Positions 1 to 64,000 of a stretch of DNA of 64,000 bases are shown here, piece after piece (within the stretch, counting starts at the first letter, position 1; each line of letters opens with the position of its first letter). Both the position numbers and the translations under genes were made by a program. The notes under the pieces are model-generated. The model was not told the DNA's origin. It searched no databases and saw only the letters and a program-made list of their open reading frames with translations. The stretch is from Buxus sempervirens. Its lineage: Eukaryota > Streptophyta > Magnoliopsida > Buxales > Buxaceae. The stretch spans positions 33,621,439-33,685,438 of the forward strand of contig OX387191.1 in the NCBI GenBank assembly GCA_947561395.2, given 5' to 3'.

Positions 1-379
1 CAGTTAAGCCACCCGCTGCCCCACCTCACCCGCTCTACCTTACCTCAATATCCCTTAATGACCGGGAATGGTATCCATAGCTCTGCCCGACCCCAAGGGC
101 AGCATCGGCAACCTCCACTCCATTAGAGGTGAGGTCGGAGTAGGATAAACCTACCCCAGACATGCCCGTTGCAATTCCTACTCAATAAAATTAAAAACCC
201 ACTAAGGTGGATAACCAGAAGAAAAAAAAATTTTAATATCTATAATGAAATGCCAAAGACTACAGTTCCTCAAAAAATAATTTAGTCAATGTAAAATATT
301 TATCTACTCAATCTTAGAGCTACATTATCCAATGCTAAGTCCTTAGAAGTTCAACAGTCATTTGTTTCCATCGTTTTTT
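1..379. other. Unassigned, no gene seen
   Basis: The first 170 bases are C-rich on the plus strand, with cccgctg/cccgctc-like blocks. Such CCCG-rich blocks are common inside non-autonomous hAT-type plant transposons, but no terminal repeat is visible because the window starts here. The rest is AT-rich, with an A-run near 220. No coding signal was recognised. Confidence 0.4.
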
Positions 380-1676
380 CCCGTTGACTAGATTTGGAGT
401 TGGCAATGAGTCCTTGGTGTCTTTTTGGTCTAATCTATGGAGGCATACACCTCTCCAGTTCCCGTTTTTCCTGTTTGTTCAGACTCGCCTCTTATAAGCA
501 TCCTTTTGTCTGACAGACTTTCTTAGTCCCCCTTGGGTTTGTCTTGGAACCTTACTCTCTGTAGGAAATATCTGCTGATCATACTGAGTTGTCCTCCCTT
601 CTCACTCTCCTTAAAGATGTCATTGTGGTACTTAGTCATCCTAACAAATGCATTTGAACCCTTGAGCCGTCCGGTGTTTTCTCTTCAAAGTCCTTTTTGC
701 CCCATTTTCATAGTGATGTGAATCTTCCAAGTGGTCCTTTCCCATCTTCCAAACTTGAAAATCCTTTCCACCTCCTTGAGGTAAGGCCTTTGTGTAGCCA
801 GCCTTGCTATACAAGATTGATATCTATGACATGTTACCAAAGAAGACACTTTATTAACGTTTGTGTGATATGTCTGAATCATGGCAAATCAGTGGATCAC
901 ATTTTTCTTCACTGTGAGTTTGTTTTGCAGCTATGGGATGAATTTCTTTGTTTGATAAATGTTTGTTGCAGCCAAACTGTGAGCTCCCCCTTCTTTTAGA
1001 ACAATGGAGATTCATACATTTTGATAGGCCACAGAGGATCTTATATGATATTGTCTGTTATTCAGTACCTTGGTCAGTTTGGAAGAAAAAGAATAGGTGG
1101 ATTTTTTATGGGGTTGTTAGTAGTTATAAGGCCATGTTCCATTCCATTATGCTATCTTGTGCTCTTTGGGCTATCACGCTTCCTGAGCTCAAAGTTGCAT
1201 TTTTTTTTCTCATGTTTTGAATCTATGGACTGCATTACCATTGGGGTTGTTAACTCCACTAGAGCTGTATTGGAGGCATTAATTGTTGGTCTTAAAGAGG
1301 CAAAGGTGAAGGGCTTTACACAGTTGATGGTGGTCAGAGATTCTCATACAGTAATATCTTGGATTAACAATGAGGAAGGTGGCTCTAGGTCTCTCCTTCA
1401 CTTGATTCGTTTGTCTAGGATTTTGGATAGTGGTTTAAGAACCTCATTCCACCACGTGCCAAGGTCAGCCAACAATCTGGCTGATCATTTGGCGAGGGAG
1501 TGATATGACCTTGTTATTAGGCATTCCCCATGCCTTATAACCATTTTTTCTTTTCTTGGCCTCTCCAGCTTGTCTTTTGGATTTAGAGTTCTTAGAAATT
1601 GCTGTTTTTCTCCTTTTTATTAACACGTTTGTAAGTTTCGTTAAAAAAACAAAAATAATAAAATAAAATAAAATTG
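380..1676 (+). pseudogene. LINE ORF2 C-terminal remnant (zf-RVT and RNase H)
   Basis: This is the 3' end of an L1-type plant non-LTR retrotransposon, broken by stops and frameshifts. Bases 862-915 encode CVICLNHGKSVDHIFLHCE, the C-x2-C...H...C zinc-binding motif that follows the reverse transcriptase in plant LINE ORF2. Bases about 1255-1500 encode an RNase H-like domain: AVLEALIVGLKEA carries the conserved Glu, VVRDSHTVISWIN the conserved Asp, and HHVPRSANNLADHLARE the terminal His/Asp block. The domain order zf-RVT then RNase H is as expected. Upstream (380-860) only frameshifted ORF2 debris is readable. The end is marked by an A-rich TAAAA-type tail at 1643-1676. The fragment is non-functional and 5'-truncated. 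Confidence 0.8.
1643..1676 (+). repeat. A-rich (TAAAA)n 3' tail of the LINE
   Basis: A run of A's with interspersed T and C grades into repeats of aataaa/ataaa just downstream of the RNase H stop codon. Such A-rich tails are the usual 3' end of LINEs made by target-primed reverse transcription. Confidence 0.6.
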
Positions 1677-2290
1677 AGTTTGATGTCATCTTGGGCATAA
1701 ACTTATCAATGACATATCATGCCAACAAAGATTGTTACAATAAATTAGTAACTTTCTATCATTAAGGAAGATGACCTTTTTTGTTTGATCGGTGTCAACC
1801 AGATCTAGATCAATAATATGTTCTAGGGGCCATGAATCTTGAGGCAAATGAATCAACTAGCAAGATTCTTGTGGTTTGCAACTTCGAGGAGATTTTCCAA
1901 AAAATAACAAATTGTCTCTAAAGAACGAGACTGATTTTTGCATTGGCTTGATGCTTGGAATGCATCTAATGTCCTTAGTAACTTACCAAATGGCACCTTC
2001 GGAATTACAAAAAGGAAGGAGCAAATTGTTAGTCTTTTGGAATTGGGATTCATCTGACTTAGCCTTTCACCCTAGGCTGCACCAGCTTAATTTGTGAAGA
2101 AGAAAGATGCCTATGCCTCTTTCAGATTGTATGTGGAATACAAGTAGCTGCACTAGGATATCATCAAAAACAAGGACCCTCTGTCTAGTATATACGACCT
2201 TTATGATCAACAAAGTGAGCTCAATATTTCTTCAAGATTAAAAAAAATGTCAGGCTACCATCAGTTGAAGATCCATGAGAACATAATCAC
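1677..2290 (+). pseudogene. Ty3/gypsy pol fragment (protease end to RT start)
   Basis: Readable in mixed frames. FDVILGM near 1680, followed by a TYHA-like stretch, matches the end of the gypsy aspartic protease domain. An RT N-terminal stretch at about 1970-2070 (MAPSEL, then an L-GFI-like segment) matches the fingers region. FVKKKDAYASFRL near 2090-2130 matches the family motif FVKKKDGT-RLC-DYR. SGYHQLKI near 2250 matches the conserved block after DLRSGYHQ. Several stops and frameshifts are present and no downstream RT catalytic box was found, so this is a short dead fragment, probably chromovirus-like. It abuts another LINE piece at 2312, indicating a chimeric junction. Confidence 0.75.
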
Positions 2291-2311
2291 TTTAGACCAA
2301 CTGTTGATGGT

Positions 2312-2605
2312 TTGGAGTTTAATATGTTAAAGGAAGATGAAAGAATCTGGTTGGAGAGGCCTTTTTTGGATGAGGAAGTCAAAGGAGTAGTAAATCAATT
2401 TAATGGTGACAAAGCGCCGGATCCAGATGGATTCACTATGGCTTTTTATAAGGCATGTGGGCATGTGATAAAGGAGGACTTAATGGCGACAATTGAAGAA
2501 TTTCACATGAGTGGACGATTTGAAAGAAGCATTAACTCCACTTTCATTGTACTGATACCCAAGAAGAAAGGAACAAACAAGCTGACAGAGTTCAGGTTCC
2601 TATTC
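2312..2605 (+). pseudogene. LINE reverse transcriptase N-terminal fragment
   Basis: The frame encodes ERPFLDEEVKGVVNQFNGDK followed by APDPDGFTMAFYKACGHV and FIVLIPKKKGTNKLTEFR. These correspond to the start of plant L1-type RT: the F-EEEV-A block, the DKAPGPDGF block and the LIPKK block. Homology stops near 2605, just where the invariant FRPISL block would follow, so the copy is truncated. It is unlikely to belong to the same insertion as the LINE at 380-1676, because the domain order is reversed along the strand. Confidence 0.75.
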
Positions 2606-3659
2606 TTCAGAAAGGCTTCAAGGCATTTGGTTAAAGAGAGAGACTGTGTAATCACTAATGGCTCTTCCATTCCAATCTTGGCATCCTTTATTGTTTCCTT
2701 TTCATTGCAGTAATTTCATCAAGTGAATTGTTTCCATTGGTTTCAGAGTCATCCAAAGCATATTCAGCACACATAAGGAATGGATTAAGTAGTATGAACA
2801 AATTATGTATGCCATCCTTCCATGGATTTACAGCCTGAAAGACAAAAATTTCTATTAAAGGAAGACTTTAACATAGAATTAGAGCTGGTCCGCTAGTAGA
2901 GGAGTACTTAATTTGGATCGAGTGTAAGAACCCACTATGGATGAATAAGAAAGAAATTCTGGAGCGTATTGATGGTACTGAGGATTGCTGACATATTAAC
3001 ATCCCAAGAGCTGAGATTTTTTCCTAAAGCAGCAAGCTGCCTTTTTTGGCCTTTCCTGCCCATTTGCATGTATTAGTTTGTACCAATGGAAAACTATCTG
3101 CCTTGAGTCTTGGGATCAAATTCATATATTCAAATTTTTCTTATGAATTTACAACTCAATATGTACTGTGATCCTCTCTTAAGCTAACCCATCTACAAGC
3201 TCAGCTCTAGCCTTCAGCTCAGTTCAGGTACACTATGACAAATGAGAGCTTGCACATCCACTGTAATTAAAAACCATGCCAAACTGTTCTGTTTCAAGCA
3301 TATTGGCTGCAGCAAGAGCTTCAGTGATGCACTTGTGAGCGAGTTTTGGGCAAATGCACCGATCATGTTCCATTTTCCTCTTCTTAGAATAACTCAGATA
3401 TTCCCTTAACAACTATTCACCCATAACTTTACATAACCACTCTCTTCAAGGGTTAAAGCGTGTACATGCAAGCATCATCCCCTATAATATTTATACTATC
3501 TGTCCTATGTCAACTCTTAGTAATGTTTCTAAGATTCTGGCCTGCTCATCAAGGGCTAGAAATATCTCTTTTAGACCTAAAAACAACCAATATATCCCAA
3601 ATGTTCCCTACCATGACTATATACGTTCAAACTACATTTGTTCATTGACACCAATTAAG
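2606..3659. other. Unassigned, no gene recognised
   Basis: AT-rich sequence of about 1 kb. Short open frames occur on both strands, for example a minus-strand stretch around 3220-3390, but none has a recognisable domain. No terminal repeats or target duplications were found. Confidence 0.4.
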
Positions 3660-3683
3660 TTTTTTTTTTTTTTTTTTTTTTTT
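3660..3683 (-). repeat. Poly(T) run, possible minus-strand retroposon tail
   Basis: An uninterrupted run of 24 T's followed by gggtcag. Read on the minus strand this is a poly(A) run, which could mark the 3' end of a minus-strand LINE, SINE or processed copy. No body upstream on the minus strand was recognised, so a simple homopolymer is equally possible. Confidence 0.4.
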
Positions 3684-4130
3684 GGGTCAGTAAGTATGTT
3701 TCATTAGATATAATAGAGAACAAGGCTACAAGTGCATAAACTGTGTACTCAGGTCTACTCCAGAAAGAATATAGCAAAGATAGGCTTGTAGAAGGTAGCT
3801 TCCCTCCTAAGATCCTCCTAGCTCAGAAATTGTTGTTGCAATGAGATAATTGGAAAAGGAACACAAAGTATATAGATATGGTATTTCAATCATTTCAAAA
3901 GGTAAGTTATTCTAAAATGGTGAAATACACACCTCTCCTGTGGTGAATCTTTCACGTGATGAATATGAAAGATTCATATTCATATTCATGATACATAATA
4001 AGTTTCTGAAATTTAGAATTGGTAAACATTCATAAATTATATGGTTCGCCCTCCACTAGTATGATGTTAATGTTTTGGACAATGATTTCTGAAATAGTAG
4101 AACACTGAAAAGAATCAAATCCCCACAAAC

Positions 4131-4452
4131 CTTTTTCTGAATGGCGTTTGGTATGCTTGTGAGATTTCTCACTCCTCAACTTCGCTTTCTTGTCTCTCGT
4201 TCTACTCCTTCCATCGCTCTCGTCTCTGGTTCTATGCTTCTTGCTTTTGCCCTCATCTGCAGAAGAACCTCAAAGATCACAAACCATGTTCAAAACGCAA
4301 ACCATAAAAACGAAACCAGCGAAACAAAATTAGCTATGGGATTAAAGAATATGGGCAGAATTTCGAAACTTAAAGGTTAGTTCGATAAGAAGTTGAAGAC
4401 CTTCAGAGACTGAAGCCGAGCGTCTCTTCTTAGACTTCCCTTCGCTTCCCAT
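4131..4452 (-). pseudogene. Two-exon 5' fragment of an Arg/Ser/Lys-rich, splicing-factor-like gene
   Basis: On the minus strand an ATG at 4450-4452 opens MGSEGKSKKRRSASVSE. After a GT...AG gap (4257-4400, 144 bp, both junctions in phase 1) a second exon-like block (4131-4256, 126 bp) reads DEGKSKKHRTRDESDGRSR, then RDKKAKLRSEKSHKHTKRHS. The second block is preceded by a pyrimidine-rich TTCTTCTGCAG acceptor and followed by an AAAAAG|GTTTGT donor-like site. Such basic Arg/Ser/Lys-rich N-termini are typical of nuclear pre-mRNA splicing proteins, but the particular gene is not identified. No third exon was found at lower coordinates, so it is probably a truncated copy. A plus-strand open frame over 4141-4380 is its antisense shadow. 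Confidence 0.5.
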
Positions 4453-4684
4453 CTTCGTTCTAATTTCTGTGCCTAATTGCCTTCCGCGTGTTTGCTTCAA
4501 TGCTCACATTTAGAACAAAATGAAAACTTAAAAACCCTTCTAATATCTTTTTCGTTTTTAAAGTTTATACACAACCAGATTTGTTATAGATTTCAGGTTA
4601 AGTTTTAAAATATGATTTAAAAATTTGACCTAAAATTAGAATTAGTATTTAAACTGATCGTATGGATTCTATGTGACTAAAGTA

Positions 4685-5801
4685 CCGTTTGGTAACGCTT
4701 TTCAGAAGTACTTTTTTGCTTTTGAAAGCAAAAAATTGCTTTCAAAAACAAAAGTGTTGTTTATTTATGCACACATGAAGCAATTTGTAGGAAGCAAAAA
4801 AGCAATTTCATTGCTTTTCAAAAGAAGCATAAAAATGTTGCTTCTCACTTTAACCATAAATTTACTTTCTTGCTTCTAAAACCCTCGACACAAAACTAGA
4901 CCGAGAAAAAATTGACCCATCATGTCCAATCCAACCCGAATAAACGGGTTCGGGTTGACTCGTGTAATAGTTGGGTCGGCTTCGAGTTGGGGAGTTAGTA
5001 ACCCATTCGTATTCAGGTCAACTCGAATCTAGTCCAATAATGATCAGTTTTAACCTGATAATGACCTGTTTAACACGATAATTGCCCGTTTAACCCGATA
5101 ATGACCCGCTTAACCCGATAATGATCCGTTCAACCCGATAATGACCCGTTTAACACAATAATGGCCCGATTAACCCGATAATGATCCGTTCAACTCAATA
5201 ATGATCCGTTCAACTTGATAATGACCCGTTTAACTCGATAATGACCAGCTTAACCTAATAATGATCCGTTTAACCCGATAATGACCCGTTTAACTTGATA
5301 ATGGCTCGTTTAACTTGATAATGGTTTGTTTAACTCGATAATGACCCGTTTAACATGATAATGAACCATTTAACCCTAAATTGTATCACTAATTCACGTT
5401 ATTTTCTATTGGTGTATTTTTTATAATTAAAAAATAAAAAATTTTAATCGGGTTGGTGGGTTGAACTCGATTATTGGCGAGTTGGGTTTGGTTTTGGGTT
5501 TTCCCAACCCACCAATAAACAGATTCAATTTGAACTGACCCGATTATTGCTCAACTCGTTATAATATACGTCAAGTATATTTTTAAGTAGAATGCATCAA
5601 CTGTTTACGATAGTTTTATATGATAGCATAAAAGCAATTTATATGCTACTGTAGTTACTAAACATGTTTTTTTGCTTCTTAGTAGCAAAGCAAAAGTTTA
5701 CCAAATAGCTTTGCTTCAACAAAAGATCTTTTGAAAAGCAGAAAAGTACTTTTTTGCTTTCTTGCTTTTGAAAGCAAGAAAGCAAAAGCGTTACCAAACG
5801 G
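4685..5801. mobile_element. Non-autonomous TIR DNA transposon carrying a minisatellite
   Basis: The left end CCGTTTGGTAACGCTTTT is matched in inverse orientation at the right end (CGTTACCAAACGG near 5789-5801). Subterminal blocks of mirrored gcttttgaaagcaa motifs lie next to both ends. The body holds a 20-bp tandem repeat (5036-5376) and Tat-free AT-rich sequence, with no transposase. The flanks are aaagta and aaactc; no clear target duplication was found, so the superfamily (hAT or another) stays open. Confidence 0.65.
5036..5376. repeat. 20-bp minisatellite, about 17 copies
   Basis: Tandem degenerate copies of ATAATGACCCGTTTAACCCG, with variants such as gatccgttcaac and gacccgcttaac. The spacing of exactly 20 bp holds across nearly all copies. 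It lies centrally inside the TIR element and is flanked by related, more diverged cgggttcgggttgac-type sequence. Confidence 0.85.
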
Positions 5802-5901
5802 AAACTCTAGAATTTCTAAACTCGAGTCGGCAATACGGTACCGCAGCTAAGTATAGATCTAACGTTGGCTCCGTTAAGTCTATTTAAAGTACCGCCTCTA
5901 A

Positions 5902-6470
5902 TAGGGGTGTTCATGGGCTGGGTGACCCATTTGACCTGTCAGGCCATCACCCAATCCAAGGTTGCCAACCCATTCTTGAACAGGCTTGGTCATGGATTTG
6001 TCGACCATAGGGTCGGGTTTGGATTGCTTTAGAAAAACACGAAAGAAGTTTAGGCGGGATTGCTCATGTATGAGAAACCTCAGGCCGAGCATACATTTAA
6101 AATTTAAAATGTTTATTGATTTTTTGCTACTTTAATATTCCATATTTTTCCTTATAATTCTAGAAAAGTGCCATCCACATTGTAATACTTGTTTTCTAGC
6201 TCAACCCAACATCAATTTTTTTATTATTATTATATAGAGAGTAGAAGGAAAAAAAAACAAATTTGTCTTTTTGAAATTAGATGTATGAGTAATAATAGTC
6301 GGGCAGGTTCGGTTGGGTTTGGGTTTTTAGATGTCTTCTTTAGACGGGCTTGATCATAAAGTATAAGCCCAATGTTTGAGTTGGGCGAGCTTGGACAAAG
6401 ATCATGTGGCTTATACATGACTCTTTGGCCCAGCCCAAACCCACCAAAGCCCACCCAGTGATCAACCCTA
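5902..6470. mobile_element. Possible non-autonomous hAT-like element
   Basis: The left end TAGGGGTGTTCATGGGC and the inverse of the right end TAGGGTTGATCACTGGG are imperfect inverted termini. The interior is rich in gggtcgggtt/cccaaaccc motifs, which are typical of plant hAT-derived elements. A 4-bp ctaa occurs on both flanks, but no 8-bp target duplication is preserved. No transposase is present. Confidence 0.35.
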
Positions 6471-7055
6471 CTAATGAGGAATAACCACTTATGTATGTGC
6501 TCTAAGAGTGAACTTTTTGTTGAAGTTAGGCATCAACATTTATTTATTTATTTTTATAAATAAGAAAATAGACAAAATTTCAATAAGATGAATTAGTCAA
6601 GCTGTTGACCGGCCACAATGATCAGCAGAAAGTACATCACCCAAGACTTGAGGGGGTTTATGAACCCAAAAACAAGAAAAGCTATCAATACCAAAATTGA
6701 CCAAGGTACCAGCTGCTTGATTGGCCTCCCTGAAAATATGCTTAAGTTCAAATTGAGAGAAAGAAGAGAAAATAATTCTAATTTGTTCCTGTAGACCACC
6801 AATGCTTCAAGGAAAGCGAGATGAGTTGTTAAGTAATAAGTCAACACCAATTTTGAATCTCCTTCAATAAGGATTGTTGAGTATTCCATGTGTTGAACCA
6901 TCTTCAATCCTTCCAAGTGCCATAGCTTCCAAAGTATTATGTGAAGTAAAGCCTAATTTGAGAATGAAACCACCAAGAAATTTCATAGATTGATCTCGAA
7001 CAAATCCACCTGCTTCTACTGCTCCATTTGGCCTTCTAGATGCCCCATCAAAGCT

Positions 7056-7636
7056 GGTTTAGGATCCTCTATGAAGTAGAGGATCCTCTGTGAAGTGCAA
7101 TCCAACAGACCAAATTAATTTGGTCTGATCATTTTCTGTAGAGGTACCTTCGGCTTATATTGGGGTACCTTCGACTTATATTGGGGTACCTTAGGCTTAT
7201 AAGGGGGTATCTTAGGCTAATTTTGGTGACTGCATATGGCTTACCATGGGGGGGTACCTTAGGCTTATATGGGACTACCTTAGACTTACATGAGGGCACC
7301 TTGGGTTTACAGTGGGGTACCTTAAACTTATTTTGGAAAGTACCTACCACAATTTAGGGAGCTAGCTTCGGGTTATAGTGGGGTACTTGAGGTACCCCGT
7401 ATTTGACAGAGGTACTCCATTGTTAGGCCAAAGGTACCTCCATGAAGATGATCGGGTAGCCCCATGTTTGCCTGAGGTACCGCAGTATTTGATGAAGGTA
7501 CCCTATTGTTTACCTGAGGTACCCCCATATTTGATAGCCTTCCTTTAATTTGATCTAACGTTTGGACTGTTGGATTGCGCTTCACAGAGGATCCTCTGCT
7601 TCACAAAGGATCCTCTTCACAGAGGATCCGTTTCCC
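7056..7636. mobile_element. MULE/MITE-type element with 9-bp target duplication
   Basis: A 581-bp insertion into the LINE, flanked by perfect 9-bp direct repeats atcaaagct at 7047-7055 and 7637-7645. The ends are inverted: GGTTTAGGATCC... on the left and the complement of ...GGATCCGTTTCCC on the right. Both sides then repeat GAGGATCCTCTGTGAAG-like blocks for about 60 bp, ending with GCGCAATCCAAC on the right and GTGCAATCCAAC on the left. A 9-bp duplication and GG-starting TIRs fit the Mutator superfamily. No coding capacity; the interior consists of GGTACC-centred repeats. Confidence 0.8.
7141..7530. repeat. Degenerate GGTACC-centred repeats inside the TIR element
   Basis: From about 7141 to 7340 a ~21-bp unit (GGGTACCTTAGGCTTATAT-like) repeats roughly eight times with variation. 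From about 7380 to 7530 a different unit pairs gaggtacc with cccatatttga-like sequence. Together they fill the element, and the peptides they encode in any frame are artefacts of the repeat. Confidence 0.75.
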
Positions 7637-8396
7637 ATCAAAGCTGAGTTTAGCAAAGTTTCCACCTGACAGCTCCCAATGAATGTTGGTTGACAAGTAG
7701 ACTCTAGTGGGTTCTATGATATTCTATTATAGAGCTCTAAAGAGTATTGTTTAAGTTGTTTAAACTTGACAAGGGCTCTACCAATAATAGGTTTAGTGCC
7801 TTCAAAAACAACTTCATTGCAAATCCTCCAAATGCTCTAGAAAAGGTTGGCTACATTTGCTTCCACGAGTTCATGCTCTTTATCAAGAATATCTTTGTAT
7901 TTTGTAAGAATTTGTTTAACCCAAAGAGACAAACAATCAGTAGCTCCAAAATTTTTTATAGATCCCCCAATTTCAACCCACCATATGGCTCTTGCAAAAA
8001 GGACATGTGAGAAAAAGATGTTCCAAAGTTTCACATGCTTCATTACAAAGAACACATGGATCAAAAGTTTTTTTGCAGCCTTTGAGATAACAAATGGTTG
8101 GAAGACCTTTGTGGAGGCATTTCCATAAAAAGAATTGATTTTAAGGAGAGCAGCAAATTTTCTAGAGATGAAGCCATATTTTATTAGTTGAAAGTGCTGG
8201 GAAGGTTTGCAAATAAAGCATTTTATAATCAGAGGGTACATAAAATAAGCCAGAAGACATAACTTTCCAATGTAAAGCATCATTTAGGCGTGTGAAAATT
8301 TAGGAATGGTAGATATTGCCTACGCAAATTGGGAGCCCCAAATATTTTCAATGAACTCAACTTTCCAGGAATTATTTTGATGTTCTATAAGGTTTG

Positions 8397-10818
8397 TGTA
8401 AGACCCCGAAATTTTCAAAATCTTTAATTAAATAAATATCTAAATATTTTATGTGATTAAAATTTGTAATAATTTATATAGGTGATCACATGGATGAAGG
8501 AGATCCGAAGTATGAAGTAGATCCAACCGTTGGATCATGAGATATTGGGGTGAGTATAGTTTCTAGAGTTATTTTAAGTCTTATTGGTTAGTTGTATGGT
8601 AGCTAGTAGAGACGAGATACATGGGATAACCCATAATAAAATAGGGTTTCTCTTATTGTAGCATACACTTGGATCGTATACCCTACGTATTGTTTTGTCT
8701 CTGGTGGCTGAGGAAGTAGAAGAAAGAATGAGAGAAGGAGAGTTACTGGTTGGAGAGTTCTTGTAAGCTTGAAGGAGCCCTGTTTTGTTGAAAGGAGAGA
8801 GTGAGAGAGATCGGATCCAAAGCTAAGGAACAGAAGTGTAATAGGAGAGACAGCATTCTTCAATCGATCAAGAGGTAGGTAGCACATCGATTAGTCGTTA
8901 AATGTTGTTTAATACTATTTTGATTGAATAGCATGATTTGGAGCATTACATATATGATTTTGGATTTTATTAAAGATGATTATAATGCACAGAATAGGTT
9001 TTATTTCCCAGAACTCATGTTTCGAGTTTTCTGAATTAGCCGCTATTTGATAAGCGCTCGACACGATCGCTTGAACTATCCTATCAAGCGACTCGCCTAT
9101 AATTTCTATTTAATTAGTCGCTCAACACATCGCTTAAGCGATGGGGGTTGAGTGCCAGTTCAAAACTCACAAAATATTTAGGCCGCCCAGCATGCTCACT
9201 TGAGCACCCATGTTGAGCACCCGTATTGTTTTCTAATTTAGATTTTAATACAGGATCGCCCAACTGCTTCGCTCGAGCACGTGGGTCGAGCAATCAATAC
9301 AAAATTCTGAACTTCTGAGTTTTTTGAAAAATTACGTAATAAAATGATTTCTAAAGGTATTAAACCTATGTACCAACAAAAATTAGGTGTTTACAAATTG
9401 TTCTCACTGGCCATTTAATTAAAAATTATTCAATAAAGATTTTGGGTACGTTCTACTGAAGTATGTCATATTTTGGTTATAAATGGATTTTCAAATTTCC
9501 AAACTTGATTTGAGATGAACGGGATGAATTTGACTCTGTATAAGTAAGTGTTTAAAGTGTTTTGAGTACTGGAAATTGTTAGAAAGGCTTTACACCAGAT
9601 TTGGGTATTTGGAGTTACTTCTTGGATAGTGTATAAGCTTTGGAAAACCTTATATGCCACTTGGCACTATTTTTTATTTGCATTGATATTGAGTGAATTA
9701 TATCTACTGGTGTCTAGTGGGCATAGCTGCATATGGATCTATAGGGTTAAGCTAGAGAGTGAAGAGGTCTTTCTTTGGTTGGTTACTGTGAGTTTGCGTT
9801 CGCGCTTCCTTTGCAAGTTAGTTTGCATTGGGGGGGGGGGGGTCTTCATGTACAATAGGATCACATATCAGATACCAGTTGCTGGTAAGGTGCCTTGTAT
9901 GTATTGATTAGTGGCCATCCCCATGTTCAAATTTAGTTGGCTGCATGCTTGGGTGATACATACCAAACTTCGTATTTTAGATATCGTTGCTGGTACATGA
10001 GTTTCATGCGCAATAATTCAATGTCTAGGCCCTATATTTCAAATTCCAGTTGCGTCTATGAGGGTTATGATTACTAGCTTCGCTCATGAGTCGCATGGTG
10101 GCGTAGTGAACAGTGAGTGTCTTTTCAAAGGCCTATTTTTCTTCATGAGTCCTACAATATTCTGTGATGGTTGAATTTCGAGTATGGTTTATGCACTCTG
10201 GGATATACGGTTGACATTTCATATACAGTGATTGATTCGACTTATGCATTGAGAATTACAATAATGGGATAGTTGCCATGATTATGATGGCCGGCAATAT
10301 CCTCAGATCAAAGGCAATTTTTACTTGGTTAATTGCTTTTAATGGAGTACTGATTTATTATTGCGATTGTATCATGATTACTAGTTTACTTTATTGAGCA
10401 TGTAAGCATGATTATTTTTATATATAAATTGTTTATTCATGCATAGTGTTACTTACTGGGATATTCGTATCTCATCCGTGTTTTATTTTGTTTTGTTTTC
10501 CCACTGATCTACATGAGGGCAACTTGGGGGTTGGTACTCAAGGAAAAATTGCTGATTTTCACTCGAAGGATTATTATTATCCCGAGTAGACTGTTTCGTG
10601 GAGGTTGTTACAGATGATACTTTTATTTGTTACTATATGTTTTGGATGATTATGAGAGTGAGAGTAATAGAACCCATTTTTACCAGACTTATGATTTATT
10701 TTTGATGTGATGGTTTGGATGATACATTTATCTACGCTTATTGACTTTATTGATGGTTATCTTCCGCACTCTGACATTAATTGGTATTTATTATGAATTC
10801 AATGTCTGGGGCATTACA
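8397..10818 (+). mobile_element. Solo LTR (TGTAAGACCCCG family)
   Basis: Begins TGTAAGACCCCGAAA and ends GGGGCATTACA; the termini are inverted to each other, as LTR ends are. The flanking 5-bp repeats are gtttg (8392-8396) and gtctg (10819-10823), one mismatch. Length 2422 bp. Internally it shares with the LTR at 14384-21151 the blocks ggtgatcac...gagatcc, the wording around tttgggtacgttctactga, and cttactgggatattcgtatctca before a pyrimidine tract near 10490. No internal domain, PBS or second LTR is adjacent, so this is a solo LTR. The family is probably Ty3/gypsy, inferred from LTR style only. It sits inside the minus-strand LINE. Confidence 0.85.
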
Positions 10819-11159
10819 GTCTGCAACTTTAGTAATGTTTGAATTCAATTCCATAGATGGTAAAGTCCAATCAAGAGAAGCTTTTGGAATCCAATTGTCA
10901 TTCAAAATTGATATGGATTTGCCATTTCAAATTGTCCATTGCATACCGATCCTAAGTTTGACTTTTAGCTTACACATTTCTTTCCAACATGGTGAATGAT
11001 GAGGTTTGCTAGAAGCATGCAAAAAATCAAAATTGGAAAATTAATTACATTTCCTGAGCTTAACCCAGATATTTGATTCTTCAAGAAGAAGATTCCATGC
11101 TCTCTTCAAAGTAATGCCTCATTGAAAATGATAGGGTTTTTGGTATCTAAACCTCCTCC
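10819..11159 (-). pseudogene. LINE ORF2 middle segment
   Basis: On the minus strand, frames read ALLLKRAWNLLLEESNIWVKL-like sequence (about 11050-11130), then IGNGKSISILNDNWIPKASL-like sequence (about 10850-10940). These are the plant LINE blocks after the RT: a FNEALL-KW/RAW block followed by a VGNG...FW-D-W block. It joins the piece at 6590-8396 once the solo LTR between them is removed. Confidence 0.65.
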
Positions 11160-11249
11160 TGTAGACACCCCAAATTGCACAAACAATCATCAAAAATCAT
11201 TATCTCCTGGAAAGCCAGCATAGAAATTGAAGAAAATGAATTTTTACCT

Positions 11250-11391
11250 GTATCCGGTAACTCAAGCCGGATACAAGCAGGCCTTTTCGTATCCGGTAGC
11301 AAGTACCGGATACAAGCAGTGCTTAGTGTATCCGGTACCATGTACCGGATACCTTAAGGCCCATGTGTATCCGGTCTGACATACCGGATAC
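11250..11391 (+). repeat. Four 25-bp palindromes at 39-bp spacing
   Basis: Palindromes at 11250-11274, 11289-11313, 11328-11352 and 11367-11391, each with arms GTATCCGG / CCGGATAC (one or two bases longer or shorter). The start-to-start distance is exactly 39 each time, leaving 14-bp unrelated spacers. The array lies about 155 bp upstream of the TATA box. Confidence 0.9.
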
Positions 11392-11545
11392 ATTAAGTTT
11401 GCTCAAAATTAGGGTTTTCCGAGAGAAATCACTTGTTACCATCATGTCCCTCATTAAATGAGGGGAAATCTCAGAAATAACCTTAGGGTTAAGGTTGGGG
11501 GGTTCTAGACATTAAGTTGTGTCTACCAATGACCTTAGCCTTTGC

Positions 11546-11556
11546 CTATAAATAGG
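11546..11556 (+). promoter_or_regulatory. LTR core promoter TATA box
   Basis: CTATAAATAGG in U3, followed about 30 bp later by a purine-rich leader. The same wording occurs at the equivalent place in the LTRs at 45468-47785 (47378-47388, minus) and 48128-50292 (49354-49362, minus). Confidence 0.75.
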
Positions 11557-13459
11557 AGACTCCTCCTTGAGCAAGAAAAAAAAACTGAACTCTTGTTTTG
11601 AATTCTCGCAAAGAAGAACTCCAAGAGAAGAAGAAAACCGCTGCGGAATCGCCTCCAGAACTCAGGTAAGCCTCAACTTTTCTTTTTTATTTTCTGTCTT
11701 TACATTCCTAGATCTAGATCTCTTCTTCTACCTTTCTGTAGAATAAAGCCTTGTTTGTATGTGTGGAAATCCTTCCCCGGCTCAAAGTATCTCAAGACTC
11801 CCCTAGCCGTAAAACGTGAAGGCGGATCTAGGAGAAACGAGACTGGGGATTGACCCTAGCGCTAGAACCCATGTAGCATAAGGCCTTTTTGATTGATTGT
11901 AAACCGTTCCATATTCAAAGTACCCTTGATTATCTTGAAGAACCGTATTTAACGGGGAGAGAGAACAGAGGGAAACGATAATGGAACGGAACCCTAGGCT
12001 ATCTTAGAACCCTATTTGGATGAATATGTATGCATGCTATTGATCTTGTTTGGTTTTTTTACACTTGCACATACATATCACTATTTTGGCTGGATAGGCT
12101 CATATTTGGGGGTTTATTGCATTTATTGTGATAAATCTCAAATAAATGGCCTCAATCAATTCTGGAATGTCTTTTGGATGATTTTAAAGTATTTGTGTTC
12201 ATCTTGCACGAATCACACATTTTTATCAATTTTCGGATTTGGTTTTTCTTCAAGAGTGGCCTAACTGGACAGCACCTGTACCCTGACTTCGGACGCTCAT
12301 AACTTCATCGTCCGGATGAATTTTGGAGCGATTCCAAAACCATGGGAAAGGTGAGGCTGTCTAGTTTATGTCCACCAAATTTCATAAAGTTCCATCAAAC
12401 GGATTTTTGACACCTCTCTGTCGAAGTTAAGTGGACAGTTCAGGTTCAAATACAGAACTTGTCACTTCGACGGAGCGCCATGTGTTCGTTTTAAGTCCGA
12501 TTCGAGTGATTTTTGTTTCTGAATACTCCTTTATGAGTCTATTTTCGAATCCAGTTAGTTTCATAATTTTTGGATTCCATTTGAATTATTGGTAGCCGAT
12601 TTACTCAGAACTGTTCATTTGTACTTTTCTGGGTAAATCTGTGATCTTCGGGGCCTGTTCGGGAGACCACCCAAGGCACCTCCGACGGGATTTTTGTATG
12701 AGGCTAGTTTCTTTCGAAAGATGGCCATACAAACTTCAATCACACCAAATTTCGTGGACTTTTATGTAGTGGATTTTTCTAGACAATTTTCCAAAGTTGC
12801 CCACTTACCACTTTTAAAAATCCCCAGCAGCAACTTCAATGGAGCATAACTCCTAGATTTTTCATTGGAATGAAGTGAAATTTTGCATGAGACTCTTATT
12901 TACCCTAATCTTTCAAATGGATTCGGTTTGGTTCAACTTAAAATGGTATTTGAATGATTTCAAGGCAAATGGCATACTTTTTACCAAACTTCCCGGATTT
13001 GATTCAACTTAGTTTTGAGCAACTTGTGCTTTGATTTCCATCCTTTTGTGGTATTCCAGAAATGATATTGACATAAGAGAGGATCTAGAATCCATTTAGA
13101 TCTTCATGTGAAAATATCATACATTTGACATTTTTCAAGGTTTTTCATGATGTTTAGCAAGCTTTCTTACTTTCTTTATGCATGAACATACACTTGGCTA
13201 CCACTTCGTGTGGATGAATGGGGGTGCCTAATACCTTCCCCCGTTCATAATCTAATCCCCTTACCCATCTCTGGATTTAATTTTTAAGTAGGGTTATTTT
13301 TACCCTAGAATTGGCATTTTTGCACTTTTTGATGATTTAAATATTTTGGTGTCCATTCTCACCCCAAAATCATGAATGGTGGCGACTCTCCCATTTCTGC
13401 GTTGAGCCCATGTGTTGACGGAGGGATGATCATTCCGGTGATTTTTCCCATGTCTCACA

Positions 13460-13636
13460 CCTCCATGGCGAGATTTACAAGTCTGGTGTTAGTTGATTGC
13501 ATGCAAAGTGTGATCTTTCCTTTTTTTTGTACCACATGAAGTGAAGATGTTGGCTGGCCAAGACAGAGCTAACCAGAGTTGGCATTCTAGCAGGTGTAAG
13601 ATTACTTGATTTCCACCTTGCCAAATGATTATTAAT
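13460..13636 (-). pseudogene. LINE ORF2 upstream segment
   Basis: Minus-strand continuation of the LINE. The reading across the LTR insertion point gives a GGF/LxxKxP block typical of the region after the LINE RT. It ends where an LTR begins at 13637. Too short and diverged to resolve more domains. Confidence 0.5.
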
Positions 13637-14383
13637 TGTAGATACCCTAAAATTGCATGATTTTAGATAAATCATAAATGAGAGAAATATCTTATTGAAA
13701 TTTTGAATTCTTAGCATTAGGCATAAGATCCAAAACATTTGAATCTAAAATAACCAAGGAAAAATTCTAAAATTAACCTTTTGCACAAAGTCAAACTTCT
13801 CTTGTTGAAATTTTATTAACTTTTGCCCACAAAATGAAATATTTATAGACAAAATTTCAAGATAATTTTTCACTAGAAATCAGGGTTTTAGCAATATTTT
13901 AGTATAATTGAATTTTTGAGCTTTCAGAATTTGACAAATACCTTAGCATTTGAATAGTATAATTTTGCACTGGACCTCAAAAACCATTTTGTTCTGGTCT
14001 GAAATCATTTTTAATGGAATCAAATGGGGTATTTGTTTATTTACATGTAATATCTTAAGTAAATTGACATTTACTTAAATGATATTCATGTAAATAAGTA
14101 CTATTTGTGAAAATAAGAGTTAGAATTGTGAATAGCTATGTAGAACTATCATTTCATGTTGTACCACATTTGTATAACATTGCAGCTATTATTTGTGCTG
14201 CACCTTCTTCATTTTACGATGCTACACCGTCTTTATTTGACAATGTTGCAGTGTCATTTATTGACAGTGCAATTTTCTAGAACTTTCAGCCATTATACAA
14301 CCATAGTGCGAGTACGTGGGACTGTAACAAAATTTGCACCCTTCTTGGAGAATGGTGCTGAGAAGTTTATGTTGCACTATTAT
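13637..14383 (+). mobile_element. 5' part of an old LTR, TGTAGACACC-related
   Basis: Starts TGTAGATACCCTAAAATTGC and then matches, with scattered changes, the start of the LTR of the element at 48128-58887 read on the minus strand. Shared blocks are gagagaaatat, gaattcttagcatt, and the mirrored pair of tttacatgtaa and catgtaaata blocks near 14040-14100. The LTR continues after a nested insertion (14384-21151) and a further solo LTR (21187-24187), into 24188 onward with a TATA box near 24497. Its 3' end was not found. Confidence 0.65.
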
Positions 14384-16344
14384 TCTAAAACCCCGAATTT
14401 TCAAAATTTATTTAATTAATTATTATAGAGTTATTTAAGAAAGTTCAGCTAATCCAAGCATGGATTTATGTAGGTGATCACTAGAGGACGGAGATCCAAA
14501 AATTGAGGCAAATCCAACGGCTGGATCTTAAAGACTAAAGATAAGGGATGATGAAGGATTTATTTTAATTCTTATTGGTGGTTGCATGAGACACTATGTA
14601 GTGGCGAAGCGGCGGATCATAATTTAAGAAGTGAGCGTGTGGTTTTGTAGTTGGAAGAAGAAGTTTCTAAAAAGCTTCACTCTTGCATTGGACGGCTGAA
14701 GGAAGAAGAGAAGAAACCCTAATCTTGGTTCTTTGGGGATTTTGGATCAGTTGCTGAAGAGAAAGAAAAAGTTTGGTGATCTTGTCTTTGTTCTTGAGCA
14801 AATAGAGGTAAGTACACTCCGTTTAATTGTTACTTGCATGATTTTCTTTGCGTATTTGTTTGGTTTGGATTCATGAACATATTTGGATATTAATCTATGT
14901 ATTTTCATGTTATATGATGATTTAGATTGGAATATACGCAAGGTAGAACACAAAGTTTGATATTCTGTAGTATTCTGTTTCTGTTTGGTGCTTTTACGAT
15001 CGATTTATAGTGATTCATGTGTTCCATGCGTTAGGATTGATTTAATATGTTGCATGAGGGATAGTAGATGTGTTGGATTAATTTTGAGGAGTTGGATTTG
15101 GGTTTAAACGAACTGAAAAAATGAAAAATGAAAAATTAGATTTTTGAAATTAACTGCAGTTGGCCAAGCGCTTGATAGGTCGCTCAAGCGACCGTGTCTA
15201 GCACTTCATCGGCAATTACTTTTTAAACAACCGCTCAACATGATCGCTTAGCGTAAGGGTCTAGCGCCCATTCAAATTTTGCCCATTAGAGACTGCCCAA
15301 CAGGACCACCTGAGCGCCCAGGGTCGAGCGCCCATTCAATTTTTAGTTCTAAGATCGCCCAACCAGATTGCTCGAGTATGAGGGTGAAGCGGTCAACGAT
15401 GAATTTGATTTTCTGCTATTTTGAGCAATTTTTCATTATAAGATGATTTTAATAAAATTTAACCCACGTACCAATAAGAATTATGTGTTTATGAGTTGTT
15501 TTCACTGGCCGTTCGTTTAAAAATAAAAATAATTTTATAAAGATTTTGGATACATTCTACTGAAATAGGTCATGTTTTGGATTAAAAGAGAGTTTTGGTT
15601 CCAAATGATGTTTAAAAATTTAATTGTTTGATTTCAGCCAGTGTAAAAGTAAATTTAGATGTATTTTAAGTTGGGGAATTGACCGGAGTTGTTTTATACG
15701 AGATTTGTGTGAGCATATGTTTTGGATTATAAAGCATTCAATACTTAATAATGCCACTAGGCACTATATGGTTTTGAGATGAGATTAATGTGTTTATTTG
15801 AAAGTGACTAGTGGGCATAGTTGAGTATGGATCCATAGTGTCAAGCTAGATAGTGAAGGAGTATTTCCTTTGATTGAGTACTTTTCTTTTAAGATCGCAT
15901 TTTCTTTGCAAGTTACTTTGCATCGAGAGGTTTTCATGTACAATAGGGACCCATTTCAGATTTAGCTTGCTGGTGAGGCTCACGTTAGTGAGGAATCCTT
16001 GTATGTGATGATAAGCGGCTACCCTCATGATGTGATTTATCTTGCTGCATGCATGATAGTATATATCAACTCCATATTTCGAGATTTAGCGTGCTGGTAT
16101 GTGAGTTCTTGCACAATAAGTCGATGTCTATGGTTTGATATTTCTAGATTGATTTGCTGTTGGTATGTGGGTGTTTATAGGCTTTGCTCATAAGTCGCAA
16201 AGTGGCGTAGTGGATACAAAGTGATTACTCAAAGACTTATTTACTTCACAAGTCCTACAAATATTATTATTTTACATTGGTTTGTGATATGAACTGGTTT
16301 GGTATTGAACTTGAACAATGAGAATTATATGGTTGAATATTCAC

Positions 16345-18606
16345 TGTAAGCACTTCATTTTTTGCACCCCTCTTAAAAGGCAGAAAAAACAAAAAACCCT
16401 AAAAGATAGGCTAAAACCCTAAGGAGCAAAATGATGACTTTATGGCTGAGCCCAAATTGATTTCCATACCCTATCCCAATGAGTATAGAATCCTGACACG
16501 ATTCCAACGCAATTAAATTTTTAGGAATCGAGGCTTGGATGGAGAAAATATAAGCAAAACAGTCTCAGGGGCAAATTAGTTAAAGTTTAAAATGTCTTAA
16601 TTAAACTAATTAAGATAAATGAGAAATAATAAAAAATCGAGGAGTCTAATTTGTCCGAGTGGGCAGCTGAGTCACCTCCGCACACAATATGCGGTCGCAA
16701 AGCGACTGCATATGGTGTGCGGTTGATTTTTTCGGCCACCGTCTGCGCAAGCCAATCGCAACGCGTGGTGGACGAAAAGCAACCGCACTGTAAGTGCGGT
16801 TCACTTTCATCAGTCTGTGCCTGCGCCAATTTTCCCCTAGTTAATGTTGAAAAGACGTGGCCAAACCGCACATGTATATGCAGTTTCGACCAAACCGCAT
16901 TGCATGTACGGTTTTATCTCTGTGTTCTATAAAAGGCAAATCCGAACAGTAGACAAAGGATGACTAGTTTCCTGTTGTTTCTTCCCCTTCTTCTCTGCTC
17001 CCTGAACCTCTGAACTGCCTCCTCCTCTTATACCTAAGCCTTCAAACCCACTCCAATCCCTTAAAACACCTTCCCAAGACCCCTTTGCCCCTCCTTCCTT
17101 CCTTCTCCCTTGATTTCCACCCAAGAAGGAAGAGGAGAAGTTGCTGTTGGTGCTGGGGAGAGGTCACTCCAATCCTTGTTTTGCTTCAAGGAGGGCCACA
17201 TACTTCACCTCAAGGATCAAGAACCCCAAGGTACTGTTCCCTACCATCATTTGTTTCACATATATGAAAATGAGGTGATTTCAAGGATGTTTTAGAGGGC
17301 TTGTGTTTCTTGTTTGAATGTTATCATTTACCATGATCTTAATATGTCTTCTTTCCATTTTTCTCACATGAATGCCTCCCATGGTAAGGGGAGTACATAT
17401 GGCTTCCAAGAAAAGGAGAGGGAGTCCTTCCTTAAGTGATTTATATGGGGGATGTGTTGCTGTTGGGTTCCCATTTACTGTTCATTCGAATGGGGGGAGC
17501 TTGTTCCCCCCTTGTTTGTTTGTCTCTTGTATCCCATATTAACTCTCCCTCTTTCCCTTCCTTAAGGACTTCTGTTTAGGTGATTTCCATGCTTTCTTCC
17601 CGCATGAAGTTTGATAACGGGGTGTGTTTAGGTTGGATTGCTTAGATTGGGTTACTCATGCATATTTCTTGAAGTATATGTTCCCCCATGTAACCCCCTT
17701 TGGTAACATGCCTTGGCTACTGTTATGGGCAACATGCATGCTTAATTTCTTTCAACACGTGCACATATGTGCATCTTTCCACCTTAGAAGCATGTTAGGC
17801 CGTCCTCCATTTGTATCACCGACCACCTCATTGCATGTATGAGCACCCAAATACACCTCTCTTGGATGCACATAGTAGGCAAGAATGCATGTACCTTCGT
17901 CATGTGCTAGGGTGTACACTCCATTACTTAGCTGGTTGATTTTTATTTGCTTCGCTTGCTTGCTGTTATGTGGACGATGAAGAACCAAAATAGGGACACA
18001 AGGTCCCTGTTCATTGCTGGAAATGATGGGAATGGGAGGAGGCAACTCCTCATGCCTTCTCTCCCTTTCCCTTGACTCCATAAACCCAAAAAGAGACCAA
18101 AATGGGGTCTCCCCCATCCCCTGCACCACTGTGGGCCCACACATTTGCTGAACCCCTTTTGAAACCCAGACCCATCCAGTCCAATTGGATACACTTCTGG
18201 ACCTTCCAACGGGGCCCACCCAATCAGACCCAAGTCACCTAACTAATCAAGATAAAATCAAATAAAGGGACCCACACCACTCATGTGGTCCCTACCAAAC
18301 CCAATAAAGCAGGCATGCTAGCTTAGGAATCGGGTGAGTTTAGAATTGAGTTGGCTTGTAACTAGGAAGATCCGAGGGACCCGTCAACTGACGGGGCGGA
18401 CCGGGGTGTCTTAGGACTTCCCCAGATCGTAACCGAGACTCTACTTAAAATCTCAAGCCACAGACCAAATTAGACAAGCTTAGGCACCCAGGTGTCCGCC
18501 TGCACCCCATCAGGCGGGTGGCGACTCCAACCTTCCCGTTTTATCCTTTTAGGAGGCACGCGCCCTCCCGAGCACCTCGCCCGTGCGGCGTTCTGACGTG
18601 CGCACA
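16345..18606 (+). mobile_element. Solo LTR (TGTAAGCACTTC family) with large palindromes
   Basis: Begins TGTAAGCACTTCATTTTTTG and ends GACGTGCGCACA, with perfect 5-bp duplications ttcac at 16340-16344 and 18607-18611. Length 2262 bp. Several palindromes lie at 16678-16915, directly upstream of a TATA box CTATAAAAGG (16926-16935). A TGGCGACTCC motif is at 18519-18528, 78 bp before the end. It is related to the LTR at 28349-30613 (same start style and GTGCGCACA end). No coding sequence; open frames across 17.6-18.2 kb are low-complexity shadows. Confidence 0.9.
16678..16915 (+). repeat. Cluster of large palindromes upstream of LTR TATA box
   Basis: 16678-16722: a 45-bp imperfect palindrome, arms CCGCACAC-ATATGC-GTCGC around an AAA centre. 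16729-16778: a 50-bp inverted repeat with outer arms TTTTCG-CCACC. 16781-16801: AACCGCACT/AGTGCGGTT around gta. 16863-16886 and 16892-16915: two further aaaccgca-type inverted repeats. The first three start 51 and 52 bp apart. The last ends 11 bp from the TATA box at 16926. Confidence 0.8.
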
Positions 18607-18800
18607 TTCACATACAGTGATTTAACTTGCCTATATGTTGAGGAGTACAATGAGATATTTTGCCATGATTGGCTAGCATCGTTTTCTTTCACAGTATTGA
18701 CTTATCTTTAACTGTTATGGATTGATTTTATTTGACTTTTTGTTTGATTTATCTGTTGAGATTCTTATCGTGTAATTAATCATTTATTTTGCCGAGCATG

Positions 18801-20730
18801 TGTGAGACATGGGAAAAATCAATATAATGATTCCCTATCATCACATGGGATTGAGACAAAGGAGGAGTCACCACTATTCAATTTTAGGTGTGAATGGACA
18901 CCAAAATCATCAAATAAAATACAAAAAGTAAAGCTAAATTAAAATAATTCTACTTTAAAAAAATAACCAGAGATGGGTAAGGGGATTAGATTATGAATAG
19001 GAGAAGGTGTTAGGCACCCCTATTCATCCACACAAAGTGGTTGCCAAGTATTTTTCATGCTAGAAAAATGTTTGCTAATAAAAAACCAAATTAAAGTATG
19101 AAAAAGAACAAAAAGAATGTATGGCCCAATTAATTCTGGACCCTTCATATGAATATACCATCCTGAGGGTTTAATGATGGAGTAAAAAAAAAAGATAAAA
19201 ATCAAAGAAAGCAAACCTAAAGTAAAACGCCAAAAAGGCTAGATTTAAGTTAAATCCTTGAAATAAAAATTAAAATCAGAATATTGAGGAATTAAACCTA
19301 AACAATCTAGGGTATAGATCTAGTCAAAATCTCTCATTAATTGAGAGATCTAAACCGAATACACCCATGTTGATGAAAAACATCAAAAGGGAGAGTTTAG
19401 ACTATAGGATCTTCTCTCAAAAATTAAAATAACTCAAAAATAATCTCCTAATGTTGAAGAATCAACCCACACAGTTCTAGGGTACAGAGCTAGTCCAGAT
19501 TTCTCATTGGTTGAGAGATCTAAACCAGATTCACCCGAAAAACATCAAAAGGGAGACTTTAGACCATAGGATCTTCTCTCAAAAATTAAAATGACACAAA
19601 AATCATCTCATAATATGGGAAAATAAATCCGAATCATCTAGGGTACAGATCTAGTCCAGATTTCCCATTGGTTGAAAGACCTAAACCAGATACACCCAAA
19701 AAACATCAAAAGAGAAAGTTTGGTCTTCTCTCAAAAATTAAAATAACACAAAAATCATCTCATGAAACCCTGGAGGTTACTTTAAGGCTTATGATTTCAG
19801 CCCTACCATATTGATCATGATTGATCCGAAATCTTAGCCTAACAACAACCAAAAGAAAGAAAATAATATAAAAAAAAAAAAAACAAAAGAACAAAACCTT
19901 AGGAAGAAAATAAGATCTAATGCTATGAACAGCATAGAACCATGGTATTCCTCCATATTTCAGAAATAAACCATCACATATACACACAAAGTATTCTAAA
20001 GACTCATATCAACAGATTACAACACAAAAGGGTCTATCCTACGGATCCACCTGTCCCCCTTTCCCCTAGCTCTCTCTTCACATTTTACGGCTAGAGAGTA
20101 GTTTTGAGGTACTTGGAAGTAGGTTTGGGTAACAACCACACATAGCCCTTATTCTACAAAAGAAAGTAGAAGACAAAATAATCCTAGAATTTAAAAACAA
20201 AAAATAAAAGAAGAGAAGAGACATACCTGGATTTCTGAAAGTAGAGAGGCAGGGGTTCCCTTCTTCACTTGGAGCTCTTCAATCTCCAATTTTTAGCCAT
20301 TTGCTTGAGGAGAGGCCCCTTATTTATAGACAAACTCAAAGGTAATGAAGCCCTAATGGTAGACACAAAAGTGTGTCTAGAACCTTTCAGCTTAACCCTA
20401 AGGCATGGACTTGGGGGAATATGGTTAATCTCGGAGGCTAAATTCAAGAATCCCCACTTCTTAGACAGAGGTATAACAGTAAATAAGTTAAAACTCTCAG
20501 GATTTTCCAATTTGGAGTAAACACATTAGTATCCGACAACACAGGTCGGATACAAACAAAACTCTTTGTATCCGAAATTAAATTTCGGATACATTGGAAA
20601 TTGTTTGTACCTAAAAACTATTTTCGGATACAGAGAAATAAGCTTTTATCCGAATTTTAATTTCAGCTACAAAAGAAAAACTGTTTTTTAATGCTTTTGG
20701 CCAATTACAGTGCAATTTGGGGTGTTTACA
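18801..20730 (-). mobile_element. Solo LTR with hairpin array, minus orientation (Tat/Ogre-like)
   Basis: Read on the minus strand it starts TGTAAACACCCCAAATTGC (20730) and ends ...CATGTCTCACA (18801). The flanking 5-bp repeats are gcatg (18796-18800) and gcata (20731-20735), one mismatch. Length 1930 bp. It has a TATA box near 20321-20328, a 39-bp-period hairpin array upstream at 20529-20670, and a TGGTGACTCC motif (18864-18873, minus) 63 bp before its 3' end. The core promoter wording (gcttgaggagaggcccc...atttata) is shared with the element at 48128-58887. Confidence 0.85.
20529..20670 (-). repeat. Four 25-bp palindromes at 39-bp spacing
   Basis: Units at 20529, 20568, 20607 and 20646, each 25 bp. 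Arms differ between units but pair within them: GTATCCGAC/GTCGGATAC in the first, GTATCCGAAATT/AATTTCGGATAC in the second. The third and fourth are partly decayed but keep the register. Confidence 0.85.
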
Positions 20731-21186
20731 GCATAAAAGAGTATTATTTTATATATGAACTGTTTATACATCCATGTGCTGCTTATTGGGATATTCGTAT
20801 CTCACACCGTGTTTTGTTTTTGTTTTTAGTTGACCCACTAAGGTCATGATCGAGGTTGATCATCAGGGAAGAGAGTTTCCTGATTTTGTTGCTGAGGATT
20901 ATTATTATCCTGATTAGTTATTTTCTTTTACCTGAGGTTATTATTAGATTTTTTATGGACTTATTATTGGATTTGTTTTGAAAGTGAGAGAGTTTAGTTT
21001 TACCCATTTATTACCAGACTTGGATGTTACTTTTATTTGGATGGTTTGACTTTATTTGGAGACCATGCTTATGGTTATTTGATTAATTAAATTATACTTC
21101 AGTACTTTGATATTAATTGAAATTGTTTAAATTGAATGTCTGGTATTTAGATGCTTTGGGCCCATTAGCACTTCAGGTATGGGTTT

Positions 21187-24100
21187 TGTAAAACCCCGAA
21201 TTTTCACCTAATAAATAAATAAATAATAAATAAAAGAAAATATGAGTTAAGTCCTAGTTAAAATAAAAAGTGAAGATTTAGAGGATAATTAATTCAAATG
21301 AGTCCTAAGCTGAAAATAAAGAAAGAATTTTAATGAAATTAGCCTAAAAGAATAAAAGGGTATTTTGGTAATTTTCAGAAAAAGGTAATTAGTAAATAGA
21401 TCATCAAATAATAATTAGAATTAGAAAATAGAAGGAAACAAATTATTTTGACAAGTTAGAAATTAAAAGAAATTAATAAAAGCCTAAAAGTGGGAAAAAT
21501 GGTAATTAGGAGATTTCACGCCTTAATTTGGAGAAAATAAGGTTTTAAGTGATAAAAATATTTAATTAAATATTTTGCACGAAAATAGGTTATAAATATG
21601 AGTTTAGATAATAAGAAACTTAATTAGTATTGTTTAAGTAGAAAAATAGAAGGTGGAGAAAAAGTAGGAATTAAATTAGAAGGATTAGACATTAACTAGA
21701 CCATGGTTGGGTTAGCCCAAATTAAACTAGCCAATTAGGGTTGGAATAGGACTTCTAAAGCCTAGTATAAATAGAAGACTAAGGTTAGACAAGAGGGAAT
21801 TTTCGTGGGTTTCTTATGAAGAGAAAAGAGGGAGAGAAAGGAAGAAGGTTGTTAATGGAGTTATCCGACCAGTCTCTATCAAATCGTGATCGGGGAAAAT
21901 CCGTATGGTGGATCGTCTTCAAATTTGGAGGTTTTGTTCTTCGCTGATAGAACTACAATGTGAACGGTGGAGATTTGAATTAGAGAACTCTAGCTTGGTG
22001 TGGTTGGGAGCAAAAGTCTAGTCCAGAATTAGAAGGTGCAATGGAAGAAGGATTTAGCGTATAAGGCAAGTAGTAACCCTTGGAAAACGTGAGGAACTGC
22101 ATGATTTTGATTTCTGTGATTTCATATGGTTAGAATGGATTAGACGGAATTGTATTTACATGGAATCAAGTCGCTTATATTTTCATGATTTGTATTTTTG
22201 ATGGATTTATCAAATTAATGAAGAAAGTTTAGTTGGATTATGTAAATAAAGGTAGGAGGGTATTTAATTTATAAAAATTACTCTAGAAGGCTATAGGTAT
22301 GTTTTAGAAGGTTTGTAGATTAATTTAGACCAAGAAAACATATAGCAAAGGCCTAAAAATCTGAACCTTTAAAATCTGGAAAATTCTGTTTTATTTTGCA
22401 CGAGCGCCTAGGATTGCCTAGGATCGCCCAGCCCTGTAGAGGTAGGCGCTCTATGCAGAATTTGCAGATTTGGGATTTTGTAATTTTAATAAATGTACAA
22501 TGATTTTTCTGATTAGTTGAGTATGTTAGCATCATTATAAGGACCTAATTAAGGTATAAAAATTATAAAATTAAATTGGAAAGATTAACCAATAAATTGA
22601 AGGTTTCAATGAAAGGTTTGCCTATAAAAGGGTCAAAGGGTATGAATATTGCTAGAAATAATACTAAGGGTACTTATAGCTTATAGACATCTTCTAAACT
22701 CTATTTTAGGTTTGTAGAACATGCTGGAGAAATAAAATACAGAAAATTTTATTAGTAACTAGTTTAGGTGTTAATATAGGAAATTGGATTCTAATAAAAG
22801 GGATTAATCAAAGGAAACTCTAAGTAAGATTTGTTTTACTTTATTTAAGCTTTCAATATGAATATTGGATTCTGGAATTTCATAAACTCTAGTTTCTATC
22901 GAATTTATGATACATGAGCTTTATTCGAATATAATTAAGAAATTGCATATGTTATTCTGAAAAAGGCTTTAATGGAATTCGTAAGGATTGAATCATGGAT
23001 TTCACATGGAATGGAATACTCTGGTATGGATTGGTATGTGGTATGATGTTGTTCTCTTTAATTTTACGGTTGGGTGATACAGCTTCTGTTGTAGAGTTTG
23101 ATACTATCTTTTACGACAGAGATGGGTAATCCTCTGTGTAGAGATGTGTAATCCTTTACGGGTAAAAGTGTGTATGCCTCCTACATTAGCGTGTCCTCCC
23201 GTATGTGGTTTTATCGTGGTTTGTGTCAGTGGGATTAACTGTATATGGATCCATAGTTTTGGCTGGTTAGCTAAGTGGTATTTAGTTTGGGTTGATTTAC
23301 TCCTATATGCAAGCGCGCTTCCCTTTGCAAGTTAGTTTGCTCTGGGAGGGTCCTATGTCTGGAGGGACACCCCGGTGAGCCGCTGGTGATTCCCTGTACA
23401 TGTGGATAAGCGACCACACTCCATGTATTGATTCTGGTGCTGCATGCTGGTGGTATGTCCAACTCTACGGGGTTCGTGCGCAATAAGTCGGTGACTACGG
23501 CTCTTGCCTAAGCTGCGCTGCATGGGGCTTGAGTATCATTAAGTAGCACTGCCCCTAAGCCGCACGGTGGAACAGCATTTAGTCGAGTGTCATCTCAAAT
23601 ACTTATCATCTTTGTGAGTCCTGCAATGGCACGTGTTTTGTCGCTTTTGTCGGTTTTACCTCGTTAACATCAAGTTACTGGTATTTATACATGATCATGT
23701 GTTTCATCGCCTTATTGGTAATTGCCACGAATAACTTGGATTTCTCGTCTTATCGTTGATTAATCGAATACCTCATGAATATTGCTTACATTGGACTGTT
23801 TCAAATTGCATGCACCTGCTACTTGCTGAGATGTAAATCTCACTCCGTTTTCCCCTATTTTTCAGGTTGCTTGGAGAGATCGCGAAGATGGGGTTTTAAT
23901 TTGATGGGTAGAATTATAATTGGTATTAATGCCACATGTTGATTAGATAAATTTTATTGTAAACAGAATTGATATTATTGAATAAAGAATTGTTTTTATT
24001 GGCCACCATAACTCTGATGTAATTAATTTGTAAATTTTAAAATTATTGTGAATCTTGGTTTGTATTTGACCCCAGTTTCGTGGTAACACCTCGGGTTTGG

Positions 24101-24187
24101 TTGTTGAACCGGACTTGGGTTGTTACAGTAGTGAACCGGGTTCGGGTTGGGTGCCGGTTTGCACTGACCCGGGTTCGGGGCGTTACA
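21187..24187 (+). mobile_element. Solo LTR, 3.0 kb (TGTAAAACCCCG family)
   Basis: Begins TGTAAAACCCCGAATTTTC and ends GGGGCGTTACA, flanked by perfect 5-bp duplications ggttt (21182-21186 and 24188-24192). The interior has no coding domains. Near the 3' end gagatgtaaatctcactccg is followed by a tttttcaggt acceptor-like tract (about 23830-23865), the counterpart of the ggatattcgtatctca block in relatives at 10458 and 20790. The last 120 bp carry repeated gaaccgg/gggttcgg motifs. It is inserted in remnants of the older LTR that starts at 13637. Confidence 0.9.
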
Positions 24188-24620
24188 GGTTTGGTGCATG
24201 TTTTTCATAGACTAGGATTATGGGCATAACAGTTATATATGCATGGTGCAACATGTTTTTGTGTTGCACCGTTTTGTATACAGTGCAACACGAAATTGTT
24301 CCAAATGAAAATTCCCGTGAGCTCTCCGTTAAGTACACTTGAACCTCTCTCTCTATAAGCCCTAATTTGCCAGATTTGCCCCCGAAATTTCTCCTAATTC
24401 CCTCCAATTCAAGTTTAAAACAAAATTGGAAGAATCTAGACTTCATTTTGTGTATACTCTTGTGACATTTTTGTCCCTCTATTTACCTATAAATCTAGGG
24501 CTTTAGCTCATTAATAATGGGAATTCTAGAGATTGAAGGCTCTTTCTCAAGGAGGGGAGACTTGCACATCCAAGTATTCTAAAACGTGCAATCACAGTTA
24601 CAAGTAATACTATAAGGCTG
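24188..24620 (+). mobile_element. Continuation of the old LTR: palindromes and TATA box
   Basis: After the solo LTR the sequence resumes with overlapping palindromes: arms GGTGCAACA/TGTTGCACC at 24245-24270 and GTGTTGCAC/GTGCAACAC at 24261-24291. ACCTATAAATC follows near 24497, about 200 bp downstream, and then a leader-like segment. This U3-then-TATA order matches the LTR start at 13637, so both are taken as one LTR split by later insertions. The downstream limit is unclear. Confidence 0.5.
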
Positions 24621-25439
24621 TGATGTTGAGAAAGCTAAAGATCTTGCTGAAGCTTGACTTCAGAGCTTCGCTAACCCAAGCACCAAGCGAGGGTTATCAA
24701 CCATGGTTTACTAAAAATTCAAACAAAGATGTCAAAACCTAAGGGCCTCAGGAAGTAAGCAAAGGTTGTACACCCAAGTATCCTCAAAAGTGCAATAATG
24801 GTTATAAGATATGCTAATAAGGCACTGGCAAGGTTGAAAAGAGATTGTGGCATGAACTTGAAATCTTCAATAAAAATTCTAAACATAAAAATTGGAGAGA
24901 AAGGAAAAGAAAAAAAGGACAATGAACTTACATTAAAGTTTGGCACAATTTTTCCCATAAAATAACAGGTCTTTTTGTTGCATAACTACTTTTGTATTAC
25001 TACAAAAATCAAGAGGAGAAAAATAATTAAAAGAAAAAAAGAATGGAAAGAGATGGGAATGAAAGCAAGAGAAGGGCATGGTATCTATTTAGATGGGTTT
25101 GTAATACTCGATGAGGAGCTCAAGAGTCATGGTATCACATGGTGATTAATGTGGTTATTCCATGCATACACCATATATAACAATGATGTTTGGAACTGCC
25201 ATGGGTAATCGATGTCTAACACACACATGGGTGATAATGCTAAAATTCGCCTCGCAAGCTTTCATGGTTTGGCAGTTAGAAAAAAAAGGGAGGGGCTTTT
25301 AATAATAACTTGCATATATCAAATCATGAGGTAATGATGATTATGCCTTTAACATTGAAAACAAAAGGGATAGGTTGCGTGATGATTAACGAGACACCAA
25401 GTCTTTTGTTTGCAGATATCTCTGGAGTAGATAATTATA
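24621..25439. other. Unassigned, weak internal duplication only
   Basis: Two diverged copies of a ~75-bp segment (start about 24556, ttgcacatccaagtattct; and about 24762, ttgtacacccaagtatcct) lie about 205 bp apart, pointing to an old duplication in an LTR leader. The rest to 25439 is AT-rich with no recognised domain. Confidence 0.4.
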
Positions 25440-26220
25440 AAGAATTTGGAAATACCTCCAGGATTTATAAATGGATGTATTGATTTTGGTAACAAAGAAA
25501 GCACCTATATTAGAGAAAGATGGCCACTCAAACCATTGGACTCTCTTCTTCCCAATAATCAGGCCCCAAGTGAATTCAAGATTCAAATCCTCAAGAACCT
25601 AGAACAACCCAGCATGCCTTTGGAAATGAACAACACAAGCAACAAATGGTTGAAGGTAGAAGTTTAGGTATTGTTCCTATTCAGAAATATCTCGGCATCC
25701 ATTTCTTAGAAGCTAGGATTAAAAGGGCCTTTATGGGAAGTAAAGAAACCTTCAATGGCCGCCAGTGATTATCAAAAGAATACAAGAAAGTGCAAAGAGA
25801 AGTGGGAGAACATTAATAAGTGCTTCAAAAAAATCCAAAAAAAAAAGTGCAAAGAAACGACTTTGTCATTCAAGACAAATTCATCCTCTTATATACGTCC
25901 ATAACTTGATTCAGTTTTATAGGTTCTTTTCCTATTTATCTTCCTTTGATAAGCTTCATGATTTCCTAGACTGAAAGATGGATTGGAATGTTTATTATTG
26001 GGACCATGGCAAGCAATTACGGATATACGAAAGATGATCCGCACGGGTTTGCTTATGAAGAAAAGGCATAATAAGAACTCTGAAATTGAAGTCTCATGGC
26101 AATGTCAGTGTTTTAATGGAAGACTATGGGTGAAGACATTTACCAAGAGAATGAGAGTTCAAATAAAGATAATGCAAATAATGACAATGAATCATGGTAT
26201 ATTGTAGACATAAAAAGGGG
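25440..26220 (+). pseudogene. Trihelix (GT-2-like) transcription factor pseudogene fragment
   Basis: A frame at 25790-25850 reads NTRKCKEKWENINKCFKK, closely resembling the third helix of the plant trihelix DNA-binding domain (R-KCKEKWENINKYFKK). Upstream in shifted frames NKWLKVEV (about 25640) and KGPLWE (about 25720-25735) correspond to the first helix (RWPK-EV-AL) and the GPLWEEIS block. Downstream, a degraded CPYFHQLD-LY-like stretch (about 25890-25920) and an acidic, Asn-rich tail (NESSNKDNANNDNESW, about 26150-26205) fit the GT-2 layout. Several frameshifts and stops make it non-functional. Trihelix factors are nuclear, plant-specific regulators that bind GT elements. Confidence 0.6.
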
Positions 26221-26620
26221 GTATAAGGAGATAAATTAAAAAGAGAAGATGAAAGAAAAATATATTGCTTCTGTGATCACTTTCCAACATGTCCTATCTT
26301 TGTCTTTATATTTGAATAAAGGCCTTATACATATGATGGTCTTCTTTTATAAGCTAAAGAGTCTTATTTTAAGAGAGTTCCAATTTAACTGGAATAAGGG
26401 AATCTAGTTTGATAAAGCAAGGAGAAAGTTCAATTTTAACATAAATAAGACTTCACATGTTGCAGTTTTCTAAGCTATTTGGGTTAATATAGAAGAACAA
26501 CGAATTTGTGGTATCTTCCTTAATCCCATAAATAAGGCATGTTGGATAAAAAATGTACTGTAAGTATGAGATGTAAGTGTTAGCTTCACATCCTCTCATC
26601 TGCCCTCCCTTTTGTGGTAT
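26221..26620. other. Unassigned, possible 3' flank of the trihelix pseudogene
   Basis: AT-rich, no reading frame recognised. Its place directly after the acidic C-terminal tail makes a former 3' untranslated region possible. Confidence 0.3.
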
Positions 26621-26626
26621 CTTCAT

Positions 26627-27709
26627 GGGTTGATATCGTCGACCGCGATATTATGCAGCGGAAGCTACTGCTCCCATCATATGCTGCCGCGTGGATTGCA
26701 TACGTAAGCTGCTGCTCACGTCAGCGGGACCGCGTCAATGCCTTTTTTTTGCCTTTTTATCTTCGTTAAATAAACACCTTTCGCTTTCCTTCCATTACTT
26801 GCGTTCCGGCACGGAAGATGATGACCGCCGGAGATGAAAGCTCTCTTGCCAAAGATTGCAAAGAACGAACTCGAACTCGGAATCTAGCTACAAGCAAATT
26901 AATTTCCATTACAGAAGAGATTTGGACGATGGGTGTGCCCTTCAACACGGCCTCCACGGTGGCTTGGCAAAGCTGCTAGCATCCAGACCAGAGAAACCCA
27001 ACGGAGCCGTAGATGGGATTAATGAGACTCGATCCTAGAAGCTGGAGAGAATCGTAGACGAGCTTCTCAACCTCAACAAGATTAAAAGGCGCGATTATGC
27101 GGTCCTCTTCAGAATTAAATTGAGATTTAAGAAGTACGAACCGGCAATCTCCGGCCTTCAGTCATCCGCCTCTGCATCGACGAAAGGGGAGTCTAGGGCA
27201 ACCGATTCAAAGGCCGCAGAAAAGACGGCGTTGCGATAATAAGCTCGATAAGTTCGATGCAATGGCGATGATCAAGATAGTCAAGGAAGTTAGTTCATGG
27301 ACTTGGGTTGAAGGAACCAAAGGATTTGGTGGAGAAGGCGCCGGTTATTTTGGAATGAATTTTTTTATTTTTTGTTTTTCTTTTCTCCACTCTCTTAAAT
27401 GTAGAACAATGTTTCTTTGGTTAACACGAAATGGACTTCCCGCAGTTCCTTCTCTGCAACATTTGACAGGAGAGGCAGGAGACGCGCTTTCATCTAAGGC
27501 GGCCGTCGTCATCTTCTTTTCTGGTATCGGAACGCAGGTGATGGAAGCTTTAGGAGAACGCGAAATGGGTTTCTCTGCATTTGAATTTAACGGAGATAAA
27601 ACGGAGGCATTAACGCCTTCTCGCTAACTTGGTTACGTGCTCCACACGGCAGCATATGATAGGAGCGGCAGCTTCCGCTGCATAATATCGCGGTCGACGA
27701 TATCAACCC
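26627..27709. mobile_element. Pack-type TIR transposon with captured ribosomal protein gene fragment
   Basis: Nearly identical inverted ends of about 70 bp: GGGTTGATATCGTCGACCGC on the left and its complement on the right, then GATATTATGCAGCGGAAGCT and a catatgctgccg block. Weaker inverted similarity reaches about 200 bp inward, for example the GGAACGCA-GT-ATGGAAG block at about 26785-26815 (minus) and 27530-27550 (plus). The flanks carry a 6-bp direct repeat cttcat (26621-26626 and 27710-27715). Each TIR contains a short palindrome ATATCG...CGATAT. Two opposed open frames (26766-26957 and 27262-27627) are the TIR interior read from each side. The middle holds a bL12 fragment. Long TIRs and gene capture suggest a Mutator-like element, but a 6-bp repeat is not diagnostic. 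Confidence 0.75.
27039..27347 (+). pseudogene. Fragment of a bacterial-type ribosomal protein L7/L12 gene (bL12)
   Basis: Mixed frames read KLERIVDELLNLNKIKRRDY, AVLFRIKLRFKKY, DSKAAEKTA, KLDKFDAMAMIKIVKEV, and finally (with single-base shifts) DLGLKE and KDLVEKAPVIL. This is the order of bL12: N-terminal dimerisation helices, an Ala/Ser-rich hinge, then the C-terminal domain with its K-V-IKEVR...DLGLKEAK-LVE-AP motif. bL12 forms the ribosomal stalk that recruits translation factors; the N-terminal wording is that of plant organellar, probably mitochondrial, forms. Internal stops (27036-27038, 27236-27242 region) and frameshifts show it is dead. It lies wholly between the two TIRs, which implies capture. 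Confidence 0.7.
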
Positions 27710-27763
27710 CTTCATTAATGTTACCCGATAGGATTCCTATCTCCACATATTTTTTTAGGTATA

Positions 27764-28348
27764 ATGGCATCAAATAATAAGTGGACAGAAGATGATTCAA
27801 AAGGTGATAAGGGTTCAAGGAAGACAACCAGCCACAATAGTTGGGAAGATGAGTGGAGATATAAGAGAACTAACTGCAAATGTAAAAGAAAGAAGGCAGT
27901 AATAAGAGTATCAGAGACTCATACCAATCCGAATAAATTGTTTTATATGTATGCAAGAAAGGTCATGGTAAGTAGATACATCTTGTTAGGATTGAATATA
28001 ATACTTTCTAAAAATAACTTTTTATTTGATGGGTGCAAGTTCAAGTCCACCTTGTGATGTCTTTCAATGGTGTTGCTCTTTGTCAGCCAGTATTGGTATT
28101 GATTTCAAAGATGGAAGCACAAGTCCAAGTAAGGTAAATAATACTTGGAGCAGTGTCAAGATATCCACATGGCAAGATCAATGAAAGATATTATCTTGCA
28201 ATTGAACGAGGTTGATAAGCTAGTGCATGAGTTGAAGGTTCTCAAGACACAAATGTTGGGTCTCCACAAACAAATAGATGGCCTAAAATTACTTCTAATT
28301 GTAGAAATTATACTACCTGTAGCTCTAGTTATTTGGAAACTTATTTAG
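27764..28348 (+). pseudogene. GRF-type zinc finger gene remnant with coiled coil and TM tail
   Basis: The first segment ends CKCKRKKAVIRVSETHTNPN then KLFYMYARK, resembling the GRF zinc finger (C-C...A-RTS-T--NPGR-FY-C). The Cys usually found in the FYGC position is Tyr here. A GTAAGT donor follows near 27967. After an intron-like gap CDVFQWC supplies the end of the finger (about 28050-28075). The last segment (28145-28348), in another frame, encodes a Leu-rich coiled coil and a C-terminal hydrophobic stretch (LLLIVEIILPVALVIWKLI). Plant GRF proteins of this layout are common and mostly uncharacterised. The lost Cys and the frameshift argue for a pseudogene. The next LTR is inserted immediately after its TAG stop. 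Confidence 0.6.
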
Positions 28349-30613
28349 TGTGCGCACCTAAAAAATCCTGGATCCTAGATCGCACACCGGGCGCACCTTT
28401 GGTGCGTGCCTCGGGACATTCGGAGTCGCCACTGCCTGAGAGTGCAGGCAGACACGGTTTTGCCCTAATCGGGTCTAAGTCTGGTCTGCGGCTTTTCAGA
28501 GTTCTAGCTAAGTCCTCGGTTACGATCCGGGGAAGTCCTAAAGACACCCCGGTCCGCCCCGCCGGTTTGACGGGTCCCTCGGGTCTCCCTGGTTTTTGAG
28601 TCTGTTTCACCCTTCCTAAACTAGCATGCTGTTCTGTTAGGTCTGGCGGGGCCCGTTGGAAGTGTGGGTCCCTTTTTATTTGATTTTATCTTTTTATTTA
28701 TTTAAGTGAAGTGGGTCGGACCCGGGTCCCGTTGGAAGACCCGTGGGTTGCCATGGTTGGGCCTTGGGCCCAGTTGGGTTATTGGGTAACCCATTTGGTT
28801 ATTTACTTAAACTATTTACAGATGCCAATGGGCTTAGTGGGCTTGGATTTGGCCCATTAGCCAAGGGTCAAAGGGCCTGGACCTGTTTGTTGAAAACAGG
28901 CCTGGTATAGGCCAGTCTAAGGTGGACCACTCACAAGTGGGCCCAGGGTGGTCTTGGTGGGCCCATGGTCCAAAAATGGGCTAAAGATAGCCCAAGATAC
29001 TTAAGGGACTGGTTCAGACCGGTTCAAGTCGAATCAAGTTCAACCGGACCGAAAATTAAATTTTTTACATTATTTTTACATTTGCCCGTCTTTGTTATAC
29101 GGTCCACCCTTGCCCATGAATAGAATACGGTTTGGGCTGCCCGTGAAGAATCCACGGTCCTCACCGGACCGCTCTGAGTTTACGGGCGCGGCTTGTTTCA
29201 CATGTTTGCTGCTGAGATGGTTCTGGCTCCTTCAATGTATTGCACTTTCTTCTCTTGGTCCAAATGATCACTTTTTCCCTTCTCTTGTTCTTTGAGTAAG
29301 CAAAGTCCTTATGGTTTGTCCACCATCAATTCTTAGGAATAGGGAAGGGGTAATTTACAAGGGATATTAGAAATTCATAAAGGGACTTCAATCTTCTTCA
29401 CATAATGGTGATGAAATGGGTTCAAGTTTTCCCTTTTTGAGGCATTTAGGATAATCCTTTGTTATCACCTCCCCTTTTTGCATGAGAAGGATTACTTTTG
29501 CATGCAATTCAAATTGTTTGATTGATGTTTTGGTCCTCCGAAGATTTGAGCAGCACTTCCGCGTCCTCCTGGAATTCTTAAAATGGTATGGAAAGGGTTT
29601 GGTTAGGTTCTTTAATCTAAGAAGATTGAAAGGTCAAAATTTAGACAAGGTTTTGGGTGTTTGGGCATGGTTTTAGGACATAGGGGCAATTTGGGCATTA
29701 AGTGTAGGTATTGGGGTGGGATGGAAGTTGGGCAGAGGTTTGCCATGGTTAATACTTAGACAAAGAGGGGAGAGGCCGGAGAGAAAGCTTGTTCAAATGA
29801 GGGGGGTGGCCTCTCTATTTATAGGCAAAATTTCCGTGCCCGTATTTGAAATACGGGCATGCCTTGCCCGTACTTCAAGTACGGGCGTGTCTTGCCCGTA
29901 ATTCAAATACGGGCGAAAAAACGCACATGTGCGAATCTCGCGAATCGGCCGTACAGGACGCGTGTCCCGCCGTACAGCGACGCGTGTCTTCTACCAGAAT
30001 CTTGCCCGTATTTCAAATACGGGCATGCCCTGCCCGTAATTCAAATACGGTCCAGCACGTTTTTAAAATGTTTGGATTTCAAACCTTTATTTAATTTGGT
30101 TTTTTGCAAGATTCTTATTCGATTTTTCGATTATTTTATTAAAAAAGCGAGATTCTCTTTATTAAAATATTATTAAACACATTTATCTTATTTATTTTAT
30201 TGGTTTATTCCATTTTTGCTGCCTTTTTTGCCACATGGGCAGTTTTTCTGAAACTTCAACTGCTCATAACTTCTTCATCCGGTGTCCGATTTCAGCAAAC
30301 TTAGTGTCGTTGGAACCGGTTCGGAACCACCTGTCCACTGGGGTCAAGTTTGGCAGCTGAATTGGGGTCGAGCAAAAATTCAACTTTTTGCTCCCCAAAA
30401 GTTTGACCAGCTCATATCTTTCTCATGTGGACTCCGATTCTAGCAAATTCAGTTGCGTTGGAATCGTGTCGAAACGCTCTTTTCAATGAGATGAAGTTTG
30501 ATGGCCAAATTTACTTGAATCAAAAAGTCAATTTTTGACCCCCTTAGGGTTTGACTTTTAGTTTGACTTTTCATTTTTCTTTATTTTGAGGGTGCAAAAA
30601 TCAGGTGTCTACA
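28349..30613 (-). mobile_element. Solo LTR with 28-bp-period palindromes, minus orientation
   Basis: Minus-strand start TGTAGACACCTGATTTTTGC (30613), end ...AGGTGCGCACA (28349). Flanks tttag (28344-28348) and tctag (30614-30618) are a 5-bp duplication with one mismatch. Length 2265 bp. The TATA box is at 29814-29824 (minus, CTATAAATAGAG), palindromes lie directly upstream at 29838-30052, and a TGGCGACTCC motif (28422-28431, minus) is 73 bp before the 3' end. Same family as 16345-18606 and 44208-48127. Open frames within it are palindromic or low-complexity shadows. Confidence 0.85.
29838..30052 (-). repeat. 21-bp palindromes at 28-bp spacing
   Basis: Units at 29838-29858, 29866-29886 and 29894-29914 (period 28), then a 12-bp perfect palindrome cgcacatgtgcg beginning at the next 28-bp step (29922), and two more units at 30004-30024 and 30032-30052. 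Arms are GCCCGTAT/ATACGGGC, in one unit GCCCGTAC/GTACGGGC, a paired change. Spacers are 7 bp. The array starts 14 bp from the TATA box. Confidence 0.85.
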
Positions 30614-30804
30614 TCTAGTTTGAAAAAAAAGCATTGAGTTTCTGAAATATGTAGGTCAGTTTTTCTCTATTTATTTTTATCGGGAAGTTATGTTGCTTGC
30701 ATAGAAAACCGCCTTAATTTGGTGACGAAGTCTTTGATTTTAAGGACTTTATTTGCAAGATGATTTATATGTTAAGGTGTATTAATATACATAGGTACTT
30801 TCAC

Positions 30805-33324
30805 TGTGAAACCTTAGTTCCAATACCCTTAGCATACCTTAATCAGTGAGTGTGTTGTGTAGGTGAAGCTGGAGAAGTCCAAGCTTGAAGCCAATCAAAG
30901 TGGCTAAGCCCTAGCTCGTTAGTAGCCTATGAAGGTGAGCAATCTCTAGTTATTGGATAAAATTTATTATTGTGAGAAAATAGCTAAGTGTTGGTTGATA
31001 TGTGCAAATAGGAGGAGGAGTGGCAAAACTGTAAAATTTGTTGTCTTGTGGGAGAATTTTTGCTTAAGTGAAGGAAACCCAAGGGAAAGCCATATACGAT
31101 CAAACCCCTTCCCTACTCTTTCTTCTTCACTTCCCTCTTCTCTTCTCCCACTCTTATTTCTTTTTCCCTTTGATTCCTTCTTCTCATTTTGTTCTTCTCA
31201 TCACATCCCATTCACCTTGAACCCACTTGAAGAACCCTTGCAAGAAAAGAAAAGAAAGGAAGAAGTGGAGCAAGCATTGGTGAGATTCGTGGAGCAAGCA
31301 ACCAAGGGAGCAAGGTGCTGCTCGTGGGTTACATTAGGCTAGACAACTTGCTTGAGTGATTGCAAGAGGTAAGCAACACTACCCCCACCAATATTTCAAG
31401 TTTTAGCCATTTTCGTATGTAAGTGAGAAACCTAGGGTTTGAGATAGGAAATGGTTTATTTGCACAAATAGGGGTAATTTCTTTTAGGGGTTTTGTAGAG
31501 AGTAGATAACTACACATGTTAGGAGCAATTTAGAACCCAAAAACACCAAAAACAAGTGAGATTTGAGAAAAACCACAAATCCCAAAAGTTTGGATTTCGC
31601 GAACTGTCGAGAAGCACAGTCGCCTGAACCACCGCTCGAGCGCGGTATTGGGCGCCCTTTTTAGGTAAAGACTTAAGGCATGGCCGCTTGAGCGACTGTT
31701 CGAGTGACTTGCCTGAAACAAAGAACCCGAGAGCGACTGTTCGAGTGACCTGCCTGTCCAAATTTTCCAAAAATGTGATTTTTAGCCTAGATCAAACTAC
31801 CAAATGTTTTTATTCAAATCCAACCTATGTATAAGTAAGAGTTAGGTGTCTAGGAAGTGTTCCAATTGGAAGTATCTCAAAATTCCAAATAACAAGGATT
31901 TTGGGTACGTTTTGCTAAAGAAGGTCTTCTAGAGAGTTTCTGTCCCAGATTCCTATAGAAGTAGGATAATTTGATTCCGTCACTTCGAGCACCTTCCAAA
32001 TGACCCTTGGAAGTAGGAAACAAGGACCAAAACCAAGTTATACGAATTTCCCAAGAGTTGAGGCATAGGTTGCCCGAGTGAGCCATGAAATGTAAAGAGT
32101 ATCATGAAACTTGTATTTTGGAGTATCTTATCAGTATGCAATTTATTTTAGGGCATTGTCCCATTTGTTAGCATGCCATATGTTGATAGCATGAGATGTT
32201 TATCATTGCTTACTCTAAGGCATGAAATGTATGACATTAGGGCGTTGGCCCATTATTTGATTGGCATGAGATGAAAGGGCAGTGGCCCATGGTTATTGAT
32301 TTTGAATGGAGGGCAATGGCCCAAAATCCATGAGAAATGAAAGAGGGCTTGGCCCAAGATTGACTCGGGTAAGGCCACGGGCTAACCTTGAGTACTTTCC
32401 ATGCAAGTTTGCATGTCATATTATTGTGAAATTAGATTGAATAAACACACTGGCATAATGAACCCTTAAAATATGGATCCATAGACTTAAATAGGAATGT
32501 TGTATATATGTGCCATGAACAAGTGTATTGTTATTGTTACTGTTCTCTATTGTGATATCATCCCGGCACCAGCAACATCGGTGGCCGATGCTCATTTGTT
32601 ACGGGAAATCGGCAATGGATGCCTGTACGTCAAGGGGAATCAGCGTATGGATGCCTACGTCAAGGGGAATCGGCGTGGATGCCTAGCCACCATGTGGAAT
32701 CGGTGAAGCTAGATGGGGTCATGTGCAGTATATATAACATCCTAGATAACCAAGTGATAAGAATTGAATATATGATTGCTATTAAATGGATTACTTGTAC
32801 ACCTGAGCACAGGCATGCACCTATGGTATGACACCAAGTTGCCGTTGTTTTGTAGTCTTAAAACTACCCGCATGCCATGGTTTTATCGAAGGATATTTGT
32901 ATCAACTGCGTTTTCACCGAGCATGCATGTGTTGCTTACTGAGACACCCGTCTCACAGTTGTTTTATCTCTTATTTTCAGATCTATCATCATCCTGTGTG
33001 AAGGACCGGGCTAGGGGATAGAGGCAAGGAAAAGGCCGTTGGGTATAGAGAGGAAGATTACTATAGGACTTAGGTTTTATTTCTGTCATACATGTATAGT
33101 TTCTTTTGGATTGTAAATCTTACATTTTGAGAGGAGTGATTAGTCACCCACCACCTTGTAATCAATTTACATGTCTCGTCATATTTCTTTTATATAAAAA
33201 CACTTGCACTTGTTAGGAAAAAGTTTTAAATCCTCCGCATTTCTTTAGGTCGAAAGACCAACCCGTCATGGCCTGGGACAGAGGGAATGCCTTGGAGAGG
33301 CATACCTGGTTCTGGGGCATGACA
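30805..33324 (+). mobile_element. Probable solo LTR (GGGGCATGACA-ending family)
   Basis: Start TGTGAAACC (diverged from the family start), end TCTGGGGCATGACA. Flanks ttcac (30800-30804) and ttcgc (33325-33329) are 5-bp repeats with one mismatch. Internal blocks match relatives at 8397-10818 and 14384-21151: ggtgaagctggagaagtcc near 30862, gattttgggtacgtttt near 31897, and a gcttactgagacacccgtctcaca block before a ttattttcag tract near 32940-32980. A region of agggc-ttggccca motifs (32150-32400) is low complexity. No coding domain. Confidence 0.65.
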
Positions 33325-33329
33325 TTCGC

Positions 33330-33882
33330 CCTCAAAGTTTAAGAGATATTTTAGGGAGACAGTAAGAGATTGAGAGTTAAGAGGTTCAGTAGGGGTCAAT
33401 TATCTTGTAAAATTGAGAGGGTCAATACTATCTTTTTATACTAAAAAAAGGAGTCAAGGTATTGAAGCAAGCTCACATATGTCTCGTTATGGAAAGAGAC
33501 TCATCATCTGGACTTAATGACACTCCAGAAATCTCCCCAAAGAGATCTTATAGATTTGCACAAAATCTGCTGGTCTTGCCACGACCATGAATTGCCCATC
33601 TAAGGAGTAATGGACTCATTGCAATGCACCCATGTTTCCCTAGAGCATTACACCGAAGTTTTCCTTGACTCCTTTATTAAATTTATGGTGCAATCTGATT
33701 TGAAAACATTCAAGGCCTAAAGAGTCTGAACGTGTTGGACTAAATTGCTACAAAATCATTTGTATGCTTAATATATCAAAGCACCATCTACTTGTTTCAA
33801 GACAATATTAGCACTATAATCACCAACCACATTTTTTACACATGAACCACACACACAGAGGTTGGTGAGCTACCAAGAACCC
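33330..33882. other. Unassigned spacer left of the copia element
   Basis: No recognisable coding sequence or repeat. It is the left flank of the copia 3' LTR and does not resemble the right flank at 44208, which is part of a different LTR. Confidence 0.4.
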
Positions 33883-35057
33883 TGAAAGAGTAGAGGACTA
33901 CTCTATAGGTCCACGATCTACAACAATTAAGAATTTAACAATGCGGAAACATACACATAGAGAATTATACGAGGAAACCTAAATCCAGATCCAGGAAAAA
34001 CCTCGAGTCTATATGAGGCGACTAACCCTTCGAATTTCCACTATTGAATGAAAAGACAATTACAAAGGAGCACACACTTAACCTTTACAATTGAACTCAC
34101 TCAACAGCAATCCACAGCTCGAATCCACGAACTGCAACACAGCTTGAATCCACAAGCTGCAAACCACGATCAATCCAGATCGCAAACAATCACTCAACAG
34201 TGATCCACAGTTCGAATCCATGAACTGCAACACAGCTTGAATCCACAAGCTGCAGAACACGATCAATCCAGATCGCAACAATCACCTCAGAGTCCACTGA
34301 GACGATCCAATGCAGTAGGAATCCACCTCTGCATCTAACAAAGTCGATCACCAATCCAGGCGATCACACGATCAGGTGAAGTTCCGAATTGAAGAAGAAT
34401 CCTCAACCTTCAATTCCAGGCGATCTATCTCAGATCTCCCCCTCACTCGATCACCGACTCTCTAAAGAAGAATTGATCGAATCTCGAACACCTCAAGATC
34501 CGAAATCAAATTGATCCAAAGAAAAAAGTCATTTCTAAAAAATTACAGCTCGTCTATTTAAAGGAGAAAACTCAGATCGCGTCGAGCGCTGGTGGCGTCG
34601 TGGTGCGATCGGGGTAGACGGCTGGAAGCAAACTCAAGTCCCGCTTAGAACAAGTTGAATCAGATAAGGGCGCGTTGCTAGCGGGAGGGAACGCGGCATG
34701 TACACAGCTGATCATAGAATCTTCAATCTCGCTCTGCGCTACCAGCGGTGTGTCGGCGTCGCCTTACGACGCTAGTGCACGTACCTTACTTTCAAAGCAC
34801 TGTTTCACTTATGCACTGCCAGCGGAGTGGCAGCGGCGTTGTTCATCGGAAGTGCCTTTACAAGAGATGCTTTATTTAGACAATCTTTCATTTCCTTAAG
34901 CTACCAGCGGCGTGGTAGCTGTGTGGCAGCATCGTCTTCTTCTTCTTTACTAAATTCACTGAATTTTCATTATTTAATCTGCACATCTTGAAGATTATTA
35001 GAAGACATAATTTGTCAAACATTTGCCATAAAGGAAGTGTGAGTTTTCACACTTACA
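33883..35057 (-). repeat. 3' LTR of the copia element
   Basis: 1175 bp, minus-strand TGTAAGTGTG...CTCTTTCA. TATA-like CTTTAAATA at 34555-34563 (minus). Upstream of it are palindromes: AGCTACCA...TGGTAGCT at 34899-34920 and CTGCCA...TGGCAG at 34816-34833. Two copies of a 93-bp tandem unit (acagctcg/acagttcg at 34114 and 34207) replace the three 69-bp copies of the other LTR. Confidence 0.9.
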
Positions 35058-35068
35058 ATCTCCCCCTT
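35058..35068 (-). other. Polypurine tract next to 3' LTR
   Basis: Minus strand AAGGGGGAGAT directly before the 3' LTR start at 35057. It is the expected primer for plus-strand DNA synthesis. Confidence 0.85.
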
Positions 35069-35516
35069 GGCAAATGCCTGACAACAACCTTAAACCAGTG
35101 TTTAATATCAACCTCAGTTAATATTGATTTCCATTTAAGAATTTAAAACCACACTGATAAGAGAGACACAATGATTTGGGAGAATCCAGAATTTCATTCA
35201 TTAAAAAAAAATCCTTTCTTCCAACATATACACATATATCCAACCAAATACATACACAGCCAATCAACAGAAAACTTCCCTCACAAACCCATAGAAAACT
35301 CCCCCACAAACCAACTTTCAGAAACTACTAAAAACAACATAAGAACAGCATAAAGAAGAAAAAAAATAACAACAAGCAGCAAGCAGCAACAACCCAGCAG
35401 CAAGCAGCAACAACCCAGCAGAATCATCATCCAAAAAACTCCCCCTTTCTGGAAGGTGGTTTTGGTTCCCAAGTCCTTGAGTAATGCTTGTATGCGTCTT
35501 GGGACCGAGAGTGCAG
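35069..35516. other. 3' untranslated region of the copia element
   Basis: No gene. Contains an A-rich stretch and two tandem copies of a cagcaagcagcaacaacc-type unit at about 35370-35423. A duplicated cccccttt (minus AAAGGGGG) at about 35440-35448 could be a second polypurine tract. Confidence 0.5.
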
Positions 35517-36716
35517 CTAGCAGAGTTTGTGATCCATCTCCAATTGTGTCCTTCGAATGCTGTTCAGAAAATGATCAGCTTCATTCTGCATTCGTTGCTG
35601 AGCAGCAACATCCCGTTGTACCTCACCACAGGTAAAATCAACATCCTTTGCAAGCTTCTCCATCTTCTCTTGGGTCTCTGATTTGAACATGCTCATCATG
35701 AGCATGTGAGCCCTAACTTCAGAATTGAAAGCCTCCTGGGAGGCTTGCATGGAATTCAGTTTTTCCTTAATTGCCACAGCATCAGAGCTGGACAAAGAGG
35801 ACTGAGAAGAAGAGGGTTCAGAAGACACCAAACGAAAAGGATTTGCTCGTTTACTTCTAGTCAGAGTGGAGGAATCAATGGGAGGTCTGGGATGCAGAAT
35901 CATTTCAACAGGATCAGGGAGAACCCCCTGGTGAATGCAGAGATAAGTGATGAAGATGCCAAACGGAAGAGCAGCAGTCTTGGATTTTAAATTCCGAGAC
36001 TGAAGGATCTGATGGAATATGATGAAGGGAAGACAGACACTGTCTTTGTTCCAGATAGCATGAAGAAGTCGAGCTCTAGAGTGAGAAATCTCAGAATGGT
36101 GATCTGAGGGAACAAGAGAAGCACACACAAACAGATTCAAGATCCGGAGAAGATCTTGAAGAGAGCCATGAGGAAGGTAGTTGGGCTTGTTTTTGATGGA
36201 GGTGGGAGCACCCTGAACAATAAGAGAAGGAATAATAGACTCCATGGGAGGATCAGTATGAGAATCAAGAAAGTTAAAGGAAGGAGAATCAACAAGGGGC
36301 AGTTCGAGAAGAGAGGAGATAAGCTCTTTCGAGAAGTCGAAAGAGATACCCCTGACATAGGCTTTGACATAGCCTTGATTGGCAAGATGAAGATGGTGGA
36401 GGTTCGAATAAAATTCTCGAACCAGGTCTGGATATGCAAAACCACTGATCAAAGCAAATTTTTTCCAACCATTGTCCGAAAACAATGAGTAGAGATGAGA
36501 TTCAGAAAAAGACTTAAGCTTAATGGCCCTTTCCAAAAGGAGTGGCCTGTGCTTGAAGAACTCATTAAAATCAGATAAACCATTCCCAAGGAATAGTTCA
36601 GAGGAATAAGAAGGGGAAGGGGGTCTCACTGGAGGAGAAGAGATAACAGGAGAAGACCTCACAAGAGGAGAAGATGTGGAAGGAGAATCAGTCCTTGATT
36701 TTCTCTTGAGAGGCAT
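35517..36716 (-). CDS. Third ORF of the Sirevirus element (envelope position, PF20167-like)
   Basis: 399 codons, intact from a true ATG. The N-terminus (1-40) is Ser/Pro-rich. Residues 81-140 (GWKKF, LVREFYSNL, YVRGISFDFS, LLELP) and 249-265 (ALPFGIFITYLCIHQGV) match the pattern of the family called putative plant transposon protein (PF20167), commonly found in third ORFs of plant LTR elements. Residues about 310-399 form a Ser-rich stretch then a long charged coiled coil. I see no convincing signal peptide or transmembrane segment, so an envelope role is doubtful despite the position. Function is unknown. Remaining open while pol is broken is notable. Confidence 0.75.
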   Translation of the reverse strand: MPLKRKSRTDSPSTSSPLVRSSPVISSPPVRPPSPSYSSELFLGNGLSDFNEFFKHRPLLLERAIKLKSFSESHLYSLFSDNGWKKFALISGFAYPDLVREFYSNLHHLHLANQGYVKAYVRGISFDFSKELISSLLELPLVDSPSFNFLDSHTDPPMESIIPSLIVQGAPTSIKNKPNYLPHGSLQDLLRILNLFVCASLVPSDHHSEISHSRARLLHAIWNKDSVCLPFIIFHQILQSRNLKSKTAALPFGIFITYLCIHQGVLPDPVEMILHPRPPIDSSTLTRSKRANPFRLVSSEPSSSQSSLSSSDAVAIKEKLNSMQASQEAFNSEVRAHMLMMSMFKSETQEKMEKLAKDVDFTCGEVQRDVAAQQRMQNEADHFLNSIRRTQLEMDHKLC

Positions 36717-37980
36717 GGTGAAGATTTAGAAAAAAATGAAAGAGAGAGAACAAACAGACAGAACCAAGCAATGCACGATAAAGCCCTAATGGCAGAATAA
36801 TCTACCAAACCCTAGCTAAGAAGAACGAGAGAAGGCCACTGAAATAGGAAGCAGAAAATGGAGAAGCAAGATGAAGACAGTAAAAAAAATTTTACCTGAA
36901 CAGTGGATAAGGTGACGGAGGGTAAGCACGAAGGCAGAGAATGACCACGACGCGAGGAGCGAGGTGAAAAGCAGAGAGAGTAAAAAAAACAGAGGTAAAA
37001 AAAATGAAATAGATTTCCCCCTTTTATAGGGAAAAATATTTCGCTGCCAGCGTGCATCCAGCGACGCATACCACGGCAGGTGCTAAAGCACGAAGTAGAG
37101 GAGAGGCTACCAGCACACTTCTAGCGATGTAGAAGGTGCACATGCACACTCAAAAAGAAATACACTCATAAGGCAAAAATTTATAAAAAGAGTTTGAACT
37201 ATTCTTCATGAAAAAAAATCATACTTCTAAACACAAAGCTAAGATTTTAACTAAACTAAAATCATCCAGATAATCAACTGTTATTCAATCCAAGAAGTAC
37301 TTATTCACAAAACTGATCTTAAGGAACATATCAAGGTTAATTCAGATGTGACACATTTCATATCTATGACCAAAATTCCTTCATGGTTTCTCATACTATA
37401 AATTTTCTTCAAGATATTGAGCTCATATGCATATTAATTAGTCAATGCTTGTGTAGTGTGTGAAAAACATTTTTTTTGACTTTTACACTTTATACATATG
37501 GAAGGCTATTTTAGTGTAATCATACTTGGAAAGTATAGACATACCCCAACTTCATTTTGGTGGCCTTCGCACATCAGAGATAGGTAGCCTTTTCTGATCT
37601 CTTTTTCTTTTCTTTTTGTAGAAGGCATTGACCCTTAAAAAACCTGAGTTTACAGTTCATTCCAAGGATATACCTTCTTTCTCTTTTTCTTTTTGAGAAT
37701 TACAGTGGCTTTCACTCTAATCTCTATGGCAGCCATTTCCAAAACTTTTCTTTTCATAAAGTTGATAGCCTATAGAATCCAAGCTTCAAACACACAATAA
37801 ACTTCAATGCACAAAAGTGTTTAAGACAAAAAATGATAGTTGATTATAAGACATTTCTATCAATATGCATAGACTCAAGCTTCCTGAATTAAGATTTCAG
37901 TATCAAGAACACACAAGATCATTTTGAACAGATATGTAGATTATTTTACATCTAAATTAACTCAAAACAGAACCTGATTT
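36717..37980. other. Non-coding gap between RNase H and third ORF, with putative internal promoter
   Basis: 1.26 kb without a gene, as usual in Sireviruses. On the minus strand a TATA box CTATAAAAG (37021-37029) is preceded by an imperfect palindrome (37042-37079, arms containing CTGCC/GGCAG and CCAGCG blocks) and followed about 305 bp later by the ATG of the third ORF. The ccagcg/gctaccagc wording recalls the palindromes in the LTR. Confidence 0.5.
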
Positions 37981-39063
37981 TCAGTTTTGAGAACAAACTC
38001 CTAGGGATTTCCTAAGAGTTTCAAATCTGTTCTGATCTAAAGGTTTAGTGAAAATGTCAGCCAACTGTTTTTCAGTAGATATATATTCAATCAAAACAGT
38101 TTTGTCTTCAATTAACTCTCTTATAAAGTGATGCCTGATGTCTATATGTTTGGTCCTTGAGTGTTGAACAGGATTTTTGGAAATATTTATGGCACTTTGA
38201 TTGCCACAGAAGAGAATTGTTTGATCCTGATCTAAACCATAATCAGAAAGCATTTGTTTCATCCAAATTAGTTGAGTACAACTGCTACCTGCAGCAATGT
38301 ACTCTGCTTCAGCAGTACTCAGAGAAACTGAGTTTTGCTTTTTGCTTAACCAAGCAATGAGATTATTACCCATATAAAAGCAACCACCAGAGGTGCTTTT
38401 CCTATCATCCATACACCCAGCCCAATCAGCATCAGTGTATCCAGTCAGATATGGGTTTGTTTCTTTGGAAAACCAAATTCCCAGATCAACAGTACCATTA
38501 ACATACTTTATAATCCTTTTAATAGCATTTAGATGAGATTCTTTAGGATTGGCCTGATATCTTGCACAAACTCCAACACTAAAACTTATATTAGGTCTAC
38601 TTGCTGTTAAGTACAGAAGACTTCCAATCATTCCTCTGTACAATGTAGGATCTACATCCTTCCTAGATTCATCTTTTCCAAACTTTAAACTAGTACTCAT
38701 AGGAGTCCTAGCATGTTTTGCATGAACCAAACTGAATCTCTTGACTAGATTTCTTGCATATTTTGCTTGAGAGATAAAAATCCCTTGATTTGATTGATAA
38801 ATCTGAAGTCCTAGGAAAAAGTTCAGTTCACCCATCATACTCATCTCAAATTCACTTTTCATTAAGTCTCCAAAGGAGTGAGCATGATTTTCAGAAGTAG
38901 ATCCAAACACTATGTCATCAACATAGATTTGAGCAATCAAAATATGTTTGGACTCTCTTTGAATAAAGAGAGTTTTATCCACATTTCTTCTCATAAAACC
39001 AGATTCAAGTAAAAAAGAGGTGAGTCTCCTTATACCAAGCTCTAGGAGCTTGTTTGAGACCAT
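37981..39063 (-). CDS. Copia RT second part and RNase H (frameshifted)
   Basis: Carries the RT catalytic YVDD at residues 47-50 (38914-38925), [11 protein letters not shown], and the copia linker [16 protein letters not shown]. RNase H follows with GYTDADWAG (first Asp), [23 protein letters not shown] (Glu), and the closing [12 protein letters not shown] and ADIFTKPL motifs. The terminal TKPL plus short tail is normal for copia pol. All residues expected for RT and RNase H activity in this part look intact, so the damage lies mainly in the two frameshifts upstream. No spliced or recoded link to the preceding frame is evident. Confidence 0.9.
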
Positions 39064-40216
39064 ACAAAGCCTTGTTCAGCTTATAAACATGTTTAGGATG
39101 ATTTGAGTCCTCAAATCCTTTAGGTTGCTCTACATAAACCTCTTCATTCAGATATCCATTCAAGAATGCACTCTTAACATCCATTTGAAACAGTTTGAAC
39201 TTCAAATAGCAAGCAATGGACAATAGCAATCTGATTGACTCTAACCTAGCTGCAGGGGCAAAGGTTTCATCAAAATCTATTCCTTCTACTTGAGTGTATC
39301 CCTGAGCAACAAGCCTAGCTTTATTTCTGGTTATAACCCCATTTTCATCAGATTTGTTCTTAAAAATCCATTTGGTTCCTATCACATTCAGATTAGAGGG
39401 TCTTTCAACCAATTCCCATACATCATTTCTAGTGAATTGGTTTAGTTCTTCATGCATAGCATTCAACCAAGAGTCATCCAACAAGGCATCTTTATAAGAT
39501 TTTGGCTCAAATTGAGATAGATAAGAAGAAAATCTTACCTCATTATGTAATTGATGTCTTGTTCTTACACCATCTGAAATATTTCCAACAATTTGCTCAG
39601 TTGGGTGATCTTTGAGAGTTTTTGTCAGAGGAACAACTTCATTGCTTGAGGAAGCATCTCTGATTTCATCCTCTTCATCTACAACCTGTAAAAGTTCACA
39701 GTCAGTTCCTTCATCATCTATTAACACATTAATAGATTCCATTACAACAGATTTTTTCAAGTTAAAAACTCTGTATGCTCTACTAGAAGAAGAATATCCT
39801 AGAAAGATTCCTTCATCACTTCTAGAATCAAATTTTCCTAGATTTTCTCTGTCCCTTAGAATATAGCATTTACTTCCAAAGACTCTAAAATATTTTAAGT
39901 TTGGCTGTTTTCCTTTCCAAATTTCATAAGGAGTTTGTTTCCACCCAGATCTGACATATACTCTGTTACTTATATAACAGGCAGTGTTTATTGCTTCAGC
40001 CCAGAATTTTGTTGACACTTTCTTGGCTATCATTATGGTTCTAGCCATTTCTTGCAAAACTCTATTTTTCCTTTCCACAACTCCATTTTGCTGTGGAGTC
40101 TTAGGAGCAGAAAATTCATGTTTAATTCCTTGTTCTTCACAGAATTTGGAGAACATCTGATTTTCAAATTCTGTCCCATGATCAGATCTTATTCTAACAA
40201 TCCTCCATATTTGCAA
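39005..40216 (-). CDS. Copia integrase end and RT first part (frameshifted)
   Basis: Overlaps the upstream frame by 28 bp in another register. Residues 9-19 give [10 protein letters not shown] with the second catalytic Asp; [11 protein letters not shown] has the catalytic Glu of the DDE triad. The copia RT follows: [44 protein letters not shown] and [12 protein letters not shown] (first catalytic Asp), then LKQAPRAWY. The frame closes at 39005 because of a second single-base shift inside RT, before the YVDD box. The listed start is not a natural initiation site; the segment is part of a polyprotein. Confidence 0.9.
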
Positions 40217-42936
40217 GTTCTTTCAACTTGAATTTGACAGCACAATTGTTTAAAACAATCAAAACATTCAGATTTTTCTCTTAGAAAATTTACCCAGGTG
40301 TATCTACTGTAGTCATCTACAGCAACAAAGATATACCTCTTTCCTCCAAGACTTTCAGTCTTTGTAGGTCCCATTAAGTCCATATGAATCAGTTCTAATG
40401 GTCTAGAGGTTCCTACAATGTTGGTTTTCTTGTGTGTGGCTTTGATTTGTTTTCCTTGATTGCAAGGACCACACATTCCTTTCTTTTTATTGTTCCCAAA
40501 CTTGGGAATTCCTCTAACCAATTCAGACTTAGAGATTTTTGACAAATCTCTATAGTTAATGTGACCAAGTCTTCTATGCCACAAATCAATTTCATTACAT
40601 ACAGAAGGTTTTAAAGATTTTTCATTGTTTCCAATGATTCCATAACAATTGTCACTTGTTCTTACACCTATAAGAACAGTTGTACCAGAATTATCCAAAA
40701 TTTTACATTCTTTTCTGGTAAAATTGACAAACAACCTTGAATCACATAACTGTCTAATACTGATTAAGTTTGCCTTTAAACCAGAAACAAATAAAACATT
40801 TTTTAGACAAACTCCATTTGGACCAGTTACTGTTCCTTTACCTTTAACTTGAGAAGTGCTTCCATCACCAAATGTTACACTTCCACCAAAATATTCTTCA
40901 AAAGTACTGAACATAGATTTATTTCCACACATATGTCTTGAACAACCACTATCCAAGTACCACATGTTTACATCATGAACTTTTAAAGCAATATGAACCA
41001 CATTTGCAACTAAGGAATCTTTTATAACCCAAATCTGTTTTTCAGGAGTTTTCTGAGAAGTACCTTCATCAACTACTTGAGATTTTGAAGGAAGTTTCTT
41101 TGACAGATTTGTAACTTCCTTATTTAATGTTTCAGTCAATTTTAACAGGGAATCAAATTTGTTGTATAAATCCAGGGACTGACTTTGATTTACTTTCCTC
41201 TTATTGTCAAAATATCCCTCAGGAAAACCATGCAAAACATAACACTTTGGTCTTATATGACCCTTTTTATTGCAGTGATGGCACACAGGTATGAACCTAT
41301 GTTCAGAAAAATCAACATTTCCAGATTTGACAGTATTTCCAAACTGTACAGATTTAGATTTCTCAGATGTTGAAGATTTACCTGTTGGTCTTACTTCTCC
41401 AGCAGAGATTTTCTGTGAAGATTCCTTATTTTGATTACTTACACTCATTCTCTTTTCAGCAGAATTTGAGCTTTCAGGAACTTCCTTTGAAGTTGATTCC
41501 TCATCCATTTGATGATTTCCTGCAGAAGAATTTGAAGCATTAGATTTTATTGAATTTGAAACTTTCTCAAGTTTAATCACTTTACCTTGAAGTGCAGAAA
41601 TCTGAGCTTCCTTTTCTTTTAATTTTTTAGTTTTTTCAGTCAAAGAAGTTACCAGAGAATTTTCTTTGGCATGTCTTTCAAGTAACTTCTTGTTTATTGA
41701 ATTTATTTCTGCAAGAGCTTTATTTTTCTTTGTTTCTGATTCCTTCAATTTTTTTCTCAGTTTCTTGACTTTGTTCTGAGCTCTATTGAATTCCTTATAG
41801 AGCTGATTGTAGGCTTCTTGTAATTCTTCTTCATCATCTGATAAAGTCTCTTTATTATCTCCTGCAATTCCAGAGATTGAACTACCAGAAGAAGATGAGT
41901 AAAAGGAATTGAAAGCAGTAAAATTAGCAGAAATATCCTCATCAGATTGTGAAGAATTATCAGTATTACTGTCATCCCAAGTAACCTGATAATTTGTCTT
42001 TTTCTTTTTATCCTTTGAGGGACAATCAGAGGCAACATGTCCAAATCCTCTACATTTGTAACATTGAACTTCATTATTCTGAGAAAATTTCTTCTCCTTT
42101 CTTAGATCAGAAATTTTCTTATCAGATCTCCTATTTGATCTGTCCATGGATGATGAAGAATTAGATTGTCTCTTTTTAAACATTCTCTTAAACTTTTTAG
42201 CTAAGAGAACTAATTCATCCATATCTACATCAAAATTATCTGATTCTTCAGTATTTACAGATTTTAGAGCTATTCCTTTACTCCTTTTAGGAATATTCAG
42301 ATCTAGCTCATAAGTCTGTAAAGATCCTACCAGATCTTCAATTCTCATGGTATCCACATCTTTTGCCTCTTGAATGGCAGTAACTTTTGGTCTGAATTTT
42401 TCAGGCAAAGATCTCAAGATCTTTCTAACAACCTTAGATGTAGAGATCTTTTCTCCAAGGTTAAAACTCGAATTAACAATATCCGAAAGTCTAGCATAAA
42501 ATTCATCAAAAGACTCATCATCTTTCATGTATAGAGTTTCGAAAGATGTTGTAAGTCTTTGAAGTCTAGACAGCTTGACAGCTGAGGTTCCTTCATGAGT
42601 GACCTCAAGAATGTCCCAAGCTTCCTTACCTACTTCACATGAGGAAATTCTCCTGAATTCCTCAACACTTACAGCACAAAATAAAGCATTCATTGCCTTG
42701 TTGTTCCATCCACATAGATCAGATTCAGCTTTACTCCACTGATCATGAGGTTTAGGCATCACAACACCTCCTTCTGTTGTGATCTCAGGTGGATGATAAC
42801 CATTATATACTGAGAGCCAGACACGCTCATCGATAGATTTCAGGTAAGCTCTCATCCTTGCTTTCCAGTAAGAATAATTGTTACCTTCGAATAATGGAGG
42901 TCTAGAGGCAGATCCTCCTTCTTTTCCAAAGTCCAT
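40189..42936 (-). CDS. Copia Gag-protease-integrase (first part of gag-pol)
   Basis: 915 codons from a true ATG, 60 bp after the LTR. Gag begins with the UBN2-type region ([13 protein letters not shown]). It has a CCHC zinc knuckle near residue 291 ([14 protein letters not shown]), a Lys/Glu-rich coiled coil about 370-460, and a second CCHC near 550 ([14 protein letters not shown]). The aspartic protease shows [10 protein letters not shown] near 657. The integrase starts with LWHRRLGH and CGPCNQGK (HHCC zinc site, about 782-825), then HMDLMGP with the first catalytic Asp near 852. The frame is lost after CQIQVERT by a one-base change at about 40200-40216, before the second catalytic Asp. Gag packages the RNA; protease and integrase mature the particle and insert the cDNA. 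Confidence 0.9.
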
Positions 42937-42981
42937 GCTATAGATCTAGATCACACTTTGTATAACAATTCAAAGTGAATA

Positions 42982-42994
42982 GGCTTTGATACCA
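42982..42994 (-). other. Primer binding site (initiator Met-tRNA type)
   Basis: Two bases after the 5' LTR the minus strand reads TGGTATCAAAGCC, the plant copia PBS complementary to the 3' end of initiator methionine tRNA (usual form TGGTATCAGAGC), with one A/G difference. Confidence 0.9.
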
Positions 42995-42996
42995 AT

Positions 42997-44207
42997 TGAA
43001 AGAGTAGGAGACTACTCTAAAGGTCCACGATCTACAACAATTATGATCTTAACAATGCGGAAACAACACACAGAGATTATACGAGGAAACCTGAATCCAG
43101 ATCCAGGAAAAACCTCGAGTCTATATGAGGCGACTAACCCTTAGAATCTCGACTATTGAATGAAAAGCAATTACAAAGGAAAAACACACTTAACCTTTAC
43201 AATTGAACTCACTAAACAGCAATCTACAGCTCGAATCCACGAACTGTAGCACAACTTGAATCCACAAGCTGCAATTCATGATCTATCCAGATCCACAGCT
43301 CGAATCCACGAACTGCAACACAACTTGAATCCACAAGCTGCAAATCACGATCAATCCAAATCCACAGCTCGAATCCACGAACTGCAACACAACTTGAATC
43401 CACAAGTTGCAATTCACGATCAATCCAGATCGTAACAATCACCTCAGAGTCCACTGAGATGATCCAATGCAATAGGAATCCACCTATGCATCCAACAAAC
43501 TCGATCACCAATCCAGGAGATCATACAATCAAGTGAAGTTCCGAATTGAAGAAGAATCCTCAAACTTCAATTCCAGGTGATCTCTCTCAGATCTCCCCCT
43601 CACTCGATCACTGACTCTCTAAAAACGAATTGATTGAATCTCGAACACCTCAAGATCCAAAACCAATTGATCAAAAGAAAAGTCTCTTCAAAAAGAATAC
43701 AGCTCGTCTATTTAAAGAAGAAATCTCAGATCGCATCGAGCGCTGGTGGCGTCGTCTTGCGATCGGGGTAGATGGCTGGAAGCGAACTCAAATCCTGCTC
43801 AAATCCAAAAGACTCAGTTAAGGGCGCGCTGCTAGCGGGAGGGAATGCGGCATGTGCACAGCTGATTTGTAGATCTTCAATCTTGCTCTGCGCTACCAGC
43901 GGCGTGTCAGCGTAGCCTTACGAAGCCGGTACGCGTGCTTTACTTTCAAAGTGCTATTTCACTTATGCGCTGCCAGCGGAGTGGTAGCGGCGTTGATCCT
44001 TGCAAGTGCCTTTACGAAATGTTCCTTCTTTAGAAATCTTTACATTTCCTTGAGCTACCAGCGGCGTGGTAGCTGTGTGGCAGCCTCACCTTCCTCTTTA
44101 CTAAATTCACAGAATTTATATTTTGATTCTGCACATCTTGAAATTTATTAGAGGATATAATTTGTCAAACATTTGCCATATAAGGAGTGTGATTTTTCAC
44201 ACTTACA
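42997..44207 (-). repeat. 5' LTR of the copia element
   Basis: Minus-strand TGTAAGTGTG...CTCTTTCA, 1211 bp. It contains palindromes of the gctacca/tggtagc type, a TATA-like CTTTAAATA (43709-43717, minus), and three tandem copies of a 69-bp unit starting at 43226, 43295 and 43364 (acagctcgaatccacgaact and following). Confidence 0.9.
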
Positions 44208-44925
44208 ATATATATGTGCACAAATGCTTGATAACCACTATCACCCTCAAAAGCAAGCATAAAAATCATCTAAACAAAAATATTTGAAGAAGGGATAGAG
44301 GGGAGATTAATATAGGGGGTACGATGGATGAGTTTCAAAGGGAACATGCTCCCTCACTTGAATGGAAAGGGTATTAACAAACAAGACCTTAAAAGCTTAA
44401 AGAAGAAAACATGGAGACAAGCCCTCATCCTCTCTCGGAACTATAAGCATGCTCCTCCTTTTACCATGGGGTTTTCTCATTCAAAATGAAGAGAAAAAGA
44501 ACAAAGAAGGAGATGATGACATGCTAGAAGAAAGAAAGACTACATACTAAAAAAGAAATGGAGAATATCACAACTTGCTTGGAATGTGCTCATATCCATA
44601 TATGATGAACAAATACAAGGGGAGGGCTTACCTTGGGGGCTAGAGCCCTTTTTGAGATGTGGTTGAGCTTCCTTGAAACACCCCAAGGGCTGGAGAGGCT
44701 CCTCCTTGCACCAAGAGCTCCTCTTTGGCCTCTCTCAAGACTTTGGATGAGGAAGAAGAGGGTATGGAAGGGTGGAAGAGCCTTGAGATGGTGTTTGGAG
44801 TGACTTGGGGGGCAAAAGGAAGGGGTTTCGGATTAGAGACAGTGGGGGAAGAATGGGTGGAAATGAGCAAAAGGGAGCCAACTCCGACCAAGGGGGTGCT
44901 GCCCCCTTTTTATAGAAAAAAACTT

Positions 44926-45073
44926 GTATCTAACATTTATTGTCGGATACACTAGACCTTGTGTGTATCTAACCATGGAGGTCATGTCGGATACACTAGA
45001 CCTTTTGTGTATCCGACCATGGAGGTCAGATACACTAAGTCCTCTTTGTATCCGACATTTTTATGTCGAATAC
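44926..45073 (-). repeat. Palindrome array, mainly 39-bp spacing
   Basis: Units start at 44926, 44965, 45009 and 45048. Spacings are 39, 44 and 39; the second unit is 30 bp long instead of 25, which accounts for the extra 5 bp. Arms are GTATCCGAC/GTCGGATAC with decay (gtatctaac, cagatac). The array begins 11 bp from the TATA box. Confidence 0.8.
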
Positions 45074-45467
45074 AGACAAAATTATTTCAAAAATTAAATT
45101 CTGTCAGTGAATCTGTCGGAGAATCTGAAAGGATCCGATGAACAAATCTTTTGTATCTGAAATATAATTTCAGATATGAAGAAAAACATGCATATCCGAC
45201 CATATATGTCAGATACAAAAAGGTGAATTTTTTATATTTACAGATTGCCCCCCAGATTTGACCGATTTGACTGATTTGACACCTGAGATAATCGCAGATT
45301 GCCCCCTGGCTATTTGCAGATTAATCCTTGAGATATTTTTGCATCAATTGAGTATTCGCGGATTAATCCTTGAGATATTTATCTACTCTTTCGCCATGTG
45401 TGCTGCTCTTTTGCCACGTGCAGTTTCTGGCATTGCTGCCCAAAAACTTCAACTGCTCATATCTTCC

Positions 45468-47785
45468 TGTGAGACACGGGAAAAAATCACCGGAATGATC
45501 ATCCCTCCGTCAACACGCGGGGCTCGACGTAAAAATGGGAGAGTCGTCACCATTCAGAATTTGGGTGTGAATGGACACCAAAAGAATTAAAAATAAGCAA
45601 AAATAGCCAAAAAGTGCTAAAAGGCAAATTCTAGGATAAAAATAACCCTACTTGAAAATCAAATCCAGAGATGGGTAAGGGGATTAGATTATGAACGGGA
45701 GAAGGTGTTAGGCACCCCCGTTCATCCACACGAGGTGGTTGCCAAGTGTTTTTTCATGCTAAAAAAAATAGGAAGCTTGCTAAAAATCATGAAAAGCCTT
45801 AAAAAAGGAACAAGTGTATGATATATTCACACGAAGATCCAAATGAATTTTAGATCTTCTCTTATGTCAATATCATTTCTGAAATGTCATAAAAGGATAA
45901 AAATCCAAGCAAAAGAATGTACAAAGCCAATTAGAATCAAATCTGGAAAATTCGGTGAAAAGTAATGCCATTTATCTTGAAATCATTCAAATCCAATTTT
46001 AAATCAAATCAAACCAAATCCATTTGAAAGATCTTAGTAAATAAGAGACTCATGCAAAATTTCAAGTCAATCCGGTTGAAATCCTAGGAGTTATACTCCT
46101 TTAGAGTTGCTGCTGGGGATGATTAAAAGTAACAAGTAGGCAACTTTGGAAAATCACCTAGAAAAATCTACAGCATAGAAATCTGTGGAATTTGGTGTGA
46201 TTAAAGTTTGTATGGCCATATTTCAAAAGAAACTAGCCTCATACAAAAACTCATTCGGATGTGCCTTGGGTGGTCTCCCGAACAGGCCCTGAAGATCACA
46301 GATTTACCCAGAAAAGTACTAATGAGCAGCTCTGAGTAAATCTGTTACCAATAATTCAAATGGAGTCAAAAAATTATGAAACCAACTGAATTAAAAAATA
46401 GACTCATAAAGGAGTGCCCAGAAATAAAAATCACTCGAATCGGATTTAAAACGAACACATGGCGCTCCGTCGAAGTGACAAGTTTTGTATGGGAACCTTA
46501 ACTGTCCAATCAACTTCGATAGAGAGGTGTCAAAAATCCGTTAGATAGAAATTAATGAAATTTGGTGGACATAAACTAGACAGCCTCACCTTTCCCATGG
46601 TTCTAGAATCGCTCCAAAATTCATCCGGACGATGAAGTTATGAGCCTCCGAAGTAAGGGTACAGGTGCTGTCAAGTTAGGACCTTTTTGAGTAAAGCAAA
46701 TGCAAAAATGTGACAAAGTGTGTGCAATTCGTGCAAGATGAACACAAACCTTTAAAAATCATCCAAAGACATTCCAGAATTGATTGAGGCCATTTATTTG
46801 AGATTTATCACAATGAATGTAATAAATCCCCAAATGTGAGCCTATCCCGCCAAAATAGTGATATGTATGTGCAAGTGTGAAAAACCATACAAGATCAATA
46901 GCATGCATACATATTCATCAAAATAAGGTTCTAAAATAGCCTAGGGTTCCGTTCCATTATCGTTTCCCTCTGTTCTCTCTCCCCGTTAAACACGGTTCTT
47001 CAAGATAATCAAGGGTACTTTGAATATGAAACGGTTTACAATCAATCAAAAGGCTTTATGCTACATAGGTTCTAATACTATGGTCAATCCCCAGTCTTGT
47101 TTCTCCTAGATCCCGCCTCCACGTTTTACGGCTAGGGGGAGTCTCGAGATACTTTGAGCCGGGGAAGGATTTTCACACACAAAGAAGGCCTTATTCTACA
47201 GAAAGGTAGAAGAAGAGATCTAGATCTAGGAATATAAAAAACAGAAAATAAAAGAAAAGTTTGAGGCTTACCTGGGTTCTAGATGCGATCCCGTAGCGGT
47301 TTTCTTCTTCTCTTGGAGTTCTTCTTGGCGAGAATTCAAAACAAGAGTTAATGGCCATTTGCTTAAGGAGGAGCCTCCTATTTATAGGCAAAGGTTAGGG
47401 TTAGGGTTGGTGAGAATGGTAGACACAACATAATGTCTATAGCCCACCAACCTTAACCCTAGGGCTATTTCCGAGATTTCCCCTCATTTAATGAGGGATA
47501 TGATGGTAAAAGTGAAAAGCTCTCGGAAAACCCTAATTTTGAGCAAAACTTGTGTATCCGATATATTAGGCCGGATACACAAGGGCCTTAAGGTATCCGG
47601 TATATAATACCGGATACACTAAGCACTGCTTGTATCCGGTATTTGTCACCGGATACGAAGAGGCCTGCTTGTATCCGGCCTGAGTTACCGGATACAGGTA
47701 AAAATTCATTTTCTTCAATTTCTGTGCTGGCTTTCAAGAAGATAATGATTTTTGATGATTGTTTGTGCAATTTGGGGTGTCTACA
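45468..47785 (-). mobile_element. Solo LTR with hairpin array, minus orientation
   Basis: Minus-strand start TGTAGACACCCCAAATTGC (47785), end ...GTGTCTCACA (45468), with perfect 5-bp duplications cttcc at 45463-45467 and 47786-47790. Length 2318 bp. Clearly the same family as 11160-13459, with colinear similarity through the whole LTR including the cccaaggca...tcccgaacaggcc block. TATA box at 47378-47388 (minus). The U5 motif is changed to TGACGACTCT (near 45540-45549). Confidence 0.92.
47554..47695 (-). repeat. Four 25-bp palindromes at 39-bp spacing
   Basis: Units 47554-47578, 47593-47617, 47632-47656 and 47671-47695. Arms GTATCCGG/CCGGATAC, start-to-start exactly 39 bp. Same layout as 11250-11391, in the opposite orientation. 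Confidence 0.9.
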
Positions 47786-48127
47786 CTTCCTTATCTGGAT
47801 TCCGATTCTGGGCAAACTCAGTTGCGTTAGAACTGTATCGGAGTCATCTATCCATTGGGATAGGGTTGAGCAACTGATCTGGGGCTTAGCAGAAAGTCAA
47901 TTTCTGCTCCCCTTCAAGTTTGACCGGCTCATATCTTCTTCATCCGGACCCCGATTTGAGCAAACTCAGCTGTGTTAGAATCGTGTCAGAATTTCCTAAT
48001 CATTAGGAAGAAGTATGGCAGCCAAATTGCACTTGATCAAAAGGTCAACTTTTGTTCCTTAGGGTTTGACTTGCTTTGCTATTTTTTAGCACATTTTTTT
48101 GGTTTGATCAAAATTTGGGTGCTTACA

Positions 48128-50292
48128 AGGAGATTAGGTTATGAATATGGGAAGGTGTTAGGCACCTCTATTCATCCACACAAGGTGGTTGCCAAGTATT
48201 ATTCATGCTAAAAAAGCTTGCTAACAAAAATCAAATCAAAGTAAAGAAAAAGAGTAAAAATATGTATGGCTTTTTCTATATGAATGGTCCAATTAATTCT
48301 GGACCCTTCATATGAATATACCATCCTTAGGGTTTCATGATTGAGTAAAAATCAAAATAAACATCAATGAAAATAAACATAAAGCACAACCTAGAATCAG
48401 CCTTAGGTTAAATCATTACAGTATTGAAAGATCATCATGATACAAGTAAAAATCTTTTGACAAAAACATTGAAGAATAAACCTGAACTATTTAGGGTACA
48501 GATCTGGACCAGATCTCTCATCAGTTGAGAGATCTAAACCAGATACACCCATGTTGATGAAAAACATAAAAAAAGGGAGAGTTTAGACCATAAGATCCTC
48601 TCTCAAAGATTAAAACAACTTAAAAATCACCTCATGAAACCCTAGAGGTTACTTTAAGGCTTCTGATTTCAGATTTACCATATTGATCATGGTAGATCCA
48701 GAATCGTAGCCTATAATAATCAAAAGAAAGAAAACAGTGATGTGGGTGTAGTTGTATGGAAAAATCAAAACTCTTGGAAGAAAAGAGGATTTGATGCTAT
48801 GAACAGCATAGATCCATGGGATTCCTCCAGATTCAGAATAAAATAAGAACACAACATAAACAGTATGTTAAAAGACACATATCAGAGATTATAACACATA
48901 TGGTTCTATCCTACGGGTCCATTCCTGTCCTCATTTCTCTTAGCTCTCTCTTCACTTTTTACGACTAGAGAGGAGTCTTGAGGTACTTGGAGTTAGGTTA
49001 TGGGGTTACAAACAAAATCAAAAGCCTTATCCTACAGAAAGCCAAAAAGATCAGAATATGGGGTTCTATCCTAAGGATCCATCCTTGTTCTCTTTTCCCC
49101 TAGCTCTCTCTTCATGTTTTACGGCTAGAGAGGAGTCTTGAGGTACTTCGAGGTAGGTATGGGGTTACAAACACAAAGTAGGCCTTATTCTACAGAAAGG
49201 GAGAAGATTAGACTAACCCTAGAATTTAAAAACAGAAAAGAAAAGACGAGAGAAGCTTACCTGGATTTGAGAAAGCAGAGAGGCAGGGGTTCCCTTCTTT
49301 ACTTGAAGCTCTTTTAGCTTCAATTCTTAGCCCTTTGCTTGAGGAGAGGCCCTCTATTTATAGGCAAAAGTAAGAGTAATAATGTCCTAAGGGTAGACAC
49401 AAAAGTGTGTCCAGAACCTTCCAACTTAACCCTAAGGCATTAGTTCAGAGGCATTTGGTTAATCTCGGAGGCTAAATTCGGGAATTCCACTTCTCAGACA
49501 GAGGTATAGAAGTAAATAAGTGAAAACTCTCGGGATTTTTTTCATTTAGAACAAAACATTAGTATCCGACAACTCAGGTCGGATACAAACAAAAATCTTT
49601 GTATCCGAAATAATATTTCTGATACAATGAAAAATGCTTTTATTCGAAATATAATTTCAGATACAAAGAAAAATGCTTTTATCCGAACTTTAATTTCGGT
49701 TCATGGCAAAAATGACTCTCTGCACAGCTTCTGCATGGCATTGACCCTTACCTGCACAGGCAATACTTATTTACATGTAATATTGTTTAAGTAAATGTCC
49801 TCGTATTTTTTAATCTCCATTTACTTAAAATATAACATGTAAATAAGCAAACACCCCCCATTTGAATCCATTAAAAATAGTTCCAGACCCAAATTCCAAG
49901 TGAATAAAAAGTCAACTTTCCAGTTCAAGGCTAAATTTTGGTTTTTCAGGTCCAGTAAAAAGATTCAACATGTTAATACTGAGGTATTTATCAAGATTTA
50001 AAGGATCAAAAAATTCATTTATGCAATAACATTGCTAAAGCCTGATTACCAAGAAAAATTATCTTGAAATCTTGCCTTAAAAAATATTTCAATTTTTGGG
50101 GTCAAAAGTCAACAAAATTCAACCGGAAAAGTTTGACTTTGTGCAAAAGATTGAATTTGGGCCCTTTCCTTTGTGGTTTTGGATTCAAATGGGTTAAGGA
50201 TCTCAAACCCAATGCTAAGAATTGAAAATTCTAATAAAATATTTCTCTCCTTCAAGATTTATAAAAAATCGTGCAATTTTGGGGTGTCTACA
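48128..50292 (-). repeat. 3' LTR (truncated) of the gag-only element
   Basis: Begins TGTAGACACCCCAAAATTGC at 50292 on the minus strand. Contains the array at 49562-49703, TATA box CTATAAATAGAGG (49354-49362), a CCAG|GTAAGC donor-like site near 49258, and R-U5 down to 48128, where the LTR 44208-48127 begins. About 350 bp between 48760 and 49130 show an internal duplication of the tcctac-ggtcca...ctctctcttca block. Confidence 0.85.
49562..49703 (-). repeat. Four 25-bp palindromes at 39-bp spacing
   Basis: Units start at 49562, 49601, 49640 and 49679. First arms GTATCCGAC/GTCGGATAC, second GTATCCGAAAT/ATTTCTGATAC, third ttattcgaaat/atttcagatac, fourth decayed. The array lies about 200 bp upstream of the TATA box at 49354-49362. 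Confidence 0.85.
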
Positions 50293-50303
50293 ACTGCCCC
50301 TCG
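50293..50303 (-). other. Polypurine tract of the gag-only element
   Basis: The minus strand reads CGAGGGGCAGT immediately before the TGTAGACACC start of the 3' LTR at 50292. The purine run is short but correctly placed. Confidence 0.65.
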
Positions 50304-53222
50304 TTGCTGGAGTTGTAACACAATGGACAGCAAAGAACAGACATGACTCAAAATTGCATGTTTGAAAGACATCTCATTAATTGAACTTGCTTTGGTCAAA
50401 CAAAAGAGTGATAAAAAAATGGATTTGAAGATAGCCAATGAAACCCTTGCTTGAAATCTAACAGGGTGGCGTCTCTTCCTTATCTCAGATTTCTTGGAAT
50501 TCTCGTGGCTATGAAAGGAAATCTTAGACAAGAAAATTTTGAAAAGGTGGATTTAAAATTGACCTCTGCAAACTCAATTGCTTTTGATGTTTTTCACTTT
50601 ACAGTTCAACAATAAGGAAGGAAATATTTCATTGAAATTTCCATGATTGATTTTTTTTATTTGACATAACTGGGTGCCATGTGATGCCCAAACTTGTGCT
50701 TGAATACTCTAAAACTTGCTTTTGCTTCTTCATCTTCTTGCTCTCTCAATAATGATGTATGTGCCCTTGCTGCCCATAACCTGCCTTCATGCTTTTTTAA
50801 CTGTCCAAGTGAATGCCCTCTTCTTGATTGATGGATTTGAGAATCATGATCTGTTGATCTAACCTCATGCCATTACTACCCATGATCTCTCCTTCATGCC
50901 TTCTTACTGCCCCAGTAAAATTCTTCTTTATGATTGAAGAATTGGAAACCTTTGTTTAAAGGAGAAAACATGCAACTACTTCGAAGCTTCTTTTTTTTTC
51001 TCAAATCCGAAGACTAAGGCTTGACTGCTTCTTCCAATGTTGTAATTCATTTTAATGAAAACACAGAGGGAAAGACACTGAGCATGCCCCGATTTTGATT
51101 GCTTGAAGAAGTATTTGCCCCTCGGTTGAGATGATCCTCTTTTTTCCTTTTCTATTTTTTTCTTTTTTCTTTCTTTTTCTCTTTCTCTCTCCTTTTTTCT
51201 TCATTTTTAACCTTTGAAAAAAGAAACCCTAATAAAAGAATGCAAATACAAGAATAAGAAAATAGGTTTTATACTAGTGGCCTCAGAATTCTCTAATGCT
51301 TGCAAAACCAATGTTTTATGAAAAGACATAGATGCTCATCATGGGCCAAAAATATAGTTTTGCTTTTTTGTGTTTTTATATTTTCTTTTTTTTTTTTAAA
51401 TGATCCAATCACTTATTAGCATATAGTCCAAAAGAATTAAAATCAAGTTGAATAATGAGAAGATTATTTCAGAAAATGAAGAAAGACCAAAATAAGCCTT
51501 CGGAACCTTTAGAATCATTCCCACTACCATTTATGACTTCAACTTCAGCAACAGTTTCCTAATAGCAATTTTGATGGCCATGAACTTGTTCACAGATGCT
51601 TCATATCATAGTTCTGAATATGTTGCTTCAATCTTGAAAAGAGAATTTTCCTTAATCACTTGAAGAGTGACTGTATCTCAAAATAACCTCCAATATGAGG
51701 ACTTCATCTAGATCTATGCCAATTTTGGACTTTCCTCTCTGACGATTTCCTTCTTGTAGATAGTTGATTATTTGTTATGTAGCGCCCTTCCGGGTTTTCA
51801 CTACATTTTTTCCTTTTTTTCCTTTTTTTTAATCCTTCATCACTAGCAACTATGTTGTCAAAACTGCCTTAATTCAAAATTTCTTAATCAAAGAGGACTT
51901 ATGAATGGGACGAAACGAAGGCTTGGTGTTTGTTTAGAAAGAAAAGGAATAAAAGGCTCAAATACCATATGATCAAATGGGTTAACTGAAATTACAATTT
52001 TTAAGGCATTTCTTCCCTTGGAATGAATACAAAATTGCCCCTAGTAATGAAGTTCTTCCCCCACTTTGTTTCCTTCATTTGAAACTTATTCTCCAGTATT
52101 GAACTTCCTATTCCATTCTTCTCTTCACAATTTTGAAGCCAAATATCTCATAGCATTTGATGATCTCTTTTTCTTCTTTCTTCTTTTTTTTTCATTTCTT
52201 TGCTCCTTTTTTCTGAAAAAATCTTCAAAATCCCTTTTGAACTTCAATAGTGCCCCCCTTCTTTTTTTTTTTTTTTTAAATTGTCCCTTCATTCCTTTTT
52301 TTATGCCTTAATAAATTTGCCCCAATGTGGGGTTATAATTCTCAGTTTAGGTTACTTGGAAAAATTTATCAAGCTCAAAGGGTCTAACTAGGGATTTCAA
52401 AATTTTTGGGGATATAAGAAAGAAAGGCCTCTTATCATTGTAAGAAAAGTTTTAATTTTCAAACTTGGTAGAGTTGTACTACATGACTGGCTCAAGATTT
52501 TTTTTTCTTTTTTTAATCACCTTCTATCAAGATGAAAGCCTCTTCAAACAGAACCTCTGTTATGAACAAGTTCTTCACCTTTTGATCAATCTTATGGATT
52601 TGGATTCTTTCCATCAAATGATGCCCAATTCTATTTCAAACGAAAAGGTCAAATCTTCTCCCATACTTTCAAGTGCAAAGCCCCAAAATTTCTTCAAAAC
52701 AATATTATAAACTTCCTTTTGAACGAAATCAACAAGTGATGTGATCCTTTCTGTATTCTAATGAAGAAACTTCAAATCTTCTTCCATATTTTTTGTTGAA
52801 GACTGTGGGTCATCTTTGGTTCCAAAGGCCATAAAATTGGTCATTTCATAATTTTGCAAAATATTCTTCTCATGACACTTAAAAAGATTTGAATTTTCAT
52901 ATAAAATGTATTTTTCTTCGAGTTTGGTTTCAAAATTGAGCCCAATTTCAAAGTCATATTCAACTTAATGAAATTCAATAGGAGATATGACTCATAAGTA
53001 AAAAGGACCTTGTTGAAAACTTTTTTCTTTTTTCTAGAGAAATGTTGAAGGGAAAAAAAATTTTTATTTAAAAGAGCCTTTATTGAAATCACTTCCTGAG
53101 AACAAGACTCCTTAGGATCCTTAGCAAATGTGCATTCTTTTTATGGCAGTTTCTTTCAGAGAATAAGGGAATTCGAGAACTACCCCAATTCTCAAAAGCA
53201 AAAGCTGACTTTTCTTTCTTTT
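50304..53222. other. Non-coding body of the gag-only element
   Basis: About 2.9 kb with no RT, integrase or protease signature on the minus strand. It holds long pyrimidine tracts on the plus strand (51131-51215, 51790-51830, 52160-52310), which are purine-rich in the sense direction. Only short low-complexity frames are open. Confidence 0.6.
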
Positions 53223-54878
53223 TTAGAAAATTTCTTTCTCCTGCTGAGTGAGGCAAGCCTTCCTGCTCATAACCAGGAGGATTTCTTTCAAGATAAACCC
53301 TGAATGTTGGACCAATAGGAGCGATAAGCTAAGAAGGGTCAAATCTTCTTTTTCTAGAGAAAACTGCCCCCACCATATGTGACGTGCTTGCCCCATTGTT
53401 GCTAGTGGGAGGAGGAGTGGGTCTGAATTGAATGATAAAGAGTTATTATCTAGCAAATCCTAAATTTCATGCTTTAGGGCCAAGCAACGATCAGTGGTAT
53501 GCCCTAGAGTGCTCATATGATAATCACAGATTGTAAATGAATCATAACTCTTCCCCTTGCTTGCATGCGGATTTGACAGCTTTAAAATCACGTAACCCTT
53601 CTGAAGTAAGGTAGGCAAAAGTTCAGATGGTCTCATAGGCCTTTTAAAAAATTCCCTTCTCTTCCTTACTTCTGTTTCCTCCTTCACAGGCTGTGTGGAA
53701 GAGACATTAATTTGGATAGGCAGCAAAGGAACTTGATGGGTTGGCTTGGTAGGAGGTGGATGGGCATTGATTTGAAAGGGTTCCTTGGGAAGTTGCACCA
53801 TATTCACTTCTGCTTCTCTCCTTTCTTCATTCTTTCTTCTTCCATTACCATTCTCCTTTTTCTGTGTAGAGAAAGTGGTGGAAGCTTCCTAGTTCAACAT
53901 TGCAGAGTAATCAACTATTTTCCCAGACTTGATCCCATCTTCAATTCTGTCTACCACTTGCACTAGGGCAGCAAAACTAGTGGTGGTCTGACCCACAAGG
54001 TGATTATAGAAGGGCTGCCCCAATGTCATGATGAAAGTTGAAATCATTTCTGGTTCTCCCACGGGTGTCCTGACTTGTGTAGCCAACTCCCTCCACCTTT
54101 TAGCATATTGCCTTATGGTCTCATCATTTCTCATGTCATACCTATTTGGTATAATCTTAGAGTTGAACCTGTATTGTGCCAGAAAGGAATCGGCTAAATC
54201 CTTCCATCTTCTTATTTTCCCATGATCCAAGGTGGAAAACCACCTCAAAGCAGCTCCGGTTAAATTCCACTGGAAGAGTTGGATTAGTATGCCATCATCC
54301 CGACCAAAATAGCATAGAGCCCCACAATATAACTTCAAATGGCTCATTGGGCAGTCAGTGCCATCATATTTATCGAAATCTGGGCATTTAAACTTGGCCG
54401 GTAAACATACATCGGGGTATAGACACAGATCTTCGAAATTCGTGCCTCCAAATGAATTAACTCCCTTCACTTCCCTCAGCTCATCCTATATTGTCTCCAG
54501 CTTATTCAAGAACTTCTTTTCCAATTCCTCTCTTATCCTTTCCTTCTCTCTTTCTTTCTCAGCTTCAGCTATCTCTTCTTTGTTCAAAACAGGTTCAGGA
54601 ATGGGTTGGTAAAATTCTGGTTGAGGTTGTGGCTGAGTTGGAATTGGTATTTGAGGTTTTGGTGGTGGTGCTTGTTGAGATGAAGAAGCTTGGTTTTGAG
54701 CTGCTTGGGCTTGGGCTTGGTTATACAGTAGTGTTTCCAACATCTTAGACATCTTGGCCACCTGCTCTTGAAGCTGATGAAAGTCTTGAGCAAATATAGT
54801 TGATTGGTTCTCTAGATTCATTCTGGCAGCTTTGGATCTTAGCAAGTATGGACTTCGGTGCGTAGCAATGATTGCCAC
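53223..54878 (-). pseudogene. Tat/Ogre-like gag with three in-frame TAG codons
   Basis: One continuous frame on the minus strand from 54878 to the TAA at 53223, interrupted only by TAG at 54486-54488, 53889-53891 and 53460-53462. The N-terminal part has a Leu-rich coiled coil and a Gln/Ala/Pro-rich linker. The central part (54470-53889) is the retrotransposon capsid domain (retrotrans_gag-like): FKCPDFDKYDGTDCPMSHLK, LTGAALRWFSTLD, WKDLADSFLAQYRFN, RWRELATQVRTPVGEPEM. Near 53460-53560 CDYHMSTLGHTTDRCLALKH is the compact Cys/His motif characteristic of Tat/Ogre Gag. No pol follows. Gag would form the particle. Confidence 0.85.
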
Positions 54879-55282
54879 AAAGAGAAACCTGGTAAAAGAA
54901 TAGAAAAAGAAATATAATTAGTGCATAATTCAACTCAAACTCAAACAATTTATGGATGCATGTATGCATGTTTGGGTGAACATGAGTTTGAATTAAAAAA
55001 AAATTTCGTTTTTGCTTTTCTTATTATTTTTTTATATTTTTATATTTTCTTTGTTTTAGACTGCCCAAAATATGTGTCTATAATTCAAAGGCTTATAGAT
55101 GGCCCAAAAGAATTTATGTTTGAAATTCAAAGGCTTTCAAACAGCCCAAAAATATGTGTCTATAATTCAGAGGCTTATAGACGGCCCAAAAATAAATTCT
55201 GAAATTTCAGGCTTTCAGAGGTCCTATAAGTTAAGGAATTATGCAGGCTTCCTTAGACCTGTGAAAATTTCTTGGAATTACG

Positions 55283-55610
55283 CAAGCTTCTAAGGGCTTA
55301 TGAACTAGTTGGTACGAAAAAGACCATCCAGAGAGTTTGTTGGAATATTCTAGGGCTTCCAACATGTCCCACAATATATGAAATGCCTAAAATAAAAGCT
55401 TTTAGACAAATCACAAAGTGTCTCAAAATTACTCAAGCTTCCAAGGGCTTATGAATTGGTTGGTACAAAAAAACCATCCAAAGAATTTGTTAGGAATATT
55501 CTAGGGCTTCCAACATGTCCCACAGGATATGAAATGCTTAAAATAAAAGCTACAAATCACAGAGTGTCTTGTAATTACTCAAGCTTCCAAGGGCTTATGA
55601 AGTTAAAAAT
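55283..55610. repeat. ~150-bp tandem repeat in the leader
   Basis: Copies begin at 55283, 55434 and (partial) 55580 with caagcttc-aagggcttatga. Each contains the gggcttccaacatgtcccac block. Periods are 151 and 146 bp. Confidence 0.8.
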
Positions 55611-55876
55611 CTAAAATTCAAAGGCTTTCAGAGGCCCATGGAAAGTTTGAAGAAAATCTAAAATTCAAAGGCTTTCAAATGCCCATGGAAATTTTGAAGA
55701 AAATCTGAAATTCAAAGGCTTTCAAATGCCCGTGGAAATTTTGAAGAAAATCTGAAATTCAAAGGCTTTTAGAGGCCCATGGAAATTTTGGAGAAAATCT
55801 GAAATTCAAAGGCTTTCAGAGGCCCATGGAAATTTTGGAGAAAATCTGAAATTCAAAGGCTTTCAGAGGCCCATTG
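55606..55876. repeat. 47-bp minisatellite, about six copies, in the leader
   Basis: Tandem copies of a 47-bp unit containing gaaattcaaaggctttcaga and ggcccatggaaattttg. Related, more diverged copies (attcaaaggcttatagatgg) extend upstream to about 55080. Confidence 0.85.
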
Positions 55877-56279
55877 ATTTTTAAATCTTTTATTTCTGAT
55901 TTTTTTTTGGTTTTGATTTTTTTTGCTTGGAATTTAATGGCTTCCAAGTGTCCCACAGGGATGTCCCAAAGTTAGAAGTTTGAGCCTATTTGAAAAAAAA
56001 TTTCCGCTGTTTTTTTTAAAGCTTGATTAAAACATGCCTGAAATGAATTGGTATCAAGAAATATGACACTTTAATCTCCTTTTAGAGGTATATTCTTTAA
56101 GCTTGGAAGCAAGAGCGGATTTGTGTTCCAAAATTAGGTTGAATCCTTTGTTAGATCATTTGAACACTTAAATTAATCCCCGGTAATGCCATTGAGATGC
56201 CCACACGTTACTTATAGTGTTTTGGGCCTTATATATTCAAAAGATTTGAAAATGAAAGCAATATGCAAATCTTCGGGCT

Positions 56280-56421
56280 GTATTCGAAATACCAGGTCGG
56301 CTACGGGTACATTTTACTGTATCCGAAATAAATGTTCGGATACACACAAAATTTCTTTTTACCGAAATTAATTTTCGGATATGAATGAGGTACAGTGTTA
56401 CCGACCTGTGTTTTCGGTTAA
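56280..56421 (-). repeat. Extra 39-bp-period palindrome array inside the element body
   Basis: 25-bp units at 56280, 56319, 56358 and 56397. The best is GTATCCGAA...TTCGGATAC (56319-56343); the others keep partial pairing. Layout and following atgccaaaatgac wording match the U3 array of the 3' LTR (49562-49703 and catggcaaaaatgac), so a U3 segment appears to be embedded in the leader. Confidence 0.75.
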
Positions 56422-58056
56422 TGCCAAAATGACCCTTTTTTGATTGGGTTGCTTCCTAGATTTTTAAATAACATCTTGTATTCATTTCCACTCATTGTTC
56501 ACCTTGGTTTGGGTTCTAAACATAGTCCCAAATTGGTCTTTGGACACTTAAAGTATTACAAAAATGCATGTAAACCAATGGACTTTATGAAATTACTGAA
56601 AAGAGTGTACAATAAATGTGTACAAAGGACCTCTCATGACTTTAATAGAGAAGCAAACATAGTAAAGAAAAAGATAAAATACAACTTTGCCTTCAAGGGC
56701 TGAAATATAAATACAAATTTGCCTTCTTGGGCTGAAATAAAGTTACAAATTTGCCTTCTTGGGCTTCTAAAGGGAAATGAAATTCCTAGGCTAATTACAA
56801 GAAATATTGTCTTTTGTAGCAGCAACTCTTTGAAGTCCTTTTTCTCCAAATTTCCTGCAGTAAAAGGGTTAGTATTATGCACAAAAAGGAAGGCATGTGC
56901 TCCCTCCACAATTTGTCACCATATGCATGGATTAGGTTGCCTCCTATATTGATTTGGGTAGGATGACTTCTAAGAAGAGTTAGAACTCTTCCTATAGGTT
57001 ACACCAATCCTAAGATACAACATCTCTTTGGAAAAAATGCAATCCCAAACGTATGGACTCCATGAGCTTGACCTTACAAAATATGGGTATAATTCTCGAA
57101 TAACAAACAAGATTACCTTGTTACCTTGTGTTTATCTTCAATATGGTAACCATATCATACCTAAGCTTTAAAATCATGCAAAACGGCCTTCCCTCAATTA
57201 CAAACCCAATTTTCCCTTCGTAATTGGTTACTTTGGCCTGAAAACGTGTATCTCCACCTTCAAGCATAGGGTTTTTGGGTTTTGGCTTAGTGGCAACTTA
57301 GATCTCAAGCCTAGTAATGACCACTATCAAAGATTCACAATGTCATCACATCATTAGCTCAAAGTTTTAAAGTAAATGTTTTCACTTTCGCTTTCCGAAG
57401 TAACGACCTCGTTGCGTAAGCTACACACATTCGGGTTCAACTTCGTATAGGTAATGGGTAGGCTGTTTAAAGAAGTTTAAAATGTGCTCAAGGGCATTTA
57501 AAATAAAAGGAAACATTCACCACGTCCCAATTCCCTTGCCACTCTTTTTTGTAGCGAAGCACATTCACATTCACGAACCAAGGCAGATATGAAATCATAT
57601 TGGAAATGTTCACAAGTAAACAAGGCAATAAAATAACCTAAACATGTTCATGCTAACCATACAAAAACATTAAACAAGCATATGTACATGTTATCATATT
57701 ATACAAATAAACAATCAATCATGCATGAACATGCTGAAATTTTTAAACATCAATCAAATATCCAGATCTGATACTAATCATATTCATAATTAAAATATGG
57801 CATTAGAAATCTGAATTGAACATGTTATCATGGAAATATGGCCATCCAGCATGATTTGAAAATGCAAGGTTCCTAAACATGGTACTAAACATCCCTAAAC
57901 ATATATACATTTTCATGCCTTAACCTTATAAATTCTTCATCATATGAATCAGATTTAAAACATATCCAACATGCATACTACAAATAAACAAAACAGCAAG
58001 CACACAAAAATAAAGAAAAACATGAACAAATACTTAAATCATGGTTTAAATCCACA

Positions 58057-58075
58057 GTCCCAAGTGGAGTCACCA
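58057..58075 (-). other. Primer binding site of the gag-only element
   Basis: Two bases after the LTR the minus strand reads TGGTGACTCCACTTGGGAC, a typical PBS beginning with TGG (pairing with CCA-3' of a tRNA). It implies a tRNA ending GGAGUCACCA. Tat/Ogre elements are known to use a non-Met primer; the exact tRNA is not asserted here. Confidence 0.8.
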
Positions 58076-58077
58076 AT

Positions 58078-58887
58078 TGTGAGACGTTGAAAATCAATTT
58101 AATGATTCCCTATCATCACATAGGATTGAAAGAAAGAAGGAGTCGCCACCATTCAATTTTAGGTGTGAATGGACACCAAAATAATCAAGTAAAATACAAA
58201 AGGGCAAAACTAGAGTAAAAATAACTCTACTTTAAAATAAAAAATCAGAAATGGGTAAGGAGATTAGGTTATGAATAGGGGAAGATGTTAGGCACCCCTA
58301 TTCATTCACACAAGGTGGTTGCCAATTATTGTTCATGCTAGAAAAGCTTGCTAACAAAAATCAAATCAAAGTAAAGAAAAAGAGTAAAAAGATGTATGGC
58401 TTTTTCTATATGAATGGTCCAATTAATTCTAGACCCTTCATATGAATATACCATCCTTAGGGTTTCATGATTGAGTGAAAATCAAAATAAACATCAATGA
58501 AAATAAACATAAAGCACAACCTAGAATCAGCCTTGGGTTAAATCAATAAAGTATTGAAAGATCATCATGATACAAGTAAAAATCTTTTGACAAAAACATT
58601 GAAGAATAAACCTGAACTATTTGGGGTACAGATCTGGACTAGATCTCTCATCAATTGAGGGATCTAAACCAGATACACCCATGTTGATGGAAAACATAAA
58701 AAAGGCAAAGTTTAGACCATAGGATCCTCTTTCAAAAATTAAAACAACTTAAAAATCACCTCATGAAACCCTAGAGGTTACTTTAAGGCTTATGATTTCA
58801 GATCTACCATATTGATCATGGTACATCCAGAATCCTAGCCTATAATAACCAAAAGAAAGAAAACAGTGATGTGGGTGTAGTTGTATG
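58078..58887 (-). repeat. 5' LTR remnant (R-U5) of the gag-only element
   Basis: Ends ...CGTCTCACA on the minus strand at 58078. Matches 48128-48755 of the 3' LTR base for base over long runs (for example the gaaaaagagtaaaa and tttctatatgaatggtcc blocks), then diverges abruptly after gttgtatg at 58887. A TGGCGACTCC motif lies at 58139-58148 (minus). Confidence 0.85.
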
Positions 58888-59786
58888 TCAAAGAGCAATT
58901 AATCGTAAAAAAGGGAAAAGAAAATTTAAGAAATTGGAAATAAGAATCCCTTTTCTAATCTACTTAATAAGTACCACAAGAAATAGAGGTCTCGATCACA
59001 GATTCAATCATAGCCAAACTATATCTTATAGAAGCTATTCCATGAAGTTGATTTCCAATTATGCAATCCTATGTATTTAAGATGCTGTACTTGTAACACA
59101 TTTAATTTAATAGACATGCATATATACACATTTAATTTAATAGACATGCATATATACATGATGACTGACTCCTTCAAAAATTATGGAGAACAAATTAAAT
59201 CTTCGAAAAGTAAATGGACTTAGAAAACACCCAAAACAAATTTCATCTTTGTGTACCGAAATTTGAATCCTATTCAAAATAAATCTACTACTATTAAAGT
59301 TAGGAACAAAAATAATAAAGTGCATCGACAAAAAAGAAAAAGGTTTAACGTTGTAACCTAATTCCTCAACCAACACAACTTCCAAAGCATTTACTACTTA
59401 AGAGCTTTGCAACACAATTGATTAAACCGATGAACCTAAAAATGTCATACCTAAGTATCCAAAAAATTGATTGTACCATCATTGATCATTAATTTGCCTT
59501 TTTGATTCCCTTATAGTGGTAAGAATCTCCTATATTTCATTCTGAAATTTTCAAGTAGCCTTTCTAAGTCCTTAGGTGCAAAAGAAATACACAATAAATT
59601 CTGTTTGAGTTAATTCCCACATATTCAACCATCAAATAGTTTCCCATTAAACGCGTATAAAAAAAATATAAGCAGATTATTATAAACATATATTTAGGAA
59701 AAATAAGAGAAATTGCCTAGTAGAAAGACCAAGAGGCATAATTTTGGGTTGCCTTGTCAGAAAGCAATTGTAGTCAGACAAGAGAC
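58888..59786. other. Unassigned, small tandem duplication only
   Basis: No gene recognised. Two identical 30-bp copies (acacatttaatttaatagac...) occupy 59096-59125 and 59126-59155. A plus-strand open frame to 59080 rich in Lys/Arg/Ile was considered and not assigned. Confidence 0.4.
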
Positions 59787-61140
59787 AAAACGGCTAAAAG
59801 GTACTCTCTATGGACATCAATCTTCTTCTTTTGGCAGATGATATCTTGACCTTTTTTAAACCAACTCAACAACCGATTGTGTAGTTAAAAGATGCTCTCC
59901 TATGCTTCCAAGCATGTTTTCGGGTTTGAGGATCAACATAAGAAAATGGGAAGTGTTTGAAAATGGGAAGGTAGAGAACATTTCTAGGCTAAGTCAAGAG
60001 TTGGAGTGCAAGATAGGCAAGCTTCATATCTTGGGACTCTTCTGGGAGCTGGATACAAGAAGTTATCTATATGGAATCCGATTATAGAAAGAAAGGAAAA
60101 AAACTTGCAGTATGGAAGAGTTGCACCTCGTCAAAAGGAGGAAAGTTGACTTTGATTAAAACTGTGTTAACAAATGTAGTGACTTTCTTAATGTCCATTT
60201 TGAAAATTCCCACATCGGTGGCCAGGAGATTGGAGCAAATTCAGAGAAAATTTTTTTGTCGGAAGGCCCAAGCAGCGAAGCCAAATATCATTTAGTGGCA
60301 TGGAATCAAATTTGCAAGGTAAAAGAAAAAGAGGGTTTGGGGATAAGACCTATGCTGATGTTCAACAGAGCCCTCCTTTAGAAATGGATATGGAGGTTCA
60401 GGAATGAGGAAGAAGCAAACTATGGAGACAGATTGTGAAGCAGAAATATGGATCTTCTACTACTGGTTGATTCCCTGCTTCCTCAAAACACTCCTCTGGG
60501 TGCAGCTTATGGAGACCCATTGTGAAGCTAGTTGAATCAGTGGAAAAGGAGTGTAAATTCAAAGTTGGTAATGGAATAAAAGTTAGATTCTGGGAGGATC
60601 TCTGGTGTGGTAATACAAGGCTGAAGGAGAGGTTCCCTATGATAAACAACATATGCAGTAACAAGCAAGCATTGATTTGTGAATATCTAAATATAAGTAA
60701 GGCTGGAATCGTTTGGAATATGAACCTAAGGAGAATTCTATACAATTGAAGTTGGGCAGGAGGATGATGTAAGAATATAAAAGGGAAATCTCGAGTGTTC
60801 TAAGTTAAATCAGCTTTTATAGACCTAAACTTCTCAGGTATGGAGTCCCGGGTGTTTGTAGGAATTTGATTAAATCTAATACCTAGCAAAGTGCTTTCTT
60901 TATGTGGACTGCTACCCTTGACAAGATCCTAACATTGGATCACTTGAAAAGTAGGGGTGGCAACTTCCAAATAGGTGCATCATGTGTAAAGAAGAGGAAG
61001 AAAATGTCGTTCGATTATTAATCCATTGTAAAAGTGCTACAAGGCTATGGGGATCAATCTACCAAAGGCTAGGAATATCATGGGTACAACCCAAATAGGT
61101 AAGATAAGTTCTCGAAGAGTGGGGTTTGAGGAAAGGTAAG
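59787..61140 (+). pseudogene. LINE ORF2 remnant (RT catalytic box to zf-RVT)
   Basis: Plus-strand L1-type fragment in several frames. LLLLADDILTFF (about 59820-59860) contains the ADD catalytic residues of LINE RT. KLAVWKSCTSSKGGKLTLIK and RRLEQIQRKFFCR (60085-60265) are the thumb region. VGNGIKVRFWEDLWCGN (60565-60615) follows, then a zinc-knuckle block with MCKEEEENV...LLIHCKSATRLW (60975-61045). RNase H is missing because the next LTR starts at 61141. Multiple stops make it dead. Confidence 0.75.
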
Positions 61141-63992
61141 TGTCACGCCCTGAAATCCATACACTGTGTATGACTATACATGCGTAGGACCGAAGGTGAC
61201 CCTGCTCGTAAGCAAAACCAACATTCACACATTCCAACACAAAGACTGCATTTATATATAAAAATCCAAATCCAAAGTACAGCGGAAATTAAAAATTTTT
61301 AATCCTTACATAAACCAAATTCTAAAAGATGAAGTCACATAATCTAATACCAATGTCACAATTTACACAACCATATAAAAGCAACTAATATTAAATTATA
61401 AATAGTTCTCAATGTTCCTAAAACACTATCATGAATTTCCATGTCTCACTTTCTTCCATTTCCTCGATTCTGGTTATTTCCTGCAAAATGGAAATGGGTG
61501 AGTTTTCACAAACCCAGTAAGTAGGGCTAATTTACCCTACATGATTAAACGTACTACATCTCTTTACCTTAATATAATTACACACAATACTATATATATT
61601 TATAAAGATAATCATGCTATGTTTTTCCTATGGTTTTGTTCATAACCGATAGCATACTAACTTATTTATTTTTACCAATGTGTGAACATGTTTTTCTAAT
61701 AGAAATAAGACTAAAAGAAAAGTTTACACAAAAATACAATTTAACATTAACGTAGCCAGATATGAGAGATGTAATAATAATTTTAGACATTTAAGAAAAA
61801 TAATAATCAAGCAAAATTATGAACATGCAAGCAAGCAAATGCAATAGCATGCAAGTAACCTGGAATATAAAAGAATTCTGTAATTTATTTCCACCAATCA
61901 TCCCTTTTTAAATTAATAACAATTATAAACAATTAACATAACCTGGTTTCCCAATCAAATCTAGATGGTCTTATAGTCAAGCACGCCGCTAGAGCGATCC
62001 AACTTATGTCTAGGATCAAACGCCCTTGGATCCTACTTTAGCGATCAGCAGGGATCAGACTTTCCTGCATTCCCATGAGTACTCGTATAGGGTTTAGGGT
62101 ATTGCAACCCACGGGGCTCCTTGGTCCCCAACTCTTTTAATTTAAGGGACTCAAACCCCAGGAATTCCAACCTTCGAAGCAGTTGCGAATACCATGTAGG
62201 GAACCGATCACATTAATTGTCTAGGGTAGAGTACTCAACTCACCCTTTTCCAAAATACCATGGATTAGGTAAAATATTAACTACTTCCAATGTATCTGTC
62301 AATCATCCAGCGGATTAATATCACGCTAGGTATACCCATGCTAAAGCATGCCAGTCTATTTAATGTTATTCCATTAATAGGATCCTTAATATGATCATAG
62401 AGTTCACAAGTATATCATAAAATGAACTTCCCATTCCACATTCTACGTAACATATATGTGTTTTAAGAAATAATCTGTACACATTACACAGATACAAATA
62501 TTTAGGTGTGTAACCCAAGTACCAACTTTACAATGTCAATTCAGCAACCAACACCACTCAACATACCTAAATTTAAATTATAATTATGCAGATACACCAA
62601 TTTATAATTATTCACAACAATGTGAATTCTTTTACAAACACAAACCTCAAATGTATAAAAAGAACGAACCAACTATTCTATGATTCCACTATAAAAATAA
62701 CTATTTAATAACCCTTGTTTAAATAATTATAAAAAAATAGCTATTTAATAACCCTTGTCCTCTCTTCCATGAGAGAAAGTGGACAGCCAACAATCATAAA
62801 AAAAATAATCATAAAAATAATCGTTTAATAATCATTTACTAATCATAAAAAAATAATCATTCTATTCTTCTTTCTCTCTCTCTTTCTCTAACTTCCCCTC
62901 TTCTTCTCCTTTATTTTTTTTTTCTCTCTTTCTTCCCCTTTTTCTTTTCCCATGTTCTGGTTTTTCTCTCTCTTCCGAAAACCAAAAACCAACTCAATCC
63001 CCATTGCTCCAGCATTCTCTCCTTTAATCAATCTTTCTTCTCTAACCCACACGAACAAACCCAACCTTCTCTCTCTACCGCAACAATTAACCTCTTCATG
63101 TACTTCTGAAATCTTTTCTCTCTTGCGGCTGCAGACAACAAAACCCAACCACTATTTTATCTTCTTGTTGTGTTGATCAAACACCAAATTGGCCTCACCA
63201 ACAGAACAACCCATCTATTCCCTTATTTCCCTTCATCAACAATCCATAAAACATCATTCACAAAACCAATCAAGAGAACTCCAAACATGGTTTCTCTTTC
63301 ATGCGATTGGTGTTGTTTCTATAAATCACTCATCAGCACGTAAGAGCATTTAGTGTATGACATCATATAAAATATTTTAACCACTTATTAATTAATAATT
63401 TTACACAATCCAATACGAATGCATCTCAAACCCCATATCCATAAAATTCTAGGGAACATAATGTACAAATCAGAAATTTAAATTGTGAAATATTTCTTTT
63501 ATCGATACCATTTCATTTCTAAATAACAATACAGGGCAAATATAAGAAAAACACTGATTATGAGGGTTCTTCCTCAAACATGATATCTAACACCACGACA
63601 CTCATAGATTAACGGTTATTGTGCAAACATAAATTATTAGTTGTAAAATTAAGAGATTTAATGCAACGAATCACAAAGGATAAATTAAACCCACTTACTT
63701 CAACACCCAAACTGAATTTCCCCCACTTTCTTCTTCTCCAAGACCTCTAGCAACAGCCCATGTCTTACAGCCAACAACAATGAGGATTAGGGTTGTTTCA
63801 CCGTAATATTCCTTCAATAAGAAGGGTTAAATCTTAGCCGTCCATTTTTATTAGATCTAGAGAAATATAAGATGCGACATGGTGTGTGCTCATGCACACA
63901 AATCCCATACCACATCCAATCAAAATGTAATAAAACAAAGACTATAAAGTCTTAGTCAAAATTTCAAACTAAGCTTTGACTACGACCTTACA
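61141..63992 (-). mobile_element. Solo LTR, minus orientation (GGGCGTGACA-ending family)
   Basis: Minus-strand start TGTAAGGTCGTAGTC at 63992 and end ...CAGGGCGTGACA at 61141. Flanking 5-bp repeats gtaag (61136-61140) and gtatg (63993-63997), one mismatch. Length 2852 bp. Near its 3' end the minus strand has CTTACTGGGTTTGTGAAAAC followed by a TTTTGCAGG acceptor-like site, the counterpart of blocks in the LTRs at 8397-10818 and 21187-24187. A CT-rich tract (62868-62945) and microsatellite-like aaaataatc repeats (62690-62860) are the only other features. Confidence 0.75.
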
Positions 63993-64000
63993 GTATGTCT

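Follow-up and report, generated by a model that had tools for sequence, protein, structure and literature searches.

Sireviruses are Ty1/copia retrotransposons whose LTRs carry palindromic repeats, called RM boxes, with a CGG/CCG core. These palindromes precede the TATA box of the LTR; elements that bear an ENV gene have them upstream of ENV as well, and the accessible text of the study that describes them calls the motif Sirevirus-specific (Bousios et al. 2010, PMC2829016). Ogre elements are known for two other features. They share with Retand elements an additional RH domain (aRH) that lies between RH and integrase, and extra open reading frames (ORFs) with a plant mobile domain (PMD) are recorded in the accessible part of a survey as an Ogre feature, present in 57% of the Ogre elements surveyed (PMC6317226).

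Antisense genes of retrotransposons have been considered in related work. The Grande gene23 is described as having its own upstream promoter, and a regulatory role has been proposed (PMC7264820, PMC11963269). A review raises the idea of a possible anti-silencing action of element-encoded PMD proteins (PMC8616336), and Arabidopsis genes that need MAIN and MAIL1 are reported to share a promoter motif (PMC7156037). In the accessible portions of two of these sources, it is treated as an open question what the antisense extra genes of plant retrotransposons do and what the plant mobile domain does (PMC7264820, PMC8616336).

Here we describe arrays of short palindromes in a stretch of 64,000 nucleotides, hereafter the window, which is part of contig C14 of a source genome of 676.5 Mb, the only genome sampled. 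Like the RM boxes, these arrays are found near LTR TATA boxes and near an accessory gene, yet their carrier is a Ty3 element.

Experimental procedures

Stretches fetched from the source genome are designated by L numbers, of which L001–L015 are unused, as they duplicate places covered by later loci. Loci L016–L033 and L077–L085 were drawn from the top of the match lists for the unit pattern or the junction pattern. The A-type sample, L057–L076, was picked by the GAC/GTC pattern and L086–L096 were picked by the mixed-junction pattern, and therefore counts that include these pattern-picked loci are not unbiased.

Redundancy was reduced separately for each count. For covariation across units, identical units were counted once, which reduced 141 units to 99. 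For the first within-array shuffle, 40 arrays were reduced to 25 at >92% identity and two chance sub-matches were removed, whereas arrays >95% identical, the PMD1 loci L037–L056 and one chance sub-match were dropped from the larger shuffle set. Conservation among LTR tetrads was computed from 17 non-redundant tetrads out of 27. The count of half-site agreement was reduced from 40 arrays to 20, a cut that removed L082 (GA.AA.GG.GA), an array contrary to the half-site reading, as a near-copy of another; an uncut repeat in which all 40 arrays were kept, as well as milder cuts, were also run.

Results

Palindrome tetrads in the window

The pattern GTATCCG-N11-CGGATAC is matched 12 times in the window, compared with 0 matches in 100 dinucleotide shuffles. 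Each unit is 25 bp long and is composed of arms of ~9 bp that flank an unpaired 7-bp centre. A reading of the letters alone, referred to here as the sequence-only reading, had placed tetrads of such units in five LTRs. The four regular tetrads that begin at 11250, 20529, 47554 and 49562 were confirmed in position and in their 39-bp spacing (Table 1). The array at 44926, which had been counted with them, is irregular, with spacing of 39/44/39 followed by two further units, and the tetrad at 56280 had been overlooked. Moreover, the LTR start that had been assigned to 44208 is not supported: a neighbouring Ty1/copia LTR has its outer end at 44209, and the partner of that LTR ends at 35059.

Table 1. 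Coordinates of LTRs, palindrome arrays and TATA boxes in the window
Feature	Position	Strand	Units, spacing or basis
LTR family A (TGTAGACACC...CTCACA)	11160..13459	+	inverted copy at 45468-47785, 87.7% identical; ends mapped
Palindrome tetrad, U3 of LTR family A	11250..11391	+	4 x 25 bp at 11250/11289/11328/11367, 39 bp
TATA box TATAAAT	11547..11553	+	155 bp downstream of the 11250..11391 tetrad
LTR family A	45468..47785	-	identity to 11160..13459, and ends
Tetrad of family A LTR	47554..47695	-	47554/47593/47632/47671, 39 bp
TATA box	47381..47386	-	in LTR orientation, 167 bp downstream of the 47554 tetrad; position calculated from that distance
LTR family B (minus-strand start TGTAAACACCCC)	18801..20730	-	sequence comparison and ends
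Family B tetrad	20529..20670	-	20529/20568/20607/20646; TATA ~200 bp downstream in LTR orientation
Tetrad, second family B LTR copy	49562..49703	-	49562/49601/49640/49679; TATA ~199 bp downstream
Sixth tetrad, A-type	56280..56421	-	56280/56319/56358/56397; absent from the sequence-only reading
Family C arrays	44926..45216	-	44926, 44965 (30 bp), 45009, 45048, then 45153, 45192
TATA box TATAAAAAGG	44909..44914	-	11 bp downstream of the 44926 array

The half-sites that form these units are of two types. Those of the tetrad at 11250..11391 are G-type (GTATCCGG...CCGGATAC), and those of the tetrad at 20529..20670 are A-type (GTATCCGA...TCGGATAC), with two degenerate units; units 3 and 4 are degenerate in both B-family arrays, retaining 10–11 of 14 arm bases. 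The minus orientation of the LTRs that hold the 20529, 47554 and 49562 arrays was judged by the U3 flank. The flank of the 56280 tetrad resembles the leader arrays of the elements on contig C1 described below, and similarity to the family B LTR end sets in at 58078, ~1.7 kb away from this tetrad.

Several other features of the window and of related loci were recorded. The tetrad at 11249–11392 has dyad symmetry as a whole, with 66-nt arms that are 77% complementary, unit 1 being similar to unit 4 in reverse complement. Family C promoters are present at L065, L068, L071, L077 and L093–L096 as well as at 44926–45216 of the window; most family C loci have two groups of units ~70–105 bp apart with a TATA box ~11–12 bp downstream, and asymmetry at pair 8-18 can extend over units in a row. 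On the minus strand, 33883–44209 is occupied by a Ty1/copia element that has a large gag and a Transposase_32 ORF. Its PPT, AGGGGGAG, is followed by AT/TG, which matches the Sirevirus attachment site as given in the accessible text of PMC2829016, and the palindrome in its LTRs is a different one, CAGCTTGAATCCACAAGCTG, with variants. No unit above 10 of 14 arm bases was found in this copia element (34–44 kb). Tandem repeats with 20-bp, 151-bp and 47-bp periods at 5037–5376 and 55276–55874 are unrelated to the palindromes, and neither an Rfam scan nor a tRNA scan of the window gave a match.

Arm sequence and spacing are both conserved

Exact matches to GTATCCG-N11-CGGATAC number 30,553 in the genome, compared with ~2.5 expected by arithmetic for 14 fixed bases, and the reversed control yields 0. 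The junction between units in the 39-bp register, CGGATAC-N14-GTATCCG, is present 16,882 times, again with 0 for the control. The fixed register proposed in the sequence-only reading is well borne out by tabulation, wherein, of 104 unit intervals, 93 measure exactly 39 bp and a further 4 measure 38 bp (40 arrays from the window and L016–L036, LTR pairs included). The same reading had envisaged a protein bound in phase along the array. Because 39 bp amounts to ~3.7 helical turns, phasing on one face of the helix does not follow from this spacing, and that proposal was dropped.

The sequence-only reading had also suggested that pairing and spacing, not sequence, are under selection. Among the 17 LTR tetrads, arm bases 2–7 and 19–24 are 0.94 identical, compared with 0.61 for the centres and 0.60 for the linkers. 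Values for bases 8, 9, 17 and 18 (0.52), for the 40 bp upstream (0.56) and for the 40 bp downstream (0.74) are likewise below that of the arms. The contrast between the arms and the centres and linkers, together with the kept spacing, indicates that arm sequence and spacing are both held, and the same contrast recurs at the PMD1 promoter described below. Thus, the arms conserve sequence as well as pairing, contrary to that suggestion.

Position 8 is either G or A and tends to be uniform within an array, with some arrays mixed. Genome-wide, unlike half-sites are joined at 2,050 of the 16,882 junctions, and mosaic arrays with blocks of A-type and G-type half-sites are seen at L057 and L076. The motif CTGA stands beside bases 8–9 in the TATA-proximal unit of 18 of 23 oriented LTR arrays, 20 of 20 PMD1 arrays and 4 of 4 two-unit arrays, and by this placement it may set the polarity of the array. 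A comparison of the two-unit pattern with viral contigs, a set that may omit records of the source genome, gave no match.

The arrays are carried by an Ogre-type element with antisense PMD genes

Matches listed for the pattern came in pairs ~20 kb apart. Four elements fetched from C1 have LTRs of ~2.3 kb that are 98.2–100% identical, and they span 22.4–23.0 kb. One of these, a 22.8-kb Ty3 Ogre-type element (L019–L021), was annotated in full and has the domain order gag, G-patch, RT, RH, additional RH, integrase. This carrier is of the Ty3 kind and has Retrotrans_gag and RVT_1 domains. The ORF at L020:844–4371 includes RVT_1 (196–356), RNaseH (419–549), RVT_3 (604–722) and rve (889–986), so that in this one element the aRH is present between RH and INT; the ORF that extends from L019:6983 to L020:783 is ~60 bp away. 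Two antisense ORFs with a plant mobile domain are located after pol. PMD matches above the cut-off, all antisense, are at L017:6489–7481, L020:6168–7082 and L020:8869–9888, and the other three elements have ORFs that begin or align like the antisense PMD ORFs. Judged by domain order and the PMD ORFs, the carrier is an Ogre-type (Ty3, Tat clade) retrotransposon, which supports the Tat/Ogre-type assignment of the sequence-only reading.

In a genome search for the antisense gene PMD1, the best 121 of 8,369 first-look candidates were scored, all of which are at least 90% identical. Values of pN/pS for PMD1 exon 1 are 0.09–0.17 in six pairwise comparisons among four copies, and this sequence measure shows that the exon is selectively constrained. 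In L017 and L020, PMD1 appears to be split into two exons, with weak DUF7745 matches that run on in the next ORF. This second PMD1 ORF is coiled-coil-like by eye, a feature that would suit a dimer. A protein search with PMD1 against a set of 5.8 billion sequences returned no match at E ≤ 0.001, and AlphaFold2 applied to PMD1 exon 1 with 8 sequences gave no usable model (pLDDT 37.9).

The same array precedes LTR and PMD1 TATA boxes

Each of the four C1 elements has a tetrad at three kinds of site, namely the LTR, the leader and the stretch before PMD1, as well as two units before the 3′ LTR. Seven LTRs retain the TGTAGACACC start, and in these the first unit starts 90 bp into the LTR. The distance from the LTR tetrad to the TATA box is 155–156 bp for 11 of 27 tetrads, 165–167 bp for 10 and 199–200 bp for 2, with LTR pairs counted twice; no TATA box was found for the other 4, all of which are in 601-bp stretches. 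The clusters at 155–156 and 165–167 bp are separated by approximately one helical turn.

In all four elements, a tetrad lies directly upstream of the antisense PMD1 gene and a TATAAAT sequence follows 12 bp past the tetrad. Further PMD1 genes, sampled from the 121 scored, have the tetrad at the same place in 20 of 20 cases, in stretches that end before the TATA box. The presence of arrays at the antisense gene promoter, which had no place in the sequence-only reading, is the strongest functional clue. The flanks of arrays that stand before different TATA boxes are unlike each other by eye. If the TATA boxes are real, then neither array would be contained within the transcript that starts at its own promoter.

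The two-unit array before the 3′ LTR is followed on the minus strand by a clear TATA-like sequence, TTTTATAAG, in two elements and by a degenerate form of it in the other two. It lies ~1.5 kb from the second antisense PMD ORF (PMD2), as measured in one element, and by this position it is tentatively assigned to PMD2. The leader tetrad is located ~1.5 kb past the LTR in the four elements, and also in L031 and L033. No TATA box is visible near the leader tetrads. The leader of L035 has two A-type units, and L030 lacks a leader tetrad after its first LTR array (L030:1975) within the fetched stretch. In unit 1 of the leader tetrad, the two outer arms both depart from the usual sequence, reading ATAACCGG...CCGGTTAA; this form is seen at L019:5278 and in homologues in L016, L022, L025, L031 and L033, one copy having a single further change.

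A predicted PMD1 promoter

The LTR arrays at C1:7667572 and 7695104 are mostly of A type (AA.AA.AG.AG) and have the same orientation, and they were taken as one element. We predicted the position of PMD1 in this element from the distances observed in the first four and fetched 901 bp. This stretch held PMD1 on the strand opposite the LTRs, along with a tetrad of 39/39/39 spacing and a TATA box 12 bp on. The ORF is 84% identical over 131 aligned residues, some of which precede the ATG and hence are not protein, and the 140 bp after the array are 0.84–0.88 identical to four copies. When this promoter was compared with 20 others, the arms were 0.94 identical, bases 8, 9, 17 and 18 were 0.50, and the centres and the linkers were each 0.55.

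Unlike the LTR arrays of the same element, the PMD1 array (L097) is a mixture, AA.GG.GA.GA, so that a single element can carry arrays that differ in half-site type. The idea of a clean G/A switch in half-site specificity across the family is weakened by this mixed array. A leader array guessed for the A-type element proved wrong, L098 being part of another LTR.

Pairing between arms

Across the 99 distinct units, pair 8-18 is formed in 94 compared with 57.6 expected, pair 9-17 in 63 compared with 34.3, and pair 4-22 in 91 compared with 82.2, the last via one unit type. No covariation was detected in these units at pairs 10-16, 11-15, 12-14 or 1-25. Agreement of this kind may be a property of the unit or of the whole array, and shuffling of right arms within arrays distinguishes the two. 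Pair 8-18 is mostly an array-wide trait: 79 of 83 are paired in the 25 arrays against a shuffle mean of 79.0, and 137 of 144 against 136.5 in 41 arrays after a milder cut. Pair 9-17 exceeds the within-array shuffles, with 58 against 50.8 in the 25 arrays (95 of 5,000 shuffles), 74 against 67.0 in the larger shuffle set (23 of 4,000) and 101 of 144 against 84.7 in the 41 arrays, more of which are close kin (1 of 4,000). There are weak excesses in the 25 arrays at pair 11-15 (38 against 32.7; 322 of 5,000) and at pair 4-22 (76 against 72.8; 279 of 5,000). The proposal that both arms change together therefore stands for pair 9-17 within units, but pair 8-18 is mostly set per array and nothing is paired past position 9.

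Half-sites of neighbouring palindromes agree as well as do the two arms of one palindrome. Position 8 is discordant in 4 of 66 comparisons within units and in 1 of 46 between adjacent half-sites of different units (20 arrays). The corresponding fractions are 7 of 143 and 3 of 103 when all 40 arrays are used, and 11 of 87 and 6 of 64 in a larger, partly selected set. Single units in which both arms are switched are present in L086 and L092, and rows of units mispaired at 8-18 are present in L093–L096, a group that derives from the mixed-junction selection.

The RNA of the whole tetrad folds into a very stable hairpin (z −14.4). Wobble pairs of the sense kind at positions 1–9 number 16, compared with 30 of the mirror kind. 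Because the sense count does not exceed the mirror count, nothing points to selection for helices in the sense RNA, and the RNA hairpins suggested in the sequence-only reading are disfavoured in their sense form. In view of the within-array shuffles and the comparison of half-sites within and between units, we set aside the idea that the arms agree mainly because of hairpin compensation, with pair 9-17 as the exception. As a general rule, compensatory pairing is weak.

Discussion

From their sequence and placement, the tetrads are probably promoter-proximal cis-regulatory modules of Ogre-type (Ty3, Tat clade) elements, and as such they would be candidate protein sites common to sense and antisense promoters. 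The 25-bp unit corresponds to an inverted pair of half-sites, GTATCCGR, such that a tetrad offers four pairs, or eight half-sites, with the pairs 39 bp apart. One module lies upstream of the LTR TATA box at the putative sense gag-pol promoter, and another upstream of the TATA box at the putative internal antisense PMD1 promoter. A two-unit version may serve the second antisense PMD ORF, and a further tetrad is located in the leader. A dimeric or paired DNA-binding protein could then occupy the half-sites and couple the sense and antisense promoters. A site for a dimeric protein was one of three guesses in the sequence-only reading, and it is the candidate favoured here. Because the same array stands before the LTR and PMD1 promoters, one binding protein could coordinate both, and the shared array looks like a common switch that coordinates the element's own genes.

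Several other origins for the arrays were weighed against the regulatory-module reading. It is unlikely that the units are maintained as structured RNA or DNA. On that view they would act as hairpins or cruciforms, perhaps as double-stranded RNA that feeds small-RNA silencing or within the 3′ U3 of genomic RNA, and compensatory changes would keep their pairing. The covariation of pairs 8-18 and 9-17 across units, the excess of pair 9-17 in all three within-array shuffles, the leader unit that differs in both arms, the stability of the tetrad fold and the both-arm switches in L086 and L092 are all consistent with such structures. However, pair 8-18 gives no within-array signal, half-sites of neighbouring palindromes agree as well as the arms do, and nothing is paired past position 9. 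Rows of units mispaired at 8-18 exist among the mixed-junction loci, sense wobble pairs are outnumbered by the mirror kind, and the outer arms conserve sequence and not pairing alone. Even less probable is passive inheritance, in which ancestral tandem duplication, gene conversion and template switching, including the correction of hairpin arms during reverse transcription, would have produced the arrays with no function. High copy number, the mosaic A/G arrays and mixed junctions, and the uniformity of position 8 at the array level would all fit this origin. Yet centres and linkers have fallen to 0.55–0.61 identity while the arms remain at 0.94 and the spacing remains exact, which argues that homogenisation of whole units is not what keeps the arms; moreover, the modules precede TATA boxes whose flanks are unlike by eye.

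If the arrays are regulatory modules, then the protein that reads them could come from the host or from the element. LTR promoters commonly borrow host sites, and a host transcription factor alone, responsive to stress or development, might read the array with no element-encoded regulator. This sub-case of the regulatory-module reading has a chance that we place slightly short of even. It also accords with the accessible report that, when Sirevirus motifs were compared with a database, the host sites recovered were mainly stress-related (PMC2829016). Nothing was found against it, and an array placed ahead of element-encoded PMD genes would fit it too. Alternatively, the PMD proteins are the first candidate binders because their genes carry the array. 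In a more speculative proposal that we consider possible but rather doubtful, a sequence-specific regulator would be encoded by the element itself. This regulator, most likely a PMD protein, would bind the tetrads of the LTR, of the antisense promoter of its own gene and of the promoter of the second PMD gene. Such an arrangement would constitute an internal regulon with autoregulation and coordinated sense and antisense control, possibly countering silencing, and Arabidopsis MAIN and MAIL1 would be domesticated relatives of the regulator.

For any protein that binds the arrays, the more than 30,000 exact units in one genome would represent a very large dispersed set of binding sites. A strictly spaced site that is common to the sense promoter and the antisense PMD promoter also makes the question of function testable, in that both a bait DNA and a first protein can be named. 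Among the matches listed in a literature search of titles and abstract openings in open-licence PMC, there was no paper on palindrome arrays in Ogre LTRs.

The VANDAL21 protein VANC21 binds motif arrays. In VANDAL21 anti-silencing, a transposon protein acts on its own family, and the accessible account of this system (PMC8616336) provides the closest functional precedent for an element-encoded regulator, although VANDAL21 is a DNA transposon with another protein, unlike the Ty3 element here. With respect to gene arrangement, Grande, RIRE2 and Retand likewise have an antisense gene between pol and the 3′ LTR (PMC7264820, PMC11963269). Their antisense ORFs encode TRP28 or gene23, not PMD, and a shared palindrome array is not described in the accessible text of these sources; the word palindrome is absent from PMC7264820. 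The aRH and PMD ORFs match those that Neumann et al. (2019, PMC6317226) record for Ogre/Tat elements; their survey, in its accessible part, does not mention regulatory palindromes.

The closest likeness in layout is to the Sirevirus RM boxes as they appear in the accessible text of PMC2829016. In both systems, palindromes with a CGG-CCG core are present in several LTR copies upstream of the TATA box, and extra copies lie upstream of an accessory gene, which here is PMD and not ENV. The Citrus Sirevirus RM sequence, AATCCGGCTWRCCGGATT, resembles the TATCCGG...CCGGATA of the present units. For Sirevirus RM boxes, the number looked for is at least 8 copies per element; there are four per LTR here, and the LTR, leader and PMD arrays together exceed 8. 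The differences are that the carrier is a Ty3 Ogre-type element and not Ty1/copia, that the LTR and PMD1 arrays consist of four 25-bp units in a 39-bp register, and that the accessory gene is antisense. Given the Ty3 carrier, the antisense PMD and the fixed register, we have not filed the arrays as a Sirevirus motif. A palindrome layout at the LTR and at an accessory gene, described for copia Sireviruses, thus exists in a Ty3 element, and this suggests convergent regulatory logic.
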